The notes: a model not told the origin generated them from the letters alone. A DNA stretch of 64,000 nucleotides from Saxibacter everestensis (GCF_025787225.1 NZ_CP090958.1:3148550-3212549), one strand, 5' to 3'. Positions 1 to 64,000 are shown, counted from the first letter of the stretch. A program made the numbers and translations.

Positions 1-262
1 GAAGAGTTGATCCCCGTGACGCTGCCCACTTGAGACCTTCGCGAACACCAAGACCCGCCAGGGCACCGAATACGGCTCCAACGATGCATGCTGCGACGTT
101 AGCGACTACGGCATCCATGGCGTACATCTTCGAGTCGGGGTGCATGATGATCGACCACAGTGTGAGTGAGCCCATGTAGATGAGTCCGCCAAGCAGTCCG
201 ATTGTTGCTCCGATTAGTGATGCGCGGAGTCTGGTGGCCCATGGTTTTAGTCGGAAGTTCAT
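1..262 (-). CDS. Hypothetical membrane protein (3' part outside window)
   Basis: The reading frame opens with ATG at 262, preceded by an AGGAG ribosome site about eight bases upstream, and runs off the window at base 1, so about 87 residues are visible. Two hydrophobic segments, roughly residues 14-36 and 56-76, are separated by a short polar stretch, so it is probably an integral membrane protein. It lies 16 bases downstream of the secreted-protein gene on the same strand and is likely co-transcribed. I do not recognise a family. Confidence 0.6.
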   Translation of the reverse strand, partial: MNFRLKPWATRLRASLIGATIGLLGGLIYMGSLTLWSIIMHPDSKMYAMDAVVANVAACIVGAVFGALAGLGVREGLKWAASRGSTL

Positions 263-278
263 CGTTTTCTCCTAGGGC

Positions 279-1577
279 TCATAGGGTGGACTTGTTGACT
301 TTTGCTGATTTGCACGCGCCAGCTACCAGACAGGTGAAGGATTTCGCTGCCTTCTTGTAAACAAAATAGAACGGTCCGTCGTCGCGCGACCGATATACTT
401 CATGATGTGGCGCTTGACGGTGGCTCCCTGCGACCTTGTAACCACCGTACTTCGATAGGGTCACGTCCATGTTGTACTTGATGGCTCCGGTGTAACAGAA
501 CGGGTTACCGACTGAGTGATTGATTCTGACTTTTGCCCTGGTTGCGGACCGGCTTTTCACAAGGACCTTAATGCCTTTGCTTCCGGCGTTACGTGTTCCC
601 ACAAGCTTCCCGGACGTGTTGTACGAGTGGGTGTCTTGAACTCGCTTACCGGCCGTCACACTTGCGCTTTTGCCAAATGTCGCATTGACCTGAACTCGGG
701 TGCGGTAGCTACGTGCAGTTGCCGAGTAGCCGCGGTCATCTCCTCCATATCGACGATCTTTGAGTTCGCACATGAATGTCTTGACGGTTTTGCTGCTGAT
801 AAAGGTGGTGTATCGCAGCGTTGCCTTTGAGGTTGATTTCGCCTTCGCCGCGGAAACAAACTGTTCAGCTGCGCCTTTGGCGGCAGATAGTCTAGAAGCT
901 AAAACCCCGATAGAAATCGGTCCGGGTTCGTTGTCAGGTTCCACTTGCGATTCGATAATCTCCGGAACTTCAGTCTCTGGCTGCGGTAGCCAGATGATTG
1001 GTGGTTCGGCGACTACCGGGTCTTGAGGTGAGGAGACTGGGCCCTCAGGCGCTTCCACGCCCGTTCCTACATCTTCAGGTGCTTCATAATCATCGGTTGA
1101 AGCGGTGGTAACTACGTAGTCATATTCTACACCTGCCACTGCCGTCGTGTCTGTGAAGTTCAGATCGCTGGTAGTACCAATGACTTCATCGTTTCTGGTG
1201 ACGGTGAATGGCTCGGTCTTGTGTGTTACGTCCTCCCAGAAAAGCCTGACAGCCTCGGCGCTGGCGACCGATGAGATCGCGGGCAATGGATCAGTTGTGT
1301 CGTCGGCTTCGGCATACATTACCGCGGGTGCGCCCAGGTACGACACGACTTTCAAGTCCGCTTCCCCTTCGGGAACGGTGGTCGTAGTCAACACGGTTTG
1401 GCCGGCAACGATGGATACTTTTGTTCCGTCCGTCACCAGACGGGAACCGTCTGGATTTTCGCCAGGGGTAGCTGCCATGGCAGGTAAACCGCCAGCGAGC
1501 ATTAGCGATCCCACTCCCAGTAGCAGAAGTGGGATCGTCTTTATTCTATTTTTCAACGCCGTCTCTTTCGGACTCAA
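279..1577 (-). CDS. Secreted protein with C-terminal DUF3238-like domain
   Basis: The 432-residue product starts with a basic stretch, a hydrophobic core and an AMAA-type cleavage site near residue 36, a typical signal peptide. A region of about 100 residues (roughly 85-170) reads like a fibronectin/Ig-type module, followed by a Pro/Glu-rich linker. The C-terminal 170 residues (FISSK, GGDDRGYSA, then an S-Y-R-T-R motif) resemble DUF3238 proteins from memory; function unknown. The annotated start is a TTG at 1577 without a clear ribosome site; a second TTG seven codons in has a better upstream AGAGACGG. The region is visibly richer in A+T than the rest of the window, suggesting transfer. Confidence 0.65.
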   Translation of the reverse strand: MSPKETALKNRIKTIPLLLLGVGSLMLAGGLPAMAATPGENPDGSRLVTDGTKVSIVAGQTVLTTTTVPEGEADLKVVSYLGAPAVMYAEADDTTDPLPAISSVASAEAVRLFWEDVTHKTEPFTVTRNDEVIGTTSDLNFTDTTAVAGVEYDYVVTTASTDDYEAPEDVGTGVEAPEGPVSSPQDPVVAEPPIIWLPQPETEVPEIIESQVEPDNEPGPISIGVLASRLSAAKGAAEQFVSAAKAKSTSKATLRYTTFISSKTVKTFMCELKDRRYGGDDRGYSATARSYRTRVQVNATFGKSASVTAGKRVQDTHSYNTSGKLVGTRNAGSKGIKVLVKSRSATRAKVRINHSVGNPFCYTGAIKYNMDVTLSKYGGYKVAGSHRQAPHHEVYRSRDDGPFYFVYKKAAKSFTCLVAGACKSAKVNKSTL

Positions 1578-2032
1578 GCAAATGGGGACTGTTAAACAAT
1601 GCCCGACTCAAACACGTTCCACCTGGTATCCAGCTACTTCGTACCCAAAGCGTTACTTCCGCTCAGTACTCTTACAGCTGACCGACGTATCGCCCGGCAG
1701 CCTCCACAGGCCAAGAAGAAATCGCCTGCCTGATGTTTCCGGGGTTCTGCTGGCGCGATTATTCCGTAGTTGTTCGTCGCAGTTGGATTTGTCGTAGGTG
1801 GCGCACGGTCCAGGTGCGCTGGCGGTGACTTCTGTGAGCAAGTCCTGACGGACGCAACGGTCTGTGAGGTGGACCGCTTCAGCTGCAAGGGAACGGACAG
1901 CGTCGCGAGAAGACCCAGTGCTACGGTTTTGGTGGATATCTGCCAGTCGGTGCGGCAAGCTGGTCACAGTTCACTTGAGCTGTACCCGCCGGAGCGAACG
2001 GGCCTCCCCCGCGGTGCACCGGCCTCGAGGAG
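1578..2032. other. Intergenic, no gene recognised
   Basis: About 450 bases between the divergent secreted-protein and PIG-L genes. Short overlapping frames exist on both strands, but none has a ribosome site, a codon bias like its neighbours, or a recognisable product. No tRNA or terminator-like hairpin was found. The composition shifts from AT-rich to GC-rich across it, so it may be the edge of an acquired segment. Confidence 0.4.
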
Positions 2033-2812
2033 ATGGGGCACCCGAGCGATGGCGCAACGATGAGTCGGAAGATTCGAGACACCGACGCGCGGAAACCCGG
2101 CACTCCCGAAACCGTGTGGAACAAATGGGGCCGCGACTTCCCCGAGCTGTCCTTGCAAGACTGCACGGAACTTATCGTGATCGCGCCTCACCCCGACGAC
2201 GAAGTACTTGGCGTGGGCGGGCTTATCGCCCTGGCGCGGGCCAACGAGATCCCGGTGCGGGTCATCGCTGTCACCGACGGCGCCGACACTCTCGCCGCCG
2301 CCCCGTCCCTGACCCAATCCCAGGTTGTTGAGGCCACGGCTGCGGAAACTGCCGATGCGCTCGCCGTGCTCGGGGTGGATCCCCCGGTCCGGCTGGGCTT
2401 CACCGAGGGCTCCCTCGTGCACGAGGAAACCACCCTGGTTTCTGCTCTAGAGGTAGTGCTTGAGGATGCCGATCCACAGGCGTGGTGCCTGACCACCTGG
2501 CGCTCCGACGGACAACCGGACCACGAAGCAACCGGCCGGGCAACGCTGATTGCCTGCGACCGGCTCGGAATCCGTGCGCTCGAGTATCCAATCTGGATGT
2601 GGCACTGGGCCTACCCCGACCATCCGGACGTGCCGTGGGACTGGGCCGCACAGCTCGTGCTGCCCGGTGACGTTCACCAGCTCAAAGGCACCGCTATCCA
2701 GCAGTTCTGCTCGCTGCTCAGCGTCGAGGACGACTCCGGAGAATCGACGCCGGCGCTGCCGAAACACGTCCTGGAGCGGCTATGGCGAATGACCGAGATG
2801 GTCTTCGGCTGA
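2033..2812 (+). CDS. PIG-L/LmbE-family deacetylase
   Basis: The protein has the zinc-binding IAPHPDDE motif at about residues 50-57 and a later PDHEAT segment near residue 170 that supplies the third metal ligand, which define the PIG-L/LmbE N-acetyl-hydrolase fold. Family members deacetylate GlcNAc-type sugars, including mycothiol precursors and conjugates; the actual substrate here is unknown. At 259 residues the length is normal. The start is uncertain: ATG 2033 abuts a GAGGAG that is too close to act, while ATG 2060 lacks a visible ribosome site. It stands alone on its strand and is followed by about 150 bases before the next gene. Confidence 0.8.
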   Translation: MGHPSDGATMSRKIRDTDARKPGTPETVWNKWGRDFPELSLQDCTELIVIAPHPDDEVLGVGGLIALARANEIPVRVIAVTDGADTLAAAPSLTQSQVVEATAAETADALAVLGVDPPVRLGFTEGSLVHEETTLVSALEVVLEDADPQAWCLTTWRSDGQPDHEATGRATLIACDRLGIRALEYPIWMWHWAYPDHPDVPWDWAAQLVLPGDVHQLKGTAIQQFCSLLSVEDDSGESTPALPKHVLERLWRMTEMVFG

Positions 2813-2965
2813 CTGCGGCCCTTCCCGGAAGAGCGACCGCATTGTGCCTGGCGACCGCGGCGTTCGGTTCCGAAATACAGGCCAGGCGCCAAAAAGCGGA
2901 GCGGGGATGGCTGATTGCCGGTTACCGTTGATAGTCATCTGCACGAGCTTTCCAAGGAGATTCAA

Positions 2966-3154
2966 ATGTCGAACAAAAACTCCAAGCCCACCGGCCCGAG
3001 CGAAGAGATGAAGAAGAAGTTCAAAGAGGTGCTCGACGCCAAGAACGATCGCAATACGAAGGATCCAAACGGTCCTGTCCAGGGTGATTCGAAGGTGCAC
3101 GAGGCGCACGGCCCGGCCGACCACAAGCGGGAATTCCGTCGCAAGAGCGGCTAA
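2966..3154 (+). CDS. DUF5302 small protein
   Basis: A 62-residue, strongly hydrophilic protein starting at ATG 2966 behind AAGGAG. The Lys/Glu-rich N-terminal helix (EEMKKKFKEVLD), an AHGPA segment and a KREFRRKSG C-terminus match the actinobacterial DUF5302 family as I remember it. No function is established. It has no membrane segment or cysteines and is probably a cytoplasmic, partly disordered protein. It lies just upstream of the DGPF/sigma-factor pair but is separated from it by that pair's own likely promoter. Confidence 0.8.
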   Translation: MSNKNSKPTGPSEEMKKKFKEVLDAKNDRNTKDPNGPVQGDSKVHEAHGPADHKREFRRKSG

Positions 3155-3174
3155 GGAAACTTTCTTGACACGCT

Positions 3175-3201
3175 TGTCGATCCGGGCGCGCACCGTTCGA
3201 C
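3175..3201 (+). promoter_or_regulatory. Candidate ECF42-type promoter
   Basis: TGTCGA at 3175-3180 and CGAC at 3198-3201 are 17 bases apart, about 50 bases before the DGPF gene. From memory, ECF42-group sigma factors use a TGTCGA / CGA(C/T) promoter in front of their linked DGPF genes. This would make the DGPF gene a target of the sigma factor encoded next to it. Confidence 0.6.
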
Positions 3202-3252
3202 GTGATAGCAGAGGGACGCACTCCCGCTCTCTCACTACTCAAGGAGAATCCG

Positions 3253-3678
3253 ATGAAGTACATGCTGATTATGCGTTCGACCGATCAGGCGCGCGAAGCG
3301 TACGAGCAGGTCCCCTTCCAGGAGATCATCGAAAAAATGGGCGCCTACAACGAGTCACTGATCAAGGCGGGTGTGCTACTCGCCGGCGAAGGACTCGCTG
3401 ACGAAATGACCGAGAACTTCGTCGTCGACTTCTCGACGGACCCTCCGGTGGTTACCGACGGCCCCTACGGTGAGACGCACGAGCTTTTCAACGGTTTCTG
3501 GATCATCCAGACCTCGTCCAAGGAAGAGGCTGCCGAGTGGGCCAGCCGCTGCCCGCTCGGGCCGGGCTCAAAGCTCGAGGTGCGCCGGGTCAACGAGATG
3601 GACGACTTCGCCGAGTTCGCAGACACCGATGCGATCAAGAAGGAAGCGGCATGGCGGGCGGAGCGAGGCCAGGAGTGA
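3253..3678 (+). CDS. DGPF (YCII-like) domain protein
   Basis: Starts at ATG 3253 behind AAGGAG and encodes 141 residues. The MKYMLIM opening, the TDGPYGET motif near residue 75 and the GFWIIQ segment are characteristic of YCII-related DGPF proteins, a ferredoxin-like alpha/beta fold often found as dimers. Biochemical activity is not known. The sigma-factor gene begins 22 bases downstream, the hallmark pairing of ECF42 systems, so this is probably the main effector or a partner of that regulator. Confidence 0.9.
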   Translation: MKYMLIMRSTDQAREAYEQVPFQEIIEKMGAYNESLIKAGVLLAGEGLADEMTENFVVDFSTDPPVVTDGPYGETHELFNGFWIIQTSSKEEAAEWASRCPLGPGSKLEVRRVNEMDDFAEFADTDAIKKEAAWRAERGQE

Positions 3679-3700
3679 TTCCGCCAGCCGGGATCCGGGC

Positions 3701-4948
3701 ATGACTTCGGTTCCGCGCACGGTCGAGGCCGTCTGGCGGATCGAGAGCGCCCACATCGTCGGGACCCTGGCCAGGGTGACCGGCGATGTGGGCCTCGCCG
3801 AGGATCTCGCTCAGGAGGCTGTCGTCGATGCGCTCGCTCAATGGCCGGTCTCGGGCGTCCCGCAGAAGCCGGCCGCCTGGCTCACGGCCGTCGCAAAGCG
3901 CAAGGCGATTGACGGATGGCGCCGCCGTGAGCGGCTCGATGAGCGCTACCGCCAGCTCGCTCAGCAGCTGGAGGCCGATCCGTCGGGAATGGAAGGCATC
4001 GCATCCGACGCGTGGGAGCCGATCGACGACGACGTGTTGCGCCTGGTGTTCACGGCATGCCATCCGGTGCTCGGCCGCGAAGCCCAGATCGCGCTGACCC
4101 TGAGGATCATCGGTGGTCTCACCACCGAGGAGATCGCCCGGATGTTCCTGGTGCCGGTGGCAACCATTCAGCAGAGGATCGTCCGGGCGAAGAAGACGCT
4201 GTCCGCTGCGAACGTCGCGTTCGAGGTTCCCGACCCGAACGAGTGGCGGGAGCGGCTTGCCTCCGTGCTCGGCGTCGTCTATCTGATCTTCACCGAGGGG
4301 TACGCGGCCACATCAGGTGAAAGGTGGATTCGCGCAGAGCTCGCAAACGAAGGACTCCGCGTCGGACGAGTGCTCGCCGGACTCATGCCGCGCGAGCCCG
4401 AGGTGCACGCACTCGTCGCCCTGATGGAACTCCAGGCCTCGCGGTTCGGCGCCCGGTTACAGCCGGACGGCACGCCGATCCTGCTTGCCGACCAGGACCG
4501 GAGCCGTTGGGATCGAGCGCAGATCGGCCGAGGATGCGCGGCGCTCGCCCGCGCAGACGCGCTCGGCCGAGGACGAGGCAGCTACGCCCTGCAAGCTGCG
4601 ATCGCCGAATGCCATGCCACGGCTGCGCACTTCGGCGACACGGACTGGGAGCACATCGTCGTACTCTACGAGGCGCTCGGCAGAGTCGCGCCCAGCCCGA
4701 TTGTGGAACTCAACAGGGCTGCGGCGGTCTCGATGGCGACTGGCCCCGCGTCGGCCCTGCTCCTTGTAGACCGGCTCGCCGCCGGGGGCGCACTTCGCGG
4801 CACACACCTCCTGCCGAGCGTCCGTGGCGAGCTACTGGCCCGGCTCGGCCGCACCGCGGAGGCCCGCTCCGAGTTCACGACTGCGGCATCCCTTACCGCC
4901 AATATTCGTGAACGCGACGTCTTGCTCGCCAAGGCCACCGCGCTCTGA
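3701..4948 (+). CDS. ECF42-group RNA polymerase sigma factor
   Basis: A 415-residue protein starting at ATG 3701. Sigma region 2 (about residues 15-85, with LAEDLAQEAVVDAL) and region 4 (about 115-170, with GLTTEEIARMF and TIQQRIVRAKKTL) are followed by a helical C-terminal extension of about 240 residues. A long TPR-like C-terminal domain and an adjacent DGPF gene define the ECF42 group, which lacks a classical anti-sigma factor; none is encoded here. The extension probably senses or transmits the signal. Coupled closely to the upstream DGPF gene. A longer upstream reading frame overlapping that gene is not credible as the start. Confidence 0.92.
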   Translation: MTSVPRTVEAVWRIESAHIVGTLARVTGDVGLAEDLAQEAVVDALAQWPVSGVPQKPAAWLTAVAKRKAIDGWRRRERLDERYRQLAQQLEADPSGMEGIASDAWEPIDDDVLRLVFTACHPVLGREAQIALTLRIIGGLTTEEIARMFLVPVATIQQRIVRAKKTLSAANVAFEVPDPNEWRERLASVLGVVYLIFTEGYAATSGERWIRAELANEGLRVGRVLAGLMPREPEVHALVALMELQASRFGARLQPDGTPILLADQDRSRWDRAQIGRGCAALARADALGRGRGSYALQAAIAECHATAAHFGDTDWEHIVVLYEALGRVAPSPIVELNRAAAVSMATGPASALLLVDRLAAGGALRGTHLLPSVRGELLARLGRTAEARSEFTTAASLTANIRERDVLLAKATAL

Positions 4949-4999
4949 CAAGCCGCGACAGCGTTACACCGCGTTCGGTAGCAGGAGCATAATCAAGAG

Positions 5000-5434
5000 A
5001 TGACACTTAACGGGGAGTACCTGCCGAGTCCGGAAAAATGGGTCCGCGACCAGGTCGAGCTGTACGAAGGCTCCGGAGGCACCAAGGGCACAACGATGCG
5101 CGGCATGCCTGTGGTCCTGCTGACCACGACGGGCGCCAAGTCCGGCAAACTTCGCAAAATGCCGCTGATGCGCGTGGAGCACGACGGCGAGTACGCGGTG
5201 GTGGCTTCGCTGGGTGGCGCGCCGAAGCATCCCGTCTGGTACTTCAACATCAAGGCTCATCCGGACGTTGACCTTCAGGACGGGCCGGAGAAATGGCAGA
5301 TGGTTGCCCGCGAGGTGACGGGCGAGGAGAAGGCGACCTGGTGGGAACGTGCTGTCGCTGCCTATCCGGATTATGCGGATTACCAGAAGAAGACAGACCG
5401 CGAGATCCCGGTCTTTGTGCTCTCCCGAGTTTGA
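5000..5434 (+). CDS. F420-type deazaflavin oxidoreductase (FDOR/Ddn family)
   Basis: A 144-residue split-barrel protein with [11 protein letters not shown] near residues 37-47, followed by [18 protein letters not shown] and a [11 protein letters not shown] segment. These are the standard signatures of the Ddn-like nitroreductase family that uses coenzyme F420H2 to reduce diverse substrates. The natural substrate cannot be deduced. It stands alone, with about 50 bases upstream and about 70 downstream. The family is typical of actinobacteria. Confidence 0.88.
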
Positions 5435-5507
5435 CGTGCCATTCCCGGCAGACCTCGTCCAGCGTCCTGATCCGGAATTGAACGCGCTGTCTCGGCGTTA
5501 ACTGTTC

Positions 5508-5858
5508 ATGCCAAAGCCATCACCACGCGAGAATCTGCTCGCTGCCCGCTCTGATGCGCAGCGACGAAGCGAAGCGCTCGCCCATGAGCACGCGGACATT
5601 ATTGCCGCAACGCAGTTCGCGGCAATTGACGACGAACACGATCCAGAAGGATCGACCATCGCCTACGAACGGACCCAGACCGCACAGCTTCTCGCCGACA
5701 CGCACGATGAAGTGAACGAGATCGATGCGGCCCTGCTCCGGGTGGAGGACGGCAGCTACGGCAAATGCCAGCAGTGCGGCGAACCGATCGCTCCGGCTCG
5801 GCTGGAGGCCCTTCCGGCGACCAGGCTGTGTCTTAGCTGCGCAGCCTCGCGCCGCTAG
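5508..5858 (+). CDS. TraR/DksA-type zinc-finger protein
   Basis: A 116-residue protein with an N-terminal helical half containing a coiled-coil-like stretch and a C-terminal C4 zinc finger (Cys87, Cys90, Cys108, Cys111) around YGKCQQCGEPI. The EVNEIDAALLRVEDGSYG segment precedes the finger as in DksA/TraR proteins, which bind the RNA polymerase secondary channel. Actinobacterial members are often general regulators of unknown detail. ATG 5508 lacks a strong ribosome site. Monocistronic by spacing and facing a convergent cupin gene. Confidence 0.85.
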   Translation: MPKPSPRENLLAARSDAQRRSEALAHEHADIIAATQFAAIDDEHDPEGSTIAYERTQTAQLLADTHDEVNEIDAALLRVEDGSYGKCQQCGEPIAPARLEALPATRLCLSCAASRR

Positions 5859-5883
5859 TCAGTCGATCGGCCCCGCACCGCGG

Positions 5884-6207
5884 TCAGTCGATCGACGTCA
5901 CCGCGGTGAGCAGAATCGCGGAGTCTTCCAGGGCGTCGACGCTGTGTCGCTGCTCGGGCAGGCGCAGCAACTGTCCCGCTTCTGCGTCGACGTAGCCGGA
6001 GCCATAATTCAGTCGAACGGCACCCTTCAGCACCTGCAGACTGGCGGCTGGTGGCGTGTCATGCTCGGCCAGAGTCGTGCCCTGCGTCATCGCGATTATC
6101 GCCTGCCGAAGGTTCCGGTCATGAATGAGCAGGTGCGCACTGCGCCCGTGATGGTCCCGTGCCGCAAGCTCGAGGTGTTCCACTACCAACTGGTCCAGGT
6201 TCTGCAT
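5884..6207 (-). CDS. Small cupin-domain protein
   Basis: A 107-residue product with a beta-rich cupin pattern: a GTTLAEHDTPPAASLQVLKG segment (metal-site motif 1 reduced to one His) and a second motif around RLPEQRHSV. Such single-domain cupins without a full His triad act as binding or regulatory proteins; no substrate is suggested. It is transcribed towards the DksA-like gene and lies upstream-adjacent to the amidohydrolase operon end, but in the opposite transcriptional position, so it is probably independent. Confidence 0.7.
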   Translation of the reverse strand: MQNLDQLVVEHLELAARDHHGRSAHLLIHDRNLRQAIIAMTQGTTLAEHDTPPAASLQVLKGAVRLNYGSGYVDAEAGQLLRLPEQRHSVDALEDSAILLTAVTSID

Positions 6208-6298
6208 CGTAGCCTGCCTATCTCGGCGTCATTTCCCTAAAGCTACGTCGCGTTCGGCTGGCGCGCCACCATAACCGGGCCGATCGAAGCACCCGGCT

Positions 6299-7516
6299 TT
6301 ACTTTTCAAGTACGACGCGGCCTGCCTGAACTACGGTTCCGATCCTCGACTCGGCGAGAATCGAAATGTCGTCAACCGGATCGGCGTCCAGAATCAACAG
6401 GTCACCGTGTGCGCCGGGGGCGACGACGCCGAGCTCACCCTCACGCTGCAGGAGCTTGGCGGCAGTGACGGTGGCCGAACGAATGACATCGATCGTCGGC
6501 TGTACCTCGGCGCGAATCTGAAATTCCCGAGCCTGATGCCGCTGCATCCCGCCGAGCAGGTCCGAGCCGTAAACGATGTTCACCCCGCCACGGACGGCGA
6601 GCTCCAAACCTCGGCGGCCGGCATCGAGGACCGTCGCAACTTTCTCCCAGTTCGATTGGCCAAGTCCGAATTCCCGGCCCTCCTCCTGCAGGGACCAGTA
6701 GGTGACCAGCGTCGGCACCAGGAAAGCGTCATGCTTCCGAAACAGGCTGACCGTCTCGTCATCAAGCAGGTTGCCATGCTCGATGCCGCGAATACCGGCC
6801 TCCAACGACCGATTAATCGCCTTTGCCGTATAGGCGTGAGCGGTGACGTAGCGGTTTGCCGCTTCGGCTTCCTCGACTATCGCGTGCAACTCATCGAGCG
6901 AGTACTGGGTCGAATCGATCCGGTCAGTTGGTGACGCGACGCCTCCTGACGCCATCACCTTGATGTGATGCGCACCTTTTCGCAGCTCGTCCCGAGTAGC
7001 CGCCCGCACCGCATCGACGCCATCCGCTATCCGGCCCAGGCCGGCGCAACACTGATGTGAGTCGAACAACGCCGTACCCCTCGCCCGGGAGTCGCCGTGT
7101 CCACCGGTCTGACTCAGTGCCTTCCCGCAAAAGAACAGCCGGGGACCCCGGACGAGCCCTTCCGCCTGGGCGTCGTGCAGCCCGAAGTCGGCCCCCGACG
7201 CGTCGCGGACCGTGGTGAATCCCCGATCGAGCATGTCTCCCATCAGTCGGCCTGCCTGGAATGCCACGTAGCTTGGCGACCAGGAGGACAGCGACCCCAG
7301 ATCCGCGGTGGCCGCCGTGACGTGCACGTGAGCATCGATGAGTCCCGGCAGGACGAACTTCCCGCCCGCGTCGATCTCCCGTGCAGACTCTGCTGCGCCG
7401 AGAGAGCTGCCGACTTCGGTGATCATCCCGTCGTCGATCCGGATATCGGCTTGCGTATAGCTGCCCTCGACGACGTCGAGGACGTTTGCGTTACGAATGA
7501 GTAGGTTGTTGGCCAC
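6299..7516 (-). CDS. Metal-dependent amidohydrolase (imidazolonepropionase/Xaa-Pro-like)
   Basis: The 405-residue protein starts at a GTG (7516) behind AAGGAT. It has the N-terminal beta sandwich, DAHVH near residue 62, a KVMASGG lysine (likely carboxylated bridging ligand), HAYT and EHGN histidines, and a YGSDLLG aspartate, giving a binuclear-type site. It belongs to the COG1228 group, whose members hydrolyse cyclic amides or N-acyl/peptidyl-type bonds. It is the last gene of a three-gene operon with a MFS carrier and a GAF protein, so it likely acts on the imported compound. Substrate unknown. Confidence 0.88.
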   Translation of the reverse strand: MANNLLIRNANVLDVVEGSYTQADIRIDDGMITEVGSSLGAAESAREIDAGGKFVLPGLIDAHVHVTAATADLGSLSSWSPSYVAFQAGRLMGDMLDRGFTTVRDASGADFGLHDAQAEGLVRGPRLFFCGKALSQTGGHGDSRARGTALFDSHQCCAGLGRIADGVDAVRAATRDELRKGAHHIKVMASGGVASPTDRIDSTQYSLDELHAIVEEAEAANRYVTAHAYTAKAINRSLEAGIRGIEHGNLLDDETVSLFRKHDAFLVPTLVTYWSLQEEGREFGLGQSNWEKVATVLDAGRRGLELAVRGGVNIVYGSDLLGGMQRHQAREFQIRAEVQPTIDVIRSATVTAAKLLQREGELGVVAPGAHGDLLILDADPVDDISILAESRIGTVVQAGRVVLEK

Positions 7517-7538
7517 CAGCGGATCCTTCGTTCGGTGA

Positions 7539-8000
7539 TTAGTGGTTCAGCGTGCGGCGGAGCGCTGTGCTGACCGCGCCCGCGCTCCGCCCGGCGATGT
7601 CTACGGCATCCCCGACCGATTCCTGGTCGTAGGCGCCTTCGGCGTCCAGGATGTTGAGGGCTCCGATGGTCACTCCGTCCTTGACCACCGGGGCATTGAT
7701 GATCGTCCCGCAGCCGAGCGACCGAATAACCTCGGCGTCCTTGAAGATGCGCTCGACCTCGGCCGGCCCCTGGCCGAAATAGGGCTTCTGTTCCTCGATG
7801 GCCAGAGCCAGCCATTCGGCGGCGACATCCTGCGAGGTGTCTTTCGTCCCGCCCACCGGATAGGCAACGGGGTGGGTGGAGTAGATCCGGCACATCGTCC
7901 TGCCCTGGTCGGCGAACCCGAGCACCGTGAACAGCTTCACCCCGATGTGCTCGGCTACCGCGCGATGAACGTCCTCAAGTGAGGCGAATTCTTCACTCAT
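7539..8000 (-). CDS. GAF-domain protein
   Basis: A 153-residue single GAF domain: VKLFTVLGF, CRIYSTHPVAYPVGG, and the late APVVKDGVTIGALNIL strand are typical. It has no output domain. Its ATG overlaps the stop of the upstream MFS gene by four bases, indicating translational coupling, and the amidohydrolase follows after 22 bases. A stand-alone GAF protein in a catabolic operon could bind the transported ligand or modulate the enzyme or carrier; this is inference only. Confidence 0.85.
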   Translation of the reverse strand: MSEEFASLEDVHRAVAEHIGVKLFTVLGFADQGRTMCRIYSTHPVAYPVGGTKDTSQDVAAEWLALAIEEQKPYFGQGPAEVERIFKDAEVIRSLGCGTIINAPVVKDGVTIGALNILDAEGAYDQESVGDAVDIAGRSAGAVSTALRRTLNH

Positions 8001-9367
8001 ACCTTCCCCTTGATTTCTGCCTGGGTGATGTCTTCCAGCGAACGCCCTGCGGTCTTGACCGCGAACAGCAGGGTACAGATCACGCCGACGGCCAAAACGG
8101 TGGTGGTCAGTCCGAAGACCCCGCCGAAGCCCAGCTGGGCGGAGAAGACTCCGATCAGGAGCGGGGCGGTTATCGAGCCCACTCGTCCAAAGGATGAAGA
8201 AAGCCCGGTCCCGGTGGCACGCAGCCAGGTCGGGAACACTTCAGGCGTGTAGGCGTAAAGCCCGGCGTAGGTTCCGTTGAGGAAGAACGACAGAGCAACC
8301 CCCGCGCAGGTGATCAGGATCGGATCGGTCATCTGGCTCAGCCACAGCGCTGAAAGCGCGGAACCGGTGAGATAGGCCGCGATGACGTTCTTCCGGTCGA
8401 TCTTTTCATTGAAGTACGCGGCGCTGAAGTAGCCGGGTATCTGCGCCAGGTAGATGATCAGCGAAAAGGTGAAGCTGGTGGTGACGGTGATTCCCTTGTC
8501 CACCAGCAGGGTTGGAATCCAGGAGAAGAATCCGTAGTAGGAGAAGGTGATCACGAACCACATCAGCCAGGTCACCGCCGTCACCTTCGCCATCTTTCTC
8601 GACCAGAGATAGGTAATGGCTTCCAGCGTCTTGAACTTGCGCGGCGCCTCAGCCTCCGCGAAACTCTGATCGACGGGCGGTAACGGTTTACCAGTGGCAG
8701 CGAGAACATCCTGCTCAAGCTTTGCGACGACGGCCTCCGCTTCGTCCGGCCTGCCGGCATTCCTCAGGTATCGCGGTGATTCCGGCAGATTGCGGCGCCA
8801 CCACAACAGCATCACGATTGGTACCGCGGTGATCACCTGTGCCCAGCGCCAGCCTTCGTCAATATTCGGCACGATGAATCTGCCGATAAGGGCAGCACCG
8901 ACGAAGCCGAACGAGAAGAAGCCGGACAGTGTGCCGACGAACCAGCCCCGCTTGTACGACGGAACGAATTCGGAGAGGAACGGTGCGATGATGGCACTTT
9001 CGGCACCCGCACCGAACCCGGCGAAGATTCGCGCGACGAGGAAAATCTCGAAGTTCGGTGCGGCCGCGGCGACGAGCGAGAAGATGGCATAAACCGCGAG
9101 CGCCCCCATCATCACTTTCTTGCGCCCGATCTTGTCACCCAGGATTCCGGCGAAGATTGCGCCGAAGAGGAAACCAAAGGGTGCGGCCGAGGACACCAGG
9201 CCGAGTTGCGCGTTGTTAAGTCCAAAGACCTCGCGCAGGTCATTCAGCAGGAACGCAACGATAGCGGCGTCCATGCCATCGAAGGTATATCCCAACCCGC
9301 CGATCAGAAGCAGCTTGTAATGCGGTCTGCTCAAGGGCAGGCGATCCAGTCGGGCGTTAAGCGACAT
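7997..9367 (-). CDS. MFS transporter (NiaP/AAHS-like)
   Basis: A 456-residue integral membrane protein with 12 predicted helices. The N-terminus (LPLSRPHYKLLLIGGLGYTFDGMD) and the GDKIGRKK loop between helices 2 and 3 resemble the NiaP/aromatic-acid:H+ symporter branch, which often carries niacin-like or aromatic acids. It is the first gene of the operon with the GAF protein and amidohydrolase and is divergent from the RpiR regulator, so it is likely the uptake system for that pathway's substrate. Confidence 0.9.
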   Translation of the reverse strand: MSLNARLDRLPLSRPHYKLLLIGGLGYTFDGMDAAIVAFLLNDLREVFGLNNAQLGLVSSAAPFGFLFGAIFAGILGDKIGRKKVMMGALAVYAIFSLVAAAAPNFEIFLVARIFAGFGAGAESAIIAPFLSEFVPSYKRGWFVGTLSGFFSFGFVGAALIGRFIVPNIDEGWRWAQVITAVPIVMLLWWRRNLPESPRYLRNAGRPDEAEAVVAKLEQDVLAATGKPLPPVDQSFAEAEAPRKFKTLEAITYLWSRKMAKVTAVTWLMWFVITFSYYGFFSWIPTLLVDKGITVTTSFTFSLIIYLAQIPGYFSAAYFNEKIDRKNVIAAYLTGSALSALWLSQMTDPILITCAGVALSFFLNGTYAGLYAYTPEVFPTWLRATGTGLSSSFGRVGSITAPLLIGVFSAQLGFGGVFGLTTTVLAVGVICTLLFAVKTAGRSLEDITQAEIKGKV

Positions 9368-9420
9368 TTTGGCTCCTGGGCGTGAGGCAAATCACGAAGT
9401 TGTCTCTCAAGAACCTAGAC

Positions 9421-9465
9421 GCAAGATTCTTTACACGCAACTGCTTTTGCAAGTTTTCTTACGTG
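9421..9465. promoter_or_regulatory. Paired direct repeat, candidate RpiR operator
   Basis: GCAAGATTCTTTACACG at 9421-9437 and GCAAGTTTTCTTACGTG at 9449-9465 are near-identical direct repeats spaced 28 bases start to start. They lie in the 120-base AT-rich gap between the MFS operon (start 9367) and the divergent RpiR gene (start 9487). Confidence 0.5.
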
Positions 9466-9486
9466 GAGAGTGTCTAGACTAGTCGC

Positions 9487-10398
9487 GTGACTACCGTAGA
9501 TTCAGTTCCCGAGGGGCCTCGATCCGCCGAGCAGTCGACATCGGCAGTCGCCGCCGACTCTGTCGACGATTGGCTCCGTTCCCTGGTGCCTGCGAAGGGG
9601 CTGGGAGCGAAGGCGCATGCGCTGTTGCACCAACTGCAGACCCACCCGTCTCGAGCGTCATATGCCAGCGCGCATGAGCTGGCGACTGCCTCCGGCACAA
9701 CAGTCGCGACAGTCACGCGGCTGGCACAGTCACTGGGATTCGAAGGCTGGCCCGACCTGCAGCGACAGATACGAACGCGCCATCTGTCGTACCTGTCGCT
9801 CACCGAGGTGATCAGGGCTCATCAGGGCAGCGCGCTGCCGTCCCACTCCTCGGTTCAGCAGGACCTGGATTCATTGGCCGTCTTCCTGCGCGAGGTTGAT
9901 CACGATCAGTTGAATCGGATTGCGACGGGCCTGGGCTCGGCGCATCGGATCTACATCAGCGCCGAGGGCAGCTATTCCAGCATCGCTATCGCAATGGCAC
10001 ACAACACTCGGCTTGCCGGTTATGACGCGCACGCGATTGTCGATGGCGGCGCGACGCTGGCGAATTCAATCGCAAAGATGCAGCCCGGAGACGTGTACGT
10101 CGTGGTGTCGTTCTGGCGACTGTACGAATCCGCCCTGATCGCCAGCACCGAGGCCAAGAAGCGCGGCGTGTCGGTATTCGTTATCAGCGACACGGTGCCC
10201 CGGGAACTTCAGGACTCAGCCGACGAGATAATCCTGGTGCCGAGCGAAGGAGCGTCCTTTTTCCCTTCACTGACCACCGGCATGGCGGCGCAGCAAGCAA
10301 TCGTGACTGCGCTTTCCACTATCGACGCCGAACGCACCGGGGCTTCGATCAAGGCGGCAGATGAGAGTTGGCGTCGCTTCAAGCTACTGCACCGCTAA
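9487..10398 (+). CDS. MurR/RpiR-family transcriptional regulator
   Basis: A 303-residue protein with an N-terminal HTH_6 domain (about residues 25-105; ATASGTTVATVTRLAQSLGFEGWPDLQ) and a C-terminal SIS domain (about 130-270; RIYISAEGSYSSIAIAMAH). SIS domains bind phosphosugars or other phosphorylated ligands, though family members also control non-sugar pathways. GTG start at 9487. It is divergent from the MFS-GAF-amidohydrolase operon, which it probably represses or activates through the paired repeats between them. Confidence 0.9.
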   Translation: MTTVDSVPEGPRSAEQSTSAVAADSVDDWLRSLVPAKGLGAKAHALLHQLQTHPSRASYASAHELATASGTTVATVTRLAQSLGFEGWPDLQRQIRTRHLSYLSLTEVIRAHQGSALPSHSSVQQDLDSLAVFLREVDHDQLNRIATGLGSAHRIYISAEGSYSSIAIAMAHNTRLAGYDAHAIVDGGATLANSIAKMQPGDVYVVVSFWRLYESALIASTEAKKRGVSVFVISDTVPRELQDSADEIILVPSEGASFFPSLTTGMAAQQAIVTALSTIDAERTGASIKAADESWRRFKLLHR

Positions 10399-10446
10399 GC
10401 CCAACGGCCTGCTGCACGGTTGAGCTCGCCGACGTAGGCTGAAGTA

Positions 10447-11451
10447 ATGGAATTCAGATATCTCGGAAACAGCGGCCTCAAGATCTCGGAAATCACCTAC
10501 GGAAACTGGCTGACCCACGGGTCGCAGGTGGAAAACGACATCGCTGCCAAGTGCGTCCGTGCAGCGCTCGACGAGGGCATCTCGACCTTCGACACCGCCG
10601 ACGTCTATGCGAACACCGCCGCCGAGCAGGTGCTCGGTGACGCCCTGCGCGGCGAGCGACGGGAATCCCTGGAGATTTTCACCAAGGTCTACCACCCGAC
10701 CGGCCCGAAGGGCCACAACGACACCGGGTTGTCGCGCAAGCACATTATGGAGTCAATCAACGGTTCGCTGACCCGGCTGGGTACGGACTACGTCGACCTC
10801 TACCAGGCACACCGGTACGACTTCGAGACCCCGCTGGAAGAGACGATGCAGGCGTTCGCCGACATCGTGCGGCAGGGCAAGGCGCTCTACATCGGGGTCA
10901 GCGAATGGACCGCGGAACAGATCCGTGCCGGACACTCCTTGGCCACAGAACTTGGCTTCCTGCTGATTTCCAACCAGCCGCAGTACTCGATGCTGTGGCG
11001 AGTGATCGAGCCTGAGGTCATCCCGACGTCCGAAGAGCTCGGCCTCTCCCAGATCGTCTGGTCACCGGTGGCTCAGGGCGTCCTTACCGGCAAGTACAAG
11101 CCCGGCGCCGAGCCGCCGGCAGGCAGCCGCGCGACCGACGAAAAGGGCGGCGCCAACATGATCAGCCGCTTCATGAACGATGAGGTGCTGAGCGGTGTTC
11201 AGAAGCTTCAGCCGATTGCCGCCGAGGTCGGGCTGAGCATGGCACAGCTGGCCGTCGCCTGGGTGCTGCAGAACAAGAACGTCGCCTCTGCCCTGATCGG
11301 TGCTTCCCGCCCTGAGCAGGTTTCGGAAAACGTCCAGGCCGCCGGAGTGAAGCTCGATGACGCGATCCTGACCAAGATCGATGACGCGCTGGGAGGCCTT
11401 GCGGAGCGGGACCCACGCCTGACCAAGTCTCCTGAGACTCGTTTGGTGTAA
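10447..11451 (+). CDS. Aldo/keto reductase (voltage-gated K+ channel beta-like)
   Basis: A 334-residue TIM-barrel reductase. FDTADVYANTAAE near residue 52, FTKVYHPTG near 80, VDLYQAHRYD near 120 and the C-terminal ALIGASRPEQV are the NADPH-site and catalytic signatures of the AKR6-like (Kv-beta/YghZ) branch. Catalytic Asp, Tyr, Lys and His equivalents are all visible. Substrate is likely an aldehyde or ketone of unknown identity. Monocistronic, with two strong hairpins just downstream. Confidence 0.9.
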   Translation: MEFRYLGNSGLKISEITYGNWLTHGSQVENDIAAKCVRAALDEGISTFDTADVYANTAAEQVLGDALRGERRESLEIFTKVYHPTGPKGHNDTGLSRKHIMESINGSLTRLGTDYVDLYQAHRYDFETPLEETMQAFADIVRQGKALYIGVSEWTAEQIRAGHSLATELGFLLISNQPQYSMLWRVIEPEVIPTSEELGLSQIVWSPVAQGVLTGKYKPGAEPPAGSRATDEKGGANMISRFMNDEVLSGVQKLQPIAAEVGLSMAQLAVAWVLQNKNVASALIGASRPEQVSENVQAAGVKLDDAILTKIDDALGGLAERDPRLTKSPETRLV

Positions 11452-11472
11452 TGCCCGCGATGTCGTCCGCCG

Positions 11473-11560
11473 GGCGGCACAGACGTGGTGGGGCAGCACC
11501 ACGCCTGTGCCGCCACGAGTCGAAACAGCCCGCCAGCGGAGAAGCTGGCGGGCTGTTTCG
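11473..11560. terminator. Two tandem hairpins between convergent genes
   Basis: The first hairpin (arms 11473-11490 and 11497-11514) has one mismatch in 18 pairs. The second (arms 11521-11537 and 11544-11560) is a perfect 17-bp stem with a six-base loop and ends in GTTTCG. Neither has a long T tract. They sit between two convergent aldo/keto reductase genes and probably terminate both directions. Confidence 0.75.
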
Positions 11561-11635
11561 CGCGGTACTACGCGGCATGGATGTCGCGACTGCGGCATCT
11601 ATGTGTCGCGCGAGCAGACCTATCGCGCGACTCAC

Positions 11636-12499
11636 TTAGGAAACCGGTCCGGCGGCATCCAGTTCGGCGACGGTGTCGGCATCAAGAGTCAGCTCGGCAG
11701 CGGCCAGATTGTCTTCCAGGTGCTCAATCGACGAGGTCCCCGGGATAGGCACCACCACCGGTGAGCGCTGAAGTAGCCAGGCCAGCGCTACCTGGGCCGG
11801 CGAGACGTTCAGCCGCTTTGCTGCGGCGTCCACCGGGCCTCCCGGCTGCGCGAGTTCACCAGCTGACACCGGCGCCCACGGGATGAATGCGATGCCGTTC
11901 GCGGTGCAATAGTCGAGCACATCGGCGTGCTTCCGGTCTGTCAGGTTGAAGCGGTTCTGGACCGAGGCAACAGTGAAGTACTTCTCCGCTTCCTGGATTT
12001 CAGCAACGCTGACCTCGGAGAGTCCGAGTGCTTTTACCTTTCCCTCGGCCTGCAGCTCCCGCATCACGCCGAACTGTTCCGCCGTGTCAACCTTCGGGTC
12101 GATCCGATGCAGCTGAAACAGGTCGAGCGCGTCGACCTTCAACCGGCGGATGCTCAGCTCCGCCTGCTGACGGAGGTACTCCGGGCGTCCCAGCGGGATC
12201 CACTGCCCCGGCCCGGTGCGAGCTTGTCCGGCTTTGGTCCCGATCTTCAGGCCGTCCTGATAGGGATACAGCGCCTCGGCCAGGATCTGCTCACTGGTTT
12301 CGGGACCGTAGGAATCGGCAGTGTCGATGAAATCCACGCCGAGTTCCACTGCCCGTCGGACGACTGCCCTGGCCGAGTCCCGGTCGACAGGGTCACCCCA
12401 GATGCCCTCGCCGGTGATCCGCATCGCCCCGAAACCCAGACGGGTCACGGTGCCAAGGTCTTTGATGTCGATTGTTCCTGCTGTGCTGAGATTGCTCAT
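11636..12499 (-). CDS. Aldo/keto reductase
   Basis: A 287-residue AKR from ATG 12499. VTRLGFGAMRI near residue 15, FIDTADSYGPE near 53, and ALAWLLQRSPVVVPIPG near 235 are family signatures; the order resembles the YeaE/pyridoxal-reductase-like branch. A longer frame extends 49 codons upstream but runs through a palindrome and into the divergent gene's leader, so the internal ATG (or ATG at 12508) is preferred. Convergent with the previous AKR, divergent from the SRPBCC gene. Confidence 0.88.
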   Translation of the reverse strand: MSNLSTAGTIDIKDLGTVTRLGFGAMRITGEGIWGDPVDRDSARAVVRRAVELGVDFIDTADSYGPETSEQILAEALYPYQDGLKIGTKAGQARTGPGQWIPLGRPEYLRQQAELSIRRLKVDALDLFQLHRIDPKVDTAEQFGVMRELQAEGKVKALGLSEVSVAEIQEAEKYFTVASVQNRFNLTDRKHADVLDYCTANGIAFIPWAPVSAGELAQPGGPVDAAAKRLNVSPAQVALAWLLQRSPVVVPIPGTSSIEHLEDNLAAAELTLDADTVAELDAAGPVS

Positions 12500-12520
12500 A
12501 GTGTGCATAGCCTGAACGAT

Positions 12521-12540
12521 GGTCCGGTTTATTCCGGACC
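12521..12540. promoter_or_regulatory. Palindrome GGTCCGG-N6-CCGGACC
   Basis: A perfect 7+6+7 inverted repeat lies 22 bases upstream of the AKR start and 100 bases upstream of the divergent SRPBCC gene. Position and symmetry fit a repressor operator in a shared promoter; the cognate regulator is not evident. Confidence 0.5.
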
Positions 12541-12639
12541 GCCCTATCCGCGCCGCCGGCCGGCCCCAGGCTTTTTGGGTTCCTGCGGGACCGATCTGTG
12601 CCGCTGCTAGCGTGGTGGCTGCAGACAAAGGAGAGTGAT

Positions 12640-13074
12640 ATGGCACAGGTTGTGGCTTCCGCCTCGAAAACGATGAACGCCGAGCCGGAACAGGTCAGGT
12701 CTGCGTTAGCCGACTACAGCACGGTGCGGGAACGAATCCTGCCCGAGCAGTACACCGACTACCAGGTGCTGAAGGGCGGCACAGGCGATGGCACCGTCGT
12801 GCGGTGGAAGCTGCACGCGACGAAGAAGCGGATCCGGGACGTTGAATCCGCTGTGTCCGTCGACGCCGACAGCGTCACCGAGCGCGACGCCAATTCCACT
12901 CTGGTCACGGTCTACCGCGTGACGCCCGCCGCGTCCGGCTCCGAAGTCACTGTCACAACGTCATGGAACGGCGCCGGCGGAATTGGCGGATTCTTCGAGA
13001 AGACGTTTGCGCCACTCGGCCTGAAAAAGATCCAGGCCTCGACGCTGGACAACCTGGCAAACTTCCTCGGATAA
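12640..13074 (+). CDS. SRPBCC-fold protein (polyketide cyclase/START-like)
   Basis: A 144-residue protein from ATG 12640, preceded by AAAGGAG. The pattern ASKTMNAEPEQVRSALADYSTVRERILPE and the C-terminal GGFFEKTFAPLGLKKI helix are typical of SRPBCC lipid/hydrophobic-ligand-binding folds (DUF2652/polyketide-cyclase-2 type). No catalytic residues define an enzyme. It shares a promoter region with the divergent aldo/keto reductase and might bind the same hydrophobic metabolite. Confidence 0.82.
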   Translation: MAQVVASASKTMNAEPEQVRSALADYSTVRERILPEQYTDYQVLKGGTGDGTVVRWKLHATKKRIRDVESAVSVDADSVTERDANSTLVTVYRVTPAASGSEVTVTTSWNGAGGIGGFFEKTFAPLGLKKIQASTLDNLANFLG

Positions 13075-13116
13075 CCAACCGGAGCACCCGCCCAGGTAGC
13101 CGAACCGGTGCCGCGG

Positions 13117-14268
13117 TCAGGGCGCAGTCGACGAACCAGCGCCGTCTGTGCCCTGCTGCGACGATCCGCGCTGCGACGATCCGCCCCCACCGTTCCCGGA
13201 TGAGCTGTCGCTCCCGGACGTTCCACTGCCGGACGAGTCGCGTCCAGCTGAATCGCTGCCGCCCTGCTCCGTGGTGTCAGAACCACCCGATTCCTGTTCG
13301 TTGCCAGGATTGCTCGGTGCACTCGGCTCGGTGCTCGGCGTATCGTCCCCTGGGTTCGTCGCGGAGTCGGATTCCGGACCGGTGGGTACGTCGCTCGGAT
13401 CGGTCGCTGGCTGTTCGCCGTTCTGCTGCTTCTCGGTGTTTCCGGAGTCCTTCACCGTGGTGTCGGACGAGGAATCGTCCTTGCCGTCAGAGGAGCTCCC
13501 GTCAGTTTCGCCGTCCTTCTCACTGCCGTCATCGCTCGCCGAGCCACCTCCCGAGGAAAGCTGGGTGTGGATGGTCCCGGTGCCCTTCGACAGGTCCGTT
13601 CCGGTCACAGCCTGTGCCGCCAGGATGCCGCCGAGGCCAAGTACGAATGCGGCCGCGGCCAAGCCGACCGCCAGGAAAACCTGCTTCTTCGACAGTCGAT
13701 GCCACCAGCGCTGCGGCTGCTCAGATTGGTCCGTCGTCGGCTCGGATTCGTCCCCGTCGCCACCGGTGCCGGGAAAGAGGTCCTGCCGGTCCAGCACCGT
13801 GGTGGGCGTCTCAATCCGCCCGGTCTGCGTCCTGATCAGCGCTGTGCGGGGATCGAGAACCGTGGTTGCATTGCTATCACGAGCGCTGGTTGCGTCACTG
13901 TCGCTACGGTCAGATGCGGCACTGGATTCGTCCCGCTCGATCAGCGGAAAAGTAGATGTCGGCGTCCGGCCCGTCGTCGAGCCGACGGGTTCAAGCCGTT
14001 GCAGCCGGCGGGTGTCGGTCTTGCTCCTGAGAAGTCTCTCCCGGCCCTTGTCCAGCGAGTGTTGATAAAGAGTCAGAGAGACGGCCGAGACAACGCTGAC
14101 CAGGCCGGCTCCGATAACCGTCCCGGCCACACCGAGCTGGCCGCCGACGACCGATGCCGTCGCTGCAGCTGCACCACTCGCGACCAGTTTGCTCGGGCTG
14201 AGCGCCGACTTTACGTCGGAGTCATTCTTCTTCTCGTCCTTGGGTTCTATTGTCGTCGTATCCTTCAC
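13117..14268 (-). CDS. Membrane protein with acidic Ser/Gly-rich tail
   Basis: A 383-residue protein: an acidic N-terminus, an Ala/Gly/Val-rich hydrophobic segment at about residues 30-62, a charged basic-to-acidic cytoplasmic region, a second hydrophobic segment at about 195-220, and a C-terminal tail of about 160 residues almost entirely Ser, Gly, Asp, Glu and Thr with little predicted structure. This looks like a cell-envelope protein with a disordered extracytoplasmic tail. I do not recognise a family. The tail's codon repetitiveness creates long artificial frames on the opposite strand. Confidence 0.7.
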   Translation of the reverse strand: MKDTTTIEPKDEKKNDSDVKSALSPSKLVASGAAAATASVVGGQLGVAGTVIGAGLVSVVSAVSLTLYQHSLDKGRERLLRSKTDTRRLQRLEPVGSTTGRTPTSTFPLIERDESSAASDRSDSDATSARDSNATTVLDPRTALIRTQTGRIETPTTVLDRQDLFPGTGGDGDESEPTTDQSEQPQRWWHRLSKKQVFLAVGLAAAAFVLGLGGILAAQAVTGTDLSKGTGTIHTQLSSGGGSASDDGSEKDGETDGSSSDGKDDSSSDTTVKDSGNTEKQQNGEQPATDPSDVPTGPESDSATNPGDDTPSTEPSAPSNPGNEQESGGSDTTEQGGSDSAGRDSSGSGTSGSDSSSGNGGGGSSQRGSSQQGTDGAGSSTAP

Positions 14269-14450
14269 GCCTTACGTCCCTTGCCTAAAATTGAAGACGC
14301 GACGCCAATGGCAAAGCCACCATCGACGCCGCGCTTTCCCTCAGGATCGCATCAAAGTCTAAGAGTTTGATGAGCTACCGCGCAGAGAGCCGTGAGACCT
14401 CGGACCGTCGCCAGTTCGCTAGGCCGACTGAGCCAGCCGCGATCCAGGGA

Positions 14451-15455
14451 TTATCCGACTGTGGTCGGCGCACTGTCGCCCTTCACCCAGCCCATGTCCG
14501 GGTAACGGGTTCCGGCAGGCTGCATCTCGGCTAGTTCGGCCAGCACCTCATTCGGAAGCTGCAGACTGAGCGCACCGATGTTTTCATCCAGGTAGCTGCG
14601 ACGCTTCGTGCCGGGAATGGGGACGATATCGTCACCCTGGGCAAGCAGCCAGGCCAGCGCGATCTGTGCCGGTGTGGAACTCAGCTGCTCGGCGAGTTCC
14701 TGAATCCGCCGTACCAGAGCCAGGTTCGTCTGCAGGTTTCCGTCCTGCCAGCGCGGGAGAGTTCGGCGGAAATCGGTCTCGCTGAGATCGGTGGAAGCAA
14801 CCGGGGATCCAGTCAGCAATCCCCGGCCTAGCGGACTGTATGGGACCACAGTGACGCCCAGTTCGCGCGCTGTCGGAAGCACATCGCGCTCGATATCGCG
14901 GCTGAATATCGACCATTCGGTTTGCAGCGCCGCGATCGGATGGATCGCTGACGCACGGCGGAGGCTTTCGGCCGAGGCCTCAGACAGGCCGAGATGCCGG
15001 ACTTTTCCAGCCTCGACCATATCGGCCATCGCTCCCACGGACTCCTCAATAGGTACGGCCGGATCAACCCGGTGCAGGTAGTACAGGTCGATCACGTCAA
15101 CACCCAGCCTGGACAGAGACTCGTCAACTGCCTTGCGGGCGTATTGCGCGGAACCATTGTTTCCTTGCGGCAGCGAGGTCTCAGGGTCGGTAACGATTCC
15201 GAACTTGGTTGCCAGCACCACCTCGTGGCGTCGAGTGGCCAGCACCTCGGCGAGCAGCCGCTCATTGTGACCATTGCCGTACATGTCAGATGTGTCGAAA
15301 AAGTTCACGCCCTGGTCAAGGGCATGGTTCAAGGTGGCCAGCGATTCACCTCGATCCGCGGGGCCGTATGCCAGGCTCATGCCCATGCAACCTAGCCCGA
15401 TCGCTGACACGCTGAGCTCGCCGATCCGGCGGTTAGGGATCGATGCATTGTTCAT
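14451..15455 (-). CDS. Aldo/keto reductase
   Basis: A 334-residue AKR starting at ATG 15455 behind GGAGAAG. IGLGCMGMSLAYGPADR near residue 19, FFDTSDMYGNGHNE near 50, DVIDLYYLHRVDPAVPIEE near 115 and DDIVPIPGTKR near 280 place it in the AKR13-like branch (YakC/auxin-induced type). All four catalytic positions appear intact. It follows the MerR gene on the same strand by 120 bases, with a small GC hairpin (15477-15495) between them, and may be its regulatory target. Confidence 0.9.
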   Translation of the reverse strand: MNNASIPNRRIGELSVSAIGLGCMGMSLAYGPADRGESLATLNHALDQGVNFFDTSDMYGNGHNERLLAEVLATRRHEVVLATKFGIVTDPETSLPQGNNGSAQYARKAVDESLSRLGVDVIDLYYLHRVDPAVPIEESVGAMADMVEAGKVRHLGLSEASAESLRRASAIHPIAALQTEWSIFSRDIERDVLPTARELGVTVVPYSPLGRGLLTGSPVASTDLSETDFRRTLPRWQDGNLQTNLALVRRIQELAEQLSSTPAQIALAWLLAQGDDIVPIPGTKRRSYLDENIGALSLQLPNEVLAELAEMQPAGTRYPDMGWVKGDSAPTTVG

Positions 15456-15575
15456 CTTTCTTCTCCAATCGAAGCTGCGGGCGCTTTTTGCCCGCACATT
15501 TTGGGCAGGATCAAGCAGCGAAACGTGCTGAAATGCCCTGCTTGCCTGCAGGTGACGTACCGGTTGTGGCGAACG

Positions 15576-16049
15576 CTAGTCGCTGCAGTTGCCGCCGTAG
15601 GTGGTGACCTTGTAGTCAATGACGGCCAGCGAAAGTTGCAGGTCGGCGATTTGCTGGCGCACCCGGTCACGTTGGTTCAGCAATATCTCCAGCCGCGCGG
15701 GCACAGAGCTGTCCCCTTCTTCGACGAGCGCGACGTAACGCTGAATATCACGGATAGGCATATCGGACATCCGTAGCCTGGTGATGAAATTCACCCGGGC
15801 CAGAGCGGTCCGGTCGTAGGATCGGTAGCCCGAGCTGTCGCGTTGCACCCGAACCAGTCCAATGCGTTCGTAGTAGCGCAGGGTATGCGTCGAGACGCCG
15901 AGTAGCTCGGCCACTGTGGCGATACTCAGCGGCCAGTCGAGTCGGCTGGGCATGTCCTGCGCACAATTCAGCACCTCGGCCGGACCGGATGGTGCTTCGG
16001 ACGAAATCTGGCCTAGATGCTGGCTGATGTCGTGCGCCGTGATGCTCAT
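15576..16049 (-). CDS. MerR-family transcriptional regulator
   Basis: A 157-residue protein with an unusually long N-terminal tail (about 40 residues) before the MerR helix-turn-helix (LSIATVAELLGVSTHTLRYYERIGLV), then a wing, an antiparallel coiled-coil helix (LEILLNQRDRVRQQIADLQ) and a C-terminal YGGNCSD. The tail contains one Cys and there is another near the C-terminus, but no classical metal-binding CX7-8C loop, so a small organic or aldehyde signal is more likely. It precedes the AKR gene on the same strand. Confidence 0.9.
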   Translation of the reverse strand: MSITAHDISQHLGQISSEAPSGPAEVLNCAQDMPSRLDWPLSIATVAELLGVSTHTLRYYERIGLVRVQRDSSGYRSYDRTALARVNFITRLRMSDMPIRDIQRYVALVEEGDSSVPARLEILLNQRDRVRQQIADLQLSLAVIDYKVTTYGGNCSD

Positions 16050-16066
16050 AACGATCAGCGTATGCA

Positions 16067-16082
16067 TTAGAGCGCGCTCTAA
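16067..16082. promoter_or_regulatory. 16-bp palindrome before merR
   Basis: TTAGAGCGCGCTCTAA is a perfect palindrome 17 bases upstream of the MerR start. A dyad inside a promoter spacer is what MerR proteins bind, so autoregulation is likely. Confidence 0.55.
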
Positions 16083-16155
16083 GGCAAGAGGCTGTGACAA
16101 CTATCTGTGCCACGTAGCGGTCGGTCACCGTGCGACTGGAACGTGTGGACCCCCG

Positions 16156-16668
16156 CTAGCCGACCTTGAACTTGAATCCGCGGTGAGAACCCACAAACCC
16201 CAGCCGCTCGTAGAAGCGATGAGCATCGGCCCGTGCTTCATCTGACGTGAGCTGCACGAGGGATGACCCCGTCGCCGGGGCAGCCGATTCAATTACCCAG
16301 CGCATCATCGCTGAACCGATGCCGCTCGACCTATGGTCGTCTCCGACCCTGACGGCCTCGACTAGGAGTCGCGTTGACCCACGTCGAGCCATCCCGGGGA
16401 TCCGGGTGAGCTGCATCGTGGCTATGGGGCGATCTGCGTCGTCGACTATCAACAGAATCTCGTTGGACGGATCAGCAATCAGTTCCACGAGCGCGGTTTC
16501 ATAGGCTGGGCCGTCAGCTGGGTCAGCCTGATCACCCCTCGCTGCGCTGATCGGATCGTCAGAGAGAAGGCCGATGAGTGCGTCGAGGTCATCGTGACTG
16601 GCGCGACGGAGAGTCAGATCCCCACTCTTCGTGGTTAACGAGACAGGAAGGTGAAGAAACTTGATCAT
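16156..16668 (-). CDS. GNAT-family N-acetyltransferase
   Basis: A 170-residue protein with LTLRRASHDDLDALIGLL at the start, the acetyl-CoA loop VEAVRVGDDHRSSGIGSAMMRWV near 110-130 and ADAHRFYERLGFVGSHRGFKFK at the end. This is the standard GNAT fold (YhbS/RimI-like). The acceptor substrate cannot be predicted; a CoA-binding R-x-x-G-x-G/A motif is intact. Neighbours are unrelated small accessory genes. Confidence 0.88.
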   Translation of the reverse strand: MIKFLHLPVSLTTKSGDLTLRRASHDDLDALIGLLSDDPISAARGDQADPADGPAYETALVELIADPSNEILLIVDDADRPIATMQLTRIPGMARRGSTRLLVEAVRVGDDHRSSGIGSAMMRWVIESAAPATGSSLVQLTSDEARADAHRFYERLGFVGSHRGFKFKVG

Positions 16669-16979
16669 GTCCTCAGTTTCTCATCGACGTTCGGAGCGGC
16701 GGACACGGTCCCAGACCTCGGGGACATGTTGCCACTCACCAATGAGGACGCGGTGTCCACCCTGCTCAAATACTTGGGATCCGCTTGGATTAACTGCAGC
16801 ATTTCGGGGAGGTCTAAGTCGAGAGTTGTCTTCGACTAGTCCACCGTATTGAGCCTCCCGCGAGACGTTCCGCTTACCGGCATCGAGGGTTGGAAGTCTG
16901 CGCGCCAAGCCTCGGCGATGCAGTCAACGACTGGCCAACCGGCAGCCGCCGAGGCAATGTCGCTACCCGGTGGCCGCGG
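16669..16979. other. Intergenic, no convincing gene
   Basis: About 310 bases between the GNAT and VOC genes. A 75-codon minus-strand frame (16681-16908) lacks a ribosome site and recognisable similarity; it could be a decayed gene fragment. No hairpin or repeat stands out. Confidence 0.4.
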
Positions 16980-17420
16980 TCAGCCGATCCGTTCAGCCAA
17001 GGCCACGATGATTCCCTCCGGGCCGCGCACGTAGGCCATTCGCCAGACGCCCTCATACTCGCCGATGCCACCCACCAACCCGTAACCCTCAGCGGCCAGC
17101 CGATCGACCTGCGCCTGGAGATCATCGACCTCGAAAGACAAACTGCGCAGGCCGAGCTCGTTAGCCGCGGCTGCGGGCGATCCCCTCTCGGGGTCGGGCC
17201 GAACGAAGCTAGAAAGCTCCACTCCTGTACCTCCGTCAGGCGTTCGCAACATAACGATCTCTGTACGGGAATCAGGGATCGCTATGACTGTGTCGATGAA
17301 CTCGCCCTCCACGAATGCCCGGCCCTCGATCTCGAGCCCGAGTCCGACGAAGAACGCCGCCACCTGGTCGAGGTCCTGAACGGTGACACCGACGTGGTCG
17401 AACCGAATGATTCGCGACAT
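16980..17420 (-). CDS. VOC-family (glyoxalase/bleomycin-resistance-like) protein
   Basis: A 146-residue protein from ATG 17420, behind GGAGG. FDHVGVTVQDLDQVAAFFVGLGLE at the start, TEIVMLRTPDGGTGVELSSF in the middle and MAYVRGPEGIIVALAER at the end form the paired beta-alpha-beta-beta-beta units of the vicinal-oxygen-chelate fold, with candidate metal ligands His8, Glu68 and Glu140. It may be a lyase, isomerase or binding protein; no specific function follows. Confidence 0.85.
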   Translation of the reverse strand: MSRIIRFDHVGVTVQDLDQVAAFFVGLGLEIEGRAFVEGEFIDTVIAIPDSRTEIVMLRTPDGGTGVELSSFVRPDPERGSPAAAANELGLRSLSFEVDDLQAQVDRLAAEGYGLVGGIGEYEGVWRMAYVRGPEGIIVALAERIG

Positions 17421-17486
17421 AAGCACAGCCTCCATGTGTTCGTTCTACAGTGGCCGCCAACCCTTAGTGCCCACCTTTTCCTACAC

Positions 17487-18131
17487 TCAAGAGCGAATGC
17501 GCTGCGCGAAGGGCACAGCGCCCGGCCCAGTGAGCTCGCCCACCTCCACCGGTCGTCCTGACACGGCGAGCAGCAGGACGATGGCGGGGCCGCGAACCTC
17601 TTGGCCCGCGCCGTGTTCGAAAGCCACGTCGGAGGCGACCAGTCGCCACCCCTCGGCATATTCCTTGCCGCCGCCGATCTTTACGGTCGTCTTCAGCTGG
17701 TACCTCAGCGCGGTGGCTACATGGGCAGTCGGGTAGTCGCGGCTGATCCCGATAGGACGACGGATGTCCTCCCCGTGGACGAACGCTTCGACCAGCCGAG
17801 TGGCGAGCGGTGCCGGGGGGCTGCTTGTCCGAGTGAGCACAGCGCGAAACTCAGCCAGAGTGCGACCCGGATCCTCTGCGCGCTCCCGCGCTACCCCCGC
17901 GGCGTTGTCCCGATCGAAGTCGAAGCCAGCTGCGACCATGCGGCGGACGAAGCCAAGTCGGGTCGCCTTCGCGGTGTCGACGAGATGAGCCAGGACGTCG
18001 TGCACGTCCCAATCGGGGCACAGCGACGCCGTCTGCCACTGCTGCGGTTGCAGCGCATCCAGGTCCTGAATCAGTGCTCGACGCTCGTCGTGCACCACAG
18101 GCCAGATGGTGGAACTGGGTCGCGGGGTCAT
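17487..18131 (-). CDS. Maleylpyruvate isomerase-family mycothiol-dependent protein
   Basis: A 214-residue protein from ATG 18131. TASLCPDWDVHDVLAHLVD near residues 35-55 carries the conserved WxVxDVxAHL helix of the DinB-like mycothiol-dependent isomerase family, and AFVHGEDIRRPIG near 120 carries the second metal-ligand motif (H-x3-D). The family includes maleylpyruvate isomerase but most members have unknown substrates; the mycothiol link fits an actinobacterium. It is divergent from the HxlR regulator across a 52-base gap with two operators, so it is almost certainly its target. Confidence 0.85.
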   Translation of the reverse strand: MTPRPSSTIWPVVHDERRALIQDLDALQPQQWQTASLCPDWDVHDVLAHLVDTAKATRLGFVRRMVAAGFDFDRDNAAGVARERAEDPGRTLAEFRAVLTRTSSPPAPLATRLVEAFVHGEDIRRPIGISRDYPTAHVATALRYQLKTTVKIGGGKEYAEGWRLVASDVAFEHGAGQEVRGPAIVLLLAVSGRPVEVGELTGPGAVPFAQRIRS

Positions 18132-18134
18132 TTC

Positions 18135-18172
18135 ACTACTAAAACAGTAGTTGACACTTCTAGTCAAGTAGT
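18135..18172. promoter_or_regulatory. Twin HxlR operators
   Basis: ACTACT-N5-AGTAGT at 18135-18151 is a perfect dyad; ACTTCT-N5-AGTAGT at 18156-18172 has one mismatch. Centres are 21 bases apart, two helical turns, so two dimers would bind the same face. A TTGACA (18151-18156) lies between them. They occupy most of the gap between the divergent isomerase-fold and hxlR genes. Confidence 0.7.
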
Positions 18173-18183
18173 AAACTGAGAAT

Positions 18184-18897
18184 ATGGCAGTGCGCAGAAC
18201 ATACGGCTCATACAACGACGGGTGCGCCTCCGCTCACGCACTCGATCTCATCGGGGAGCGCTGGGCGCTGATAATCGTGCGAGAACTGCTACTCGGGCCC
18301 AAGCGGTTTCTAGACATACAACGCGACATACCGGGCATCGGACCTGCGGCGCTCTCCCAGCGGCTTCATAACCTTGAAGAGGCAGGCATTGCTGTGCGCC
18401 GCAAACTGCCCATGCCCACTCACGTCACAATGTACGACCTTACGGACTGGGGACGTGATCTTGAGGCAGTCAACAGTGCTCTATCGCTTTGGGCCGTTCG
18501 CTCACCACGACTCCCGCTCGACGCGGACATGAGCCCCGATACGGTCGTCCTGGCAATGCGTGCACATGCGCGACCGCTAGCCCATGGCGCACGGAGTCGC
18601 CGCATCTCGCTTAAGCTGACCGATTCCCGCGTCGCTGACCGCGAGCCGGTCGAGTATCTCGCGACTCTGGCAACGGAAGGGACATTCATTACGAAGATGT
18701 TCGGCTCCGACGACGTCGACGCGCTCGTCACCAGCACGACAAGGGCATGGAAGTCCCTAATTATCAGCGGGGACCGATCTCCCCTCGAAAGCTGCGAGGA
18801 CATCACAGTCGAAGGCGACAGGGAGGCCGTCCGCGTCCTGCTCGACGCCACCCAACTGCAAGCCCCGGTTCAGGCTGGGTCGCCGTTCGGGAACTGA
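18184..18897 (+). CDS. HxlR-family transcriptional regulator
   Basis: A 237-residue protein with the HxlR winged helix at about residues 10-110: CASAHALDLIGERWALIIVRELLLGPKRF, then GIGPAALSQRLHNLEEAGI. The C-terminal half is longer than in minimal HxlR proteins and may bind a ligand, like the two-domain HxlR group. The ATG at 18184 is only about a dozen bases after the second operator, so the mRNA is probably nearly leaderless. Autoregulation and control of the divergent gene are likely. Confidence 0.88.
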   Translation: MAVRRTYGSYNDGCASAHALDLIGERWALIIVRELLLGPKRFLDIQRDIPGIGPAALSQRLHNLEEAGIAVRRKLPMPTHVTMYDLTDWGRDLEAVNSALSLWAVRSPRLPLDADMSPDTVVLAMRAHARPLAHGARSRRISLKLTDSRVADREPVEYLATLATEGTFITKMFGSDDVDALVTSTTRAWKSLIISGDRSPLESCEDITVEGDREAVRVLLDATQLQAPVQAGSPFGN

Positions 18898-18934
18898 AGA
18901 CAGAACAGGGCCGGGCCGGAGAGATCCCGAAACG

Positions 18935-18950
18935 ATCATTCGCGGAGCAG
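18935..18950. repeat. 16-bp direct repeat, copy 1
   Basis: ATCATTCGCGGAGCAG, identical to 20059-20074. The two copies bracket a 1.1-kb segment holding a resolvase relic and an SDR gene. Confidence 0.6.
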
Positions 18951-19010
18951 CCGATCAACACATCACCCGCCGTCTCCGGGTAGAGCCGGATCGGACGTGA
19001 TTGCCCTATC

Positions 19011-19133
19011 GCTGGACGTCGACTTGGTGAGCTCATCGGCGATGTCCCGCGCGCAGGGCAACTACCGGGCGAGGCGGTCGAGCCTCGTGACCAGGAGGGT
19101 GTCGCCGGACCGGCCGATCTGCGACGCCCGAAG
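19011..19133 (-). pseudogene. Serine resolvase/invertase relic
   Basis: Read on the minus strand, this stretch encodes SGDTLLVTRLDRLAR, a stop codon (19062-19064), then RDIADELTK. In Tn3/Hin-type serine recombinases these two motifs are contiguous parts of the catalytic domain (GDTLxVTRLDRLARSxxDxxxIxxEL). Neither an N-terminal catalytic serine region nor a C-terminal helix-turn-helix remains, so it is a decayed fragment. It suggests that a mobile element once sat here. Confidence 0.65.
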
Positions 19134-19180
19134 ACGATGGCGGTCTCCACCGATCACTGCACTACCGAGCCCCGCAGCCG

Positions 19181-19984
19181 TTAGGGGTTGATAGATCCCG
19201 TGATGCCGCCATCGACACGAAGGGTCGCGCCGGTCACATAGCCCGCACGCGGACTGACAAGATATGCGACAGCGTCAGCGATGTCCTCGGGCCTGCCAAG
19301 GCGGCCCACGGGGTTCGGGGCATACGTCGCGACGACCTCGGGCTCGAACTCCTCCCACGACCTCGCATCCCCCTGAGCCTGCGCGCGGTCGAGGAACATC
19401 CGCTGCAGTCCAGGCGTGAGCATGACGCCTGGGCTGACGGTGTTCGCTGTGACCCCAGAGCCGGCGAGTTCCTGCGCGAGCGCGCCAGTGGCATTCGCCA
19501 ACGCAGCTTTCGCCGCCGAGTACTCCACCATGTTGGCCAACGGCGCACCTACCCCGCGCGTGCCGACTGTCACGATGCGGCCCCATCCTCGTTCGCGCAT
19601 CGGACCAGCGAGGTGACGGATGCACCGCACCGCCGACAGCACGTTGCCTTCGAACGCGCTCACCCATTCCTCATCACTCGCATCGAAGAACGCATGCTCA
19701 GCGAACGGCCCCGCGTTCGCCACGAGGATGTCGATCGACCCTCCGAACGCTGCCTCCTCGCAGACCCGACGAGCCTGCTCCGGATCCGTCAGGTCACCGA
19801 GCACAGCAGTCGCGATCACGCCGACCTCGCGAAGTTCGGCCATGACCGCGTCGGTAGCGACCGGGTCCCTCCCGTGGATCACGACCACGCATCCCTCCGC
19901 GGCAAGACGCCGCGCAATCGCCGCACCCAGCCCGCCCGAGCTGCCCGTCACTAGTGCACGCTTGCCCCTGAGTCCCATATCCAT
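19181..19984 (-). CDS. Short-chain dehydrogenase/reductase (SDR)
   Basis: A 267-residue classical SDR. The cofactor loop TGSSGGLGAAIARRL (TGxxxGxG) is at about residues 13-27, NAG at about 88-90, catalytic Ser in VTVGTRG and the YSAAK Tyr-Lys pair near 155. The C-terminal RPEDIADAVAYLVSPRAGYVTGATLRVDGG is typical of FabG-like enzymes. The substrate is unknown. Start chosen at ATG 19984 (MDMGLRGK); no strong ribosome site is visible. It lies between 16-bp direct repeats. Confidence 0.88.
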   Translation of the reverse strand: MDMGLRGKRALVTGSSGGLGAAIARRLAAEGCVVVIHGRDPVATDAVMAELREVGVIATAVLGDLTDPEQARRVCEEAAFGGSIDILVANAGPFAEHAFFDASDEEWVSAFEGNVLSAVRCIRHLAGPMRERGWGRIVTVGTRGVGAPLANMVEYSAAKAALANATGALAQELAGSGVTANTVSPGVMLTPGLQRMFLDRAQAQGDARSWEEFEPEVVATYAPNPVGRLGRPEDIADAVAYLVSPRAGYVTGATLRVDGGITGSINP

Positions 19985-20058
19985 AGACCCAGTCTGACCC
20001 ACGCCTCCGACACCGCCACACACGTCGTGCGGTGATGCGCTGTCCGGTTGAGACCGCC

Positions 20059-20074
20059 ATCATTCGCGGAGCAG
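20059..20074. repeat. 16-bp direct repeat, copy 2
   Basis: Identical to 18935-18950. Located 75 bases upstream of the SDR start. Confidence 0.6.
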
Positions 20075-20174
20075 TCAGTCGTTGACCTGACCTGGTTTCC
20101 GCGATTTCGCCCCGCTTCGGCCTCGCATCGTGCTCACGGACAAGCGTCGCCGGAGTGGAAGGAGCCGTTGATCG

Positions 20175-20606
20175 CTACGCCGCGACTCCACCACGTGCTC
20201 GCTGGCGAGCCGTAGTCTGCCGGCCTATCACGGCCCCCGGCGCAACCCGGGTGTCCGACCTGACCACCGCCCGTTGCCCAATTGTGGCTCGCTCCCCGAT
20301 CCTGGCGCCGCTGCCTATTCGGGCACCGTCCTCAACCTGGGCGCGCACGCCGACTCGGACATTGCCGCCGATCGTGACGTCATTGCCGACCACCGCGCCG
20401 TGCTCAAGCCAGCTTCCGACGCCGATCCTGGTCCGCTCGCCGATTCGAGCACCGGCTTCGACGTAGGCGGCCTGATCAATCCTCGCGCTTTCCGGCACGT
20501 TGGCCTCCGGGGAGACCAGCCCACCGCCATTGGCATGCCTTAGGTACTGGACGATCTCGCCCTGATCGTTTTCGAATTCAACGCGTGCCGAGGCTCTTCT
20601 CGCCAT
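20175..20606 (-). CDS. Left-handed beta-helix (hexapeptide-repeat) protein
   Basis: A 143-residue protein from ATG 20606 behind AGGAG. From about residue 30 to 130 it is an almost uninterrupted hexapeptide pattern ([LIV]-G-x-x-x-x: ARIDQA, ARIGER, TRIGVG, VTIGGN, ARIGSG), which folds as a left-handed parallel beta helix. Such domains occur in acyltransferases (LpxA/DapD-like) and gamma carbonic anhydrases; no conserved catalytic His is evident here. An acyltransferase is possible but unproven. It is the last gene before the deaminase on the same strand, separated by 180 bases. Confidence 0.75.
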   Translation of the reverse strand: MARRASARVEFENDQGEIVQYLRHANGGGLVSPEANVPESARIDQAAYVEAGARIGERTRIGVGSWLEHGAVVGNDVTIGGNVRVGVRAQVEDGARIGSGARIGERATIGQRAVVRSDTRVAPGAVIGRQTTARQRARGGVAA

Positions 20607-20786
20607 GAGTCTCCTAGAGTCGTGTCGTTCCGATCCGGCGGGCCCGCTCACGACCCGCACACTTGCTCTCTGCCCCGACAACGATTGAGGTGCGATACAA
20701 ATTCCACAAAGATTCGCCGCAATGCCCGGTGGCTCGGGTTCAACCTGGCTAGCAGGCAACCCTCGTCAGTCCGCGGGCGTGCTCGA

Positions 20787-21284
20787 CTAGTAGTCGAGCC
20801 GGTTCCCGCTTGCGTTCCATGCGTTGAACGGCTCCACCGCACTGTCCAGGCGGAGTTGCCGAACCGGCATCACCGTGTCCCGGATGCTCGGCTGGTCGAA
20901 GTACTGGTAGAACGCCGCGTCGTCGAAACCCGCGGCGGCTGCATCGGTGCGGTCGGCAGCGTACAGCACGCGATCGATCCGGGCCCACAGCGTGGAGGCC
21001 AGGCACATTGGGCACGGCTCGCAGCTGGTGTATAAGGTCGCGCCGTCCAGGCTGAACGTGCCAAGCCGCTGGCAGGCATTGCGGATTGCCGTGACCTCGG
21101 CATGCGCGGTTGGATCGAGGTTCGCGGTTACCCGGTTTAGTCCTTCGAACTCCCTGCCGTCCGCCGCTACGACGATGGCGCCGAACGGCCCCCCGCTGTT
21201 GAGCACGTTGGCCGCGGCCAGGTCAACGGCCTTCCTGAGCAGCAGCGCGTCGCGCTCGCTTGCATCGGCGGTTGTAGGTGCCAT
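20787..21284 (-). CDS. guaD: Guanine deaminase (CDA fold), copy 1
   Basis: A 165-residue cytidine-deaminase-fold protein starting at ATG 21284 behind AGGGGAG. Zinc-site motifs HAEVTAIRNA near 77-86 and CEPCPMC near 107-113 are intact, and the GGPFGAIVVAADGREFEGLNRV segment and the C-terminal AFYQYFDQPS region resemble Bacillus-type guanine deaminase (GuaD). It converts guanine to xanthine, the substrate of the XDH encoded on the other side of the shared intergenic region. A second copy is at 54947-55432. An alternative is another nucleobase or nucleoside deaminase. Confidence 0.85.
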   Translation of the reverse strand: MAPTTADASERDALLLRKAVDLAAANVLNSGGPFGAIVVAADGREFEGLNRVTANLDPTAHAEVTAIRNACQRLGTFSLDGATLYTSCEPCPMCLASTLWARIDRVLYAADRTDAAAAGFDDAAFYQYFDQPSIRDTVMPVRQLRLDSAVEPFNAWNASGNRLDY

Positions 21285-21514
21285 CGCCTCGCTCCCCTCT
21301 TCAGCAGCCGTCTGCGTCGATCGTCTGGTGTCCGATGCCCGTCGGCGTGGCGGGATTCGCGCTCTTGGGGACGACGGCTCGACTCTCCCAAGAGCTAGAT
21401 CCACCGACTGTAGCACCGGGCCGCCGGGCCACCCGTGGATACCAGAACAGCCCGGAGCGCTGGCTGGAACCCGTGCACAATTTGTGATGTGCGCCACGGC
21501 AACAAGTGCGCTAT

Positions 21515-21580
21515 GCTGACGAAATAACGCCCGGGCCAACCCCGGAAGCTGACGAAGCAATGCCCGGGCCAACCCCGGAA
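21515..21580. repeat. Tandem 33-bp repeat in xdh leader
   Basis: Units 21515-21547 and 21548-21580 abut exactly and differ at four positions. Each holds CCGGG-CCAAC-CCCGG, a five-pair hairpin with a five-base loop. Thirty-three bases is also 11 codons, so a short frame (21506-21688) reads through it as a peptide repeat, but I see no ribosome site for it. Confidence 0.7.
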
Positions 21581-21607
21581 CCTGAGAGTAGCGGACAGGG
21601 TAAAAAT

Positions 21608-21638
21608 GAGCTGGCATCCTTTGATGCCGGCTCTTTTT
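21608..21638 (+). terminator. Intrinsic terminator in xdh leader
   Basis: Arms 21608-21618 and 21623-21633 pair over 11 bases (one G-U) around a four-base loop and are followed by TTTTT at 21634-21638. It lies 57 bases upstream of the xdh start on the coding strand. Confidence 0.75.
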
Positions 21639-21640
21639 CG

Positions 21641-21680
21641 TATGACGGGGGCCGACGCGGATGTCGCCTCGACAGTCATA
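21641..21680 (+). promoter_or_regulatory. Leader hairpin ending at the xdh ribosome site
   Basis: TATGAC (21641-21646) pairs with GTCATA (21675-21680), with an inner CGAC (21653-21656)/GTCG (21663-21666) helix. The outer helix ends directly at AAGGAG, so it could affect ribosome access. Confidence 0.45.
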
Positions 21681-21694
21681 AGGAGTAGGGCCAA

Positions 21695-23211
21695 ATGGAT
21701 CAGACCAACATCACCGTGAACGGACAGCGACGGCCGCTGAATGGCGCGTCAGCGCACACGACCGCCCTGGACTGGTTACGCGGTAATCGCCTGATCGGCG
21801 CCAAAGAAGGCTGCGCGGAGGGTGAATGCGGCGCGTGCGCAGTGCTGGTCGCCCAGTCCGATGGCGATGGCGGCACGATGTGGACCTCGGTTAACAGCTG
21901 TCTCGTTCCGGTCGCCGCGCTAGACGGCCAGGAGGTCGTGACATCGGAGGGTCTCGGCACGCCTGAGAACCTGCACCCGGTGCAGGAAAAACTCGCGATA
22001 GCGGGTGGTTCGCAGTGTGGCTACTGCACGCCGGGTTTCGTCTGCAGCATGGCCGCGGAGTTCTACCGCCGCGACCGCACCCCGACCGCAGACGGCGCCG
22101 CACATGAGGACCGCGTTCCGGCCGACGGCGCCGCGCAGGCCGACAGCGTGCCCGCCGCCTGCGGCGCGTCAGATGGCGCAAGTGAGCACGGACCGAACGG
22201 CTTCGATCTGCACTCGCTCAGCGGAAACCTCTGCCGCTGCACGGGTTACCGCCCGATCCGCGATGCTGCCTACTCGATTGGTGAACCGGCCGCCGATGAC
22301 ACGTTCGCCGCTCGGCGCGATCGCCCGGCGCCGGAGCCGGTACCGACCACGCTGGAGGCAGCCGATGGCCGGTTCATCCGGCCCGCCACGCTCGCGGACG
22401 CCGTGCAACTACTCGCCGAGAACCCCACGGCCGTGCCGGTGGCCGGCTCGACCGACTGGGGCGTTGAGGTAAACCTCCGCGGTCGGCGCGCGCCACTCGT
22501 CATCGCCATCGACCGCCTGCCGGAGCTGGGCGCGCTGGAGTTCGGCGACGACGAACTCGAAATCGGCGCCGGTGTGTCCTTGTCGGAGGCCGAGCGCGTG
22601 CTCGACGGCAGGGTGCCGCTGCTTGCCGAGCTGTTCCCGCAGTTCGCCTCGCGGCTGATCCGCAATCGCGCCACCCTTGGTGGCAACCTGGGAACCGGAT
22701 CGCCGATCGGCGATGCCCCGCCCGCGCTGCTCGCGCTTGGCGCACGGGTCGTGCTGGCGTCCGTCGACGGCGAGCGCGAAGTCGAACTCGACGAGTACTT
22801 CACCGGCTACCGGAAGACCGTACGCCGTCCGGACGAGCTGATTCGCTCGATCCGGATTCCGCTGCCGCTAGCCCGGGTGACTGCGTTCCACAAGATCGCC
22901 AAGCGCCGCTTCGACGATATTTCGAGCGTCGCGATCGGATTCGCGCTCGACATCACGGACGGCATCGTGACCTCAGCCCGGATCGGCCTCGGCGGGGTCG
23001 CCGCCACGCCATTGCGCGCTCGCAACACCGAGGCAGCACTGGTCGGCAAGCCATGGACCGAGGAGACTGCACGTGCGGCGGCAGCCGTGCTGGACAGCGA
23101 GGGAACACCAATGAGTGACCACCGGGCGAGCTCGTCATACCGCAGCGCAATGCTGTCGCAGGCGATGCTCAAGTTCTTCGGCCAAACATCAGAAGAGTTG
23201 GAGGTAACGGT

Positions 23212-23215
<4 letters not shown>
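21695..23215 (+). CDS. xdhA: Xanthine dehydrogenase small subunit (2Fe-2S and FAD)
   Basis: A 506-residue protein. The plant-type [2Fe-2S] domain (GCAEGECGACAVLV, Cys40/45/48) and the second [2Fe-2S] domain (QCGYCTPGF and LCRCTGYRP) are followed by a CO-dehydrogenase-flavoprotein-like FAD domain from about residue 225 (LFPQFASRLIRNRATLGGNLGTGSPIGD). It passes electrons from the Mo subunit to NAD+ in oxidation of hypoxanthine and xanthine to urate. Oddity: about 40 extra, Ala/Asp-rich residues (roughly 128-170) with an internal DGAA-x2-D-x-VPA repeat split the two Cys pairs of the second cluster. The stop overlaps the next start by four bases. Confidence 0.93.
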
Positions 23216-25605
<2,390 letters not shown>

Positions 25606-25608
25606 GTC

Positions 25609-26403
25609 ATGGACTGGTTGGCAGCCGTCGAATCACTGCGGGCGCGCCGCCAGGCAGGCGTCATCGTGACCCTGGCGGCAGTCCGAGGCCACTCCCCACG
25701 GAATGCCGGGGCAAAGATGGTCGTGGCGGCCGCCGAGGTGTGGGGCACGATCGGCGGCGGCAATCTGGAGGCCACAGCGGTCGATCGTGCGCGGGCGATG
25801 GTCCGCAAGTCAGTCAAGTCTCCGGTGATGGAAACCGTCAAGCTCAGCGACAAGGCGCCTGCCGAGTTCGGAATCCAATGCTGCGGAGGTGAGGTGACAA
25901 TGCTCCTGGAGCCAATCCGGGTGGTTCCGTCGGTGGCAATCTTCGGAGTGGGCCACGTCGGGATCGAGGTTGCCCGCATCCTGTCGCGGCACGACATTGA
26001 ACTGTCGCTGATCGACTCCCGTGCCGACATGCTCACCGACGAGCGTCTTGCCCCGCTGCGCGATGGGTCCGCGCTGCTGCATGTTCACCATGCGCCGGTC
26101 CCCGAGGCAGCACTCGACGAGCTTCCGACCGGAACGCACGTCCTGATCATGACGCATGACCACGCCGAGGATCTCGCGTTGTGCGACTCGACGCTGCGGC
26201 AGCCGGAGCTGGCCTCTATTGGGCTGATCGGCTCATCGGCCAAGTGGACCCGGTTCCGGCAGCAGCTATCAAAGGAGGGGCATTCGGCAGAGGATCTGGC
26301 CCGGATCACCACGCCTATCGGCCTGCCTGCGATCACCGCGAAGGAACCGGCGGCGGTAGCGGTGAGCATTGCAGCGGGGATGCTCGTCGCCTTCGGCGAC
26401 TGA
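25609..26403 (+). CDS. xdhC: Xanthine dehydrogenase accessory protein XdhC
   Basis: A 264-residue XdhC/CoxI-family protein. The N-terminal half has the AVRGHSPRNAGAKMVV motif and IQCCGGEVTMLLE; the C-terminal half is a Rossmann domain (VAIFGVGHVGIEVARILSRHDIELSLIDSR). XdhC binds Mo cofactor, promotes its sulfuration and inserts it into XDH. Third gene of the xdhABC operon, with an almost contiguous start. Confidence 0.93.
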   Translation: MDWLAAVESLRARRQAGVIVTLAAVRGHSPRNAGAKMVVAAAEVWGTIGGGNLEATAVDRARAMVRKSVKSPVMETVKLSDKAPAEFGIQCCGGEVTMLLEPIRVVPSVAIFGVGHVGIEVARILSRHDIELSLIDSRADMLTDERLAPLRDGSALLHVHHAPVPEAALDELPTGTHVLIMTHDHAEDLALCDSTLRQPELASIGLIGSSAKWTRFRQQLSKEGHSAEDLARITTPIGLPAITAKEPAAVAVSIAAGMLVAFGD

Positions 26404-26412
26404 GGACTCCGG

Positions 26413-27051
26413 TTACGCTGGGCCGGCGTCCTCTGCCGCCAGTGGCGCCTCGTCAACCCCGAACAGCCGTAGTTGCATGGCGAGCAGTGAGTAGTAGCCG
26501 ATCAGGGTGGACAGCTCGAACACGCTCTTCTCCCCGAGCCGTTCGATTACCTGTTGATACAAGTCATTGTCGAGCAGGCCGTCGGCCAGTAGAGCCCGGC
26601 TGGCGCGCAGCACCAGAGCTTCGGTGCCATCGAGGCTTTCCGGCACCTGGATCGCCCGGAGCGAGGCCAGTTCATCCTCATTCAGCCCGGCCTGGAGTCC
26701 GAGAGCCTCATGCGCTCGGGTCTCGAAATCGCTGCGCCAATGCCCGGCAACGCTCAGGATGGCGATCTCCCGGATTCGTGGCGTGAGCTCTGACTCAAAC
26801 CGGATAGCCGAGCCGAGTTGCTGGAGCGCGGTGCCGACCGCGGGCGAAAGCAGCATGGCATTGAAGGGGCCGTCCAGCGCGCCGGTTTGATCGGTCAGCG
26901 CAAAAGCCTGGGGCCCGGCGCTCCTCGGACCGGCGCTGATCGTCTCGTACAGCCCGCGCTGCTCGGAGCTCAGCCCGGATGGCGAAAGTTTCTTCAATCG
27001 CTCAGTCACGATATCCCTCGGTGCGTCGTCGCGGGGCGGCCGGTCCGCCAT
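26413..27051 (-). CDS. Carboxymuconolactone decarboxylase-family protein
   Basis: A 212-residue protein with the CMD helical motif ELTPRIREIAILSVAGHWRSDFETRAHEALGLQAGL near 95-130. Residues corresponding to the AhpD CxxC pair are absent, as in many non-redox CMD proteins, so peroxidase activity is unlikely. Convergent with xdhC, with only about ten bases between stop codons. It is probably unrelated to the purine operon. Confidence 0.8.
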   Translation of the reverse strand: MADRPPRDDAPRDIVTERLKKLSPSGLSSEQRGLYETISAGPRSAGPQAFALTDQTGALDGPFNAMLLSPAVGTALQQLGSAIRFESELTPRIREIAILSVAGHWRSDFETRAHEALGLQAGLNEDELASLRAIQVPESLDGTEALVLRASRALLADGLLDNDLYQQVIERLGEKSVFELSTLIGYYSLLAMQLRLFGVDEAPLAAEDAGPA

Positions 27052-27188
27052 CGCGTGGGTTCTCCACCAGCCTATGCCGGTCGTGAAGTAACCGTTCGGA
27101 CAACAACAGATAAGGACTCGCAGTACCCCGCGGTCTTTCTGCTTTGCACCCCTGCACAGGACGTAATCCGAGGCTTATGCTGACAACT

Positions 27189-28139
27189 ATGAGCCAGAGA
27201 GATGACATCGAAGTCAGGATCTCCGCTGCGCGCGACGGGGTTCGCAAACACGAAAAACTCACATCCGAACTCGAACGATTGCAACTGCGCCTGGACGAGG
27301 CCGAATGCGAGCTCCTCGACAAGCTCAATGTCGCTCAGGTGGGCGATGCCGAGGCCGAGCGGCTTACCTCATTCTCCGGTGATCGGATGTGGTCGGTTTT
27401 CTCCGGCTCCAAGGGTTCGGATTCCGAGCGTCAAACCGCTGAAGGCGAGGCCGCGAAGGGAATCGCCGCCGAGGCGAAGGCACGGCGCGACGCCCTGGCG
27501 CAGGAAGTCGAGACGATCCAGAGGGAGATTCGCGATCTTGGTGATGTCGAATCCGAACTCGATCATGCCGTGCACCAGAAGGAGCAGTACCTGGTGGAGG
27601 AAGGCTCACCGCAGTCTGACCATATTCTTGAACTCGCCGGGCAGAAGGGCGAGCTCACGGCCGAGCTGCGGGAATTGGACGACGCCATCGCCACCGGAAG
27701 CTCCACTATCGAGGCACTCGATGAACTTGTGGACGATCTACAGGAGGCCTCGCAGTGGACGATCTACGACTCCTATCCCGGTGGCAGCCTGCTGACCAGC
27801 TCGCTCAAGCATGAACACGTCGACAAAACTGTAAGCCTCGCCAAGCTCGCCGATCTCAGGCTCGCACAGTTCTCCCGGAAGCTGGTCGGGGTGTCCGGGG
27901 AGATACACGGCGCGTCCCTGGCGATGGAACACAGCCAGCGCTTTCTCGACACCTGGTTTGACAATATCCTGGCTGACGTCAGCGTCGCTGGCCATATAAA
28001 GGACGCACTGACCAAGGCGGTGAAGGCCAGGGATGCCGTGCGGGAACGCATCGAGGTCTGTGTTGAACGCAGGCACAAGACATCCGGGCAACTGAAGGAA
28101 CTCGAGGCAGCGAGAGCCGCACTGATGTCCCGCACTTGA
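27189..28139 (+). CDS. Hypothetical coiled-coil protein
   Basis: A 316-residue, highly charged protein. Residues about 5-60, 85-130 and 150-190 form heptad-like helices (SELERLQLRLDEAECELLDKL, AQEVETIQREIRDLGDVESEL). No signal peptide or membrane segment is visible and there are only occasional Cys residues. It is likely a cytoplasmic structural or scaffolding protein. The start is uncertain between ATG 27177 and 27189; a GAGG is badly spaced for both. I do not recognise a family. Confidence 0.75.
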   Translation: MSQRDDIEVRISAARDGVRKHEKLTSELERLQLRLDEAECELLDKLNVAQVGDAEAERLTSFSGDRMWSVFSGSKGSDSERQTAEGEAAKGIAAEAKARRDALAQEVETIQREIRDLGDVESELDHAVHQKEQYLVEEGSPQSDHILELAGQKGELTAELRELDDAIATGSSTIEALDELVDDLQEASQWTIYDSYPGGSLLTSSLKHEHVDKTVSLAKLADLRLAQFSRKLVGVSGEIHGASLAMEHSQRFLDTWFDNILADVSVAGHIKDALTKAVKARDAVRERIEVCVERRHKTSGQLKELEAARAALMSRT

Positions 28140-28180
28140 TGGCGCCAGCTAGGACCTACCCGTAATCGAAATTTACCGAA

Positions 28181-29047
28181 TCAGTCACCGCCCCAGCGCG
28201 GCGGATTGAATTTGCAATTTTCCGCGGGATCCATCTGGGCAGCGACAGTCCGCAGGAATGGTTGTATTTTCGGACCCCAGGAAGAATTCAGTTGGTGCAA
28301 CGATTCTGAGAACCGGCTCCTCGGCCAATCCATCGGCAGTAGCTCTTCCGGCAGCTCCGGGTCTGCAAGCTGCAGCGTCAGTAACTCCTGGTAGAGCCTG
28401 TTCCAGCGCACGAATCCTTCCCAGTAGCCGTTGTCGGCGCCGGCCTTGAATCCGTCGTCGCGTGCGCGCCGGATGGTACCTAATGTCTCGCGGTATCCCG
28501 CAGCCAGCGGCTCGAGGTCCCAAGCAACGGACGCCATCCGACGCGCTTCTCGCAGCGAGTGCACGTCTAGCCTCGCCGTAAACAAGTTAGTACCGGCAGG
28601 ACGCTCCCGAAGAAAGTGAGCGACGCGGTGCAGCCGATCCTCTGGGCAGATCATCACACCCGGTCGGATCAGCCCGTAACCCGTGTACTGCGCCAAATAG
28701 CGAAACCTGTCGCGGAAGGCGCGCTGCCGCTCGGGAATGTCGTAGATGAGGGAGTGGAAGGACCCGTCCCAGGCGACCCGGCCGGCGGTGCCTTCGATCT
28801 CCCGATACTTTTCAGTGAGCCCGTGGCCCAGCCGGTACACGGGTGTCCGCCCGGTCTTGGAGACATCAAGTGTCTGCATGTTCCGCATTTTCGTCAGAAT
28901 GTTCCGGGCGGCGGACTCGCCGATGTATAGCCCTCGCAGCATTCGAATCAGAACAGGACCGGTGAGGACGCTGGCACCCAAGGCACCGAAGACGAAGGCA
29001 ACATTTATGGAGTTCCTGGTGTACCTGTAGCGCATTCCTTGGCTCAC
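28181..29047 (-). CDS. PaaX-family transcriptional regulator
   Basis: A 288-residue protein with an N-terminal winged helix and the diagnostic PaaX order: AARNILTKMRNMQTL, TGRTPVYRLG, W-DGSFHSLIYDIPERQRAFRD, then YGLIRPGVMICPED. PaaX represses phenylacetyl-CoA catabolism in proteobacteria; actinobacterial homologues control varied aromatic pathways. No phenylacetate genes lie nearby, so the target is unknown. A GTG at 29047 with GGAAAAAG upstream is the favoured start; ATG 29035 is an alternative. Confidence 0.8.
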   Translation of the reverse strand: MSQGMRYRYTRNSINVAFVFGALGASVLTGPVLIRMLRGLYIGESAARNILTKMRNMQTLDVSKTGRTPVYRLGHGLTEKYREIEGTAGRVAWDGSFHSLIYDIPERQRAFRDRFRYLAQYTGYGLIRPGVMICPEDRLHRVAHFLRERPAGTNLFTARLDVHSLREARRMASVAWDLEPLAAGYRETLGTIRRARDDGFKAGADNGYWEGFVRWNRLYQELLTLQLADPELPEELLPMDWPRSRFSESLHQLNSSWGPKIQPFLRTVAAQMDPAENCKFNPPRWGGD

Positions 29048-29136
29048 ACTTTTTCCACGAATCGTGACAGCATTGCCGGTTGCCCCGAGCCTACCTATGT
29101 TTCGAAAGGAGAACACCCATCGGAAAGGATGAAGTT

Positions 29137-29376
29137 ATGAAACCCTCGAGGCTCGTGCTCAACGGCTCAGCTGCGGCAAGCGCCGGGCTTGCCGCTGCCA
29201 TTGCCATGGCTATTGCCCAGATTGTCTTCCTCAGTATTGGCGACGAAACACTGCACGCCCTGGCTATCGGGGTATCGCTATCAACGATCGCATTCGGCGT
29301 CACCTACGCCGCGATCTTCTTCGTTGCGCTGGCCCGAACGTCGGGAGAGCACCACCCGACGGAGCGGCGGCCGTAG
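29137..29376 (+). CDS. Small two-helix membrane protein
   Basis: A 79-residue protein starting at ATG 29137, with AAGGATG upstream. Two hydrophobic segments (about residues 9-33 and 43-66) joined by a polar GDETLH turn give a helical hairpin with both ends probably cytoplasmic. The C-terminus is basic. No family recognised. It is divergent from the PaaX gene. Confidence 0.65.
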   Translation: MKPSRLVLNGSAAASAGLAAAIAMAIAQIVFLSIGDETLHALAIGVSLSTIAFGVTYAAIFFVALARTSGEHHPTERRP

Positions 29377-29552
29377 TTCGCCGCATCATGCTCGAGCTCC
29401 CCCTCCGTATGCGTATGGGTGCAGCCACTAGGTTTCGCAGTTGCTCAGTGCCAGGAGAACCGGGGCAAGATCCGAACTAGCGCCAACCTTAGCGATCGCG
29501 ATCATCCCAGGGAATGTTTTTCCGGATCGCTTCGTTCTGTTCTATGTAAGCA

Positions 29553-29573
29553 AGTTGAGCGATAGCGACTCAT
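29553..29573 (+). promoter_or_regulatory. HAIR element (HspR operator) before hsp20
   Basis: GTTGAGC-GATAGCG-ACTCATG matches the HspR consensus CTTGAGT-N7-ACTCAAG at 11 of 14 half-site positions with the right spacing. It lies about 50 bases upstream of the hsp20 start, just after a TATGTA -10-like box (29542-29547). Confidence 0.65.
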
Positions 29574-29621
29574 GGTTGTTGCGTCTATCAGGAGTCGCTG
29601 GGCGAGAAAGGAACAACGAAA

Positions 29622-30098
29622 ATGGCTATGACCTTCGATCCATTCCGTGAACTCGACCGGGTCGCCGGGCCGCGACGCGGCCTGCGCCAGATGCCGATGG
29701 ATCTGTATCGCGATGGTGATCGCTACATCCTGAACGCCGAGCTACCCGGAATTGATCCCGGTTCGGTCGACGTCGATGTGGACGGCCAGCAGCTGACCAT
29801 CCGCGCCGAGAAGAACCTGCGCACCACCGAGGGTGTCAAGTGGCTGGTCCGCGAACGGCAGAACGGTTCGTTTGTGCGTCAGCTGACGCTTGGGCAGGGA
29901 ATCGACACCGAAGCGATCAGCGCGCACTACGAAAATGGCGTGCTGAACGTCATCCTCCCGGTCAGCGAACGCGCCAAGCCGCGCAAAATCGCCATCACCG
30001 AGGGGCCGATCCAGGCCGAAGATTCTCGACCTGCCGCTGGATCGGCAGCCGGCTCACCGGCAGCTGATCTCGACGCCGAGGCCGAACTGAACCGCTAA
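29622..30098 (+). CDS. Hsp20/alpha-crystallin small heat-shock protein
   Basis: A 158-residue protein with the alpha-crystallin domain at about residues 25-125: MDLYRDGDRYILNAELPGIDPGSVDVDVDGQQLTIRAEK, then YENGVLNVILPV near 105, and an Ala/Ser-rich C-terminal tail. It acts as an ATP-independent holdase. AAGGAAC precedes the ATG. A HAIR element suggests HspR control. Followed by a hairpin terminator. Confidence 0.93.
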   Translation: MAMTFDPFRELDRVAGPRRGLRQMPMDLYRDGDRYILNAELPGIDPGSVDVDVDGQQLTIRAEKNLRTTEGVKWLVRERQNGSFVRQLTLGQGIDTEAISAHYENGVLNVILPVSERAKPRKIAITEGPIQAEDSRPAAGSAAGSPAADLDAEAELNR

Positions 30099-30130
30099 AC
30101 CGGCGCTCTGCGTTCGACGTAGCGCAAAGA

Positions 30131-30162
30131 CGAGGGCGGGTACCAAACGGTCCCCGCCCTCG
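30131..30162. terminator. Hairpin after hsp20
   Basis: CGAGGGCGGG (30131-30140) pairs perfectly with CCCGCCCTCG (30153-30162). It sits between the convergent hsp20 and MHS carrier genes; there is only a short T-rich end (GTTG). Confidence 0.75.
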
Positions 30163-30210
30163 TTGCGCCATCCCTGGCTCAGCCCTTGTTCAGCAGGACC
30201 GCCGCCGCGC

Positions 30211-31521
30211 TCATCGCAGCACCGATCCCTTCGTCTCCTTCAGGGAAAGGATCGTAATGAACGCAATGACCGCCGCGACGGCGACGTACCAGAAGAACGC
30301 ATCCGGATGCCCGGCATTGCTCAACGCAGTGATCACGAACGGCGCCGTCCCGCCGAATATCGCGACGGTGATGTTGTACCACGCCCCGATGCCGAGGCCG
30401 CGCAATTCTGTCGGGAACAGCTCGCTCATGATCGCCGGGGCCAACGAGCTCAGCAGGCTGTAGAGGGCTAGACCGACACAGAACACGACGAGCATGTTGC
30501 CGATACCCGGCCCGATCAGAAGGGATAGCGGCACGATCAGGACGGCGATTGCCGCCGACCACACCAGCAGCTGCGGTTTGCGGCCGAACCGGTCGGACAA
30601 CGCGCCGAACGGGTACTGGAGCGCCACGAACAGGGCCGTCGCGATCGAAAGCGCAATGAAGACTTCGCCATCGTCCGCGCCGCGGAATCCAACCGCGAAC
30701 GGGGTCAGCGCGGAAAAGAACGTGTAATAGCAGAGCGTGCTCAGCAGGGTGATACCGACGATTTGGGCCACGGCTTTGGGATGGTCCCGCAGGATCACCC
30801 AGAACGGGTTCTTCACCGCCTGGGCCTTGGCCTTGTTCTCCTCGAACTGCTCGGTCTCGGCCATATCTCGCCGCAGCCAGATGCCTACCAGGCCAAGGAG
30901 TCCGCCGATGATGAACGGGATCCGCCAGCCCCAGCTGGCCAACGATTCGTCGCTGAGCGTGTTGGCCATCAGCGCGCCGAGTAGCGACGCCACGAGCACC
31001 GAAGAGCCGGTGGAGATATAGAAGAAGGCGGAATAGCGGCCGCGGCGCTCCGGCGGCGCGATCTCGCCCAGATAAGCCGAGGCATTGGCGACCTCACCGC
31101 CGAGGGACATGCCCTGTGCAATCCGCGCCAGCAACAGCAGGATGGGCGCGAGCCAACCCACCAGTTCGAATGTCGGCAGGATGGCGATCACCATCGAGCC
31201 GCCGGCCATCAGGGTGATTGTCAACATCATGGCTGCCTTGCGCCCGCGAAGATCGGCGAAGCGCCCCAGGATGTAGCCGCCGAGAGGACGGAAGAAGAAC
31301 GCCAGGGCGTAGGTTGCGAAAGTGCTCAGTAGCGCGAGCGCCGGGTCATCCGGTGAGAAAATCTGGGTGGCGAAGTAGATCGAGAAGGTGGCGTAGACCG
31401 TCCAGTCATACCATTCGACGGCGTTTCCGACACTTGCCGCGAGCAAGGTCTTCACCGGCAGCCGGTGCCTTTCCGGAATGGTTGTACCGCCACTGGCCGT
31501 GTTCATCACGGGATCCGACAT
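30211..31521 (-). CDS. MFS carrier, metabolite:H+ symporter (MHS) family
   Basis: A 436-residue, 12-helix carrier. NAVEWYDWTVYATFSIYF at the first helix and the RFADLRGRKAAM loop are characteristic of the MHS family, which includes alpha-ketoglutarate, shikimate and proline/betaine carriers. AAGGACGATC precedes the ATG at 31521. Substrate is most likely an organic acid or zwitterion. It shares a promoter region with the divergent CMD-like gene. Confidence 0.88.
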   Translation of the reverse strand: MSDPVMNTASGGTTIPERHRLPVKTLLAASVGNAVEWYDWTVYATFSIYFATQIFSPDDPALALLSTFATYALAFFFRPLGGYILGRFADLRGRKAAMMLTITLMAGGSMVIAILPTFELVGWLAPILLLLARIAQGMSLGGEVANASAYLGEIAPPERRGRYSAFFYISTGSSVLVASLLGALMANTLSDESLASWGWRIPFIIGGLLGLVGIWLRRDMAETEQFEENKAKAQAVKNPFWVILRDHPKAVAQIVGITLLSTLCYYTFFSALTPFAVGFRGADDGEVFIALSIATALFVALQYPFGALSDRFGRKPQLLVWSAAIAVLIVPLSLLIGPGIGNMLVVFCVGLALYSLLSSLAPAIMSELFPTELRGLGIGAWYNITVAIFGGTAPFVITALSNAGHPDAFFWYVAVAAVIAFITILSLKETKGSVLR

Positions 31522-31741
31522 TCGATCGTCCTTAATCGATAGGGGCCGCCACTATTGCGGACTTTCGCTACATCCTGCCACCGTCGACCGGCGCAATCGT
31601 GGGTTTCGGCCAAATTGATCCTGAGCGGGTCTTCGCACAGCGGATGGGAATAGCCGCCGAGAGGCGCAAAACGTCGCCAGTCACTGGTCACCGATGCCGT
31701 CTGCGGATACATTCGGGGCAGGGCTGACGGAAAGGACTCCC

Positions 31742-32311
31742 GTGTCGGAATACCGTGAGATGGACAGGGCGATCGGCGAGGCAGCGAGTACGAACCCGAC
31801 GATCTTCCGGCAGTATCGGACGTTCGCAGACGACGTCTGGGCCTCGCCGCACATCGATCCTGCCAGCACCGAGGTGATCGCAGTTGGGGTCAGCCACATC
31901 GCCCGCTCGGCGTATTGCGTCGACCACCATGCCGCTATGGCACGGCAGCTTGGCGTCGGAGTCGAGGTTCTCGTCGAGGCAGGCGTACTGGCGGCAGCCG
32001 TGCTGGCCCGTCAGGTAACCGGTCGAATGCCGGCGCAGCTGCGGACCGGTGGCCGGCAGCCGGATTCGTTCCTGCTCCTGCCACTGAACACACATGTGCG
32101 CCAGTTGCATCCGCAGACCAAGGCGTTGCTGGTCGTGTCGATGGCATTCGCGCTGCGGGATGACGCCTTGATCGGTCAGGCGCTGGATGTCGCACAGCAG
32201 TTGGGCATCGAAGAACCCGGCCTGATCAAGGCCCGGGATATCGCCGCGGCAGTCGCTGCGGAGTCAGCGATTCAGCAACTGCACGGCGCCGCCCGCACCT
32301 ACGACCTCTGA
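31742..32311 (+). CDS. CMD/AhpD-like helical protein
   Basis: A 189-residue protein from GTG 31742, behind GGAAAGGA (a longer upstream frame from 31694 is less likely). SHIARSAYCVDHHAAMARQLG near residue 55 matches the AhpD/CMD active-site helix but with Ser in place of the first Cys, leaving C-x2-HH rather than CxxCxxxH. It may therefore be a non-disulfide CMD-type enzyme. It resembles alkylhydroperoxidase-like proteins of unknown function. Confidence 0.78.
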   Translation: MSEYREMDRAIGEAASTNPTIFRQYRTFADDVWASPHIDPASTEVIAVGVSHIARSAYCVDHHAAMARQLGVGVEVLVEAGVLAAAVLARQVTGRMPAQLRTGGRQPDSFLLLPLNTHVRQLHPQTKALLVVSMAFALRDDALIGQALDVAQQLGIEEPGLIKARDIAAAVAAESAIQQLHGAARTYDL

Positions 32312-32381
32312 CCCGACATGCTGACTCCGCCTCGACCGGCTGCCGAAAAGTCAGGCCGGCAATATCGATCCTGCTGGAGCT

Positions 32382-33740
32382 TCAGCCCTCGTCGGTTGTC
32401 GACATCACGTCGGCAAGCGTGCTGAGCAACCAGTCTGCGTCGTCCGATGAAAAGACCAGTGGGGGGCGGATTTTCAGCACGTTGGCCGAAGGACCTGTCG
32501 ATGAGATGAGAACCCGCCGGTCCCGCATGGCGTTGACGATTGCAGAGGCCCTCGCCTGGTCCGGGACCTTGCCATCACGATCACTGACGACTTCCACACC
32601 GACATAGAGGCCGGCGCCACGAATGTCACCGAGACACTCATACCGCAGGCTCAGCTCGGCGATTCCATCTCGCAGGACTTGGCCGATCGTTCTCGCATTC
32701 GTCAACAGGTCGTCGTCCCGGAGGACGTCGAGCGTCGCCTGGGCGGCAGCGATCGCGACAGTGTTTCCACCAAACGTGTTGAAGTACCGCTGGTCATTTC
32801 CGAAGCGCTCGACGACACCCGGCCGAGCGACCAGGCCCGCCACCGGGTAGCCATTCCCCATCGGCTTGCCCATCGTCACGATGTCCGGCTGCACGCCGTG
32901 CCTCTGGTAGCCCCAAAAGGAATCACCGGTGCGGGCGAAACCGCTTTGCACCTCGTCGGCAATGAACAGTCCGCCTGCATCCCGGACGACCTTCGCTACC
33001 GGCGCGAGCAGATCCGTCGGTTCCCCGAAGATGCCGTCCGAGGAGAATACGGAGTCGGCAATGAATGCCGCGAGCCCCTGACCCCGCCGCTGCAGATCAG
33101 CGATCTGTTCGCGAACGTGTTCAACGAGCAGATCGGCAAGTTGCTCACGGGGTATGCGGTAGGAGTCCGGCGCCGGGACTTGCCGGACCCAGGTACCCAG
33201 CCGTGCTCGTGACCCAAGGGCGGGCGAGCAGCCTGAGGTCAGCTCGGAGTTTCCGTGGTATGCCTCAGAGGTGACGATGATCCCCTCATGCCCGGTGTGG
33301 TGCTTGGCGATCCGAAGCGCGAGGTCGTTAGCTTCTGAACCGGTACAGGTGAACATCACGTGCCCGGTGTCACCCAGCGGGCCCATCGTCCCCAGGAGAT
33401 CCTCAGCGTAATCGAGGATGCCGTCCTGCAAGTACCTTGTATGGGTCGACAAAGTTTGCATCTGCTGGTGGACGGCGGCGGTCACGCGCGAGTTTGCATG
33501 TCCGGCCGGCACGACATTGTTGTAGGCGTCGAGGTACTCCTCGCCGTCCGGATTCCAGAGCCTCGTGCCGCTTCCTCGGACCACCTGGACCGGCTGCTGG
33601 TAGAAGAGGCGATATGCCGGCCCGAGCAGCTTCTCTCGACGACGGACCATCTCTTGCGTTTTCGGATCGAGTCCGGAAGCCTTCTCCGGATCGAAGGCAT
33701 TCACCATCGTGAGGTTCGACGTATTTGCTGTACTGCTCAT
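32382..33740 (-). CDS. Class III PLP aminotransferase / phospho-lyase-like enzyme
   Basis: A 452-residue class III fold-type I PLP enzyme from ATG 33740 behind AGGAAG. Features are YLDAYNNVVPAGHANSRV near 70, CTGSEANDLALRIAKHHTGHEG near 130, FIADEVQSGFARTGDSFWGYQRHG near 255 and TMGKPMGNGYPVAGLV with the PLP Lys near 285. The YNNV-GH opening and TGHEGIIV resemble human ETNPPL/AGXT2L1, phospho-lyases for phosphoethanolamine and 5-phosphohydroxylysine. It follows a hydroxylysine-kinase-like gene, matching that kinase/lyase pairing. The alternative is an omega-transaminase. Last gene of the molybdenum-hydroxylase operon. Confidence 0.82.
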   Translation of the reverse strand: MSSTANTSNLTMVNAFDPEKASGLDPKTQEMVRRREKLLGPAYRLFYQQPVQVVRGSGTRLWNPDGEEYLDAYNNVVPAGHANSRVTAAVHQQMQTLSTHTRYLQDGILDYAEDLLGTMGPLGDTGHVMFTCTGSEANDLALRIAKHHTGHEGIIVTSEAYHGNSELTSGCSPALGSRARLGTWVRQVPAPDSYRIPREQLADLLVEHVREQIADLQRRGQGLAAFIADSVFSSDGIFGEPTDLLAPVAKVVRDAGGLFIADEVQSGFARTGDSFWGYQRHGVQPDIVTMGKPMGNGYPVAGLVARPGVVERFGNDQRYFNTFGGNTVAIAAAQATLDVLRDDDLLTNARTIGQVLRDGIAELSLRYECLGDIRGAGLYVGVEVVSDRDGKVPDQARASAIVNAMRDRRVLISSTGPSANVLKIRPPLVFSSDDADWLLSTLADVMSTTDEG

Positions 33741-33767
33741 CAACTTCCTAACCCTCTTCTCCGAGCT

Positions 33768-34841
33768 TCACAGTAGCGCGGCGCTCACTTCTTCGTTCGT
33801 CCGACTGAGGAACCACTCGAGTTGGCCCCAGCCTTGCTCCGTGTTCCTCAAAATGTAGGCCGAGTTGTCCGGCATCAGAGCTGCGCGGCTCAGGGTGATC
33901 AGGGCTCGGGAAACCACCCGGCCCATAATGAGGTGCGGAATGAGGCGTACTTCGTCTGAGTCGAGGTCGGCGTACCGGAAATAGCCGCGAAGAACGTCGC
34001 GGGCGTTGCCGAAGACATCGTCGGCCGAGTCGCGCGTCATGTCTGCCGGGAGCTGATTGAGCATCGCGGTCGAGGCGTCGATCGCGATGGCGGTATGCCC
34101 GGCGTCGCCGAAGTCGATGACGCCGCGAATGAACGGCTCCGCACCCTGCTCGACAATGAGATTTGACTGGCTGAAGTCGTTGTGGAGAACGTGGGACCGC
34201 AACCGGCAGATCGAGTCGACCATCGGCAGGAAGCGGGAAATGGCCGCGTCGAGCATCTCGCGTTTGTCCGGGTCGTCGATCGTGCTCACCAGTGGGCGCA
34301 ACGCCGGGAGATTACGCACGTCCCAGATAAGCACGCGGCGTTCGGCCGGGTGTCTGAACGACCTCGTCGCCTGCCGCAGCCGGGCCAGGCACTCCCCAAC
34401 CTGTTCCCGCTCGCTCGGCCTGCAGTCGACCGAGTCCAGGGGCGTCCCCACGCAGTAAGTCATGATTCGAACCAGTCGACGCTGGCCGGCGTCGTCCTCA
34501 ACCGAGACGACCGGCAGCCCGTCGCGTGCCGGCAGGATCTGCGGCACGGGAACGCCGCTGTCCGCAGCGAGCACATGCCTCATCAGGCTGACCTCGAAGT
34601 CGATCTCATCAGCCGGCTCGGCTGGGTTCGACGCTTTGAGCACCCACTTGTCACCGGTCGTGTCGGCCAGCCGGAAGGTGTCGTCCTTTTCGCTCGCCAA
34701 GCGTTCCGCCCGGACGTCCAGGCCCCAGAACCTGCCGGCGATCCGTTCGGCCTCGGCCGCCGGCATCACGACGTGAGGGGAGGCCAGGGCGCCGACCCCG
34801 ATGTCAGCCAGACCCGGTACCTCACCCCGCAGCGACGTCAT
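33768..34841 (-). CDS. APH-fold kinase, hydroxylysine kinase-like
   Basis: A 357-residue aminoglycoside/choline-kinase fold protein. SEKDDTFRLADTTGDKWVLKASNP near 55-78 carries the ATP-site Lys; VLHNDFSQSNLIVE near 219 is the catalytic loop (H-x-D-x4-N) and GVIDFGDAGHT near 240 has the metal-binding Asp. The SEKDD-FRL and IDFGD wording matches hydroxylysine kinase (HYKK/AGPHD1) rather than homoserine or aminoglycoside kinases. It overlaps the small Mo-hydroxylase gene by four bases and precedes the class III lyase by 25 bases. It likely phosphorylates an amino-alcohol. Confidence 0.82.
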   Translation of the reverse strand: MTSLRGEVPGLADIGVGALASPHVVMPAAEAERIAGRFWGLDVRAERLASEKDDTFRLADTTGDKWVLKASNPAEPADEIDFEVSLMRHVLAADSGVPVPQILPARDGLPVVSVEDDAGQRRLVRIMTYCVGTPLDSVDCRPSEREQVGECLARLRQATRSFRHPAERRVLIWDVRNLPALRPLVSTIDDPDKREMLDAAISRFLPMVDSICRLRSHVLHNDFSQSNLIVEQGAEPFIRGVIDFGDAGHTAIAIDASTAMLNQLPADMTRDSADDVFGNARDVLRGYFRYADLDSDEVRLIPHLIMGRVVSRALITLSRAALMPDNSAYILRNTEQGWGQLEWFLSRTNEEVSAALL

Positions 34842-35362
34842 CCGCCGGACCTATCCGCCTCGCCCTGGGATGCCTCGCCCTGAGATGTGGCTCCCGCGGC
34901 CCTCAGCTGGTTCCCAGCCTGGCGCACGGCGTCGAGGATCTTTGCGTAGCCGGTGCACCGGCAGAGGTTCCCCGCCAGCGCCTCTCGAATCTCCAGCTCA
35001 CTCGGCTCAGGGCTCCGTTCCAGCAGGTCGTGAGTGGCAACGATCAGCCCAGGAGTGCAGAATCCGCACTGCACGGCTCCGGCTGCGATGAATGCCTGCT
35101 GCACCGGGTGCAGTCCGGCCTCGTCGGCGATACCCTCGACCGTCGTGACTTCCCTCCCCTGCGCCTGCCCAGCCGCGACCAGACACGAACACACTGCGTC
35201 CCCGTCGAGGTAAACGGTGCAGGAACCGCATTCACCTTGCTCGCAGGCGTTCTTCGAGCCCGGAAGGCCCACCCGCTCCCGGAGCAGGTAGAGCAGACTC
35301 TCGCCCTCCCACGCGTCGTCAATCTCGCGTGGCTCTCCGTTGATCTTTGTCGTGATGCGCAT
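34838..35362 (-). CDS. Molybdenum hydroxylase small subunit, [2Fe-2S]
   Basis: A 174-residue protein from ATG 35362. Cys residues in CEQGECGSCTVYLDGDAVCSC form the plant-type cluster, and QCGFCTPGL plus LCRCTGYAK form the second cluster. It is the CoxS/PucE-type electron-transfer subunit of a three-subunit Mo hydroxylase. A hydrophilic tail with a QGEASQGEAD duplication follows. Two bases separate its start from the upstream medium-subunit stop. Confidence 0.92.
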   Translation of the reverse strand: MRITTKINGEPREIDDAWEGESLLYLLRERVGLPGSKNACEQGECGSCTVYLDGDAVCSCLVAAGQAQGREVTTVEGIADEAGLHPVQQAFIAAGAVQCGFCTPGLIVATHDLLERSPEPSELEIREALAGNLCRCTGYAKILDAVRQAGNQLRAAGATSQGEASQGEADRSGG

Positions 35363-35364
35363 CC

Positions 35365-36234
35365 TCACGCTGCTTTCTGATAGTCGTGCCAGGCCCACGT
35401 GAGGGACCTGCGGGCCATGACGGACAACGAGTGCAGGCGGTAGTTCGCGGTGCCACGGACGTCGTCGATAGGCGATGCCGCTCCGCTCACTCGGCGCCCG
35501 AATTCGGTGGTCAGCGCGTCCGGAAGCTGAGCCCTGGACTGCCACAGCCCGCTCGCTTCGAGTGCGTCGGCGAGGAACTGCTCGGCCGCATACGCGCGGC
35601 GCGGGGTCACGGCAGAAGAGCCGATCCCGGTGCCAACGGCCCGATCCACCGGATGCAGCGCGAGCCCGAACGAACTCACGGCGATCACCATCGCGTTACG
35701 GGTTCCGATCTTGCAGAACTGTTGCGGTCCGGTCGCCTCGGCAATCTCCACGGCCTCGATCAGCTCGTCTGCTTCGAGCACATTCCGCTTGACGCCGAGG
35801 TAGAAGTCGCACACGGGTACCACCCGTCTACCCCTGGACGAGGCAATCACCACCTCGGCGCCGGCGGCCAGCAGCGCGGGATGGGAGTCCCCCGCGGGGG
35901 AGGCACCCCCGAGATTTCCCGCCACGGTGCCCCGATTCCGGATTTGCGGTGATCCGATCGTTCGGGCGGCCATCGCGAGCCCGGGAAGCCGATCGCCCAG
36001 CTCGTCGATCAGCCGACGATAGGTGACGCCGGCCCCGAACCGGATCCGGCCATCGCAGGCGGTCCAATCGGCAAGGTCTGGGATGCGGGACAGGTCGAGC
36101 AGGGCGGCCGGACGTCGCCTATCGAAGTTCAGCTCGACCATGATGTCTGTGCCGCCCATGATGGGCACGGCATCGGGGTGGGCTGACTTCGCCGCGAGCG
36201 CCTCAGACCAGCTGTGCGGTTGCAGAAACTTCAT
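35365..36234 (-). CDS. Molybdenum hydroxylase medium subunit, FAD-binding
   Basis: A 289-residue CoxM/PucC-type flavoprotein. The N-terminal PIMGGTDIMVELN and the FAD-pyrophosphate motif TIGSPQIRNRGTVAGNLGGASPAGD near 87-112 are intact. It shuttles electrons between the iron-sulfur clusters and the acceptor. The ATG overlaps the large-subunit stop by four bases, so the LMS trio is translationally coupled. Confidence 0.92.
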   Translation of the reverse strand: MKFLQPHSWSEALAAKSAHPDAVPIMGGTDIMVELNFDRRRPAALLDLSRIPDLADWTACDGRIRFGAGVTYRRLIDELGDRLPGLAMAARTIGSPQIRNRGTVAGNLGGASPAGDSHPALLAAGAEVVIASSRGRRVVPVCDFYLGVKRNVLEADELIEAVEIAEATGPQQFCKIGTRNAMVIAVSSFGLALHPVDRAVGTGIGSSAVTPRRAYAAEQFLADALEASGLWQSRAQLPDALTTEFGRRVSGAASPIDDVRGTANYRLHSLSVMARRSLTWAWHDYQKAA

Positions 36235-38576
36235 TTCTTCATCCCTTCTTGGCGAGGTGTCTCTGTGCGAACGCCGGCCAGGGCAATGTCGTCGGGCCGG
36301 ACCGGCGCGCGCGGCAGATCGAGGCCGGTCGCGTCGCGAAGCGCGTTCAGGATCGCCGGGGTGGAGGACAGGGTGGGTGGCTCGCCGACGCCGTTCAGCC
36401 CGTACGGCGAGTCCGGGTGCGGGAACTCGAAGAGCCGGATCGGCATCGACGGGACGTCCAGGATCGTCGGGATCAGATAGTCGGTGAATGAGGGGTTGCG
36501 CACCAGCCCGCCGGAGTCGACCAGGATCTCCTCCATCAGAGCCAGACCGAGGCCCTGCACGCTGCCGCCCTCGATCTGCCCCTCGACGGCTATCGGATTC
36601 ATTGCCTTCCCGACGTCCTGAGCGGTGGCCAGTTCGACCACGCGGACCAAGCCGAGCTCGGTGTCGACATCCACCACGGCGCGGTGCGCGGCGAACGCGA
36701 ACGCGATGTGGGCGTCGCCCTGTCCGGTCTCCGGGTCGATCGTCTCTGTCTTGCGGTGGTGGAATTCAGCCTCCCGCTCGATCACGTCATCGACCAGCTC
36801 GGCGATCGTCACCACAGCCTCGCCGCTTGCGGCGTTGACGACGCCATCCTCCGCGAGCGTCAGTGCGGAGGCCGGAATGCCCACGCGTTCTGCCGCGCGG
36901 CCAAGTATCTCGGCCGCGACAAATCGGCACGCCCGCTGCACCGCCCCGCTGGACATCCAGGTCATCCGGGATGCAGATGCCGATCCCGCATCCCCGATCG
37001 TGGTGTCGGCAGGCAGGATGACGACCCGGGAGACCCCGAGTTCGGTACTGACGATCTGGGCCTGAACCGTTGTCACCCCCTGACCGCATTCCGCCGCGGC
37101 CGTGTGCACGCTGACCACGGGAGCGCCACCGCTCACCGTCAGCCTGATCCGCGCCGTGGAGATGTCGTCCACGCCGCCGGAGTAGCCGATCGCTTTGACT
37201 CCTACGGCATAGCCCACCCCTCGCACCAGCCCTTCGCCATGGGTGGTGTTGGACACGCCGCCCGGCAGTGCCCGAATGTCGGCTTCCAAGTCGACGGCGG
37301 GCGGCATCGGCAGTTCCTCAAGGCTCTGCAACAGCTCGGCCACCGGCGCCGGGCCATCCACCTCCTGCCCGGTCGGGAGCACAGTCCCGGTGGTCATCGC
37401 GTTTAGTCTGCGCAACTCCACCGGATCCATGCCGAGCGCGGTCGCCAGTCGGTCCATATTGGATTCGACGCCGTAGCAGGACTGCACCGCTCCGAAACCG
37501 CGCATCGCACCGCAGGGCGGGTTGTTGGTGTAAACCGCGATGCCGTCGATTTCGGCCACTGGCACCTCGTACGCACCGGCGGCAAAGTAGCTGGCGTTTG
37601 CGATGACGACCGGAGATGTCGAGGTGTAGGCCCCGCCGTCGAGCAGCAGCCTGGCCTTGACGTAGACGAGCCGCCCGTCCCGGCGTGCGCCATGCTCGAA
37701 CCGCATTCTGGCCGGGTGCCGATGCACGTGTCCGAAGAACGACTCCTGCCGGTTGTAGACCATCTTGACCGGCCTGCCCAACCGCAGCGCGAGCATGCAG
37801 GCATGCACGTGCACGGACAGATCCTCTTTGCCGCCGAACGCTCCACCTACGCCGGCGAGAGTCAGTCGGACGCGGTCCGGCTCCAGGCCGAGGCACGGGG
37901 CAACCTGCTCGAGATCCTTATGCAGCCACTGGCTGGACACGTAGAGCTCGACTCCTCCGTCTTCGGTCGGGACAGCAAGCCCCGACTCAGGCCCGAGGAA
38001 TGCCTGATCCTGCATACCCATCTCGTAATCCCCAGTGACAACCACCTCGGCCTCGTCCCTGGCCTGACTCATGTCGCCGCGCCTGATCTTCACGTGCCTG
38101 ACCAGGTTGCTGTCCTGATGGACCGGTCGTTCGTCCTCGAGCGCGCGTTCCGGATCGGTGACCGGCTGAAGGACCTCATATTCGACCCGGATCAGCTTGG
38201 CGGCCTGCCGGGCGACCTCGGGGTCATCGGCCGCCACGAGCGCGACCGACTCGCCCTGATAGCGGACCTCATCGATGGCGAGGACAGGCTGGTCGGAAAC
38301 CTTCATCCCATACGTCTTGGCCCCCGGCACGTCCTCATGCGTAAGCACCGCCCGCACACCCGGAACCGCGAGGGCAAGGCTGGTGTCGATGGCGACTATC
38401 CGGGCCGCAGCATGCGGACTGCGAAGTGTGGTCGCCCAGACCATGCCGTCCATCCAGAGGTCCGATGAGTAGGCAAACTGGCCACTGACCTTCAACGCCG
38501 CATCCGGGCGCCTCTGGCTCGAACCGATCTGGCCGACGCCGCTGGTCTCCGCGCTCCGTACCTGGGTGTGTGGCAT
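36231..38576 (-). CDS. Molybdenum hydroxylase large subunit, PucD/XdhD-like
   Basis: A 781-residue molybdopterin subunit from ATG 38576 behind AGGAG; an upstream frame extension is unsupported. GVGGAFGGKEDLS near 255, PCGAMRGFGAVQS near 362, AAAECGQGVTTVQAQI near 515 and GLNGVGEPPTLSS near 740 are the Mo-site motifs. The GAMRGFG loop and ECGQGV fit nucleobase/N-heterocycle hydroxylases (PucD, XdhD-like); the CO-dehydrogenase CSFR loop is absent. It probably hydroxylates an N-heterocycle or oxidises an aldehyde. First gene of a five-gene operon. Confidence 0.9.
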   Translation of the reverse strand: MPHTQVRSAETSGVGQIGSSQRRPDAALKVSGQFAYSSDLWMDGMVWATTLRSPHAAARIVAIDTSLALAVPGVRAVLTHEDVPGAKTYGMKVSDQPVLAIDEVRYQGESVALVAADDPEVARQAAKLIRVEYEVLQPVTDPERALEDERPVHQDSNLVRHVKIRRGDMSQARDEAEVVVTGDYEMGMQDQAFLGPESGLAVPTEDGGVELYVSSQWLHKDLEQVAPCLGLEPDRVRLTLAGVGGAFGGKEDLSVHVHACMLALRLGRPVKMVYNRQESFFGHVHRHPARMRFEHGARRDGRLVYVKARLLLDGGAYTSTSPVVIANASYFAAGAYEVPVAEIDGIAVYTNNPPCGAMRGFGAVQSCYGVESNMDRLATALGMDPVELRRLNAMTTGTVLPTGQEVDGPAPVAELLQSLEELPMPPAVDLEADIRALPGGVSNTTHGEGLVRGVGYAVGVKAIGYSGGVDDISTARIRLTVSGGAPVVSVHTAAAECGQGVTTVQAQIVSTELGVSRVVILPADTTIGDAGSASASRMTWMSSGAVQRACRFVAAEILGRAAERVGIPASALTLAEDGVVNAASGEAVVTIAELVDDVIEREAEFHHRKTETIDPETGQGDAHIAFAFAAHRAVVDVDTELGLVRVVELATAQDVGKAMNPIAVEGQIEGGSVQGLGLALMEEILVDSGGLVRNPSFTDYLIPTILDVPSMPIRLFEFPHPDSPYGLNGVGEPPTLSSTPAILNALRDATGLDLPRAPVRPDDIALAGVRTETPRQEGMKK

Positions 38577-38618
38577 GTCGATCTCCTGGATGAGATGGGG
38601 CATCCGCCACTTAGCACC

Positions 38619-38683
38619 GCACACTTCTTCGTGTGCGCTAACCCGGAATGCCGTGCTTAGAGGCCGAGTCAACACGTGTAAAC
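38619..38683. promoter_or_regulatory. Candidate LacI operators
   Basis: Two dyads in the 206-base gap between the Mo-hydroxylase operon and the divergent LacI gene. GCACAC-N6-GTGTGC (38619-38636) is flanked by TTAGC and GCTAA arms. A second dyad centred on ACACGTGT (38672-38679) has the central CG typical of LacI sites. Confidence 0.5.
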
Positions 38684-38782
38684 CCCGACTGTCAAGCTTT
38701 TTTGTTCTCGTGACTACGATTGGCAAATGGAAGATTGGGCAGCACTCGAACATGAGGCGATTGGAAGAGAGGACCTTAAGTC

Positions 38783-39781
38783 GTGCGCCGAGTGACCCGC
38801 GATGACGTGGCGCGACGAGCTCGGGTCTCCCCAGCCGTCGTCAGCTTCGTTGTCAATAATGGGCCGCGTCCCGTCGCCGCCTCGACCCGGGAGCGCGTCC
38901 TGGCCGCCATTGCCGAGCTCGGATACCGACCCAACCTCGTCGCCCGGGCTTTACGCTCCACTCGCAGCAACACCATCGGACTTATCGTTCCGGATAGCGG
39001 GGAGCCCTACTTCACCGAGTTGGTGCGCGCAGTCGAACGCGCGACGTTCGCACAGGGGTCGCTCGTACTGCTGGGAAATTCAGGCTTTTCCGCCGAGCGC
39101 GAGCGGCAGTACGCCGAATCACTGTCGAACATGCGGGTAGACGGGCTACTACTCGTCCCCGCGGAGGTGGATGACAGGAACGGCCACCCGATTCCGGACG
39201 TCGACGTACCCGTCGTCTATCTCAATGGCCAACCGCCGGCCGGGGCACAGGCGCCTTCCGTGCGACTGGACGACGTTGGCGGCGGACGAGCCATCACCGA
39301 CCACCTGCTGACACACGGCTACAGAGAGGTTGGATGCCTCACCGGACAGGCGCACACCGGCCCGGTGGCCGACCGCGCCCGCGGCTGCCTGGAGGCTCTG
39401 AGTAGCGCCGGCCTCGCCCCGACTCGGGTACTGAGGACCGGCCTCGACCGGCACTCAACCAAGCGAGAGGTCACCGCCTGGCTGGAAGGGCCACAGCGCC
39501 CACAGGCAATCGTGGCTGCTGCGGATGGCCTGGCAATCGACGTCCTGACCGTGGCCCATGAGCTCGGTTTACGGGTCCCCACCGACCTGGCCGTTGTCGG
39601 GTTCGGGGCAACGGCGCCCGCCGCGCACAGCTGGCCCACCCTGACCACGATCGGGCGCTCGTTCGACGACCTGGCGACAGCGGCGGTGTCATCGCTACTC
39701 ACCAGCCGGGACAGCCACGTCCTCGACGTCCACCTCATCCCGCGGGCGAGCTGTGGATGCGCGGAGGGACGGAGCAGCTAG
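38783..39781 (+). CDS. LacI-family transcriptional regulator
   Basis: A 332-residue regulator from GTG 38783. The HTH is at residues 4-45 (TRDDVARRARVSPAVVSFVVNN) with hinge helix NLVARALRSTRS, then a periplasmic-binding-like core. It ends with the CGC motif seen in actinobacterial LacI proteins. Divergent from the Mo-hydroxylase operon, so that operon is the probable target. LacI effectors are usually sugars or nucleosides and bases (PurR), which fits a heterocycle ligand. Confidence 0.92.
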   Translation: MRRVTRDDVARRARVSPAVVSFVVNNGPRPVAASTRERVLAAIAELGYRPNLVARALRSTRSNTIGLIVPDSGEPYFTELVRAVERATFAQGSLVLLGNSGFSAERERQYAESLSNMRVDGLLLVPAEVDDRNGHPIPDVDVPVVYLNGQPPAGAQAPSVRLDDVGGGRAITDHLLTHGYREVGCLTGQAHTGPVADRARGCLEALSSAGLAPTRVLRTGLDRHSTKREVTAWLEGPQRPQAIVAAADGLAIDVLTVAHELGLRVPTDLAVVGFGATAPAAHSWPTLTTIGRSFDDLATAAVSSLLTSRDSHVLDVHLIPRASCGCAEGRSS

Positions 39782-39787
39782 ACTGGC

Positions 39788-39800
39788 ATTACATGTAAAT
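39788..39800. promoter_or_regulatory. GntR operator site 1
   Basis: ATTACATGTAAAT contains the perfect palindrome TTACATGTAA (39789-39798). It is about 45 bases upstream of the GntR start. Related motifs recur at 41732 and 41844. Confidence 0.6.
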
Positions 39801-39842
39801 TTCGGCAGCGATCGCGGCGCCGGCTAAAGGGAGGCCAGAAGA

Positions 39843-40559
39843 TTGGAACAGGACAGCACAGCGGAGCAACGGAGCCTGCTGGCCGACCAGACGTATGAGA
39901 CCCTCAAACTCGCCGTACTGCGCAACGAACTGCCGCCCGGCACATCACTGAGCGTCCCCGAGCTCGCCCGGCAGCTCAAGGTCAGCCGCAGCCCGGTGCG
40001 CGAGGCCGTGCTACGACTGATCCACGACGGCCTGGCGACCCAGGCGATGTACCGCGGTGCGGAGGTCAGCCGGGTCGATGTCGAGGACCTCCGTCAGCTC
40101 TACGTCGTGCGCGAGGCCCTCGAGGGCGTCGCGGCCCGGTTGGCAACCGAGCACCTGGACAGCTCCCACCTCGAGGTATTGAAGGAGATTGTCGCCGACC
40201 ACGAGGTCGTCGTCCAGGCCGGGGCCGACAACGCCGCGCACATCGAGCTCGACATGCGGTTCCACCGCGAGATCCGCGACCTCGCAGGGAATCCGCACCT
40301 CTCATTCGCTTTGGAGCCGATCGTCGGCCGTTCCCATATCGCCCTGCACTCACTGTGGCGCAGCCCGGAAGCGCCCCGCCTCGCACTCGATGAGCACCGA
40401 CTCATTCTGGACGCGATGATCGCCGGCGACGCTGACGCGGCCGAAGCCGCCGCCCAGCGCCACGTCGCTCGCCTGCGGGTCCGCCTTGCCCGGGCTGTTC
40501 CGGCAGGGACGGAGCCGGTGAAACACCGACTCCGCCCCCAGCTGTCACACCTGGCCTGA
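39843..40559 (+). CDS. GntR-family regulator, FCD subfamily
   Basis: A 238-residue regulator starting at TTG 39843, about seven bases after GGAGG. The winged HTH spans about residues 12-78 (LSVPELARQLKVSRSPVREAVLRLIHDGL). The FCD ligand domain follows, with metal-binding residues in DMRFHREI and two later His. FCD proteins sense carboxylates and metabolites. Palindromes at its own promoter and around the next divergent promoter suggest autoregulation and control of the amidohydrolase and UbiD operons. Confidence 0.9.
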   Translation: MEQDSTAEQRSLLADQTYETLKLAVLRNELPPGTSLSVPELARQLKVSRSPVREAVLRLIHDGLATQAMYRGAEVSRVDVEDLRQLYVVREALEGVAARLATEHLDSSHLEVLKEIVADHEVVVQAGADNAAHIELDMRFHREIRDLAGNPHLSFALEPIVGRSHIALHSLWRSPEAPRLALDEHRLILDAMIAGDADAAEAAAQRHVARLRVRLARAVPAGTEPVKHRLRPQLSHLA

Positions 40560-40627
40560 CGTGCCCAGCTGTCACACCTGGCCTGACCGCGCCGCTACTG
40601 CGAGCGACGGCCCGCCGAGTAGCGCAC

Positions 40628-41632
40628 TCAGACGGTGACCGCAGCGGCGTCGGCGGCGGCCTCCTCCGCCCAAGCGGTTGGTTCGTACCCCGCGTAGTCC
40701 GAGGCATGCGAATTCGTCGCCGACGCCTGGGTGATGTCGCCCCGGAGATACGCCTGAGCCTGGGCCTCGTCCTTCGGCGGGGGCGTGGGCTGCAGACCGA
40801 GGAGCTTCGCCATGTTGTTGCCCAGGTACCCCTCGAGGTCGTCCTCGGAGAGGTTGAGTCCCTGCGGCGGCTTGTGGCAAAGAACCTCGAGTTCGCGGGC
40901 CCACATTCCCGGCTCGTTCGGAGGAGAATCGGTGCCGAAAACCATCTTGCTCTTCTTCATCTCCTTTGCGAACTCCACGATCCGCGACTGAAGCAGCCAG
41001 CCGGACTCCCCGATCACGTTCGTCGAGTCCTGGATCATCCAGAACGCCTCGAAGCAGTACACGCCGCCGGTCTGGATTCCGAAGTGCCCGAGAATGAACG
41101 TGACGTTCGGGAATTCCCTGATGATCGGATAGAACTGCGTCGGGATCGAGTACGGTCCGTCACCAGTATGAATGAGCACGATCACGCCGAGCTCATCACA
41201 TACCCGCATCGCCGGCCGCAGCCAGTCGAGCGCCCGGTCGGGCCGGTACGAGTGCATGTTGGCGTGGAGTTTGAGCATCTTGTACCCGTGCTCCTTGACG
41301 TGGAACTCCAGCTCCTTGGCACCGTTCTCCGGACCGAACCGGGGATTGTAGATGAAGTTGCCAACGAACCGGTCGGGATACCTCTGCACCAGGGAGGTGA
41401 CGTACGCCTGGTAATCCCGGATGCCCTCCCGCCCGGTTCGATTGCCCTCACGCCACTGCGTATTCCCCGGCGGGGGCATTATGCAGCTGACGTCGACGCG
41501 ACGCGGCTTGCCATTCAGCCAGAACGGCCCGTCCATCATCTCGAGCGTGCGTTCGCCGTTGAATGGCTCGCCGGTGTGCCGCCAAGCCTCGTCGACGAGG
41601 TTAGTGGGGTGGACATGGGTATCGATGATCAT
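40628..41632 (-). CDS. Metal-dependent amidohydrolase (ACMSD/amidohydrolase-2 type)
   Basis: A 334-residue TIM-barrel enzyme from ATG 41632 behind GGAGG. IIDTHVHP (His6, His8), KLHAN near 155, LIHTGDGPYS near 183, ILGHFG near 208 and FGTDSPP near 250 provide the metal site. The family includes ACMSD, gamma-resorcylate and isoorotate decarboxylases as well as hydrolases. In this context it could act as a second decarboxylase or as a ring-opening hydrolase. It is divergent from the aminohydrolase-UbiD operon across a 373-base regulatory gap. Confidence 0.82.
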   Translation of the reverse strand: MIIDTHVHPTNLVDEAWRHTGEPFNGERTLEMMDGPFWLNGKPRRVDVSCIMPPPGNTQWREGNRTGREGIRDYQAYVTSLVQRYPDRFVGNFIYNPRFGPENGAKELEFHVKEHGYKMLKLHANMHSYRPDRALDWLRPAMRVCDELGVIVLIHTGDGPYSIPTQFYPIIREFPNVTFILGHFGIQTGGVYCFEAFWMIQDSTNVIGESGWLLQSRIVEFAKEMKKSKMVFGTDSPPNEPGMWARELEVLCHKPPQGLNLSEDDLEGYLGNNMAKLLGLQPTPPPKDEAQAQAYLRGDITQASATNSHASDYAGYEPTAWAEEAAADAAAVTV

Positions 41633-41731
41633 AGTGGCCTCCATTGGGATTAACTTGTCCCCGGCCGCGGCATGCCGCACCTTCGGGCTTGCCTCTGCAG
41701 CTCAGCACATGGAAACCCGATCCGTCAAGAA

Positions 41732-41743
41732 CAACATGTAATT
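41732..41743. promoter_or_regulatory. GntR operator site 2
   Basis: CAACATGTAATT; in reverse complement AATTACATGTTG, sharing nine of ten core bases with the perfect site 1. It lies about 100 bases upstream of the amidohydrolase start. Confidence 0.5.
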
Positions 41744-41843
41744 CTTTTTGCTCGTCGGCTTTACGACTGGCCCTGGATGGAAAGCAACGGTTAGCGATAG
41801 AAAATCGTCCCCGAAACCTCTTGACAACCGCCTTCGAGCCGGG

Positions 41844-41855
41844 ATTACATGAAAT
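41844..41855. promoter_or_regulatory. GntR operator site 3
   Basis: ATTACATGAAAT, a near match of the palindrome at 39788. It lies 18 bases after a TTGACA, so it overlaps the probable -10 region of the plus-strand operon. Confidence 0.5.
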
Positions 41856-42005
41856 CTCGACGCACCCCCGTCAAAAGCGCCGGTGACCTCCCAGGACCCC
41901 TGGGTCAACCGTTTCGGCAGATTCATCCCCGCTCGTTGGGGAGTTCGATCCCGGAGTCAGCTCGAACGATGAGGCGGCGATGACGCTGCCAGGGAAGTAG
42001 GCACA

Positions 42006-43457
42006 ATGCCACCGGCCAGCTCTCAAATCCATCAGCAATCCCCCGCAGCAGGCGAACATCGATGCGACATCCTGCTCACGGGAGCCATCGTGCTCACGAT
42101 CGACGACCACAGAACCGTGCATAGCCCGGGCGCCATTGCAATAACCGGCAACAGAATCGCCGCAGTCGGCCCCGAGATCGAACTTGCCGGCTGGGAGGCG
42201 ACAACCAGGATCGATTGCGCCGGTAAGGCATTGATCCCTGGTTTCGTCGACGGCCATAACCATCTGTACCAATCCCTGGCCAAGGGCTTGGGCGAGGGGA
42301 TGTCCATCGTCCCCTGGCTCTGTGAATTCATGTGGCCGTACTCGATCGCCATGCAACCGTCCGACGCTATAGCCGGTGTCCGGCTCGGCGCCATCGAGGC
42401 AGCCAGGGCGGGCATCACCACGGTGATCGACAATCATTACGCCCCGGCCGACCCGGAGACGACCCTGGCCGTGGCCGAAACGATTGAGCAGGTCGGCCTG
42501 CGCGGCGCCGTGGCGCGGGGCATCGTTGGCGAGCCGTCGCGCATCGCCAAGCGGCGTGGGCAGCCCGCCGAGTTGTTCCGGTATTCAGCAATCGACGAGC
42601 TGGCGATCACGAGGGAGTGCATTGAGGCCCGGCCGAGCGGTGAGAAGGTTGCCATCTGGCCGGCGCCGCTCAACCTCACCTACGTCGAGCCCTCCCTCGT
42701 CCGCGGCGCCATCGAGCTGGCCGCTGAGCTGGGCACCCGCTGGCACACACACTGCTGCGAAGGCAGCGGCGACCCGGGTAGCTATGTCGAGGAATACGGC
42801 CAGCGTCCGGTGCAGTGGCTCGCCGACGAGGGACTGCTCGACGAGCGGGCCACCCTCGCGCACGCGGTCTGGCTGGACGACAGCGAGATCGACTCGATCG
42901 CGGCGGCCGGTGCCGGTGTGGCGCACAACCCGGCGTCCAACGCCTACCTGGCCTCCGGCACGATGCGTCTGCGCGACCTCCTTGACCGTGGTGTCCCGGT
43001 GTCACTCGGCACCGACGGCCCCAGTTGCGGGCATCGCGAAGACATGTTCGAGGCGATGAAGCTCACGATCTTCGCGCAGCGGCTCGGCACCGAGGATCCG
43101 ACAGTTGTCCGGGCTGAGGAGGCACTGGAGCTCGCCACCCGGGAAGGCGCCCGCTATGCCGGCGTCGACGCCGGCATCCTCGAGGCCGGCCGGCTCGCTG
43201 ACATCGTCGCGGTCGACCTGTCCGCACCGCATCTGAATCCGATGCACCGCGCCGTGAGCGCCCTGGTCTACTCGGCGCAGCCCAGTGACATCTCATGGAC
43301 GATGGTCGGCGGCGAATTCATCTACCGAGACGGACGCTGTCTGCTGGTCGATGAGGAGGCGGCGCTGGACGACGCGCGGCGACACGCGGACGACGTCGTC
43401 GCCCGCGCCGGGATGACCGGCCTGCTCCAGGCGTGGGACCACGGGAGTGCGTCATGA
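42006..43457 (+). CDS. ATZ/TRZ-type aminohydrolase (N-heterocycle deaminase)
   Basis: A 483-residue COG0402 amidohydrolase with an N-terminal extension of about 20 residues. FVDGHNHLYQS (His84, His86), WHTHCCEG near 250, LAHAVWL near 284 and SLGTDGPS near 336 form the mononuclear Zn/Fe site; the Glu in HCCEG is the usual general acid. Members deaminate guanine, 8-oxoguanine, isocytosine, pterins or triazines. It is not closely like the 8-oxoguanine deaminase at 53180. First gene of the operon; its stop overlaps the next start by four bases. Confidence 0.88.
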   Translation: MPPASSQIHQQSPAAGEHRCDILLTGAIVLTIDDHRTVHSPGAIAITGNRIAAVGPEIELAGWEATTRIDCAGKALIPGFVDGHNHLYQSLAKGLGEGMSIVPWLCEFMWPYSIAMQPSDAIAGVRLGAIEAARAGITTVIDNHYAPADPETTLAVAETIEQVGLRGAVARGIVGEPSRIAKRRGQPAELFRYSAIDELAITRECIEARPSGEKVAIWPAPLNLTYVEPSLVRGAIELAAELGTRWHTHCCEGSGDPGSYVEEYGQRPVQWLADEGLLDERATLAHAVWLDDSEIDSIAAAGAGVAHNPASNAYLASGTMRLRDLLDRGVPVSLGTDGPSCGHREDMFEAMKLTIFAQRLGTEDPTVVRAEEALELATREGARYAGVDAGILEAGRLADIVAVDLSAPHLNPMHRAVSALVYSAQPSDISWTMVGGEFIYRDGRCLLVDEEAALDDARRHADDVVARAGMTGLLQAWDHGSAS

Positions 43458-44815
43458 CCTTCCTCTCATTCCGAAAGAAGCGAAACAAGTCCGCGACCGC
43501 CGGCGACATCCCGATCAAGGATGCCGTCGATACCGCCCCACGCCTGCTGCACATGATCCCGCTGGGGTTGCAGCACGTACTCGTGGCCTACTCCGGCATG
43601 ATCACGACGAGCCTGTTGATCGGCGTCGGGGTCGGGCTGTCCACCGAGCAGATCGCCGTCCTGGTCAGCGCGAACGTGCTGGTCTGCGGGATTGCGACGG
43701 TCCTGCAGACTCTGGGACTATTCAACATCGGGGTGCGACTCCCGATCGTGATGGGCTCCACGTTCACCGCGATCAGCCCGGCAATCGTCATCGGTAATGA
43801 CGCCGGGCTACCGGCGGTGTTCGGGGCAACCCTCGTCGCCGGCGCACTCACCTGGCTGGTGGCGCCGTGGTTCAGCAAGCTGATGCGGTTCTTCCCGCCG
43901 ATCGTGACCGGTACGATCATCGCCATCATCGGCTTCTCCATTCTGCCCTCGACCGCCAACCTGATCGCCGGTCCGGATCCCGCGGCAGCCGACTACGGCT
44001 CGGCCACCGGGCTGCTGCTCGCCCTGTTCACCATCGTGTTAGTCATCGGACTCGAGCGGTTCGCTCCGCCCGCGGTCGGCCGGTTCGCCATCCTGATCGC
44101 GCTCGGCGTCGGCACATTGGTCGCGATACCACTGGGACTGACCGACTTCTCGGGGGTCAAGGACGCCGACCTGGTCGGGTTCGTCCGGCCGTTCGAGTTC
44201 GGCCTGCCGACGTTCCCGATCGCCGCGATCATCCCGATGCTGATCGTGCAACTGGTCAACATGGTCGAGTCCGTCGGCGACACCCTCGCGATCGGTCAGA
44301 TCGTCAACAGAAAGATCGGTCCGAACGAGGTTGCCCGCGCGTTGCGGGCAGACGGGGCCGGCACGGTCTTGGCCGGCGTCTTCGGATCACCCTCGATCGT
44401 TACGTTCGGCAACAACGTGGGCTTGGTGACCATCACCAAGGTCATGAGCCGGTTCGTCGTGGCAACCGCGGGAATCTTCCTGATCATCATCAGCCTCCTG
44501 CCGAAGCTCGGCACGTTCGTGGCTTCACTCCCTGGCCCCGTGCTGGGCGGCGTCGGAGTCGTCATGTTGGGCACTGTCGGCGCAATCGGCATCAAGATCA
44601 TCGGCCAGGCCGACCTGACCGACGGGCGCAATCTACTCATTGTCGCCGTCTCGTTCGGATTCGGGCTCCTGCCGGTCGGCGCCCCGCAGCTGTACCAGCA
44701 CCTGCCCGGCGCGCTCAACATCGTGCTCACAAGTGGTATTGCCGCCGGTGGTATCGCAGCGTTCCTCCTCAACTTGTTGCTGAACGTTCGTCGAGGAAGG
44801 GACGTCAATGGGTGA
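43454..44815 (+). CDS. NCS2 nucleobase permease (first of two)
   Basis: A 453-residue, 14-segment UraA/XanQ-fold transporter from ATG 43454. HMIPLGLQHVLVAYSG is the TM1 signature, VNMVESVGDTLAIGQIVNR carries the TM8 substrate Glu motif, and FGNNVGLVTITKV is TM10. Such carriers are H+ symporters for uracil, xanthine, urate or analogues. Coupled to the deaminase by a four-base overlap. Confidence 0.93.
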   Translation: MTFLSFRKKRNKSATAGDIPIKDAVDTAPRLLHMIPLGLQHVLVAYSGMITTSLLIGVGVGLSTEQIAVLVSANVLVCGIATVLQTLGLFNIGVRLPIVMGSTFTAISPAIVIGNDAGLPAVFGATLVAGALTWLVAPWFSKLMRFFPPIVTGTIIAIIGFSILPSTANLIAGPDPAAADYGSATGLLLALFTIVLVIGLERFAPPAVGRFAILIALGVGTLVAIPLGLTDFSGVKDADLVGFVRPFEFGLPTFPIAAIIPMLIVQLVNMVESVGDTLAIGQIVNRKIGPNEVARALRADGAGTVLAGVFGSPSIVTFGNNVGLVTITKVMSRFVVATAGIFLIIISLLPKLGTFVASLPGPVLGGVGVVMLGTVGAIGIKIIGQADLTDGRNLLIVAVSFGFGLLPVGAPQLYQHLPGALNIVLTSGIAAGGIAAFLLNLLLNVRRGRDVNG

Positions 44816-44950
44816 CCTGTTCAACCGAGTAATCAGCCAGCAATAGCAAGGGCATTCGCCCCGTAGGTGCTGTGGCAATCGCCGCGCGGCCGGGGGACCT
44901 CAACCGGGCGGCGACCCGGCTGACGCCCCGAACAGTGAGGCAGTGAAGCT

Positions 44951-46321
44951 ATGGTCAAGAAGCAACGCTCCGCGAACCAGTCCGCCGTGGACGAACGACT
45001 ACCTTTCCCCAGCACGGTACTGCTCGGGATGCAGCACATCCTGGTGATGTACGCCGGCGTCGTCGTCGTGCCGATCATCGTCGGGGCCAGCCTCGGCTTG
45101 ACCGAGGAACAGATCGCCGACCTGGTCAGCATCGACCTGATCCTGTCCGGAATCGGCACCATCTTGCAGGCCTTGGGCGTGTGGAAGTTCGGCATCCGGA
45201 TGCCGCTGGTCGTCGGCGCGGCGTCCAATGGAATCGTCCCGATGGTTCTGGTCGGCGAGGACCGCGGCCTGCCCACTGTGTACGGGTCACTGCTCGTGGT
45301 CGGCGTGATCTGGATGCTCATTGCACCGTTCTTCAGCCGGCTGCTCCGTTTCTTCCCGGCCGTGGTGACCGGAACCGTCATCGCGTTGATCGGACTGACC
45401 CTGATCCCGATCGGCTTGCGGTTGATCGCGGGGCCCGATCCGGCCGGTCCCGGATACGGCGACCCGAAGCACATCGGACTGGCGGCATTGACCATGTTCC
45501 TGATGGTCGTGTTCTACCGGGTGTTCCGCGGCCTGCTCGGTCAGCTGTCCATCCTGCTCGCCCTCGTCATCGGCTCGATCGTCGGCTGGGCGACCGGCAT
45601 CGGCAGCCTGGCCGGCATCTCGGATGGTCCGGTGATCGGGATGATGCGGCCCTTCCATTTCGGCGGGCTTGAGTTCCACGTGCCGTCGATCCTGCTATTC
45701 CTGGTGATCGTCTTCGTCCTGATGGTCGAGGGAACCGGTCAGGGGCTCGCGGTCGGTCAGGTGGTCGGCAAGAAGGTCGGCCCGGAGGAGATCACCCGGC
45801 TGCTCCGCGTTGACGGGCTGATGACTGCGATCAGCGGTGTGTTCAACGGCTTCGCGTACACAACGTTCGGACAGAACATCGGGCTGATCGCACTCACCAA
45901 GGTTCGCAGTCGCTATCCGGTAATCGTCGGCGGCGTGCTCCTGGTCGCGCTCGGAATCTTCCAGCCGATTGGCCGAGTGGTAGCGGCAATTCCACAGCCC
46001 GTGGTCGGCGCGGCTGCGGTCGTGACCTTCGCCGCCCTCGCGGTGGCAGGCCTTCAGATCCTCGGTAAGGTCGATTTCAACCAGAGCAGCAACCTGGTGA
46101 TCGTGATGCTAGCCCTAGGAGTCGGCCTGGTTCCCGCCGGTGCGCCGGCGTTCTACACGCAGTTCCCGGACTGGTGCCAGATCTTCCTGAAGAGCGGCGT
46201 CGCCTCGGGCACGATTATCGCCGTCTCGCTGAACATCGTGTTCCACGTCCTTCGCCGAAGCCCCCCGGCTCCTGAAGAGCCTGTTCCCGCAGAACCGTCC
46301 CGATTGCAGGAAGAGGCGTGA
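44951..46321 (+). CDS. NCS2 nucleobase permease (second of two)
   Basis: A 456-residue UraA/XanQ-type permease, clearly a paralogue of the preceding one but diverged. TM1 has LLGMQHILVMYAGVVVVP; TM8 has VFVLMVEGTGQGLAVGQVVGK, with Thr-Gly-Gln-Gly where the first permease has Val-Gly-Asp-Thr, which may change ligand preference; TM10 has FGQNIGLIALTKV. A 135-base gap separates it from the first permease. Possibly imports the carboxylated form or a different intermediate. Confidence 0.93.
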   Translation: MVKKQRSANQSAVDERLPFPSTVLLGMQHILVMYAGVVVVPIIVGASLGLTEEQIADLVSIDLILSGIGTILQALGVWKFGIRMPLVVGAASNGIVPMVLVGEDRGLPTVYGSLLVVGVIWMLIAPFFSRLLRFFPAVVTGTVIALIGLTLIPIGLRLIAGPDPAGPGYGDPKHIGLAALTMFLMVVFYRVFRGLLGQLSILLALVIGSIVGWATGIGSLAGISDGPVIGMMRPFHFGGLEFHVPSILLFLVIVFVLMVEGTGQGLAVGQVVGKKVGPEEITRLLRVDGLMTAISGVFNGFAYTTFGQNIGLIALTKVRSRYPVIVGGVLLVALGIFQPIGRVVAAIPQPVVGAAAVVTFAALAVAGLQILGKVDFNQSSNLVIVMLALGVGLVPAGAPAFYTQFPDWCQIFLKSGVASGTIIAVSLNIVFHVLRRSPPAPEEPVPAEPSRLQEEA

Positions 46322-46326
46322 GAACC

Positions 46327-46935
46327 ATGCGACCCCGGGACCGCCTCGTTGTGGGCATAAGCGGCGCCAGCGCCCCCCATCTCGCCGTTCACCTGCTTGA
46401 ATCGCTGCGTCGGCTCGGCACCGTCGAGACACACCTCGTGATCTCCAAGGCCGCGAACCGCACGATCGAACTAGAGACAGGCCTGCCGATCGAGGACGTG
46501 CGGGCGCTTGCGGATCACGTCCATCGTCGTGACGATATTGCGGCAAGTATCGCCTCCGGTTCGTTCCCGGTGCTGGGGATGGTGGTCGTTCCGTGCTCCA
46601 TGCGGACTGTCGCCGCTATTGCCCACGGCTACGCCGATGGTCTGCTCCCCCGGGCTGCCGACGTATGTCTCAAGGAACGCCGGCCGCTGGTCCTGGTGGC
46701 CAGGGAAACTCCGCTCAGCCTGATCCACCTTCGCAACCTGGTCACGGTGACGGAGGCCGGGGCGACGGTGCTCCCCCCCATGCCCGCCTTCTATCACGCC
46801 CCGCAGACGATCGATGATCTGCTCGGCCACCTCTCGGGCAAGATCCTCGATCAGTTCGGGATCGATCACGACCTCTACCCGCGCTGGCAGGGGCCGCCTG
46901 CCGCACACCTACTGCACTCGGAGGAGACGGCATGA
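46327..46935 (+). CDS. ubiX: UbiX-family flavin prenyltransferase
   Basis: A 202-residue protein from ATG 46327, ten bases after GGAAGAGG (a GTG at 46318 is the alternative). GISGASAPH near 10-18 is the FMN-binding loop (GxTGASG in most UbiX, one Gly replaced), VVPCSMRTVAAIAHG near 90, RETPLSLIHLRNLVTVTEAG near 120, and PPMPAFYHAPQTIDDL near 148. UbiX makes prenylated FMN from FMN and dimethylallyl phosphate for UbiD enzymes. The UbiD gene overlaps its stop by four bases, so it is most likely the dedicated cofactor maker. Confidence 0.92.
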   Translation: MRPRDRLVVGISGASAPHLAVHLLESLRRLGTVETHLVISKAANRTIELETGLPIEDVRALADHVHRRDDIAASIASGSFPVLGMVVVPCSMRTVAAIAHGYADGLLPRAADVCLKERRPLVLVARETPLSLIHLRNLVTVTEAGATVLPPMPAFYHAPQTIDDLLGHLSGKILDQFGIDHDLYPRWQGPPAAHLLHSEETA

Positions 46936-48356
46936 TCGCCGATACCCAGGATCTCCACGTTCTGCTCGACGCATATCGCCGGACCCATCCGGAGGACGTG
47001 CTGATCATCGAGGAAAAGGTGTCTCCCGAGGAGGGCGTCACCGGATTGATCTACGAACTGCGCGACCAGGGCCGGTCCCCGGTGGTGTGGTGCGAGGAGC
47101 TGGGCATCGGCGCTCCCGTTGTGAGCAACATGTTCGCCTCACGGGAGCGGATCGCTCGGCTGCTCGGCACCAACGTGGCGGGACTGCACGAGCGGTATCA
47201 CCAGCTTGCCAGCAACCCACGCCCGATGCGGGTCGTCGAGACCGGACCGATCCTCGACCTGGTCGAAGACGACGTCCACCTGGACACCGTGCCAATGATC
47301 AAACACTTCGCGTCCGACCGCGGCCCCTACGTCACGAGCGGGATAATCGTTGCCGAGGACCCGGACACCGGCGTCGGCAACCTGAGCTATCACCGTTCAA
47401 TGAAGCACAGTGACACGGAGCTGGCAACCAGCCTGCACTCCCGTGGCGACCTCTGGCGGATGCTGCAGAAGTACCGCGAACGCGGTGAGCAGATGCCGGT
47501 TGCCATGGTGATCGGGGGCCATCCGCTCTTAATGCTCGCGGCGTCTTCCAGGGTCGGGTATGACGTCGACGAACGGGAGATCGCCGGCGGCCTGCTCGGC
47601 GACTCGCTCGATGTCGTCCGTACCCCCCGGTGGGGGATCAAGGTGCCGGCCAGCGCCGACCTGGTGTTGGAGGGCGTGATCGATCCGGAGGCCAGGGCCG
47701 AAGAGGGCCCGTTCGGCGAATTCTCCGGCTACTCATCGAACCGGTCGACGAACAACGTGTTCCGGGTGGACACCGTGCTTCGCCGCCGGGACGCTCTGCT
47801 GCTCGACGTTGAGGGCGGCAACACCGACGAACATCTCAACCTGGCCCGCATTCCGCGAGAATCGGAAATGGCAGAGAAGCTCAAGGCTCGTTTCCCGGAC
47901 GTGACGGCCGTGCATTACCCGACATCCGGAACCCATTTCCACTGCTATGTCGGTCTTCGTCAACGCCGGCCCGGCCAGGCACGCCAGGTGATGTTAGGCC
48001 TGCTCGGCTGGGATCCGTACGTCAAGACGGTGATTGCGGTCGACGACGACATAGACGTCAGCCAGGATGGCGAGGTGCTGTGGGCGTTGGCCACACATTT
48101 CCAGCCCCACCGCGACCTATTCGTCATCGACGGGCTGCCCGGATCGCCGCTGGACCCGTCGTCCACCGCCGACGGCACGACTTCGCGGTTGGCACTCGAC
48201 GCGACCCGCGGCCCGGACTTCGACGGCGCCCGGATCGTAATTTCCGACCAGGCACGAGAGCGCGCCCGGCACATCCTGGCCTCCGCGCAAGCCGTGCCCC
48301 CGCTGAACAAGACCCAACCCACGTCAGATGAAACCAGTTCGGGAGGACAATCATGA
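46932..48356 (+). CDS. ubiD: UbiD-family prenylated-FMN decarboxylase
   Basis: A 474-residue UbiD-fold protein. The catalytic E-R-E set appears as Arg155 in VGNLSYHR, and Glu258 and Glu263 in [12 protein letters not shown]; these correspond to Fdc1 Arg173, Glu277 and Glu282. The Asn150 metal ligand is present. UbiD enzymes decarboxylate unsaturated, aromatic or heteroaromatic acids (for example pyrrole and furan carboxylates). Neighbouring nucleobase permeases and a deaminase suggest a carboxylated heterocycle. It overlaps the COG0523 gene by four bases. Confidence 0.92.
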
Positions 48357-49336
48357 ACGCACTGCCAAAGATCCCGGTCACAGCACTGACCGGCTTCCTC
48401 GGATCGGGCAAGACCACGCTGGTCAACCACATCCTCACAGCGGAGCACGGGCGGCGAATCGCGGTGATCGAGAACGAGTTCGGCGAGATCGATATCGACA
48501 GCGACCTCGTTGTCAGCGGCGACGAGAAGATCATCGAGATGAGCAATGGGTGTTGCCTGTGTTGTACGGCGCGCACCGACCTGATCGAGATCCTTCACGA
48601 CCTGCTTGGTCGCCGTGAACGCTTCGACCACATCCTGATCGAGACCAGTGGCCTGGCCGACCCGAACCCGGTGGCTCAGACCTTCTTCGTCGACGACAGC
48701 GTGGCGGAGAACTTCGGATTGGACGCGATCGTCACTCTCGTCGACGCCGCGCACATTGAGGAGCATCTGGACGAGACAGGCGAACACGGCGTCGGCGCTC
48801 AGGCCCAGGATCAGATTGCGTTCGCCGACCGGATCGTTATCAACAAGATCGACCTCGTGGACGAGGCGAAGCTGGGCTCGGTCACCCGCCGGGTGCGCTC
48901 GATCAACGCCAGCGCGGATATCCTCACGTCGACGTACGCCGATATCGATCTCGAACGCATCCTTGGCATCGGAGCGTTCGACCTGACCCGCACAGTGACG
49001 GAAGACCCGTCGTGGCTGGAGGAAGAACACAACCACGATCCCTCGCTGTCCTCGGTGGGAATCAGCCTGAATGGTTCCTTGGACCGCTCGTCGTTCGAGA
49101 GCTGGCTGAACACGTTCATCGACGCGCGAGGGGGTGACGTGTACCGGCTCAAGGGGCTACTGGCCATGCACAACGATCACCGGCGCATCGTCGTCCAGGG
49201 CGTGCACCGAATGTTCGAGCTAACGCCGACAAGTCCGTGGGGCCAGGCCGAGCGCACTTCCAAACTGGTGATCATCGGCCGCGAACTCGATCGCTCCGAG
49301 ATCACGGAGGGGCTGGAGGGATGCCTGTCCTCCTGA
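48353..49336 (+). CDS. COG0523 (CobW/ZNG1-like) metal-chaperone GTPase
   Basis: A 327-residue G3E GTPase. Walker [10 protein letters not shown] (about 14-22), the CxCC metal motif in NGCCLCC (Cys68, Cys70, Cys71), [10 protein letters not shown] near 96, and NKIDL near 164, then a C-terminal CobW_C domain. Family members deliver Zn, Co or other metals to client enzymes. Here, terminally coupled to an operon with a metal-dependent aminohydrolase, it probably metallates that enzyme. The last gene before a strong terminator. Confidence 0.9.
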
Positions 49337-49340
49337 CGGC

Positions 49341-49379
49341 CGAAACCCAGGCGGGAGCCGCACTCCCGCCTGGGTTTCG
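49341..49379. terminator. Bidirectional hairpin terminator
   Basis: A perfect 17-bp stem (49341-49357 with 49363-49379) and a five-base loop, beginning CGAAAC and ending GTTTCG. It closes the plus-strand operon five bases after its last stop and faces the convergent NCS2 gene. Confidence 0.8.
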
Positions 49380-49401
49380 ATTCCTAGCCCGCCGAGACGG
49401 C

Positions 49402-50964
49402 CTATGTCGTCCGTTCCGGCCGTACCGGCACCTCGGGATCCGACTTTTCGTCGGCCGCCGGGACACCGCCGGAACGCGCTGCGGCCGGACTTTCGGCATC
49501 AACTGGTTCCGCGGATTCCACCGCAACCTCGACGCCGTTGGCATCGATCAGCTTGCCACCTTCGAACCGGTCTCCGTCGGCAAGCGCCGCGAGATCAGCT
49601 TCACTGACTACACGTCCAGTTCCGGCAACGAAGACCGACTGCTTGTCCGAGTTGCCAAATTTGAGATGGTTGAACAGCAGGTTGAGCAGAATCGCCATTA
49701 TCGCCGCCGAGCTGATTCCGGAGTGGAAAATGGTGGAGAACCAGTCCGGGAACTTGTCGTAGAAGGTGGGTGCCGCGATCGGAATCATGCCGAAGCCGAT
49801 CGAGGTGGCCACCACGACCAAGTTCATATTGTTCCGGTACTCGACCTTGGCCAGGGTACGGATTCCGCTCGCCGCGACGGTGCCGAACAGCACCACGCCG
49901 GCTCCACCCAGCACCGATGTCGGCACGGCCGCGACCACCCGGCCGAGAATCGGCAACAGACCCAGGATGACCAGAATCAGTCCACCCGCGCTGACCACCC
50001 ATCGACTCCGCACGCCGGTAATCGCCACCAGGCCGACGTTCTGCGCAAACGCGCTCTGCGTGAACGAGTTGAACACGGGCGATACGGCGCTGGACAGCAT
50101 ATCCGCCCGCAGTCCGGCTGCAATCCGTCGCGAATCCACCTTGGTGTCCACGATTTCGCCGACCGCGATGATATCCGCCGAGGTTTCGGTCAGCGTCACC
50201 AGGATCACGATGAACATCGAGATGATCGCGGCAATATGGAAGGTCGGCATCCCGAAGGCGAACGGCGTCGGGAAGGCAACGATGTCGCCGTCCGGCACGG
50301 CCGAGAAATCCGCCATCCCGACAGCCGCGGCGATAACCGTGCCAATCACCATCGCCAGCAGGATAGACAGCCGGGAGATGGTGGCGCTGCCGACCTTGCT
50401 CAGCAGCAGCACGATCACCAGGGTCAGACCGGCCAGCCCGACGTTGGCCATGCTGCCGTAACCTTCAGCCTCGCTGTTGCCACCCATCGCCCAGTTCGCC
50501 GCGACCGGCATCAGGGTAAGCCCGATCGTGGTGATCACCGTTCCGGTGACCACCGGCGGGAAGAACTTGATCACCTTGGAAAAGATCGGGGCGATAAGCA
50601 GACCGAGTATCGAGGCAGCTATCACCGAGCCGAAGATCGACTGGATACCCCCGCCGGAGTCGAGAATGGCCACCATGGTCGCCACGCCGGAGAACGAAAC
50701 GCCCTGGACCAACGGAAGCTGCGAACCGAAGAACGGCACTCCGATGGTCTGCAGCAGAGTTGCCAGGCCGCCCATGAAGAGACACGCCGCGATCAGCACG
50801 CCGATCTCCGTTGACGGCATGCCCGCCGCCGCGCCGATGATCAGCGGCGGGGCGATGATCCCGCCGTACATGGTGAGCACATGCTGGAACCCGTAGGCGA
50901 ATGTGGCGCCGACGGACAGTTTTTCGTCCTCCGGCCGACCCTTGGGCCGTAGTTTGTTGCGCAT
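49402..50964 (-). CDS. NCS2 permease, urate/xanthine type
   Basis: A 520-residue permease with a C-terminal hydrophilic tail of about 75 residues. GFQHVLTMYGGIIAPPLIIG (TM1) and TLTETSADIIAVGEIVDTKV (TM8, with Glu-Thr-Ser-Ala-Asp) plus FTQSAFAQNVGLVAITGV (TM10) resemble uric acid/xanthine permeases such as PucJ/UacT. AAGGAGG precedes the ATG. It is immediately downstream of the uricase operon on the same strand, separated by a hairpin, which fits urate uptake. Confidence 0.92.
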   Translation of the reverse strand: MRNKLRPKGRPEDEKLSVGATFAYGFQHVLTMYGGIIAPPLIIGAAAGMPSTEIGVLIAACLFMGGLATLLQTIGVPFFGSQLPLVQGVSFSGVATMVAILDSGGGIQSIFGSVIAASILGLLIAPIFSKVIKFFPPVVTGTVITTIGLTLMPVAANWAMGGNSEAEGYGSMANVGLAGLTLVIVLLLSKVGSATISRLSILLAMVIGTVIAAAVGMADFSAVPDGDIVAFPTPFAFGMPTFHIAAIISMFIVILVTLTETSADIIAVGEIVDTKVDSRRIAAGLRADMLSSAVSPVFNSFTQSAFAQNVGLVAITGVRSRWVVSAGGLILVILGLLPILGRVVAAVPTSVLGGAGVVLFGTVAASGIRTLAKVEYRNNMNLVVVATSIGFGMIPIAAPTFYDKFPDWFSTIFHSGISSAAIMAILLNLLFNHLKFGNSDKQSVFVAGTGRVVSEADLAALADGDRFEGGKLIDANGVEVAVESAEPVDAESPAAARSGGVPAADEKSDPEVPVRPERTT

Positions 50965-50990
50965 GTCAGACCTCCTTGTCTGTTTGGGCC

Positions 50991-51023
50991 GTCGGACGCC
51001 GGTTCAAACGACCGGCGTCCGAC
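50991..51023. terminator. Hairpin between uricase and the permease
   Basis: A perfect 13-bp stem (50991-51003 with 51011-51023) around a seven-base loop. It lies just after the uricase stop and 27 bases before the permease start, probably reducing read-through. Confidence 0.7.
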
Positions 51024-51034
51024 GTCACCCGTGG

Positions 51035-51934
51035 CTAGCAGAAACCTGCTATGCCTTCCCAGGCGCGGCCGGCGTCGGCTGCACCTTCACGCTGAACTGT
51101 TGCCTCGATCAGGCCATACGGCCGGTCGGCGGCGTAGAAAACCTCGTTCGGGTTCTCCAGCTCGAACGGCGAGAGATCGACAAGGAAGTGGTGCAGGTTC
51201 GGCATCGAGAACTTGATCTCGTCAATCTCCTCGTGCGCGGCGAGCACCTGCTTGCCCATTTCGAACAGTGACTGCTGCAAGGCGAGGGAATGAGTTGTCG
51301 CGAAGGCCTCGAGCATGGTCCGGCGCACATCGTCGAACGACTTGTCGTAGTCGACATCGAGGGTGTTGTACCGCCACCGGCTGGTGACCGATGTCGCCAG
51401 AATGCGATCCGTCGTCTCCTTCAGCGTCGTGTACTGATCCTTGGGGTAACCGGTGAATTCAGAACCGGTCGACTTGAGCACGGACAGGTCTTGCAGGCCC
51501 GAGATGACGGTCGGCTTGCCCTTGTCGATAGTGACGACGGCGGTCCGGGTTTCGGTGCCGGCCTTCACGAAGGAATGGTCGTGTCCCTGCCCGCCGACCT
51601 CGATGCGATCCCACTGATACTTCTCGGCTGCCCAGCGACCGCCATCGACCCAGTCGAAGCTGTCTACGAAGTGGCTGCCGAGTCGCAGCAGGAACTCTTC
51701 CGGCGTTCCGACGCCGTCTTTGGCGAAGGCATAGACAGTGTTCTTCTGTGTATCGGTGGCCACCACGTGGGCGTTGTCACCGGTGAGGTGCGCGTCGGCG
51801 AAATCGCCCCGGAGCTGGGACGTCACGCTGAGGTCTTCGATCTGGTGACGTGGCGCGTCACGGGTGATCCGGACGAGGCGCACCTCGGCCTTTCCGTACT
51901 GGTTGGCTCCCAGCACGATGTTTTGCGCTGACAT
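51035..51934 (-). CDS. uaz: Urate oxidase (uricase)
   Basis: A 299-residue cofactor-free uricase with two T-fold domains. N-terminal LGANQYGKAEVRLVRI holds the catalytic Lys near residue 15; VVATDTQKNTVYAFAKD near 58 has the Thr; SEFTGYPKDQYTTLKE near 163 and LPNLHHF-type NLHHFLVDLSPF near 255 are diagnostic. It oxidises urate to 5-hydroxyisourate. The HIU hydrolase gene starts two codons upstream, with OHCU decarboxylase before it, forming the full urate-to-allantoin module. Confidence 0.96.
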   Translation of the reverse strand: MSAQNIVLGANQYGKAEVRLVRITRDAPRHQIEDLSVTSQLRGDFADAHLTGDNAHVVATDTQKNTVYAFAKDGVGTPEEFLLRLGSHFVDSFDWVDGGRWAAEKYQWDRIEVGGQGHDHSFVKAGTETRTAVVTIDKGKPTVISGLQDLSVLKSTGSEFTGYPKDQYTTLKETTDRILATSVTSRWRYNTLDVDYDKSFDDVRRTMLEAFATTHSLALQQSLFEMGKQVLAAHEEIDEIKFSMPNLHHFLVDLSPFELENPNEVFYAADRPYGLIEATVQREGAADAGRAWEGIAGFC

Positions 51935-51937
51935 GAC

Positions 51938-52264
51938 TTAACTCCCTCGGTAGGTTGAATAGGCGAATGGGCTCAGTAGCAGCGGCACGTGGTAGTGCTC
52001 GCCGGCGTCGCCGACCAGGAAATCGATGCTGACTCCCGGGTAGAAGGTGTCCCGATCCGTGGCGGCGAAGTAGTCTGCGGTTGAAAATTCCAGCCGGTAA
52101 CGGCCGGGTTCGAGCCGGTCGGGTCCGAGGTCGCCGATCCGCCCGTCGCTATCGGTGCGTCCCTCGGCAAGCACGTCTCCTGCCGGGTCGAGCAGGCGGA
52201 TAGCCACACCCTCCGCCGGCTTTCCCAGGGCGGCATCGAGTATGTGCGTTGTGATCTGACTCAT
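51938..52264 (-). CDS. uraH: 5-hydroxyisourate hydrolase (transthyretin-like)
   Basis: A 108-residue protein with ITTHILDAALGKPAEGV at the start (catalytic His) and the diagnostic C-terminal YRGS. It opens the HIU ring to give OHCU. Its ATG overlaps the OHCU decarboxylase stop by four bases. Confidence 0.95.
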   Translation of the reverse strand: MSQITTHILDAALGKPAEGVAIRLLDPAGDVLAEGRTDSDGRIGDLGPDRLEPGRYRLEFSTADYFAATDRDTFYPGVSIDFLVGDAGEHYHVPLLLSPFAYSTYRGS

Positions 52265-52758
52265 TCCTGCAGGGCTCCTTCCAACCGCAAAACGGCAATC
52301 TCGCGTAATTGTTCGGCCATGATCTCCCGCTCCTGCGCGGGCGAATTCAACAGCCGGCTGTTGAGCGCGGCCAGAATCTCATCGGCACTCCGACCGGCAG
52401 CACGGATCAGGAAGACATGGCCGAATTTCTGCTCGTAGGCCAGATTTCCGCGCTTCAGCTCATCCGCGACCTCGGCATCGGCCGGATCGACGCCGGACTG
52501 CTCTGCGCGTGACATCTTGGCTTCTTGTCCCGCACCGGCCGCTCGATCGCCGATTCTCGGGTGGTGAACCAGCGCGCCCTCGATCTCGGCATCGGTGAAC
52601 GGCCGAGCCGCGGCTCGTGCCGATTCGAGCACGTCAGAGCGTGCTGCGAACGGACGGCGGTCCACGACGTCGGCCGCCCAGCGCTCGACATCCAGACACG
52701 GCAGCAAAAGCGCGCGAGCGTCTTGCGCCGGCGCCGCGTTGAACTCCGAAAGGTTCAA
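52261..52758 (-). CDS. uraD: OHCU decarboxylase
   Basis: A 165-residue all-helical protein. HHPRIGDRAA near residue 66 carries the catalytic His and the HPxxG motif, and FGHVFLIRAAGRSADEILAALNSRLLN near 120 is conserved. It decarboxylates OHCU to (S)-allantoin. The preferred start is TTG 52758 (LNLSEFN), with AAGGAGG five bases upstream; a longer frame to 52827 has no ribosome site and would cover the operator. First gene of the urate operon. Confidence 0.92.
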   Translation of the reverse strand: MNLSEFNAAPAQDARALLLPCLDVERWAADVVDRRPFAARSDVLESARAAARPFTDAEIEGALVHHPRIGDRAAGAGQEAKMSRAEQSGVDPADAEVADELKRGNLAYEQKFGHVFLIRAAGRSADEILAALNSRLLNSPAQEREIMAEQLREIAVLRLEGALQE

Positions 52759-52773
52759 GTCTTCCTCCTTCAC

Positions 52774-52800
52774 TTCCACTTTGTGGAAAGTTTTTTCCAC
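52774..52800. promoter_or_regulatory. Overlapping palindromes before the urate operon
   Basis: TTCCAC-TTT-GTGGAA (52774-52788) overlaps GTGGAAA-N4-TTTCCAC (52783-52800), 16 bases upstream of the uraD start. IclR-family operators (for example those of AllR) have this TTCC/GGAA type symmetry, so this is a likely purine-regulon operator. Confidence 0.65.
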
Positions 52801-52926
52801 TATATTGCGCTTGGGCTTCCACGACAAGAGCTATTCGAGATTTAGCCGGTCCGGCCGAATCGGACTAGCGGCACACATTCTGCAATCTCCCTTGGCTGCA
52901 CCGGCGACAAGCACTAAGCCGGACAT

Positions 52927-52968
52927 AAAAAAAGCCGACACCCCTAGACGGATGTCAGCTCATTTTTT
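52927..52968. terminator. A/T-flanked bidirectional terminator
   Basis: A seven-A run, a ten-pair stem with two mismatches around CTAGAC, then CATTTTTT. It can terminate transcription in either direction. Confidence 0.6.
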
Positions 52969-53070
52969 CCCTGCCTGCTGCTCCCAGGGCTCGTGACGTC
53001 CGTCACAAGTTTTACAAAAGACCAGCGTACGTCATCTCGTGGCGCACGTCACAATGGAGGCCCGCCCGGT

Positions 53071-53134
53071 GACTCGTGGGTTTGTCGCTCAATCGTGGAT
53101 TTTAACCGACGATTGAGCGACGAACCCACGACTC
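53071..53134. repeat. 26-bp inverted repeat
   Basis: Arms 53071-53096 and 53109-53134 are complementary at 24 of 26 positions, with a 12-base loop. The stem is too long and lacks a T tract, so it may be a terminator of the 8-oxoguanine deaminase gene or another structured element. It starts 36 bases after that gene's stop on the other side. Confidence 0.65.
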
Positions 53135-53179
53135 AAGGGCGAGACGGGCCGCGCCAGCTACCCGCACCCCCAACGCCCG

Positions 53180-54538
53180 TCAGCCCGACACCAACCTTCG
53201 AGCTGCCGCCGAGTGCTCGGCGATGAGCTGCTGCAGATCGACATCGGGCAGCGTTCCGTCGACGACCCGCCAGGCCCCGCCGACCATAACCCGGTCGGCT
53301 CGATCCGCGCCGCACAACAACAGGGCGGACAGCGGGTCGTGGCTTCCGGAAAATCGCAGCTCGTCGAGCCGGAACATGGCAAGGTCCGCCTGCTTGCCCG
53401 GTGCGAGTTCGCCCAGGTCTGGCCGGCCGAGCGCCCGCGCTGAACCGCGGGTGGCCCAGCCGAGTGCGCGATCAACGGTCACCGACTCGGCGCCGTACCG
53501 CAGGCGTTGCAGGTACAGCGCCTGCCTCGCCTCCAAAATCATGTTGGACGCGTCGTTCGACGCCGAGCCATCGACTCCCAGGCCCACCGGCACGCCGGCA
53601 TCTTCGAGCTCCACCGCCCGGGCAATCCCGGAGGCTAGCCGCATATTCGATGTCGGACAGTGTGCGACTGCGGTGCCGGCAGCACCGAGGCGCGCCACTT
53701 CGTCGTCATCGAAGTGGATGCCGTGCCCCAGCCAGGTTCGATCGGTCAGCCAGCCGACGTGTTCCAGGTAGTCGACGGTGCGCAGCCCGAACATCTCACG
53801 GCAGAACTCCTCCTCGTCGAGGGTCTCGGCCAGATGCGTGTGCAGCCGGACATCCAGGGTCCTCGCCAGTTCCGCGCTCGCGGACATGATGTCGGTCGTC
53901 ACGGAGAACGGCGAACAGGGGGCGAGCGCGATCTGGATGGCCGCGCCATCACCCGGTTCGTGGTACTCCCGCACCAGACGCTCACTGTCGGCGAGGATGA
54001 CGTCCGGGGCCTGCACGGTCGACTGCGGCGGCAATCCTCCTTCGGCCTCACCAAGACTCATCGACCCACGGGTGAGCGTCGCGCGCATCCCCAGTTGCCG
54101 CACCACATCGACCTGGACGTCAATCGCCTGCTCGAGGCCGCCGGGAAAAAGGTAGTGGTGATCGGCCGCTGTGGTGCAGCCGGACAGCAGCAACTCCGCC
54201 AACGCCACCTTGGTTGCAAGCTCCAGATCCTTCGGCGTGAGCCGGGCCCAGACCGGATAGAGGTTTTGCAGCCACGGGAAGAGCGGGGTGTTGACTACCG
54301 GCGTCCAGGCCCGGGTCAGCGTCTGATAGAAGTGGTGATGGCTATTGATCAGGCCGGGCAACAGCACGTGCTGACTGGCATCGAATACCTGCTCACAGGG
54401 CACGGCCGGATGCCGGCCTGAGCCGAGCACTTCGGCAATTCGCCCGTCTTCGATAACGATGCCTCCGGAGGCATCGAGATCGTTTCCGGTGAAGGTGTCC
54501 AGTGGATTCTTGATCCAGAGCCGGGATGGTTGAGTCAT
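53180..54538 (-). CDS. 8-oxoguanine deaminase-like amidohydrolase
   Basis: A 452-residue COG0402 enzyme. GLINSHHHFYQTLTRAW near 57-73 (metal His pair), LHTHLAETLDEEEF near 232, LGHGIHFDDDE near 271 and GLGVDGSASND near 322 are the metal and catalytic signatures. The HHHFYQTLTRA wording matches 8-oxoguanine deaminases. Product is urate, the substrate of the adjacent operon. It is divergent from guanine deaminase copy 2. Confidence 0.88.
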   Translation of the reverse strand: MTQPSRLWIKNPLDTFTGNDLDASGGIVIEDGRIAEVLGSGRHPAVPCEQVFDASQHVLLPGLINSHHHFYQTLTRAWTPVVNTPLFPWLQNLYPVWARLTPKDLELATKVALAELLLSGCTTAADHHYLFPGGLEQAIDVQVDVVRQLGMRATLTRGSMSLGEAEGGLPPQSTVQAPDVILADSERLVREYHEPGDGAAIQIALAPCSPFSVTTDIMSASAELARTLDVRLHTHLAETLDEEEFCREMFGLRTVDYLEHVGWLTDRTWLGHGIHFDDDEVARLGAAGTAVAHCPTSNMRLASGIARAVELEDAGVPVGLGVDGSASNDASNMILEARQALYLQRLRYGAESVTVDRALGWATRGSARALGRPDLGELAPGKQADLAMFRLDELRFSGSHDPLSALLLCGADRADRVMVGGAWRVVDGTLPDVDLQQLIAEHSAAARRLVSG

Positions 54539-54946
54539 CGGTAGAACCTTTCTCGCAGTGTCTACAAGGGTTTCGATGACGCCGACCGAGCCGAAGCCGC
54601 GGCGAATGCTGGCATCATCGTGCCAGCTCAGTTACGCCCTGTCTGCTGATCCAGGTTCTATCGGCACACGGCCGGATACCGGGCCAGCCTAAGGACAGTC
54701 GCGCCCACGGGTCAATGCGATGGCCGGGATAATTCCATGTAACGAAATATTTATTCCGAAAGTATGGCGTGGCTCACACTTTGTTGTTAGTGTCATCAAC
54801 AGCTCACGGCGGGCTCCGGACTTCACCGGCGCTATCTACCGGGCGTAGGCACCTTCATTTAAACTGCTGCCGCCTAAGTCAGCGACGACTCGCACCCAGC
54901 CGAGCTCGATGCGCGCATGGCGGCAGCCGCAACCAAAGGAATAGCC
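54539..54946. promoter_or_regulatory. Divergent regulatory region with a TTCC-type site
   Basis: About 408 bases between divergent deaminases. AATTCC-N7-GAAAT at 54731-54748 resembles the palindrome at 57152 at 14 of 18 positions. It is followed by an AT-rich stretch (54746-54758). No gene is evident. Confidence 0.5.
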
Positions 54947-55432
54947 ATGACGTCGCCAACAGATGACCAGCACGTGCTTAGTCACGCACTCAATCTTGCA
55001 GTAGCCAATGTGCATGATCGCGGCGGCCCGTTCGGCGCAGTGATCGTCGCCGCAGACGGTTCGCGGCACGAAGGCGTGAACCGCGTCACCGCGGATAACG
55101 ATCCGACCGCCCACGCGGAGGTGAGCGCTATTCGTAACGCCTGCCAGACCCTCGGCACCTTCGATCTGACCGGAGCGACGCTCTACACCAGCTGCGAGCC
55201 CTGTCCGATGTGCCTGTCTTCGGCACTCTGGGCGCGGGTCGAACGAGTAGTCTTTGCCGCCGACCGGCACGACGCGGCAAACGCCGGCTTCGACGACGCG
55301 AACTTCTACGACTACTTCGACATCGCCGTCGAAGACCGCCCGATGCCGGTCCGGCACCTGCAGACCGAGGAAATCAAGGCGACGGCTCCGTTTGAAGCGT
55401 GGAACACGCTCGCGGCCCGGATCGACTACTGA
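54947..55432 (+). CDS. guaD: Guanine deaminase (CDA fold), copy 2
   Basis: A 161-residue protein from ATG 54947 behind AAAGGAA. HAEVSAIRNACQTLGTF and CEPCPMCLSSALWARV match copy 1 (20787-21284) closely throughout; the sequences differ mainly at the ends. Same predicted reaction, guanine to xanthine. It is followed after 14 bases by the AzgA permease, forming a guanine uptake/deamination pair. Confidence 0.87.
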   Translation: MTSPTDDQHVLSHALNLAVANVHDRGGPFGAVIVAADGSRHEGVNRVTADNDPTAHAEVSAIRNACQTLGTFDLTGATLYTSCEPCPMCLSSALWARVERVVFAADRHDAANAGFDDANFYDYFDIAVEDRPMPVRHLQTEEIKATAPFEAWNTLAARIDY

Positions 55433-55446
55433 GACCGGAGACCGAC

Positions 55447-56934
55447 ATGACACTCCTGGCGAAGACCGGCGAAGAGGAACAACCCGCCGGCACACAGAAT
55501 CCGAAGCTTTCCCGGATCGACAAATTTTTCCAGATCACCGAACGCGGCTCCACAATCGTCCGCGAGTTCCGCGGCGGGATCGTCACATTCTTCACGATGG
55601 CGTACATCGTCATCCTCAATCCACTGATCCTCGGCGGCTTTGGCCCGGATGCTGCTCCCGTCGATGTCGCCGGCGGCTGGCTGCCCGCGGCACAAGTGGG
55701 CGCGGTTACCGGCCTCACTGCGGGCGTGCTGACCATCCTGTTCGGCCTGGTGGCCAATCTGCCCTTCGGCCTGGCCGCCGGGCTCGGGATCAACTCGTTC
55801 CTCGCCGTCGCGGTGATCGGCGACGTCACCTGGCCCGAGGCGATGGGCCTGGTAGCCATCAACGGCATCCTGATCGTGGTGCTCGGCGCCACGGGGGCCC
55901 GAACCGCGATCTTCCGTGCGGTTCCCAAGGAACTCAAGGCCGCCATCACAGTCGGCATCGGCCTGTTCATCGCCTTCATTGGTTTCGTCGATTCCGGCTT
56001 CGTGCAGGGCACGGAGGGCGGGCCGCCGGTGCAACTTGGAGACGGCGGCTCGATCTCCACGGTGCCGACCCTGGTCTTCGTCGTGGCATTGGTCTGCATG
56101 GGCATCCTGATGGCGCGGAAGATCCAGGGCGGACTGCTGATCGGCATCATCGTCGCCACGATCCTCGCGGTCATCATCGAGGCAGTAATGAAACTCGGCC
56201 CGTCGGGGCCGGACAATCCCGGTGGCTGGCACCTCAATCCTCCGGTACTGCCAGAAAAGTTCGTCTCGATCCCGGACTTCGGCCTGATCGGACAGTTCAG
56301 CCTGTTCGGCGCGTTCGAGCGGGTCGGCGTACTGACCGCGACCATGCTGGTCTTCACCCTGGTCTTCACCAACTTCTTCGATGCGATGGGCGCTATGACC
56401 GGCCTGGCCAAGAGCGCCGGCCTGGCGGACAAGAGCGGCCAGTTCCCCCGGCTGAAGTCGGCGTTCGTGATCGAGGGCCTCGGTGCAGTCGCTGGCGGAG
56501 TGACCTCCGGCTCCTCGAACACCGTCTACGTCGATTCGGCCGCCGGTATCGGCGAAGGCGCCCGGACCGGGCTGGCCTCGGTCGTCACCGGCGCGCTCTT
56601 CCTCGGCGCGATGTTCTTCACGCCGTTGACCGCCGTCGTACCGATGGAGGTCGCTGCGGCCGCCCTGGTCGTGGTCGGTGCCCTGATGATGCAGCAGATC
56701 CGGGAGATCAAATTCGCCAAGTTCTCGATCGCACTGCCGGCGTTCCTCACCATCGTCACCATGCCGCTGACCTATTCGATTGCCAACGGGATCGGCGTCG
56801 GCTTCATCAGCTGGGTGCTGATCCGCGGAGCCTCGGGCAAGGCCAGGAAGATCCACCCCTTGCTGTGGGTCGTCGCCGCAGGTTTCGTGGTCTACTTCGC
56901 CCGCGGGCCGATCACTGCATGGCTCGGCGGCTGA
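55447..56934 (+). CDS. AzgA-type guanine/hypoxanthine permease
   Basis: A 495-residue AzgA/PbuG-family NCS2-fold permease. REFRGGIVTFFTMAYIVILNPLIL at the start, GLAAGLGINSFLAV near 117 and GLGAVAGGVTSGSSNTVYVDSAAGIGEGARTGL near 355 are family signatures. It is distinct from the three UraA-type carriers in this window. Co-transcribed with guanine deaminase copy 2; ATG 55447 behind GGAGACC. The extended upstream frame is not credible. Confidence 0.93.
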   Translation: MTLLAKTGEEEQPAGTQNPKLSRIDKFFQITERGSTIVREFRGGIVTFFTMAYIVILNPLILGGFGPDAAPVDVAGGWLPAAQVGAVTGLTAGVLTILFGLVANLPFGLAAGLGINSFLAVAVIGDVTWPEAMGLVAINGILIVVLGATGARTAIFRAVPKELKAAITVGIGLFIAFIGFVDSGFVQGTEGGPPVQLGDGGSISTVPTLVFVVALVCMGILMARKIQGGLLIGIIVATILAVIIEAVMKLGPSGPDNPGGWHLNPPVLPEKFVSIPDFGLIGQFSLFGAFERVGVLTATMLVFTLVFTNFFDAMGAMTGLAKSAGLADKSGQFPRLKSAFVIEGLGAVAGGVTSGSSNTVYVDSAAGIGEGARTGLASVVTGALFLGAMFFTPLTAVVPMEVAAAALVVVGALMMQQIREIKFAKFSIALPAFLTIVTMPLTYSIANGIGVGFISWVLIRGASGKARKIHPLLWVVAAGFVVYFARGPITAWLGG

Positions 56935-56980
56935 TAACCAACGACGCTGCCTGGCTGACCGGCGGGACGACGCTCCCCCT

Positions 56981-57056
56981 CGTCAGTTCGTCGCCGACCC
57001 TACGTCAGTTCGTCGCTGAGGCGTCCGGCCGGACCTGCACAGGTCCGGCCGGACGC
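56981..57056. terminator. Direct repeat and hairpin after azgA
   Basis: CGTCAGTTCGTCGC occurs at 56981-56994 and 57003-57016. A perfect 16-bp stem follows (57021-57036 with 57041-57056). It has no T tract but lies where the AzgA transcript should end. Confidence 0.6.
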
Positions 57057-57101
57057 CGATCACGTTGCGGCCCAACTGCCTGCTGCGAGTGCGGACAACC
57101 C

Positions 57102-57170
57102 TTGACGCAGTCAGTCAGAGCCGCCTATTCTTTTCCATAGAACAGTATTTTAATTCCGTCTTACGGAATT
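57102..57170 (+). promoter_or_regulatory. Promoter and operator for a small gene
   Basis: TTGACG (57102-57107) and TATTCT (57126-57131) are 18 bases apart. The perfect palindrome AATTCCGT-CTT-ACGGAATT (57152-57170) lies just after the expected start point, as for a roadblock repressor, about 50 bases before the small ORF. Confidence 0.6.
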
Positions 57171-57222
57171 TAGCCGATCGCAATCCGCGAACCGGATATG
57201 ACTTGCAGGAGGTAGCCGGACC

Positions 57223-57402
57223 ATGAACACACAACCAGCCGGGCCGCATGACGCCTCCGTGGCACGCGCGGCCGTCGAACCCGCGATCAATATCGACCCC
57301 GACCTGTGGCTGCCGCCTCGTCGCGAGCGCGTTTCGCGGGTTGGACGGCTTGCCGCCCTGGCCACCGGAATCCGTCGACTCTTCGGCGCCGCCCGCCGTT
57401 AA
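57223..57402 (+). CDS. Small unrecognised protein (59 aa)
   Basis: ATG 57223 follows GCAGGAGG by about ten bases, and the frame ends at TAA 57400-57402. The product has a Pro/Ala-rich front with INIDPDLWLPP, then a basic C-terminal half (RRERVSRVGRLAALATGIRRLFGAARR) that would form an amphipathic helix. A good ribosome site, promoter and operator argue that it is real despite its size. It may bind membrane or nucleic acid. Convergent with the MHS carrier. Confidence 0.6.
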   Translation: MNTQPAGPHDASVARAAVEPAINIDPDLWLPPRRERVSRVGRLAALATGIRRLFGAARR

Positions 57403-57415
57403 CGCCCGCTCGTCA

Positions 57416-58801
57416 TCACTCGGCAGGAATGCCACGGCGCTTGTCGAAGATGGTCGCGCCGACTTCCTGCTCCGCCTGGTTCCTGATACTTAGGTCGATG
57501 CCCTTACGATCGCGGATCAGCACCGCCGCGCCGATGGAGATCAGCGTGAGGAGCAACAGGTACGTGGCGACGGACGTAGTAGTTCCGGTCGCCTGAACCA
57601 GCGCAGTAGCGATCGTTGGGGCGAAAGCTCCCCCCAGTATCGCCCCAAGCGCGTAAGAGATCGAGACACCGGAGAAACGGATCGACGCCGGGAAAAGCTC
57701 GCTATACAACGCAGCTTGCGGGCCATAGCTCAGCCCCAGCCCAACGGTGAACAGCGCCAGGCCTAGGAACAGAGACCAGATGTCACCGGTGTTGATCAGC
57801 CAGAACAGCGGGAAGACTGTCAGCACCTGACAGCTGAAACCGATCAGGTAGGTGTTCTTGCGACCGATCTTGTCTGCCAGGAATCCGCTGAGCAGGGTGA
57901 ATCCGAACCACAGAGCGGCTGAACCTGTCACGGCGAGCAGGACCTCGGTGCGGTCCATTGCGAGCGGCCCCTCGGGGTTCGTGGAGTAGTTGAGCACGTA
58001 GCCGCCGGTCGTCATGTAGCCCGCGGCGTTATTGCCGGCGAACAGCAGTGCGGCGATTATCACCAGCAGCGAGTGTTTCCTGAACAGCTCGACAATCGGA
58101 ACCCGGGCCTGCTGCTTCTTCTCCGCGATCTCTTCGAAGACAGGGCTTTCGTCGACAGACTTTCGCACCACATAGCCAACGATGATCAGAACGAAGCTGA
58201 TCAGGAACGGCACTCGCCAGCCCCATTGCACAAAAGCCTCACCGGGCGAGACGACACCGGACATCAGCGCCAGTACCCCCGAGGCAAGCAGCATGCCAAG
58301 CGGAACACCGAGTTGCGGATAGGACCCGAACCGGCCTCGCTTCCCCCGGGGCGCATGCTCTACCGCCATCAGCACCGCGCCGCCCCATTCGCCGCCTGCG
58401 GATATGCCCTGCACGATTCGAAGCAGCAGCAGGAGGACCGGGGCGACGACGCCCGCACTCGCATAGGTCGGCAGAACTCCGATAAGCGTCGTGGCGCCGC
58501 CCATCAGAATGAGCGTAAGGACCAGCATCGCCTTGCGGCCGATCTTGTCGCCGTAATGGCCGGCCAGGAAGGCGCCCAGGGGACGGAACAGGAAGCTCAA
58601 TCCGACTGACGCAAAGGAGATCAGGATGCCGATCTCAGAGCCGGCAGGTTCGAAGAACAGGGTCGCGAAGACCAGGCCCGCCATGTTCGCGTAGATGAAG
58701 AAGTCGTACCACTCAATTGTGGTGCCGATTATGGTGGCGAACGCCACCCGGCGCTGGTCCTTGCTGGTCGAACGAGACGGGTGAATCGAGACGGAGCTCA
58801 T
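57416..58801 (-). CDS. MFS carrier, MHS (ShiA-like) family
   Basis: A 461-residue, 12-helix MHS carrier. TIIGTTIEWYDFFIYANMAG (TM1) and GHYGDKIGRKAMLV (loop 2-3) are diagnostic; the overall pattern is near shikimate/protocatechuate-type MHS proteins. It is the last gene of the P450 operon, 67 bases after the reductase, so it probably imports the P450 substrate, likely an organic acid. Confidence 0.9.
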   Translation of the reverse strand: MSSVSIHPSRSTSKDQRRVAFATIIGTTIEWYDFFIYANMAGLVFATLFFEPAGSEIGILISFASVGLSFLFRPLGAFLAGHYGDKIGRKAMLVLTLILMGGATTLIGVLPTYASAGVVAPVLLLLLRIVQGISAGGEWGGAVLMAVEHAPRGKRGRFGSYPQLGVPLGMLLASGVLALMSGVVSPGEAFVQWGWRVPFLISFVLIIVGYVVRKSVDESPVFEEIAEKKQQARVPIVELFRKHSLLVIIAALLFAGNNAAGYMTTGGYVLNYSTNPEGPLAMDRTEVLLAVTGSAALWFGFTLLSGFLADKIGRKNTYLIGFSCQVLTVFPLFWLINTGDIWSLFLGLALFTVGLGLSYGPQAALYSELFPASIRFSGVSISYALGAILGGAFAPTIATALVQATGTTTSVATYLLLLTLISIGAAVLIRDRKGIDLSIRNQAEQEVGATIFDKRRGIPAE

Positions 58802-58868
58802 AGCTGTCCTTTAGTAAGCGGCAACGTCTTCGTTGCCGGTGCGAACTTTTTCATCGGAAATAGCCAGT

Positions 58869-60107
58869 TCAGCCAGCGACTGCTGGCTGAAGTTTGGAGT
58901 AGTTCCTGAAGTCGAATTCGGGATCCCGCGCCTGTGCGGTGCTCAACGAACGCCGCTGACCGAGCAGGCGCCGGGCGGCCATATGGTCGGCCGGCTGATT
59001 GACGGATTCGACAGCGGCAAGCTCGCCATCGCGGAAGCAGAAGACCGAAAACTTGCCCGTGGCTGGCTCGCCGCGCACGATTGTTTGATCGCCGGGCCGC
59101 ACCAGACCCGCAATCTGGAGTTTCAGGTTTCCCTGCTGACTCCAGAACCACGGAAGCACGGCATATTCTTCGGCTTCTCCAACGATGGCCTTTGCAGTAT
59201 GCCGGGCCTGGTCGGTTGCGTTCTGCACAGATTCCAGCCGGGTTCGCGCTCCCGCATGACGATTCGGGTAGTTGGCGCAGTCTCCCAGGGCGAAAATGTC
59301 CGGATCCATGGTGCACATGGCGGCGTCCACGGTGATTCCGTTCTGCACCGGCAGACCCGCGGCCGAAGCGAGCTCAGTTCGCGGTTCGACCCCGATACCG
59401 ACCAACACGAAGTCAGCCGGATAGCTCCGTCCTGTCGTGCCGACCACGGTGGTCACATGCCCGTTGCGTCCTTCGAACGATGCAATGCCGTCGCCGAGTT
59501 GCAGATTGACGCCGGCGCGGCGATGGGCGTCGGCGAAGTACTCCGATATTGCCGGCGACACCGCCCGGCCCATCGGACGGTCCGCGAACTCCAGGACTGT
59601 TACGTCGATACCGCGTTGACGGGCTGCGGCCGCGAACTCCAGACCGATGAACCCGGCGCCAACGACGACGATGGACCGCACGGTGTCGAGCCGGGCATGG
59701 ACCACTTCCGCATCGGCCAGCGTGCGCAGGCCGTGGATTCCGGCAAGATCGCTGCCCGGAACCGTCAGCTCGCGGTTGGCAGCGCCGGTGGCCAGCACCA
59801 GTTTTGAATACTCGACCTCAGAGCCGTCGCCGAGGCGCACCGTACGGGTCCGGCGATCCACAGCGATCACCTGTACGCCGAGCCTGGAATCGACGGTGTT
59901 GTCCCGGTAAAAGCTGGCGGCGCGAAGTGGCAGCGATTGCGGCTGGCTGCCAGCCGCTAAGTAGTCCTTGGACAACGGCGGCCGCTGGTAGGGCAGCTGG
60001 TTCTCCTCGCCGAGCAGCGTGATCTTGCCGGCATAGCCTTCAGCTCGCAGTGAGTCGACCAGCTGGACGCCGGCCTGGCCGTTACCGACGATGACGATGT
60101 TTTCCAT
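58869..60107 (-). CDS. Ferredoxin reductase (FAD/NAD-dependent)
   Basis: A 412-residue two-Rossmann protein. IVIVGNGQAGVQLVDSLRAEGY (FAD GxGxxG) at residues 3-24, SIVVVGAGFIGLEFAAAARQRG (NAD motif) near 145, and TMDPDIFALGDCANYPN near 265 (second FAD contact). It resembles rubredoxin/terpredoxin-type reductases serving P450 systems. It is 12 bases after the ferredoxin gene. Confidence 0.93.
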   Translation of the reverse strand: MENIVIVGNGQAGVQLVDSLRAEGYAGKITLLGEENQLPYQRPPLSKDYLAAGSQPQSLPLRAASFYRDNTVDSRLGVQVIAVDRRTRTVRLGDGSEVEYSKLVLATGAANRELTVPGSDLAGIHGLRTLADAEVVHARLDTVRSIVVVGAGFIGLEFAAAARQRGIDVTVLEFADRPMGRAVSPAISEYFADAHRRAGVNLQLGDGIASFEGRNGHVTTVVGTTGRSYPADFVLVGIGVEPRTELASAAGLPVQNGITVDAAMCTMDPDIFALGDCANYPNRHAGARTRLESVQNATDQARHTAKAIVGEAEEYAVLPWFWSQQGNLKLQIAGLVRPGDQTIVRGEPATGKFSVFCFRDGELAAVESVNQPADHMAARRLLGQRRSLSTAQARDPEFDFRNYSKLQPAVAG

Positions 60108-60119
60108 GGCGTACCCCGA

Positions 60120-60446
60120 TCAAACCTGGTTGTCCGGTACATCGACTTCGAGTTCCGCGAGGCCATTGTCAAGCACGAGCTGGCAGCCGAGACGGCTCCG
60201 CGCCTCGTCTCGTGGCGCGGCGGTGCAGTCCAGCATTTCCTCTTCGTCATCGCTGATCTCGGGAAGGCTGGCCAGGTACGGTTCGCGAACATAGACGTGG
60301 CAGGTCGCACACATCGCATTGCCGCCGCACTCACCGACGATGCCGGGCACACCGTTGGTGACGGCGGCACGCATCACGGAGGCGCCGGTGTCGACATCGA
60401 GTACATCCACGTTGCCGTCGTTGTGGTGGAAGCTGAGCTTTGCCAT
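60120..60446 (-). CDS. [2Fe-2S] ferredoxin, adrenodoxin/putidaredoxin type
   Basis: A 108-residue ferredoxin with Cys40, Cys46, Cys49 and Cys88 (C-x5-C-x2-C ... C), the vertebrate/putidaredoxin spacing. GECGGNAMCATCHVYV is the diagnostic loop. It carries electrons from the reductase to the P450. Confidence 0.95.
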   Translation of the reverse strand: MAKLSFHHNDGNVDVLDVDTGASVMRAAVTNGVPGIVGECGGNAMCATCHVYVREPYLASLPEISDDEEEMLDCTAAPRDEARSRLGCQLVLDNGLAELEVDVPDNQV

Positions 60447-60482
60447 GATTATCGTTCCTTGTCTATTGTGCTGTCCGGCGTT

Positions 60483-61682
60483 TTAGGGCTGGTCCCAGAC
60501 AACGGGCAGCGATGTCATTCCCCGGAAGACCCAACCGGCTTCGGTTGCGGGCTGGTCCGGGTCCAGGCGAAGGTTCGGCAGCGCATTGAACAGCTGCGGT
60601 AAGGCGATTGCGGCTACCGAGGCACGGGCCACCCAGGCGCCGGCGCAGAAGTGGTTGCCGCCGCCAAAGGCGAGATGAGGTTTCTTTGGCCGGTTGATGT
60701 CGAACACCTCGGGATCGTCGAACACCTTCGGATCGCGGTTTCCGGCGCCGACAGCGACACCGAGGCGGGCACCGGCGGGCAGCTGCATCCCTTCGAGCTC
60801 CGTATTGCGCGTGGTTTCCCGTGGATACATCCCGATCGGAGCGATCCAGCGGACCGACTCTTCGAACACGGTTGGGAACAACGCTGGTTCGGCAGTGACC
60901 TGATCGAGCTGACCCCGGTTGCTGAGCAACGCCCACACCGCAACTCCGAGTACGTCTCGCGGTTCATTGAGGCCGCCGCCGATGGTCATTTTCATGTTGG
61001 CGCGGATCGCATCCAACGGGATAGGCATGCTGGCAAGGCCGGCCAACAGGCTGCTGTCCGGGTTCTTCCGCAGCCGGGGCAGGATCTCATCGATGGCTGC
61101 GTCGACTTCCGCGGAGGACTTCTCGGATTTCGCCCACACTTCCGGATCATCGGCATAGTTGCCGGTGCCGTCGATCATGGTCTGGGACCACCGCTGCATG
61201 TCTTCCTGGCTAGCGTTGTGGAATCCCATGATCTGCCGGAGGTTCTCGGCAGCATATGGCGCCGCGTACTCCCAGATCAGATCTGCGCCGGGGCCCTCCG
61301 CCTTGAGCCGGGCAAGGAACTTGTCGCTATTGTTCCGGAAGATGGCGTCCCAGGTTTGCTTGATCGCTTTCGGGCGCAGGACCGAGCCATAGGATTTGCG
61401 GTCGGCCTGGTGCTCCGGATCGTCCTTGCGGAGCATCGAGTGCCCCATCGCCCGCTTCATCAGCGAGTCGGTCTCGTTCGCGGAGAAAACCTCCTGATCG
61501 TTTTCCACGATGTGACAGGCTTCGTAACTCGTCACGAGGTAACGGTTGATCGCCGGCACCCAGTGCACCGGAGCCTCTTCGCGCAGTGTCCGGTAGATCG
61601 GAAAAGGATCCCGATGCAGGTCGGCAATGCTGACCCAGTCCGCGGTCGGCACGGCACGAGCATCGGTGGCTTCCTGCGTCAT
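60483..61682 (-). CDS. Cytochrome P450
   Basis: A 399-residue P450 from ATG 61682 behind AAGGAG. The heme loop is FGGGNHFCAGAW with Cys346; the ESVRW (ExxR) motif lies near residue 280. The I-helix reads GGGLNEPRD where most P450s have (A/G)Gx(D/E)T, so the acid-alcohol pair is Asn-Glu followed by Pro. Such GGxNEP helices occur in some aromatic-substrate P450s and may alter O2 activation. First gene of a P450-ferredoxin-reductase-carrier operon. Substrate unknown; likely a small acid delivered by the MHS carrier. Confidence 0.92.
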   Translation of the reverse strand: MTQEATDARAVPTADWVSIADLHRDPFPIYRTLREEAPVHWVPAINRYLVTSYEACHIVENDQEVFSANETDSLMKRAMGHSMLRKDDPEHQADRKSYGSVLRPKAIKQTWDAIFRNNSDKFLARLKAEGPGADLIWEYAAPYAAENLRQIMGFHNASQEDMQRWSQTMIDGTGNYADDPEVWAKSEKSSAEVDAAIDEILPRLRKNPDSSLLAGLASMPIPLDAIRANMKMTIGGGLNEPRDVLGVAVWALLSNRGQLDQVTAEPALFPTVFEESVRWIAPIGMYPRETTRNTELEGMQLPAGARLGVAVGAGNRDPKVFDDPEVFDINRPKKPHLAFGGGNHFCAGAWVARASVAAIALPQLFNALPNLRLDPDQPATEAGWVFRGMTSLPVVWDQP

Positions 61683-61840
61683 CTTTGACTCCTTGTCTGC
61701 TGGCGCCTTCGCCTGTTGCATCTGCTGCGCCTCACCAGGTGTGACTCAGCTCTCATCCCGAGTCTGCCAGCGGGAATACCTCAGGTAAAATGCATTAAAA
61801 CGGGCTATATCCCCTAATAAATAGAGTTAGGAGGGCGTTA

Positions 61841-62755
61841 GTGTCCCGCTTTACCCTTCGCCAACTCAGCTATTTCGTGGCTGTGGCCGAAACCGGGGCG
61901 ATCTCCGCGGCGTCCGACAAGCTACACGTTTCCCAGAGCGCGGTCTCCGCGGCGGTAACCGAGCTCGAACGGATTCTCAAGGTGCAATTGACCGTGCGGC
62001 GGAAAGCGCATGGCGTCACGCTCACTCCGGCGGGGACGTTTCTCTACTCGCGTGCGCCGGGGTTGCTCGATGCGGCCGAGGAACTCGAACTCAGTACGTC
62101 GAGCGGAGGCACCGAGCTCGCCGGGCCCCTGGTCGTAGGGTGCTATCGGACGGTCGCGCCGACAATCCTGCCGGTTCTGTTGGAAGGATTCGCCGCGGAT
62201 CACCCCAAGGTTCAGCTCGATTTCGTCGAGGCCGCGCAGGACGTATTGCAGGACCGGTTATTCGGCGGCGAGCTGGATCTGGCAGTGGTGTACGACATGG
62301 ACCTGCGCCCGGGGCTGCACAGCGTGGAGCTGTTCAAGGCGCCGATTCATGTCCTGCTGCCTCGGGAGCACAGGCTGGCGGACCGCGCCGAGGTATCACT
62401 GCCCGAGCTTGCCGAGGATCCACTGATTCTCCTGGACGCTCCGCCCAGCAGTTCCCACACGATGTCACTGTTCGAACAGGCCAATGTCGTCCCGAACATC
62501 CGCTACCGCACAACTGATTTCGAACTCACCCGCTCGCTGGTCGGCCGGAAGCTGGGCTACTCGATCCTGGTACAGCGTCCGGCGCTCGACACGTCCTATG
62601 AAGGACTGCCGTTTCATGTAAAGCCCATCACGGCGGTCCGGCCGGTTTCGATAAAAATAGTCTGGCCGGAAGCGTTCCGACTCACCGACCGGGCCAGGGC
62701 TATGGTGAATTTCGCGCCTCGTGCCACCCGGAATGCACGGTCGGCTCCGCACTAG
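61841..62755 (+). CDS. LysR-family transcriptional regulator
   Basis: A 304-residue LTTR from GTG 61841 behind AGGAGGG. The HTH is at residues 4-62 (LRQLSYFVAVAETGAISAASDKLHVSQSAVSAAVTELERIL), followed by the usual two-lobed effector domain. Divergent from the P450 operon across a 158-base gap that has an AT-rich part (61785-61830), so it is likely the activator of that operon, with the P450 substrate or product as effector. Confidence 0.92.
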   Translation: MSRFTLRQLSYFVAVAETGAISAASDKLHVSQSAVSAAVTELERILKVQLTVRRKAHGVTLTPAGTFLYSRAPGLLDAAEELELSTSSGGTELAGPLVVGCYRTVAPTILPVLLEGFAADHPKVQLDFVEAAQDVLQDRLFGGELDLAVVYDMDLRPGLHSVELFKAPIHVLLPREHRLADRAEVSLPELAEDPLILLDAPPSSSHTMSLFEQANVVPNIRYRTTDFELTRSLVGRKLGYSILVQRPALDTSYEGLPFHVKPITAVRPVSIKIVWPEAFRLTDRARAMVNFAPRATRNARSAPH

Positions 62756-62800
62756 CCTCGCTCGGCTCTGGCGTGCGGGGTGGGCGGAGCGCAGGCCTGC

Positions 62801-63400
62801 TCAAAGACTGCAGAGCTCCACCACGGCGCAGCGTCCTTCGTTTTCCGGTCCTTCGTTTGCCGCGCGAATCGACAGTTGCGCAGGCCCACCGGGGTTTTCG
62901 ATCCGGAGCAGGTCATCCCTGGCCAAGAGAATCTCCTGGCCGGCCGCTACCCGGACGAGCGTTTCCGGCCCATGGCAATAGACCAGCATCGTGTCCGCGG
63001 AACTGAGGAAAGTCCTGGCCGCCGGAAACCCGATCCATTCCATCCGTGCGGCGAACCTGTCCCGCCGGTAGATCAGATTGAAATCGCGGATCGGGCCGTC
63101 GAGAAGCGTGCAGGTTGTGCTGCTGCCACCGTCAAAGGCATGGCTTTGAGATGGCAACAGGTCACCGCTTGATTGACCGTCGGAGATCAGGCGCATGCCG
63201 CCGCCTTCCAGCACACTGATAATCCGAGCCATACCCGGGAACGTGGAGAACGGTCCTTCCACGGTGATGTCTGCGATCGAAATCCGCCAGGCGTAGTCCC
63301 CATCGGCCGTGTCCCGGGCAAGTTCGATGGTTGTTCCGCCACCGTTCTTCCACGGCATGGCTGCGTAATTGGCCGAACCGTAATGTGTCGTGATCAGCAT
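62801..63400 (-). CDS. HutD/Ves-family protein
   Basis: A 199-residue bicupin-like protein. YAAMPWKNGGGTTIELA near 12-28, WRISIADITVEGPFSTFPG near 37-55 and a C-terminal LLRIENP region match HutD. HutD binds formimino-glutamate or urocanate-like ligands and tunes histidine use in other bacteria, but no hut genes are in this window. Convergent with the LysR gene. Confidence 0.85.
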   Translation of the reverse strand: MLITTHYGSANYAAMPWKNGGGTTIELARDTADGDYAWRISIADITVEGPFSTFPGMARIISVLEGGGMRLISDGQSSGDLLPSQSHAFDGGSSTTCTLLDGPIRDFNLIYRRDRFAARMEWIGFPAARTFLSSADTMLVYCHGPETLVRVAAGQEILLARDDLLRIENPGGPAQLSIRAANEGPENEGRCAVVELCSL

Positions 63401-63429
63401 GGTTGCTCCGCTGTTTCAGTGCCCGGTGG

Positions 63430-64000
63430 TCAGGACGTGCCGGCTTTCCGTCGTTTTTTGAGCCGTCTGACGATTAGCCACACCAGGAGGCCGGCCAACG
63501 CAGCGTAGACCGCGTAGTTGAGGAAGCGGGAGTACTTGTCGATGACTTCATACTGTTCGCCGAGTAGCGCGCCCAACCCAATCAGCAGGGCGTTCCATAG
63601 CCCGCTGCCGGCAAGCGTGAAGATACTGAAGGTGGCCAGGCTCATCCGTTCGGCCCCAGCGGGCAGGGATATCAGGCTGCGCACACCCGGCAGGAGCCTG
63701 CCGAAGAACACGGCGGATCTGCCGTGGCGTTCAAACCACGCGGCGGACTTTTCAAAGTCCTCCCTGTCCACCAGCGGCAATTTCGACAGCCAGCGGATGG
63801 AACGCTCAAGGCCCAGCTTGGCGCCCAGCGCATAGAGGAACAATGCACCAAGGTATGCGCCGATTGTGCTGGTGATGAAAACAAGAACGATGTTCATGCT
63901 GCCCTGCCGGGTGAGAAAACCGGCAAGCGGAAGAATTACCTCACTGGGAATAGGTGGAAAGACCGTTTCCAGCAGGGTGAACAGCCCGACCCCCACTTCC
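63430..64000 (-). CDS. DedA-family membrane protein (5' end outside window)
   Basis: About 190 residues are visible; the open frame reaches the window edge, and family members normally have a few more N-terminal residues. FPPIPSEVILPLAGFL and the FFGRLLPGVRSLISLPAGAERM segment are DedA (VTT) signatures, with about five hydrophobic segments and a basic C-terminus. DedA proteins are polyprenyl/phospholipid flippase-like membrane proteins. Confidence 0.9.
   Translation of the reverse strand, partial: EVGVGLFTLLETVFPPIPSEVILPLAGFLTRQGSMNIVLVFITSTIGAYLGALFLYALGAKLGLERSIRWLSKLPLVDREDFEKSAAWFERHGRSAVFFGRLLPGVRSLISLPAGAERMSLATFSIFTLAGSGLWNALLIGLGALLGEQYEVIDKYSRFLNYAVYAALAGLLVWLIVRRLKKRRKAGTS

Follow-up and report, generated by a model that had tools for sequence, protein, structure and literature searches.

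Genes of the operon and its surroundings

The DNA analysed here, the window, is a stretch of 64,000 nucleotides from Saxibacter everestensis (GCF_025787225.1 NZ_CP090958.1:3148550-3212549). The operon region lies at 40628-49336, and sequence and profile searches placed all of its genes at the coordinates and in the families given by a sequence-only reading. On the plus strand, a COG0402 (ATZ/TRZ) aminohydrolase (42006..43457) is followed by two NCS2 permeases, a (43433..44815, likely start 43454) and b (44951..46321), a UbiX-type flavin prenyltransferase for prFMN supply (46318..46935), a UbiD-family prFMN decarboxylase (46932..48356), and a COG0523 (CobW-type) metal GTPase (48353..49336). A PF04909/COG2159 metal-dependent amidohydrolase, termed AH2, is divergent (40628..41680, minus strand). 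The sequence-only reading described one operon with four-base overlaps; such ATGA/GTGA overlaps join the aminohydrolase to permease a (with the ATG at 43454), permease b to UbiX, UbiX to UbiD, and UbiD to the GTPase, but a gap of 135 bp separates the two permeases.

The cluster extends leftwards into a puc-type molybdenum hydroxylase on the minus strand (34838-38753), composed of a Mo-binding subunit (36231..38753), a FAD subunit (35365..36234) recognised by its sequence and by homologues in related clusters, and a 2Fe-2S subunit (34838..35545; PF01799, PF00111). The Mo-binding subunit, a putative pteridine hydroxylase, scores 846.5 bits against TIGR03196 (pucD, puc-type xanthine dehydrogenase; cut-off 783.65) and occupies the same position in most actinobacterial clusters, with 71-82% identity. 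Two plus-strand regulator genes lie between the hydroxylase and AH2, one of the LacI family (38783..39781; PF00356, PF13377), found in several actinobacterial clusters, and one of the GntR/FCD family (39843..40559; PF07729, PF00392), found in most of them.

Permeases a and b belong to the pbuX subfamily (TIGR03173, 448.9 and 433 bits; cut-off 414.15). The GTPase carries cobW and CobW_C domains (PF02492, 196.8 bits; PF07683, 78.4 bits) and has an adjacent counterpart in nearly all related clusters; it reached no cut-off in the NCBIfam subgroup search, and as a metal chaperone it may serve AH2 or the deaminase. The window is also rich in purine catabolism genes. Xanthine dehydrogenase XdhA-XdhB-XdhC, which would convert xanthine to urate downstream, lies at 21695..26403 on the plus strand, with TIGR02965 (906.3 bits) and TIGR02964 (250 bits) above cut-off and TIGR02963 (443.2 bits) just under its cut-off of 467. 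The right flank (51035-54538, minus strand) holds uricase, hydroxyisourate hydrolase (HIUase) and OHCU decarboxylase (51035..52827; TIGR03383, TIGR02962 and TIGR03180, each above cut-off) and an 8-oxoguanine deaminase feeding urate (53180..54538; NF006055, 687.8 bits, cut-off 532; best PDB match 3HPA). A third NCS2 permease, c, belongs to this urate/8-oxoguanine group (49402..50964, minus strand; TIGR03173, 508.3 bits).

Decarboxylase, amidohydrolase and deaminases

The UbiD of the operon is the only one in the genome, and its three domains (PF20695, UbiD_N; PF01977, UbiD; PF20696, UbiD_C) as well as TIGR00148 (290.9 bits) score above cut-off. Residues R155, E258 and E263, earlier described as an intact set, proved invariant in an alignment of 22 relatives. 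The overlapping UbiX is equally clear (NF004685, 260.9 bits, cut-off 188; TIGR00421, 227 bits, cut-off 108.9). A menaquinone or ubiquinone role of UbiD was rejected, TIGR03701 and NF008175 scoring far under cut-off. The closest solved relative, both by sequence and by model, is HmfF (6h6v/6h6x; Z 41.9/39.4, next 36.0), and the conserved H301 aligns with H297 of HmfF (H296 as counted in 6h6v), named as its specificity residue (PMC7976604).

AH2, a single-copy gene in this genome, matches PF04909 with 127.8 bits and has its likely start at 41632, giving the N-terminus MIIDTHVHP. The sequence-only reading had taken it for a peripheral ring opener, a role that the data do not support; AH2 belongs to the core, is the most conserved part of the cluster, and is 85-91% identical to other actinobacterial copies. 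In Proteobacteria it occurs as an adjacent pair of an active copy (AH2b) and a copy devoid of metal ligands (AH2a). The AH2 of the window has the candidate catalytic residues HxH, KLH, H, H and D, and HxH, KLH, H155, H183 and D235 are kept in all sampled AH2b, whereas the metal site is lost in 11 of 11 sampled AH2a; the metal-ligand-less paralogue is likely a partner subunit of AH2 in Proteobacteria. A plain sequence search of AH2 against the PDB returned nothing at E 0.001, and the profile search gave weak matches, the best being 5-carboxyvanillate decarboxylase (E 7e-5). Structural neighbours include many decarboxylases, acting on 2,3- and 2,6-dihydroxybenzoate, ACMS, 5-carboxyvanillate and isoorotate, along with 3cjp (fold Z 20.5).

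The aminohydrolase of the window (PF01979, 184 bits) reached no cut-off in the NCBIfam equivalog search. Compared with 2PAJ, it retains the metal histidines, Gln and Tyr but has Leu-Asn in place of Thr-Thr; orthology with 2PAJ was rejected on this replacement and on a score of only 135 bits, below several others. In the beta- and gamma-proteobacterial clusters, the deaminase scores 453-592 bits to 2PAJ versus 249-295 bits to the 8-oxoguanine deaminase 3HPA, keeps the Gln, Tyr and diagnostic Thr-Thr positions, and has 2PAJ as its best match in 50 loci. We take 2PAJ to be among the enzymes from the Sargasso Sea described by Hall et al. 2010a. Those enzymes deaminate isoxanthopterin and pterin-6-carboxylate (PMC5270733). 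The alphaproteobacterial cluster deaminase is a third COG0402 type; since the deaminase thus differs between lineages, the exact pterin may vary among them as well.

Linkage across genomes

A set of 67 long relatives, drawn from Actinomycetota and Pseudomonadota, was scanned for linkage within about 10 kb of UbiD. AH2, UbiX, CobW, an NCS2 permease, a deaminase and a Mo hydroxylase were all present in 59 of the 67, far more than chance, and a Mo hydroxylase, whatever the other partners, in 64. The association spans Actinomycetota and alpha-, beta- and gamma-proteobacteria, occurs on chromosomes and plasmids (in Sinorhizobium meliloti 2011/1021, on pSymB), and persists where gene order has changed. 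Its conserved core is AH2-UbiD-UbiX, and the divergence of UbiD, UbiX, CobW and AH2b is correlated (r 0.71-0.99). A chance neighbourhood peculiar to the Saxibacter everestensis genome is thereby ruled out. The earlier proposal of a UbiX/UbiD decarboxylase within a nucleobase-type uptake and deamination pathway, conserved across genomes, is borne out as to gene families and linkage.

In Pseudomonas, a 2PAJ-type deaminase occurs in all 14 genomes with the cluster UbiD, about 3.4 kb away, compared with 24 of 149 genomes overall (p 1.2e-13). XDH-type genes were present in 24 of 24 cluster genomes tested. The urate gene set adjoins the cluster in Saxibacter everestensis and two Pseudonocardia, and among 19 long relatives from Actinomycetota, urate genes lie within about 10 kb of UbiD in just 2.

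A proposed pterin-to-xanthine route and its alternatives

The cluster is likely to encode a catabolic pathway for pteridines (pterins or lumazines). From the computed gene families, residue sets, linkage and beta/gamma deaminase type, we infer the following substrates and order of steps. Pterins, for instance isoxanthopterin, would be imported by the NCS2 permeases and would lose the 2-amino group to the COG0402 enzyme, giving a lumazine. The neighbouring molybdenum hydroxylase may oxidise the pyrazine carbon or carbons to yield 6,7-dihydroxylumazine (tetrahydroxypteridine), whose cyclic oxalamide would be opened by AH2 and reclosed as an imidazole. The product would be xanthine-8-carboxylate, from which UbiD, with prFMN from UbiX, would remove CO2 to form xanthine; xanthine dehydrogenase and the uricase, HIUase and OHCU decarboxylase of the same window would complete the breakdown. 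The COG0523 protein would deliver metal to the amidohydrolases. AH2 is accordingly named as a candidate for tetrahydroxypteridine cycloisomerase (EC 5.5.1.3) and UbiD as a candidate purine-8-carboxylate decarboxylase. The nearness of UbiD to HmfF, which decarboxylates a five-membered-heterocycle 2-carboxylate, was counted in favour of the latter step.

This full series from pterins to xanthine is somewhat favoured, as are, by a slightly narrower measure, the particular reactions assigned to AH2 and UbiD. An even chance is given to the combined claim that AH2 is the cycloisomerase (acting in Actinomycetota as a homomer, and in Proteobacteria as a heteromer that includes the metal-ligand-less paralogue) and that UbiD is the first prFMN enzyme to decarboxylate a purine carboxylate, through which pterin and folate breakdown would join purine catabolism. 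Several observations count against the route to xanthine: the window deaminase falls outside the 2PAJ clade, many of the best structural neighbours of AH2 are decarboxylases and we know of no cycloisomerase precedent in its fold, urate genes are seldom near in Actinomycetota, and deaminases of the 2PAJ type are also found in a second conserved setting that lacks UbiD. Moreover, imidazole-2-carboxylate, with its electron-poor C2, is rejected by PA0254, another UbiD (PMC7976604).

Among the substrates put forward in the sequence-only reading, the pterin holds up, but isoorotate, orotate and plain purine carboxylates find no support as imports. That reading also held the imported compound itself to be the carboxylate, which is not supported. 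Because the core is AH2-UbiD-UbiX, the beta/gamma deaminase is of isoxanthopterin type and a Mo hydroxylase belongs to the cluster, the carboxylate more likely arises as an internal intermediate when the ring of a dioxo-lumazine is contracted. The imported-acid version, in which pterin-6-carboxylate from folate oxidation is deaminated to lumazine-6-carboxylate, decarboxylated by UbiD to lumazine, oxygenated by the Mo hydroxylase and opened by AH2, is rather unlikely. It draws on the acceptance of pterin-6-carboxylate by 2PAJ-type deaminases (PMC5270733) and on lumazine-6-carboxylate having been proposed, though not detected, as an intermediate of Variovorax folate degradation (PMC9513972), yet it leaves unexplained the tight pairing of AH2 and UbiD and the nearby urate genes, gives a ring-opened product with no known fate, and sits badly with a UbiD closest to decarboxylases of five-membered heterocycles.

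In another alternative, which draws on the decarboxylases among its best structural neighbours, AH2 would be a metal-dependent decarboxylase in its own right, or a hydrolase of the lactonase type, and UbiD would act on a different acid in a non-pteridine heterocycle pathway (a pyrimidine, pyrazine or purine bearing a carboxylate); pyrimidines, too, are taken up by NCS2 carriers. We consider this unlikely, as function does not follow from fold resemblance, and the beta/gamma isoxanthopterin-type deaminase and the Mo hydroxylase indicate a 2-amino-4-oxo-pteridine or purine rather than an aminopyrimidine acid. Finally, the abundance of purine genes could mean that the neighbours stand together for separate reasons, a general purine cluster beside a UbiX/UbiD pair serving an unrelated aromatic acid. 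This is very improbable and largely refuted by the linkage data, which show the association in distant phyla even where urate genes are absent, on both replicon types and in altered order, with correlated divergence.

Significance and comparison with known systems

Pterins are abundant, deriving from folates, biopterin and insect pigments, and the cluster probably degrades them to the ordinary purine xanthine. McNutt in 1963, and McNutt and Damle in 1964, are said to have described isoxanthopterin degradation in Alcaligenes faecalis, including tetrahydroxypteridine cycloisomerase, EC 5.5.1.3. The view that no pathway of this kind had been described thus holds for the genes, which were lacking, but not for the reactions. 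In their 2013 work on the pterin deaminase Arad3529, Fan et al. reportedly had already used genome context to propose that pterins are degraded by a pathway not yet described. Our search of a library of open-licence papers found no gene set for pterin mineralisation, and no paper connecting UbiD with pterins, xanthine-8-carboxylate or genes for EC 5.5.1.3. The activity was an orphan, classed as 'difficult', in a 2007 listing (PMC1940265), its known enzyme having no sequence. If the proposal is true, candidate genes would be at hand for a step given its EC number in the 1960s, the UbiD/prFMN family would gain a substrate class, COG2159 amidohydrolases would gain a ring-contraction reaction, and folate/pterin breakdown would be tied to the purine pathway. 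It can be tested directly in Sinorhizobium meliloti 2011/1021 and in Pseudomonas.

Each component resembles a known system in part. AH2 shares fold and metal-site layout with COG2159 ACMSD, isoorotate decarboxylase, LigW, LigY and 3cjp (Z about 17-20.5), but is only 11-20% identical to them, and the paired active and inactive copies are unique to it. Furan-2,5-dicarboxylate decarboxylase HmfF is nearest to the window UbiD, but at about 33% identity orthology was rejected; its partners differ, and no furoate genes were seen beside the window UbiD. The pyrrole-2-carboxylate decarboxylase PA0254/HudA is likewise a UbiD whose substrate is the 2-carboxylate of a five-membered N-heterocycle, but it is distant in sequence and refuses the imidazole acid (PMC7976604). 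COG0402-type pterin deamination is also found in Arad3529 and in Variovorax sp. F1 PDA (PMC9513972). The beta/gamma cluster deaminases are 47-60% identical to isoxanthopterin deaminase 2PAJ and share its Gln, Tyr and Thr-Thr positions, whereas those of the window and of Alphaproteobacteria are other COG0402 types. In Alcaligenes faecalis the reactions were described without genes; for each of those reactions the present cluster holds a fitting gene type, namely a deaminase, a Mo hydroxylase, a hydrolase-type isomerase, a decarboxylase and then xanthine dehydrogenase.

Gene content of the cluster and its purine surroundings

The seven genes that the sequence-only reading had placed in 40628-49336 are present as it stated, and their family assignments were confirmed by profile matches. 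They comprise an amidohydrolase (AH2; PF04909/COG2159, 40628..41680, minus strand) divergent from the other genes, a COG0402 aminohydrolase (PF01979; 42006..43457, plus strand), two NCS2 permeases (PF00860; both above the TIGR03173 cut-off), UbiX, UbiD (46932..48356, plus strand) and a COG0523 (CobW) GTPase, with four-base overlaps at four gene junctions. UbiD, matched in all three domains, occurs as a single copy in the whole 4.05 Mb genome. Purine genes lie on both sides of the cluster. To the left are a puc-type molybdenum hydroxylase (34838-38753), whose Mo subunit exceeds the pucD cut-off, and farther out xdhA-xdhB-xdhC (21695-26403). On the right flank, 51035-52827 encodes uricase, hydroxyisourate hydrolase and OHCU decarboxylase, and 53180-54538 an 8-oxoguanine deaminase; a third NCS2 permease is found on this side as well. 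At 32382-34841, a class III aminotransferase adjoining an APH-family kinase resembles the hydroxylysine kinase and phospholyase pairing.

Conservation and distribution

The UbiD sequence, used as query against one genome per species, yielded 379 relatives, of which the best 80 were retrieved with flanks. Hosts among these best 80 include Amycolatopsis, Nocardia, Saccharopolyspora, Pseudonocardia, Nocardiopsis and Georgenia in the Actinomycetota, and Pseudomonas, Paraburkholderia, Trinickia, Cupriavidus, Ramlibacter, Variovorax and Brucella in the Proteobacteria, besides others. The conserved linkage for which a check had been proposed was indeed found: AH2, UbiX, CobW, NCS2, deaminase and Mo hydroxylase all lie within about 10 kb of UbiD in 18/19 actinobacterial and 41/48 proteobacterial long loci (at least 19 kb). 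The core recurs, with rearranged partners, on annotated plasmids of Paracoccus, Sinorhizobium, Ponticoccus, Caballeronia and Shinella. Additionally, the identity matrices of UbiD, AH2b (the second of the paired proteobacterial AH2 copies), UbiX and CobW correlate (r 0.71-0.99, 69 loci), as expected if the four travel together. The cluster is real, widespread and coherent. Its distribution is patchy, since only 2 of 396 sampled genomes of the window's own taxonomic order hold a UbiD of this subfamily with at least 70% identity.

The sole other UbiD relative in that order (L003, G278:C131:67563-68963; 72% identity) contains two in-frame TGA codons, which may reflect a frame error, decay or recoding. 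In Caballeronia and Paracoccus, arylmalonate decarboxylase/Asp-Glu racemase-like genes adjoin the cluster or lie close to it (L103:19816-20604, L100:24819-25544). In S. meliloti 2011 the cluster is present on pSymB (140045-150000; 85-95% to S. medicae), which is handy for genetics, and AH2 is likewise present in S. meliloti 1021.

The amidohydrolase and the deaminases

AH2 is central to the cluster. It is the most conserved of the cluster proteins, with a median of 87% between the window and other actinobacteria; the corresponding medians of UbiD and CobW are 71% and 63%. Paired adjacent copies occur in all long proteobacterial loci, and a plasmid search gave 182 AH2 places on 91 records, two on each. 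In a sampled alignment, the second copy keeps HxH, KLH, H155, H183 and D235; the first, AH2a, keeps H155, H183 and D235 and is probably a non-catalytic partner subunit, because HxH and the K/H pair are lost in 11/11. Actinomycetota, the window genome included, have one AH2, which is of the active, AH2b-like kind.

The deaminase indicates the substrate class of the cluster. Among the test enzymes, the isoxanthopterin deaminase structure 2PAJ is the top match for the deaminases of 50 loci, all beta- or gamma-proteobacterial; phmmer gave 453 and 592 bits to 2PAJ versus 295 and 249 to the 8-oxoguanine deaminase 3HPA, and the APTT motif of 2PAJ is present where 8-oxoguanine deaminases have CS. 2PAJ reportedly shows a Sargasso Sea enzyme studied by Hall et al. 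(2010), with Gln, Tyr and two Thr binding the substrate. PMC5270733 describes the enzymes of that study as deaminating isoxanthopterin and pterin-6-carboxylate. Among 149 Pseudomonas genomes, this UbiD occurs in 14 and the 2PAJ-type deaminase in 24; the latter lies about 3.4 kb beyond UbiD in 14/14 (hypergeometric 1.2e-13, optimistic given shared descent). In alphaproteobacterial clusters the COG0402 enzyme is cytosine-deaminase-like, and in actinobacterial clusters, the window included, it is of a third type that retains Gln and Tyr and lacks the Thr pair. That one core is served by three different deaminase types suggests that it acts on a deaminated, lumazine-level compound.

In five Pseudomonas genomes (L105-L109), a 2PAJ-type deaminase without UbiD has as its neighbours a VanA-type Rieske oxygenase and an ABC transporter of NMT1/THI5-like type. 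This context, conserved in 5/5 such loci, is a second, distinct pteridine-like one.

A proposed pteridine route and its known relatives

In Alcaligenes faecalis, McNutt (1963-64) reportedly observed deamination of isoxanthopterin to 7-hydroxylumazine, oxidation to tetrahydroxypteridine, isomerisation to xanthine-8-carboxylate (EC 5.5.1.3) and decarboxylation to xanthine. Every step is matched by one gene type in the cluster. The COG0402 enzyme would deaminate, the Mo hydroxylase would oxidise, AH2 would act as a hydrolase able to open the cyclic oxalamide and then reclose it, and UbiD/UbiX would decarboxylate; xanthine would then be handled by XDH and the urate genes, both in the window. All 24 of the cluster genomes that were checked contain XDH-type genes, and in 19 of them the match exceeds the curated cut-off. 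The Pseudomonas Mo hydroxylase adjoining the cluster looks IorAB-type (L055:4080-7009), and its Mo subunit bears an N-terminal twin-arginine signal (SRRTFLK), so hydroxylation may there be periplasmic. From the surroundings of Arad3529, Fan et al. (2013) are said to have suggested that pterins are degraded by a pathway not yet described, and part of the idea may therefore have been foreseen. EC 5.5.1.3 was among the orphan activities listed in 2007, where it was marked 'difficult' (PMC1940265).

The conserved linkage excludes in practice that these genes are unrelated neighbours. UbiD might possibly act first, on pterin-6-carboxylate, a compound accepted by the 2PAJ-type deaminase, but this would leave both the AH2-UbiD pairing and the join to the urate genes unexplained. 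AH2 could itself be a decarboxylase, which is compatible with its predicted fold (mean pLDDT 75.5); the nearest structures are COG2159 hydrolases as well as decarboxylases, and such modelled likeness does not fix the reaction. Pteridine catabolism is considered a likely function of the cluster, and the specific AH2 and UbiD reactions proposed here are held with confidence only slightly better than even.

Rejection of imidazole-2-carboxylate by PA0254 (PMC7976604) counts against the proposed UbiD chemistry at imidazole C2. The nearest relative of the window UbiD, by sequence and by model, is HmfF, a decarboxylase acting at C2 of a five-membered heterocycle, and the histidine setting HmfF specificity (H297 in PMC7976604; H296 counted on 6h6v) is kept as H301 in the window enzyme.
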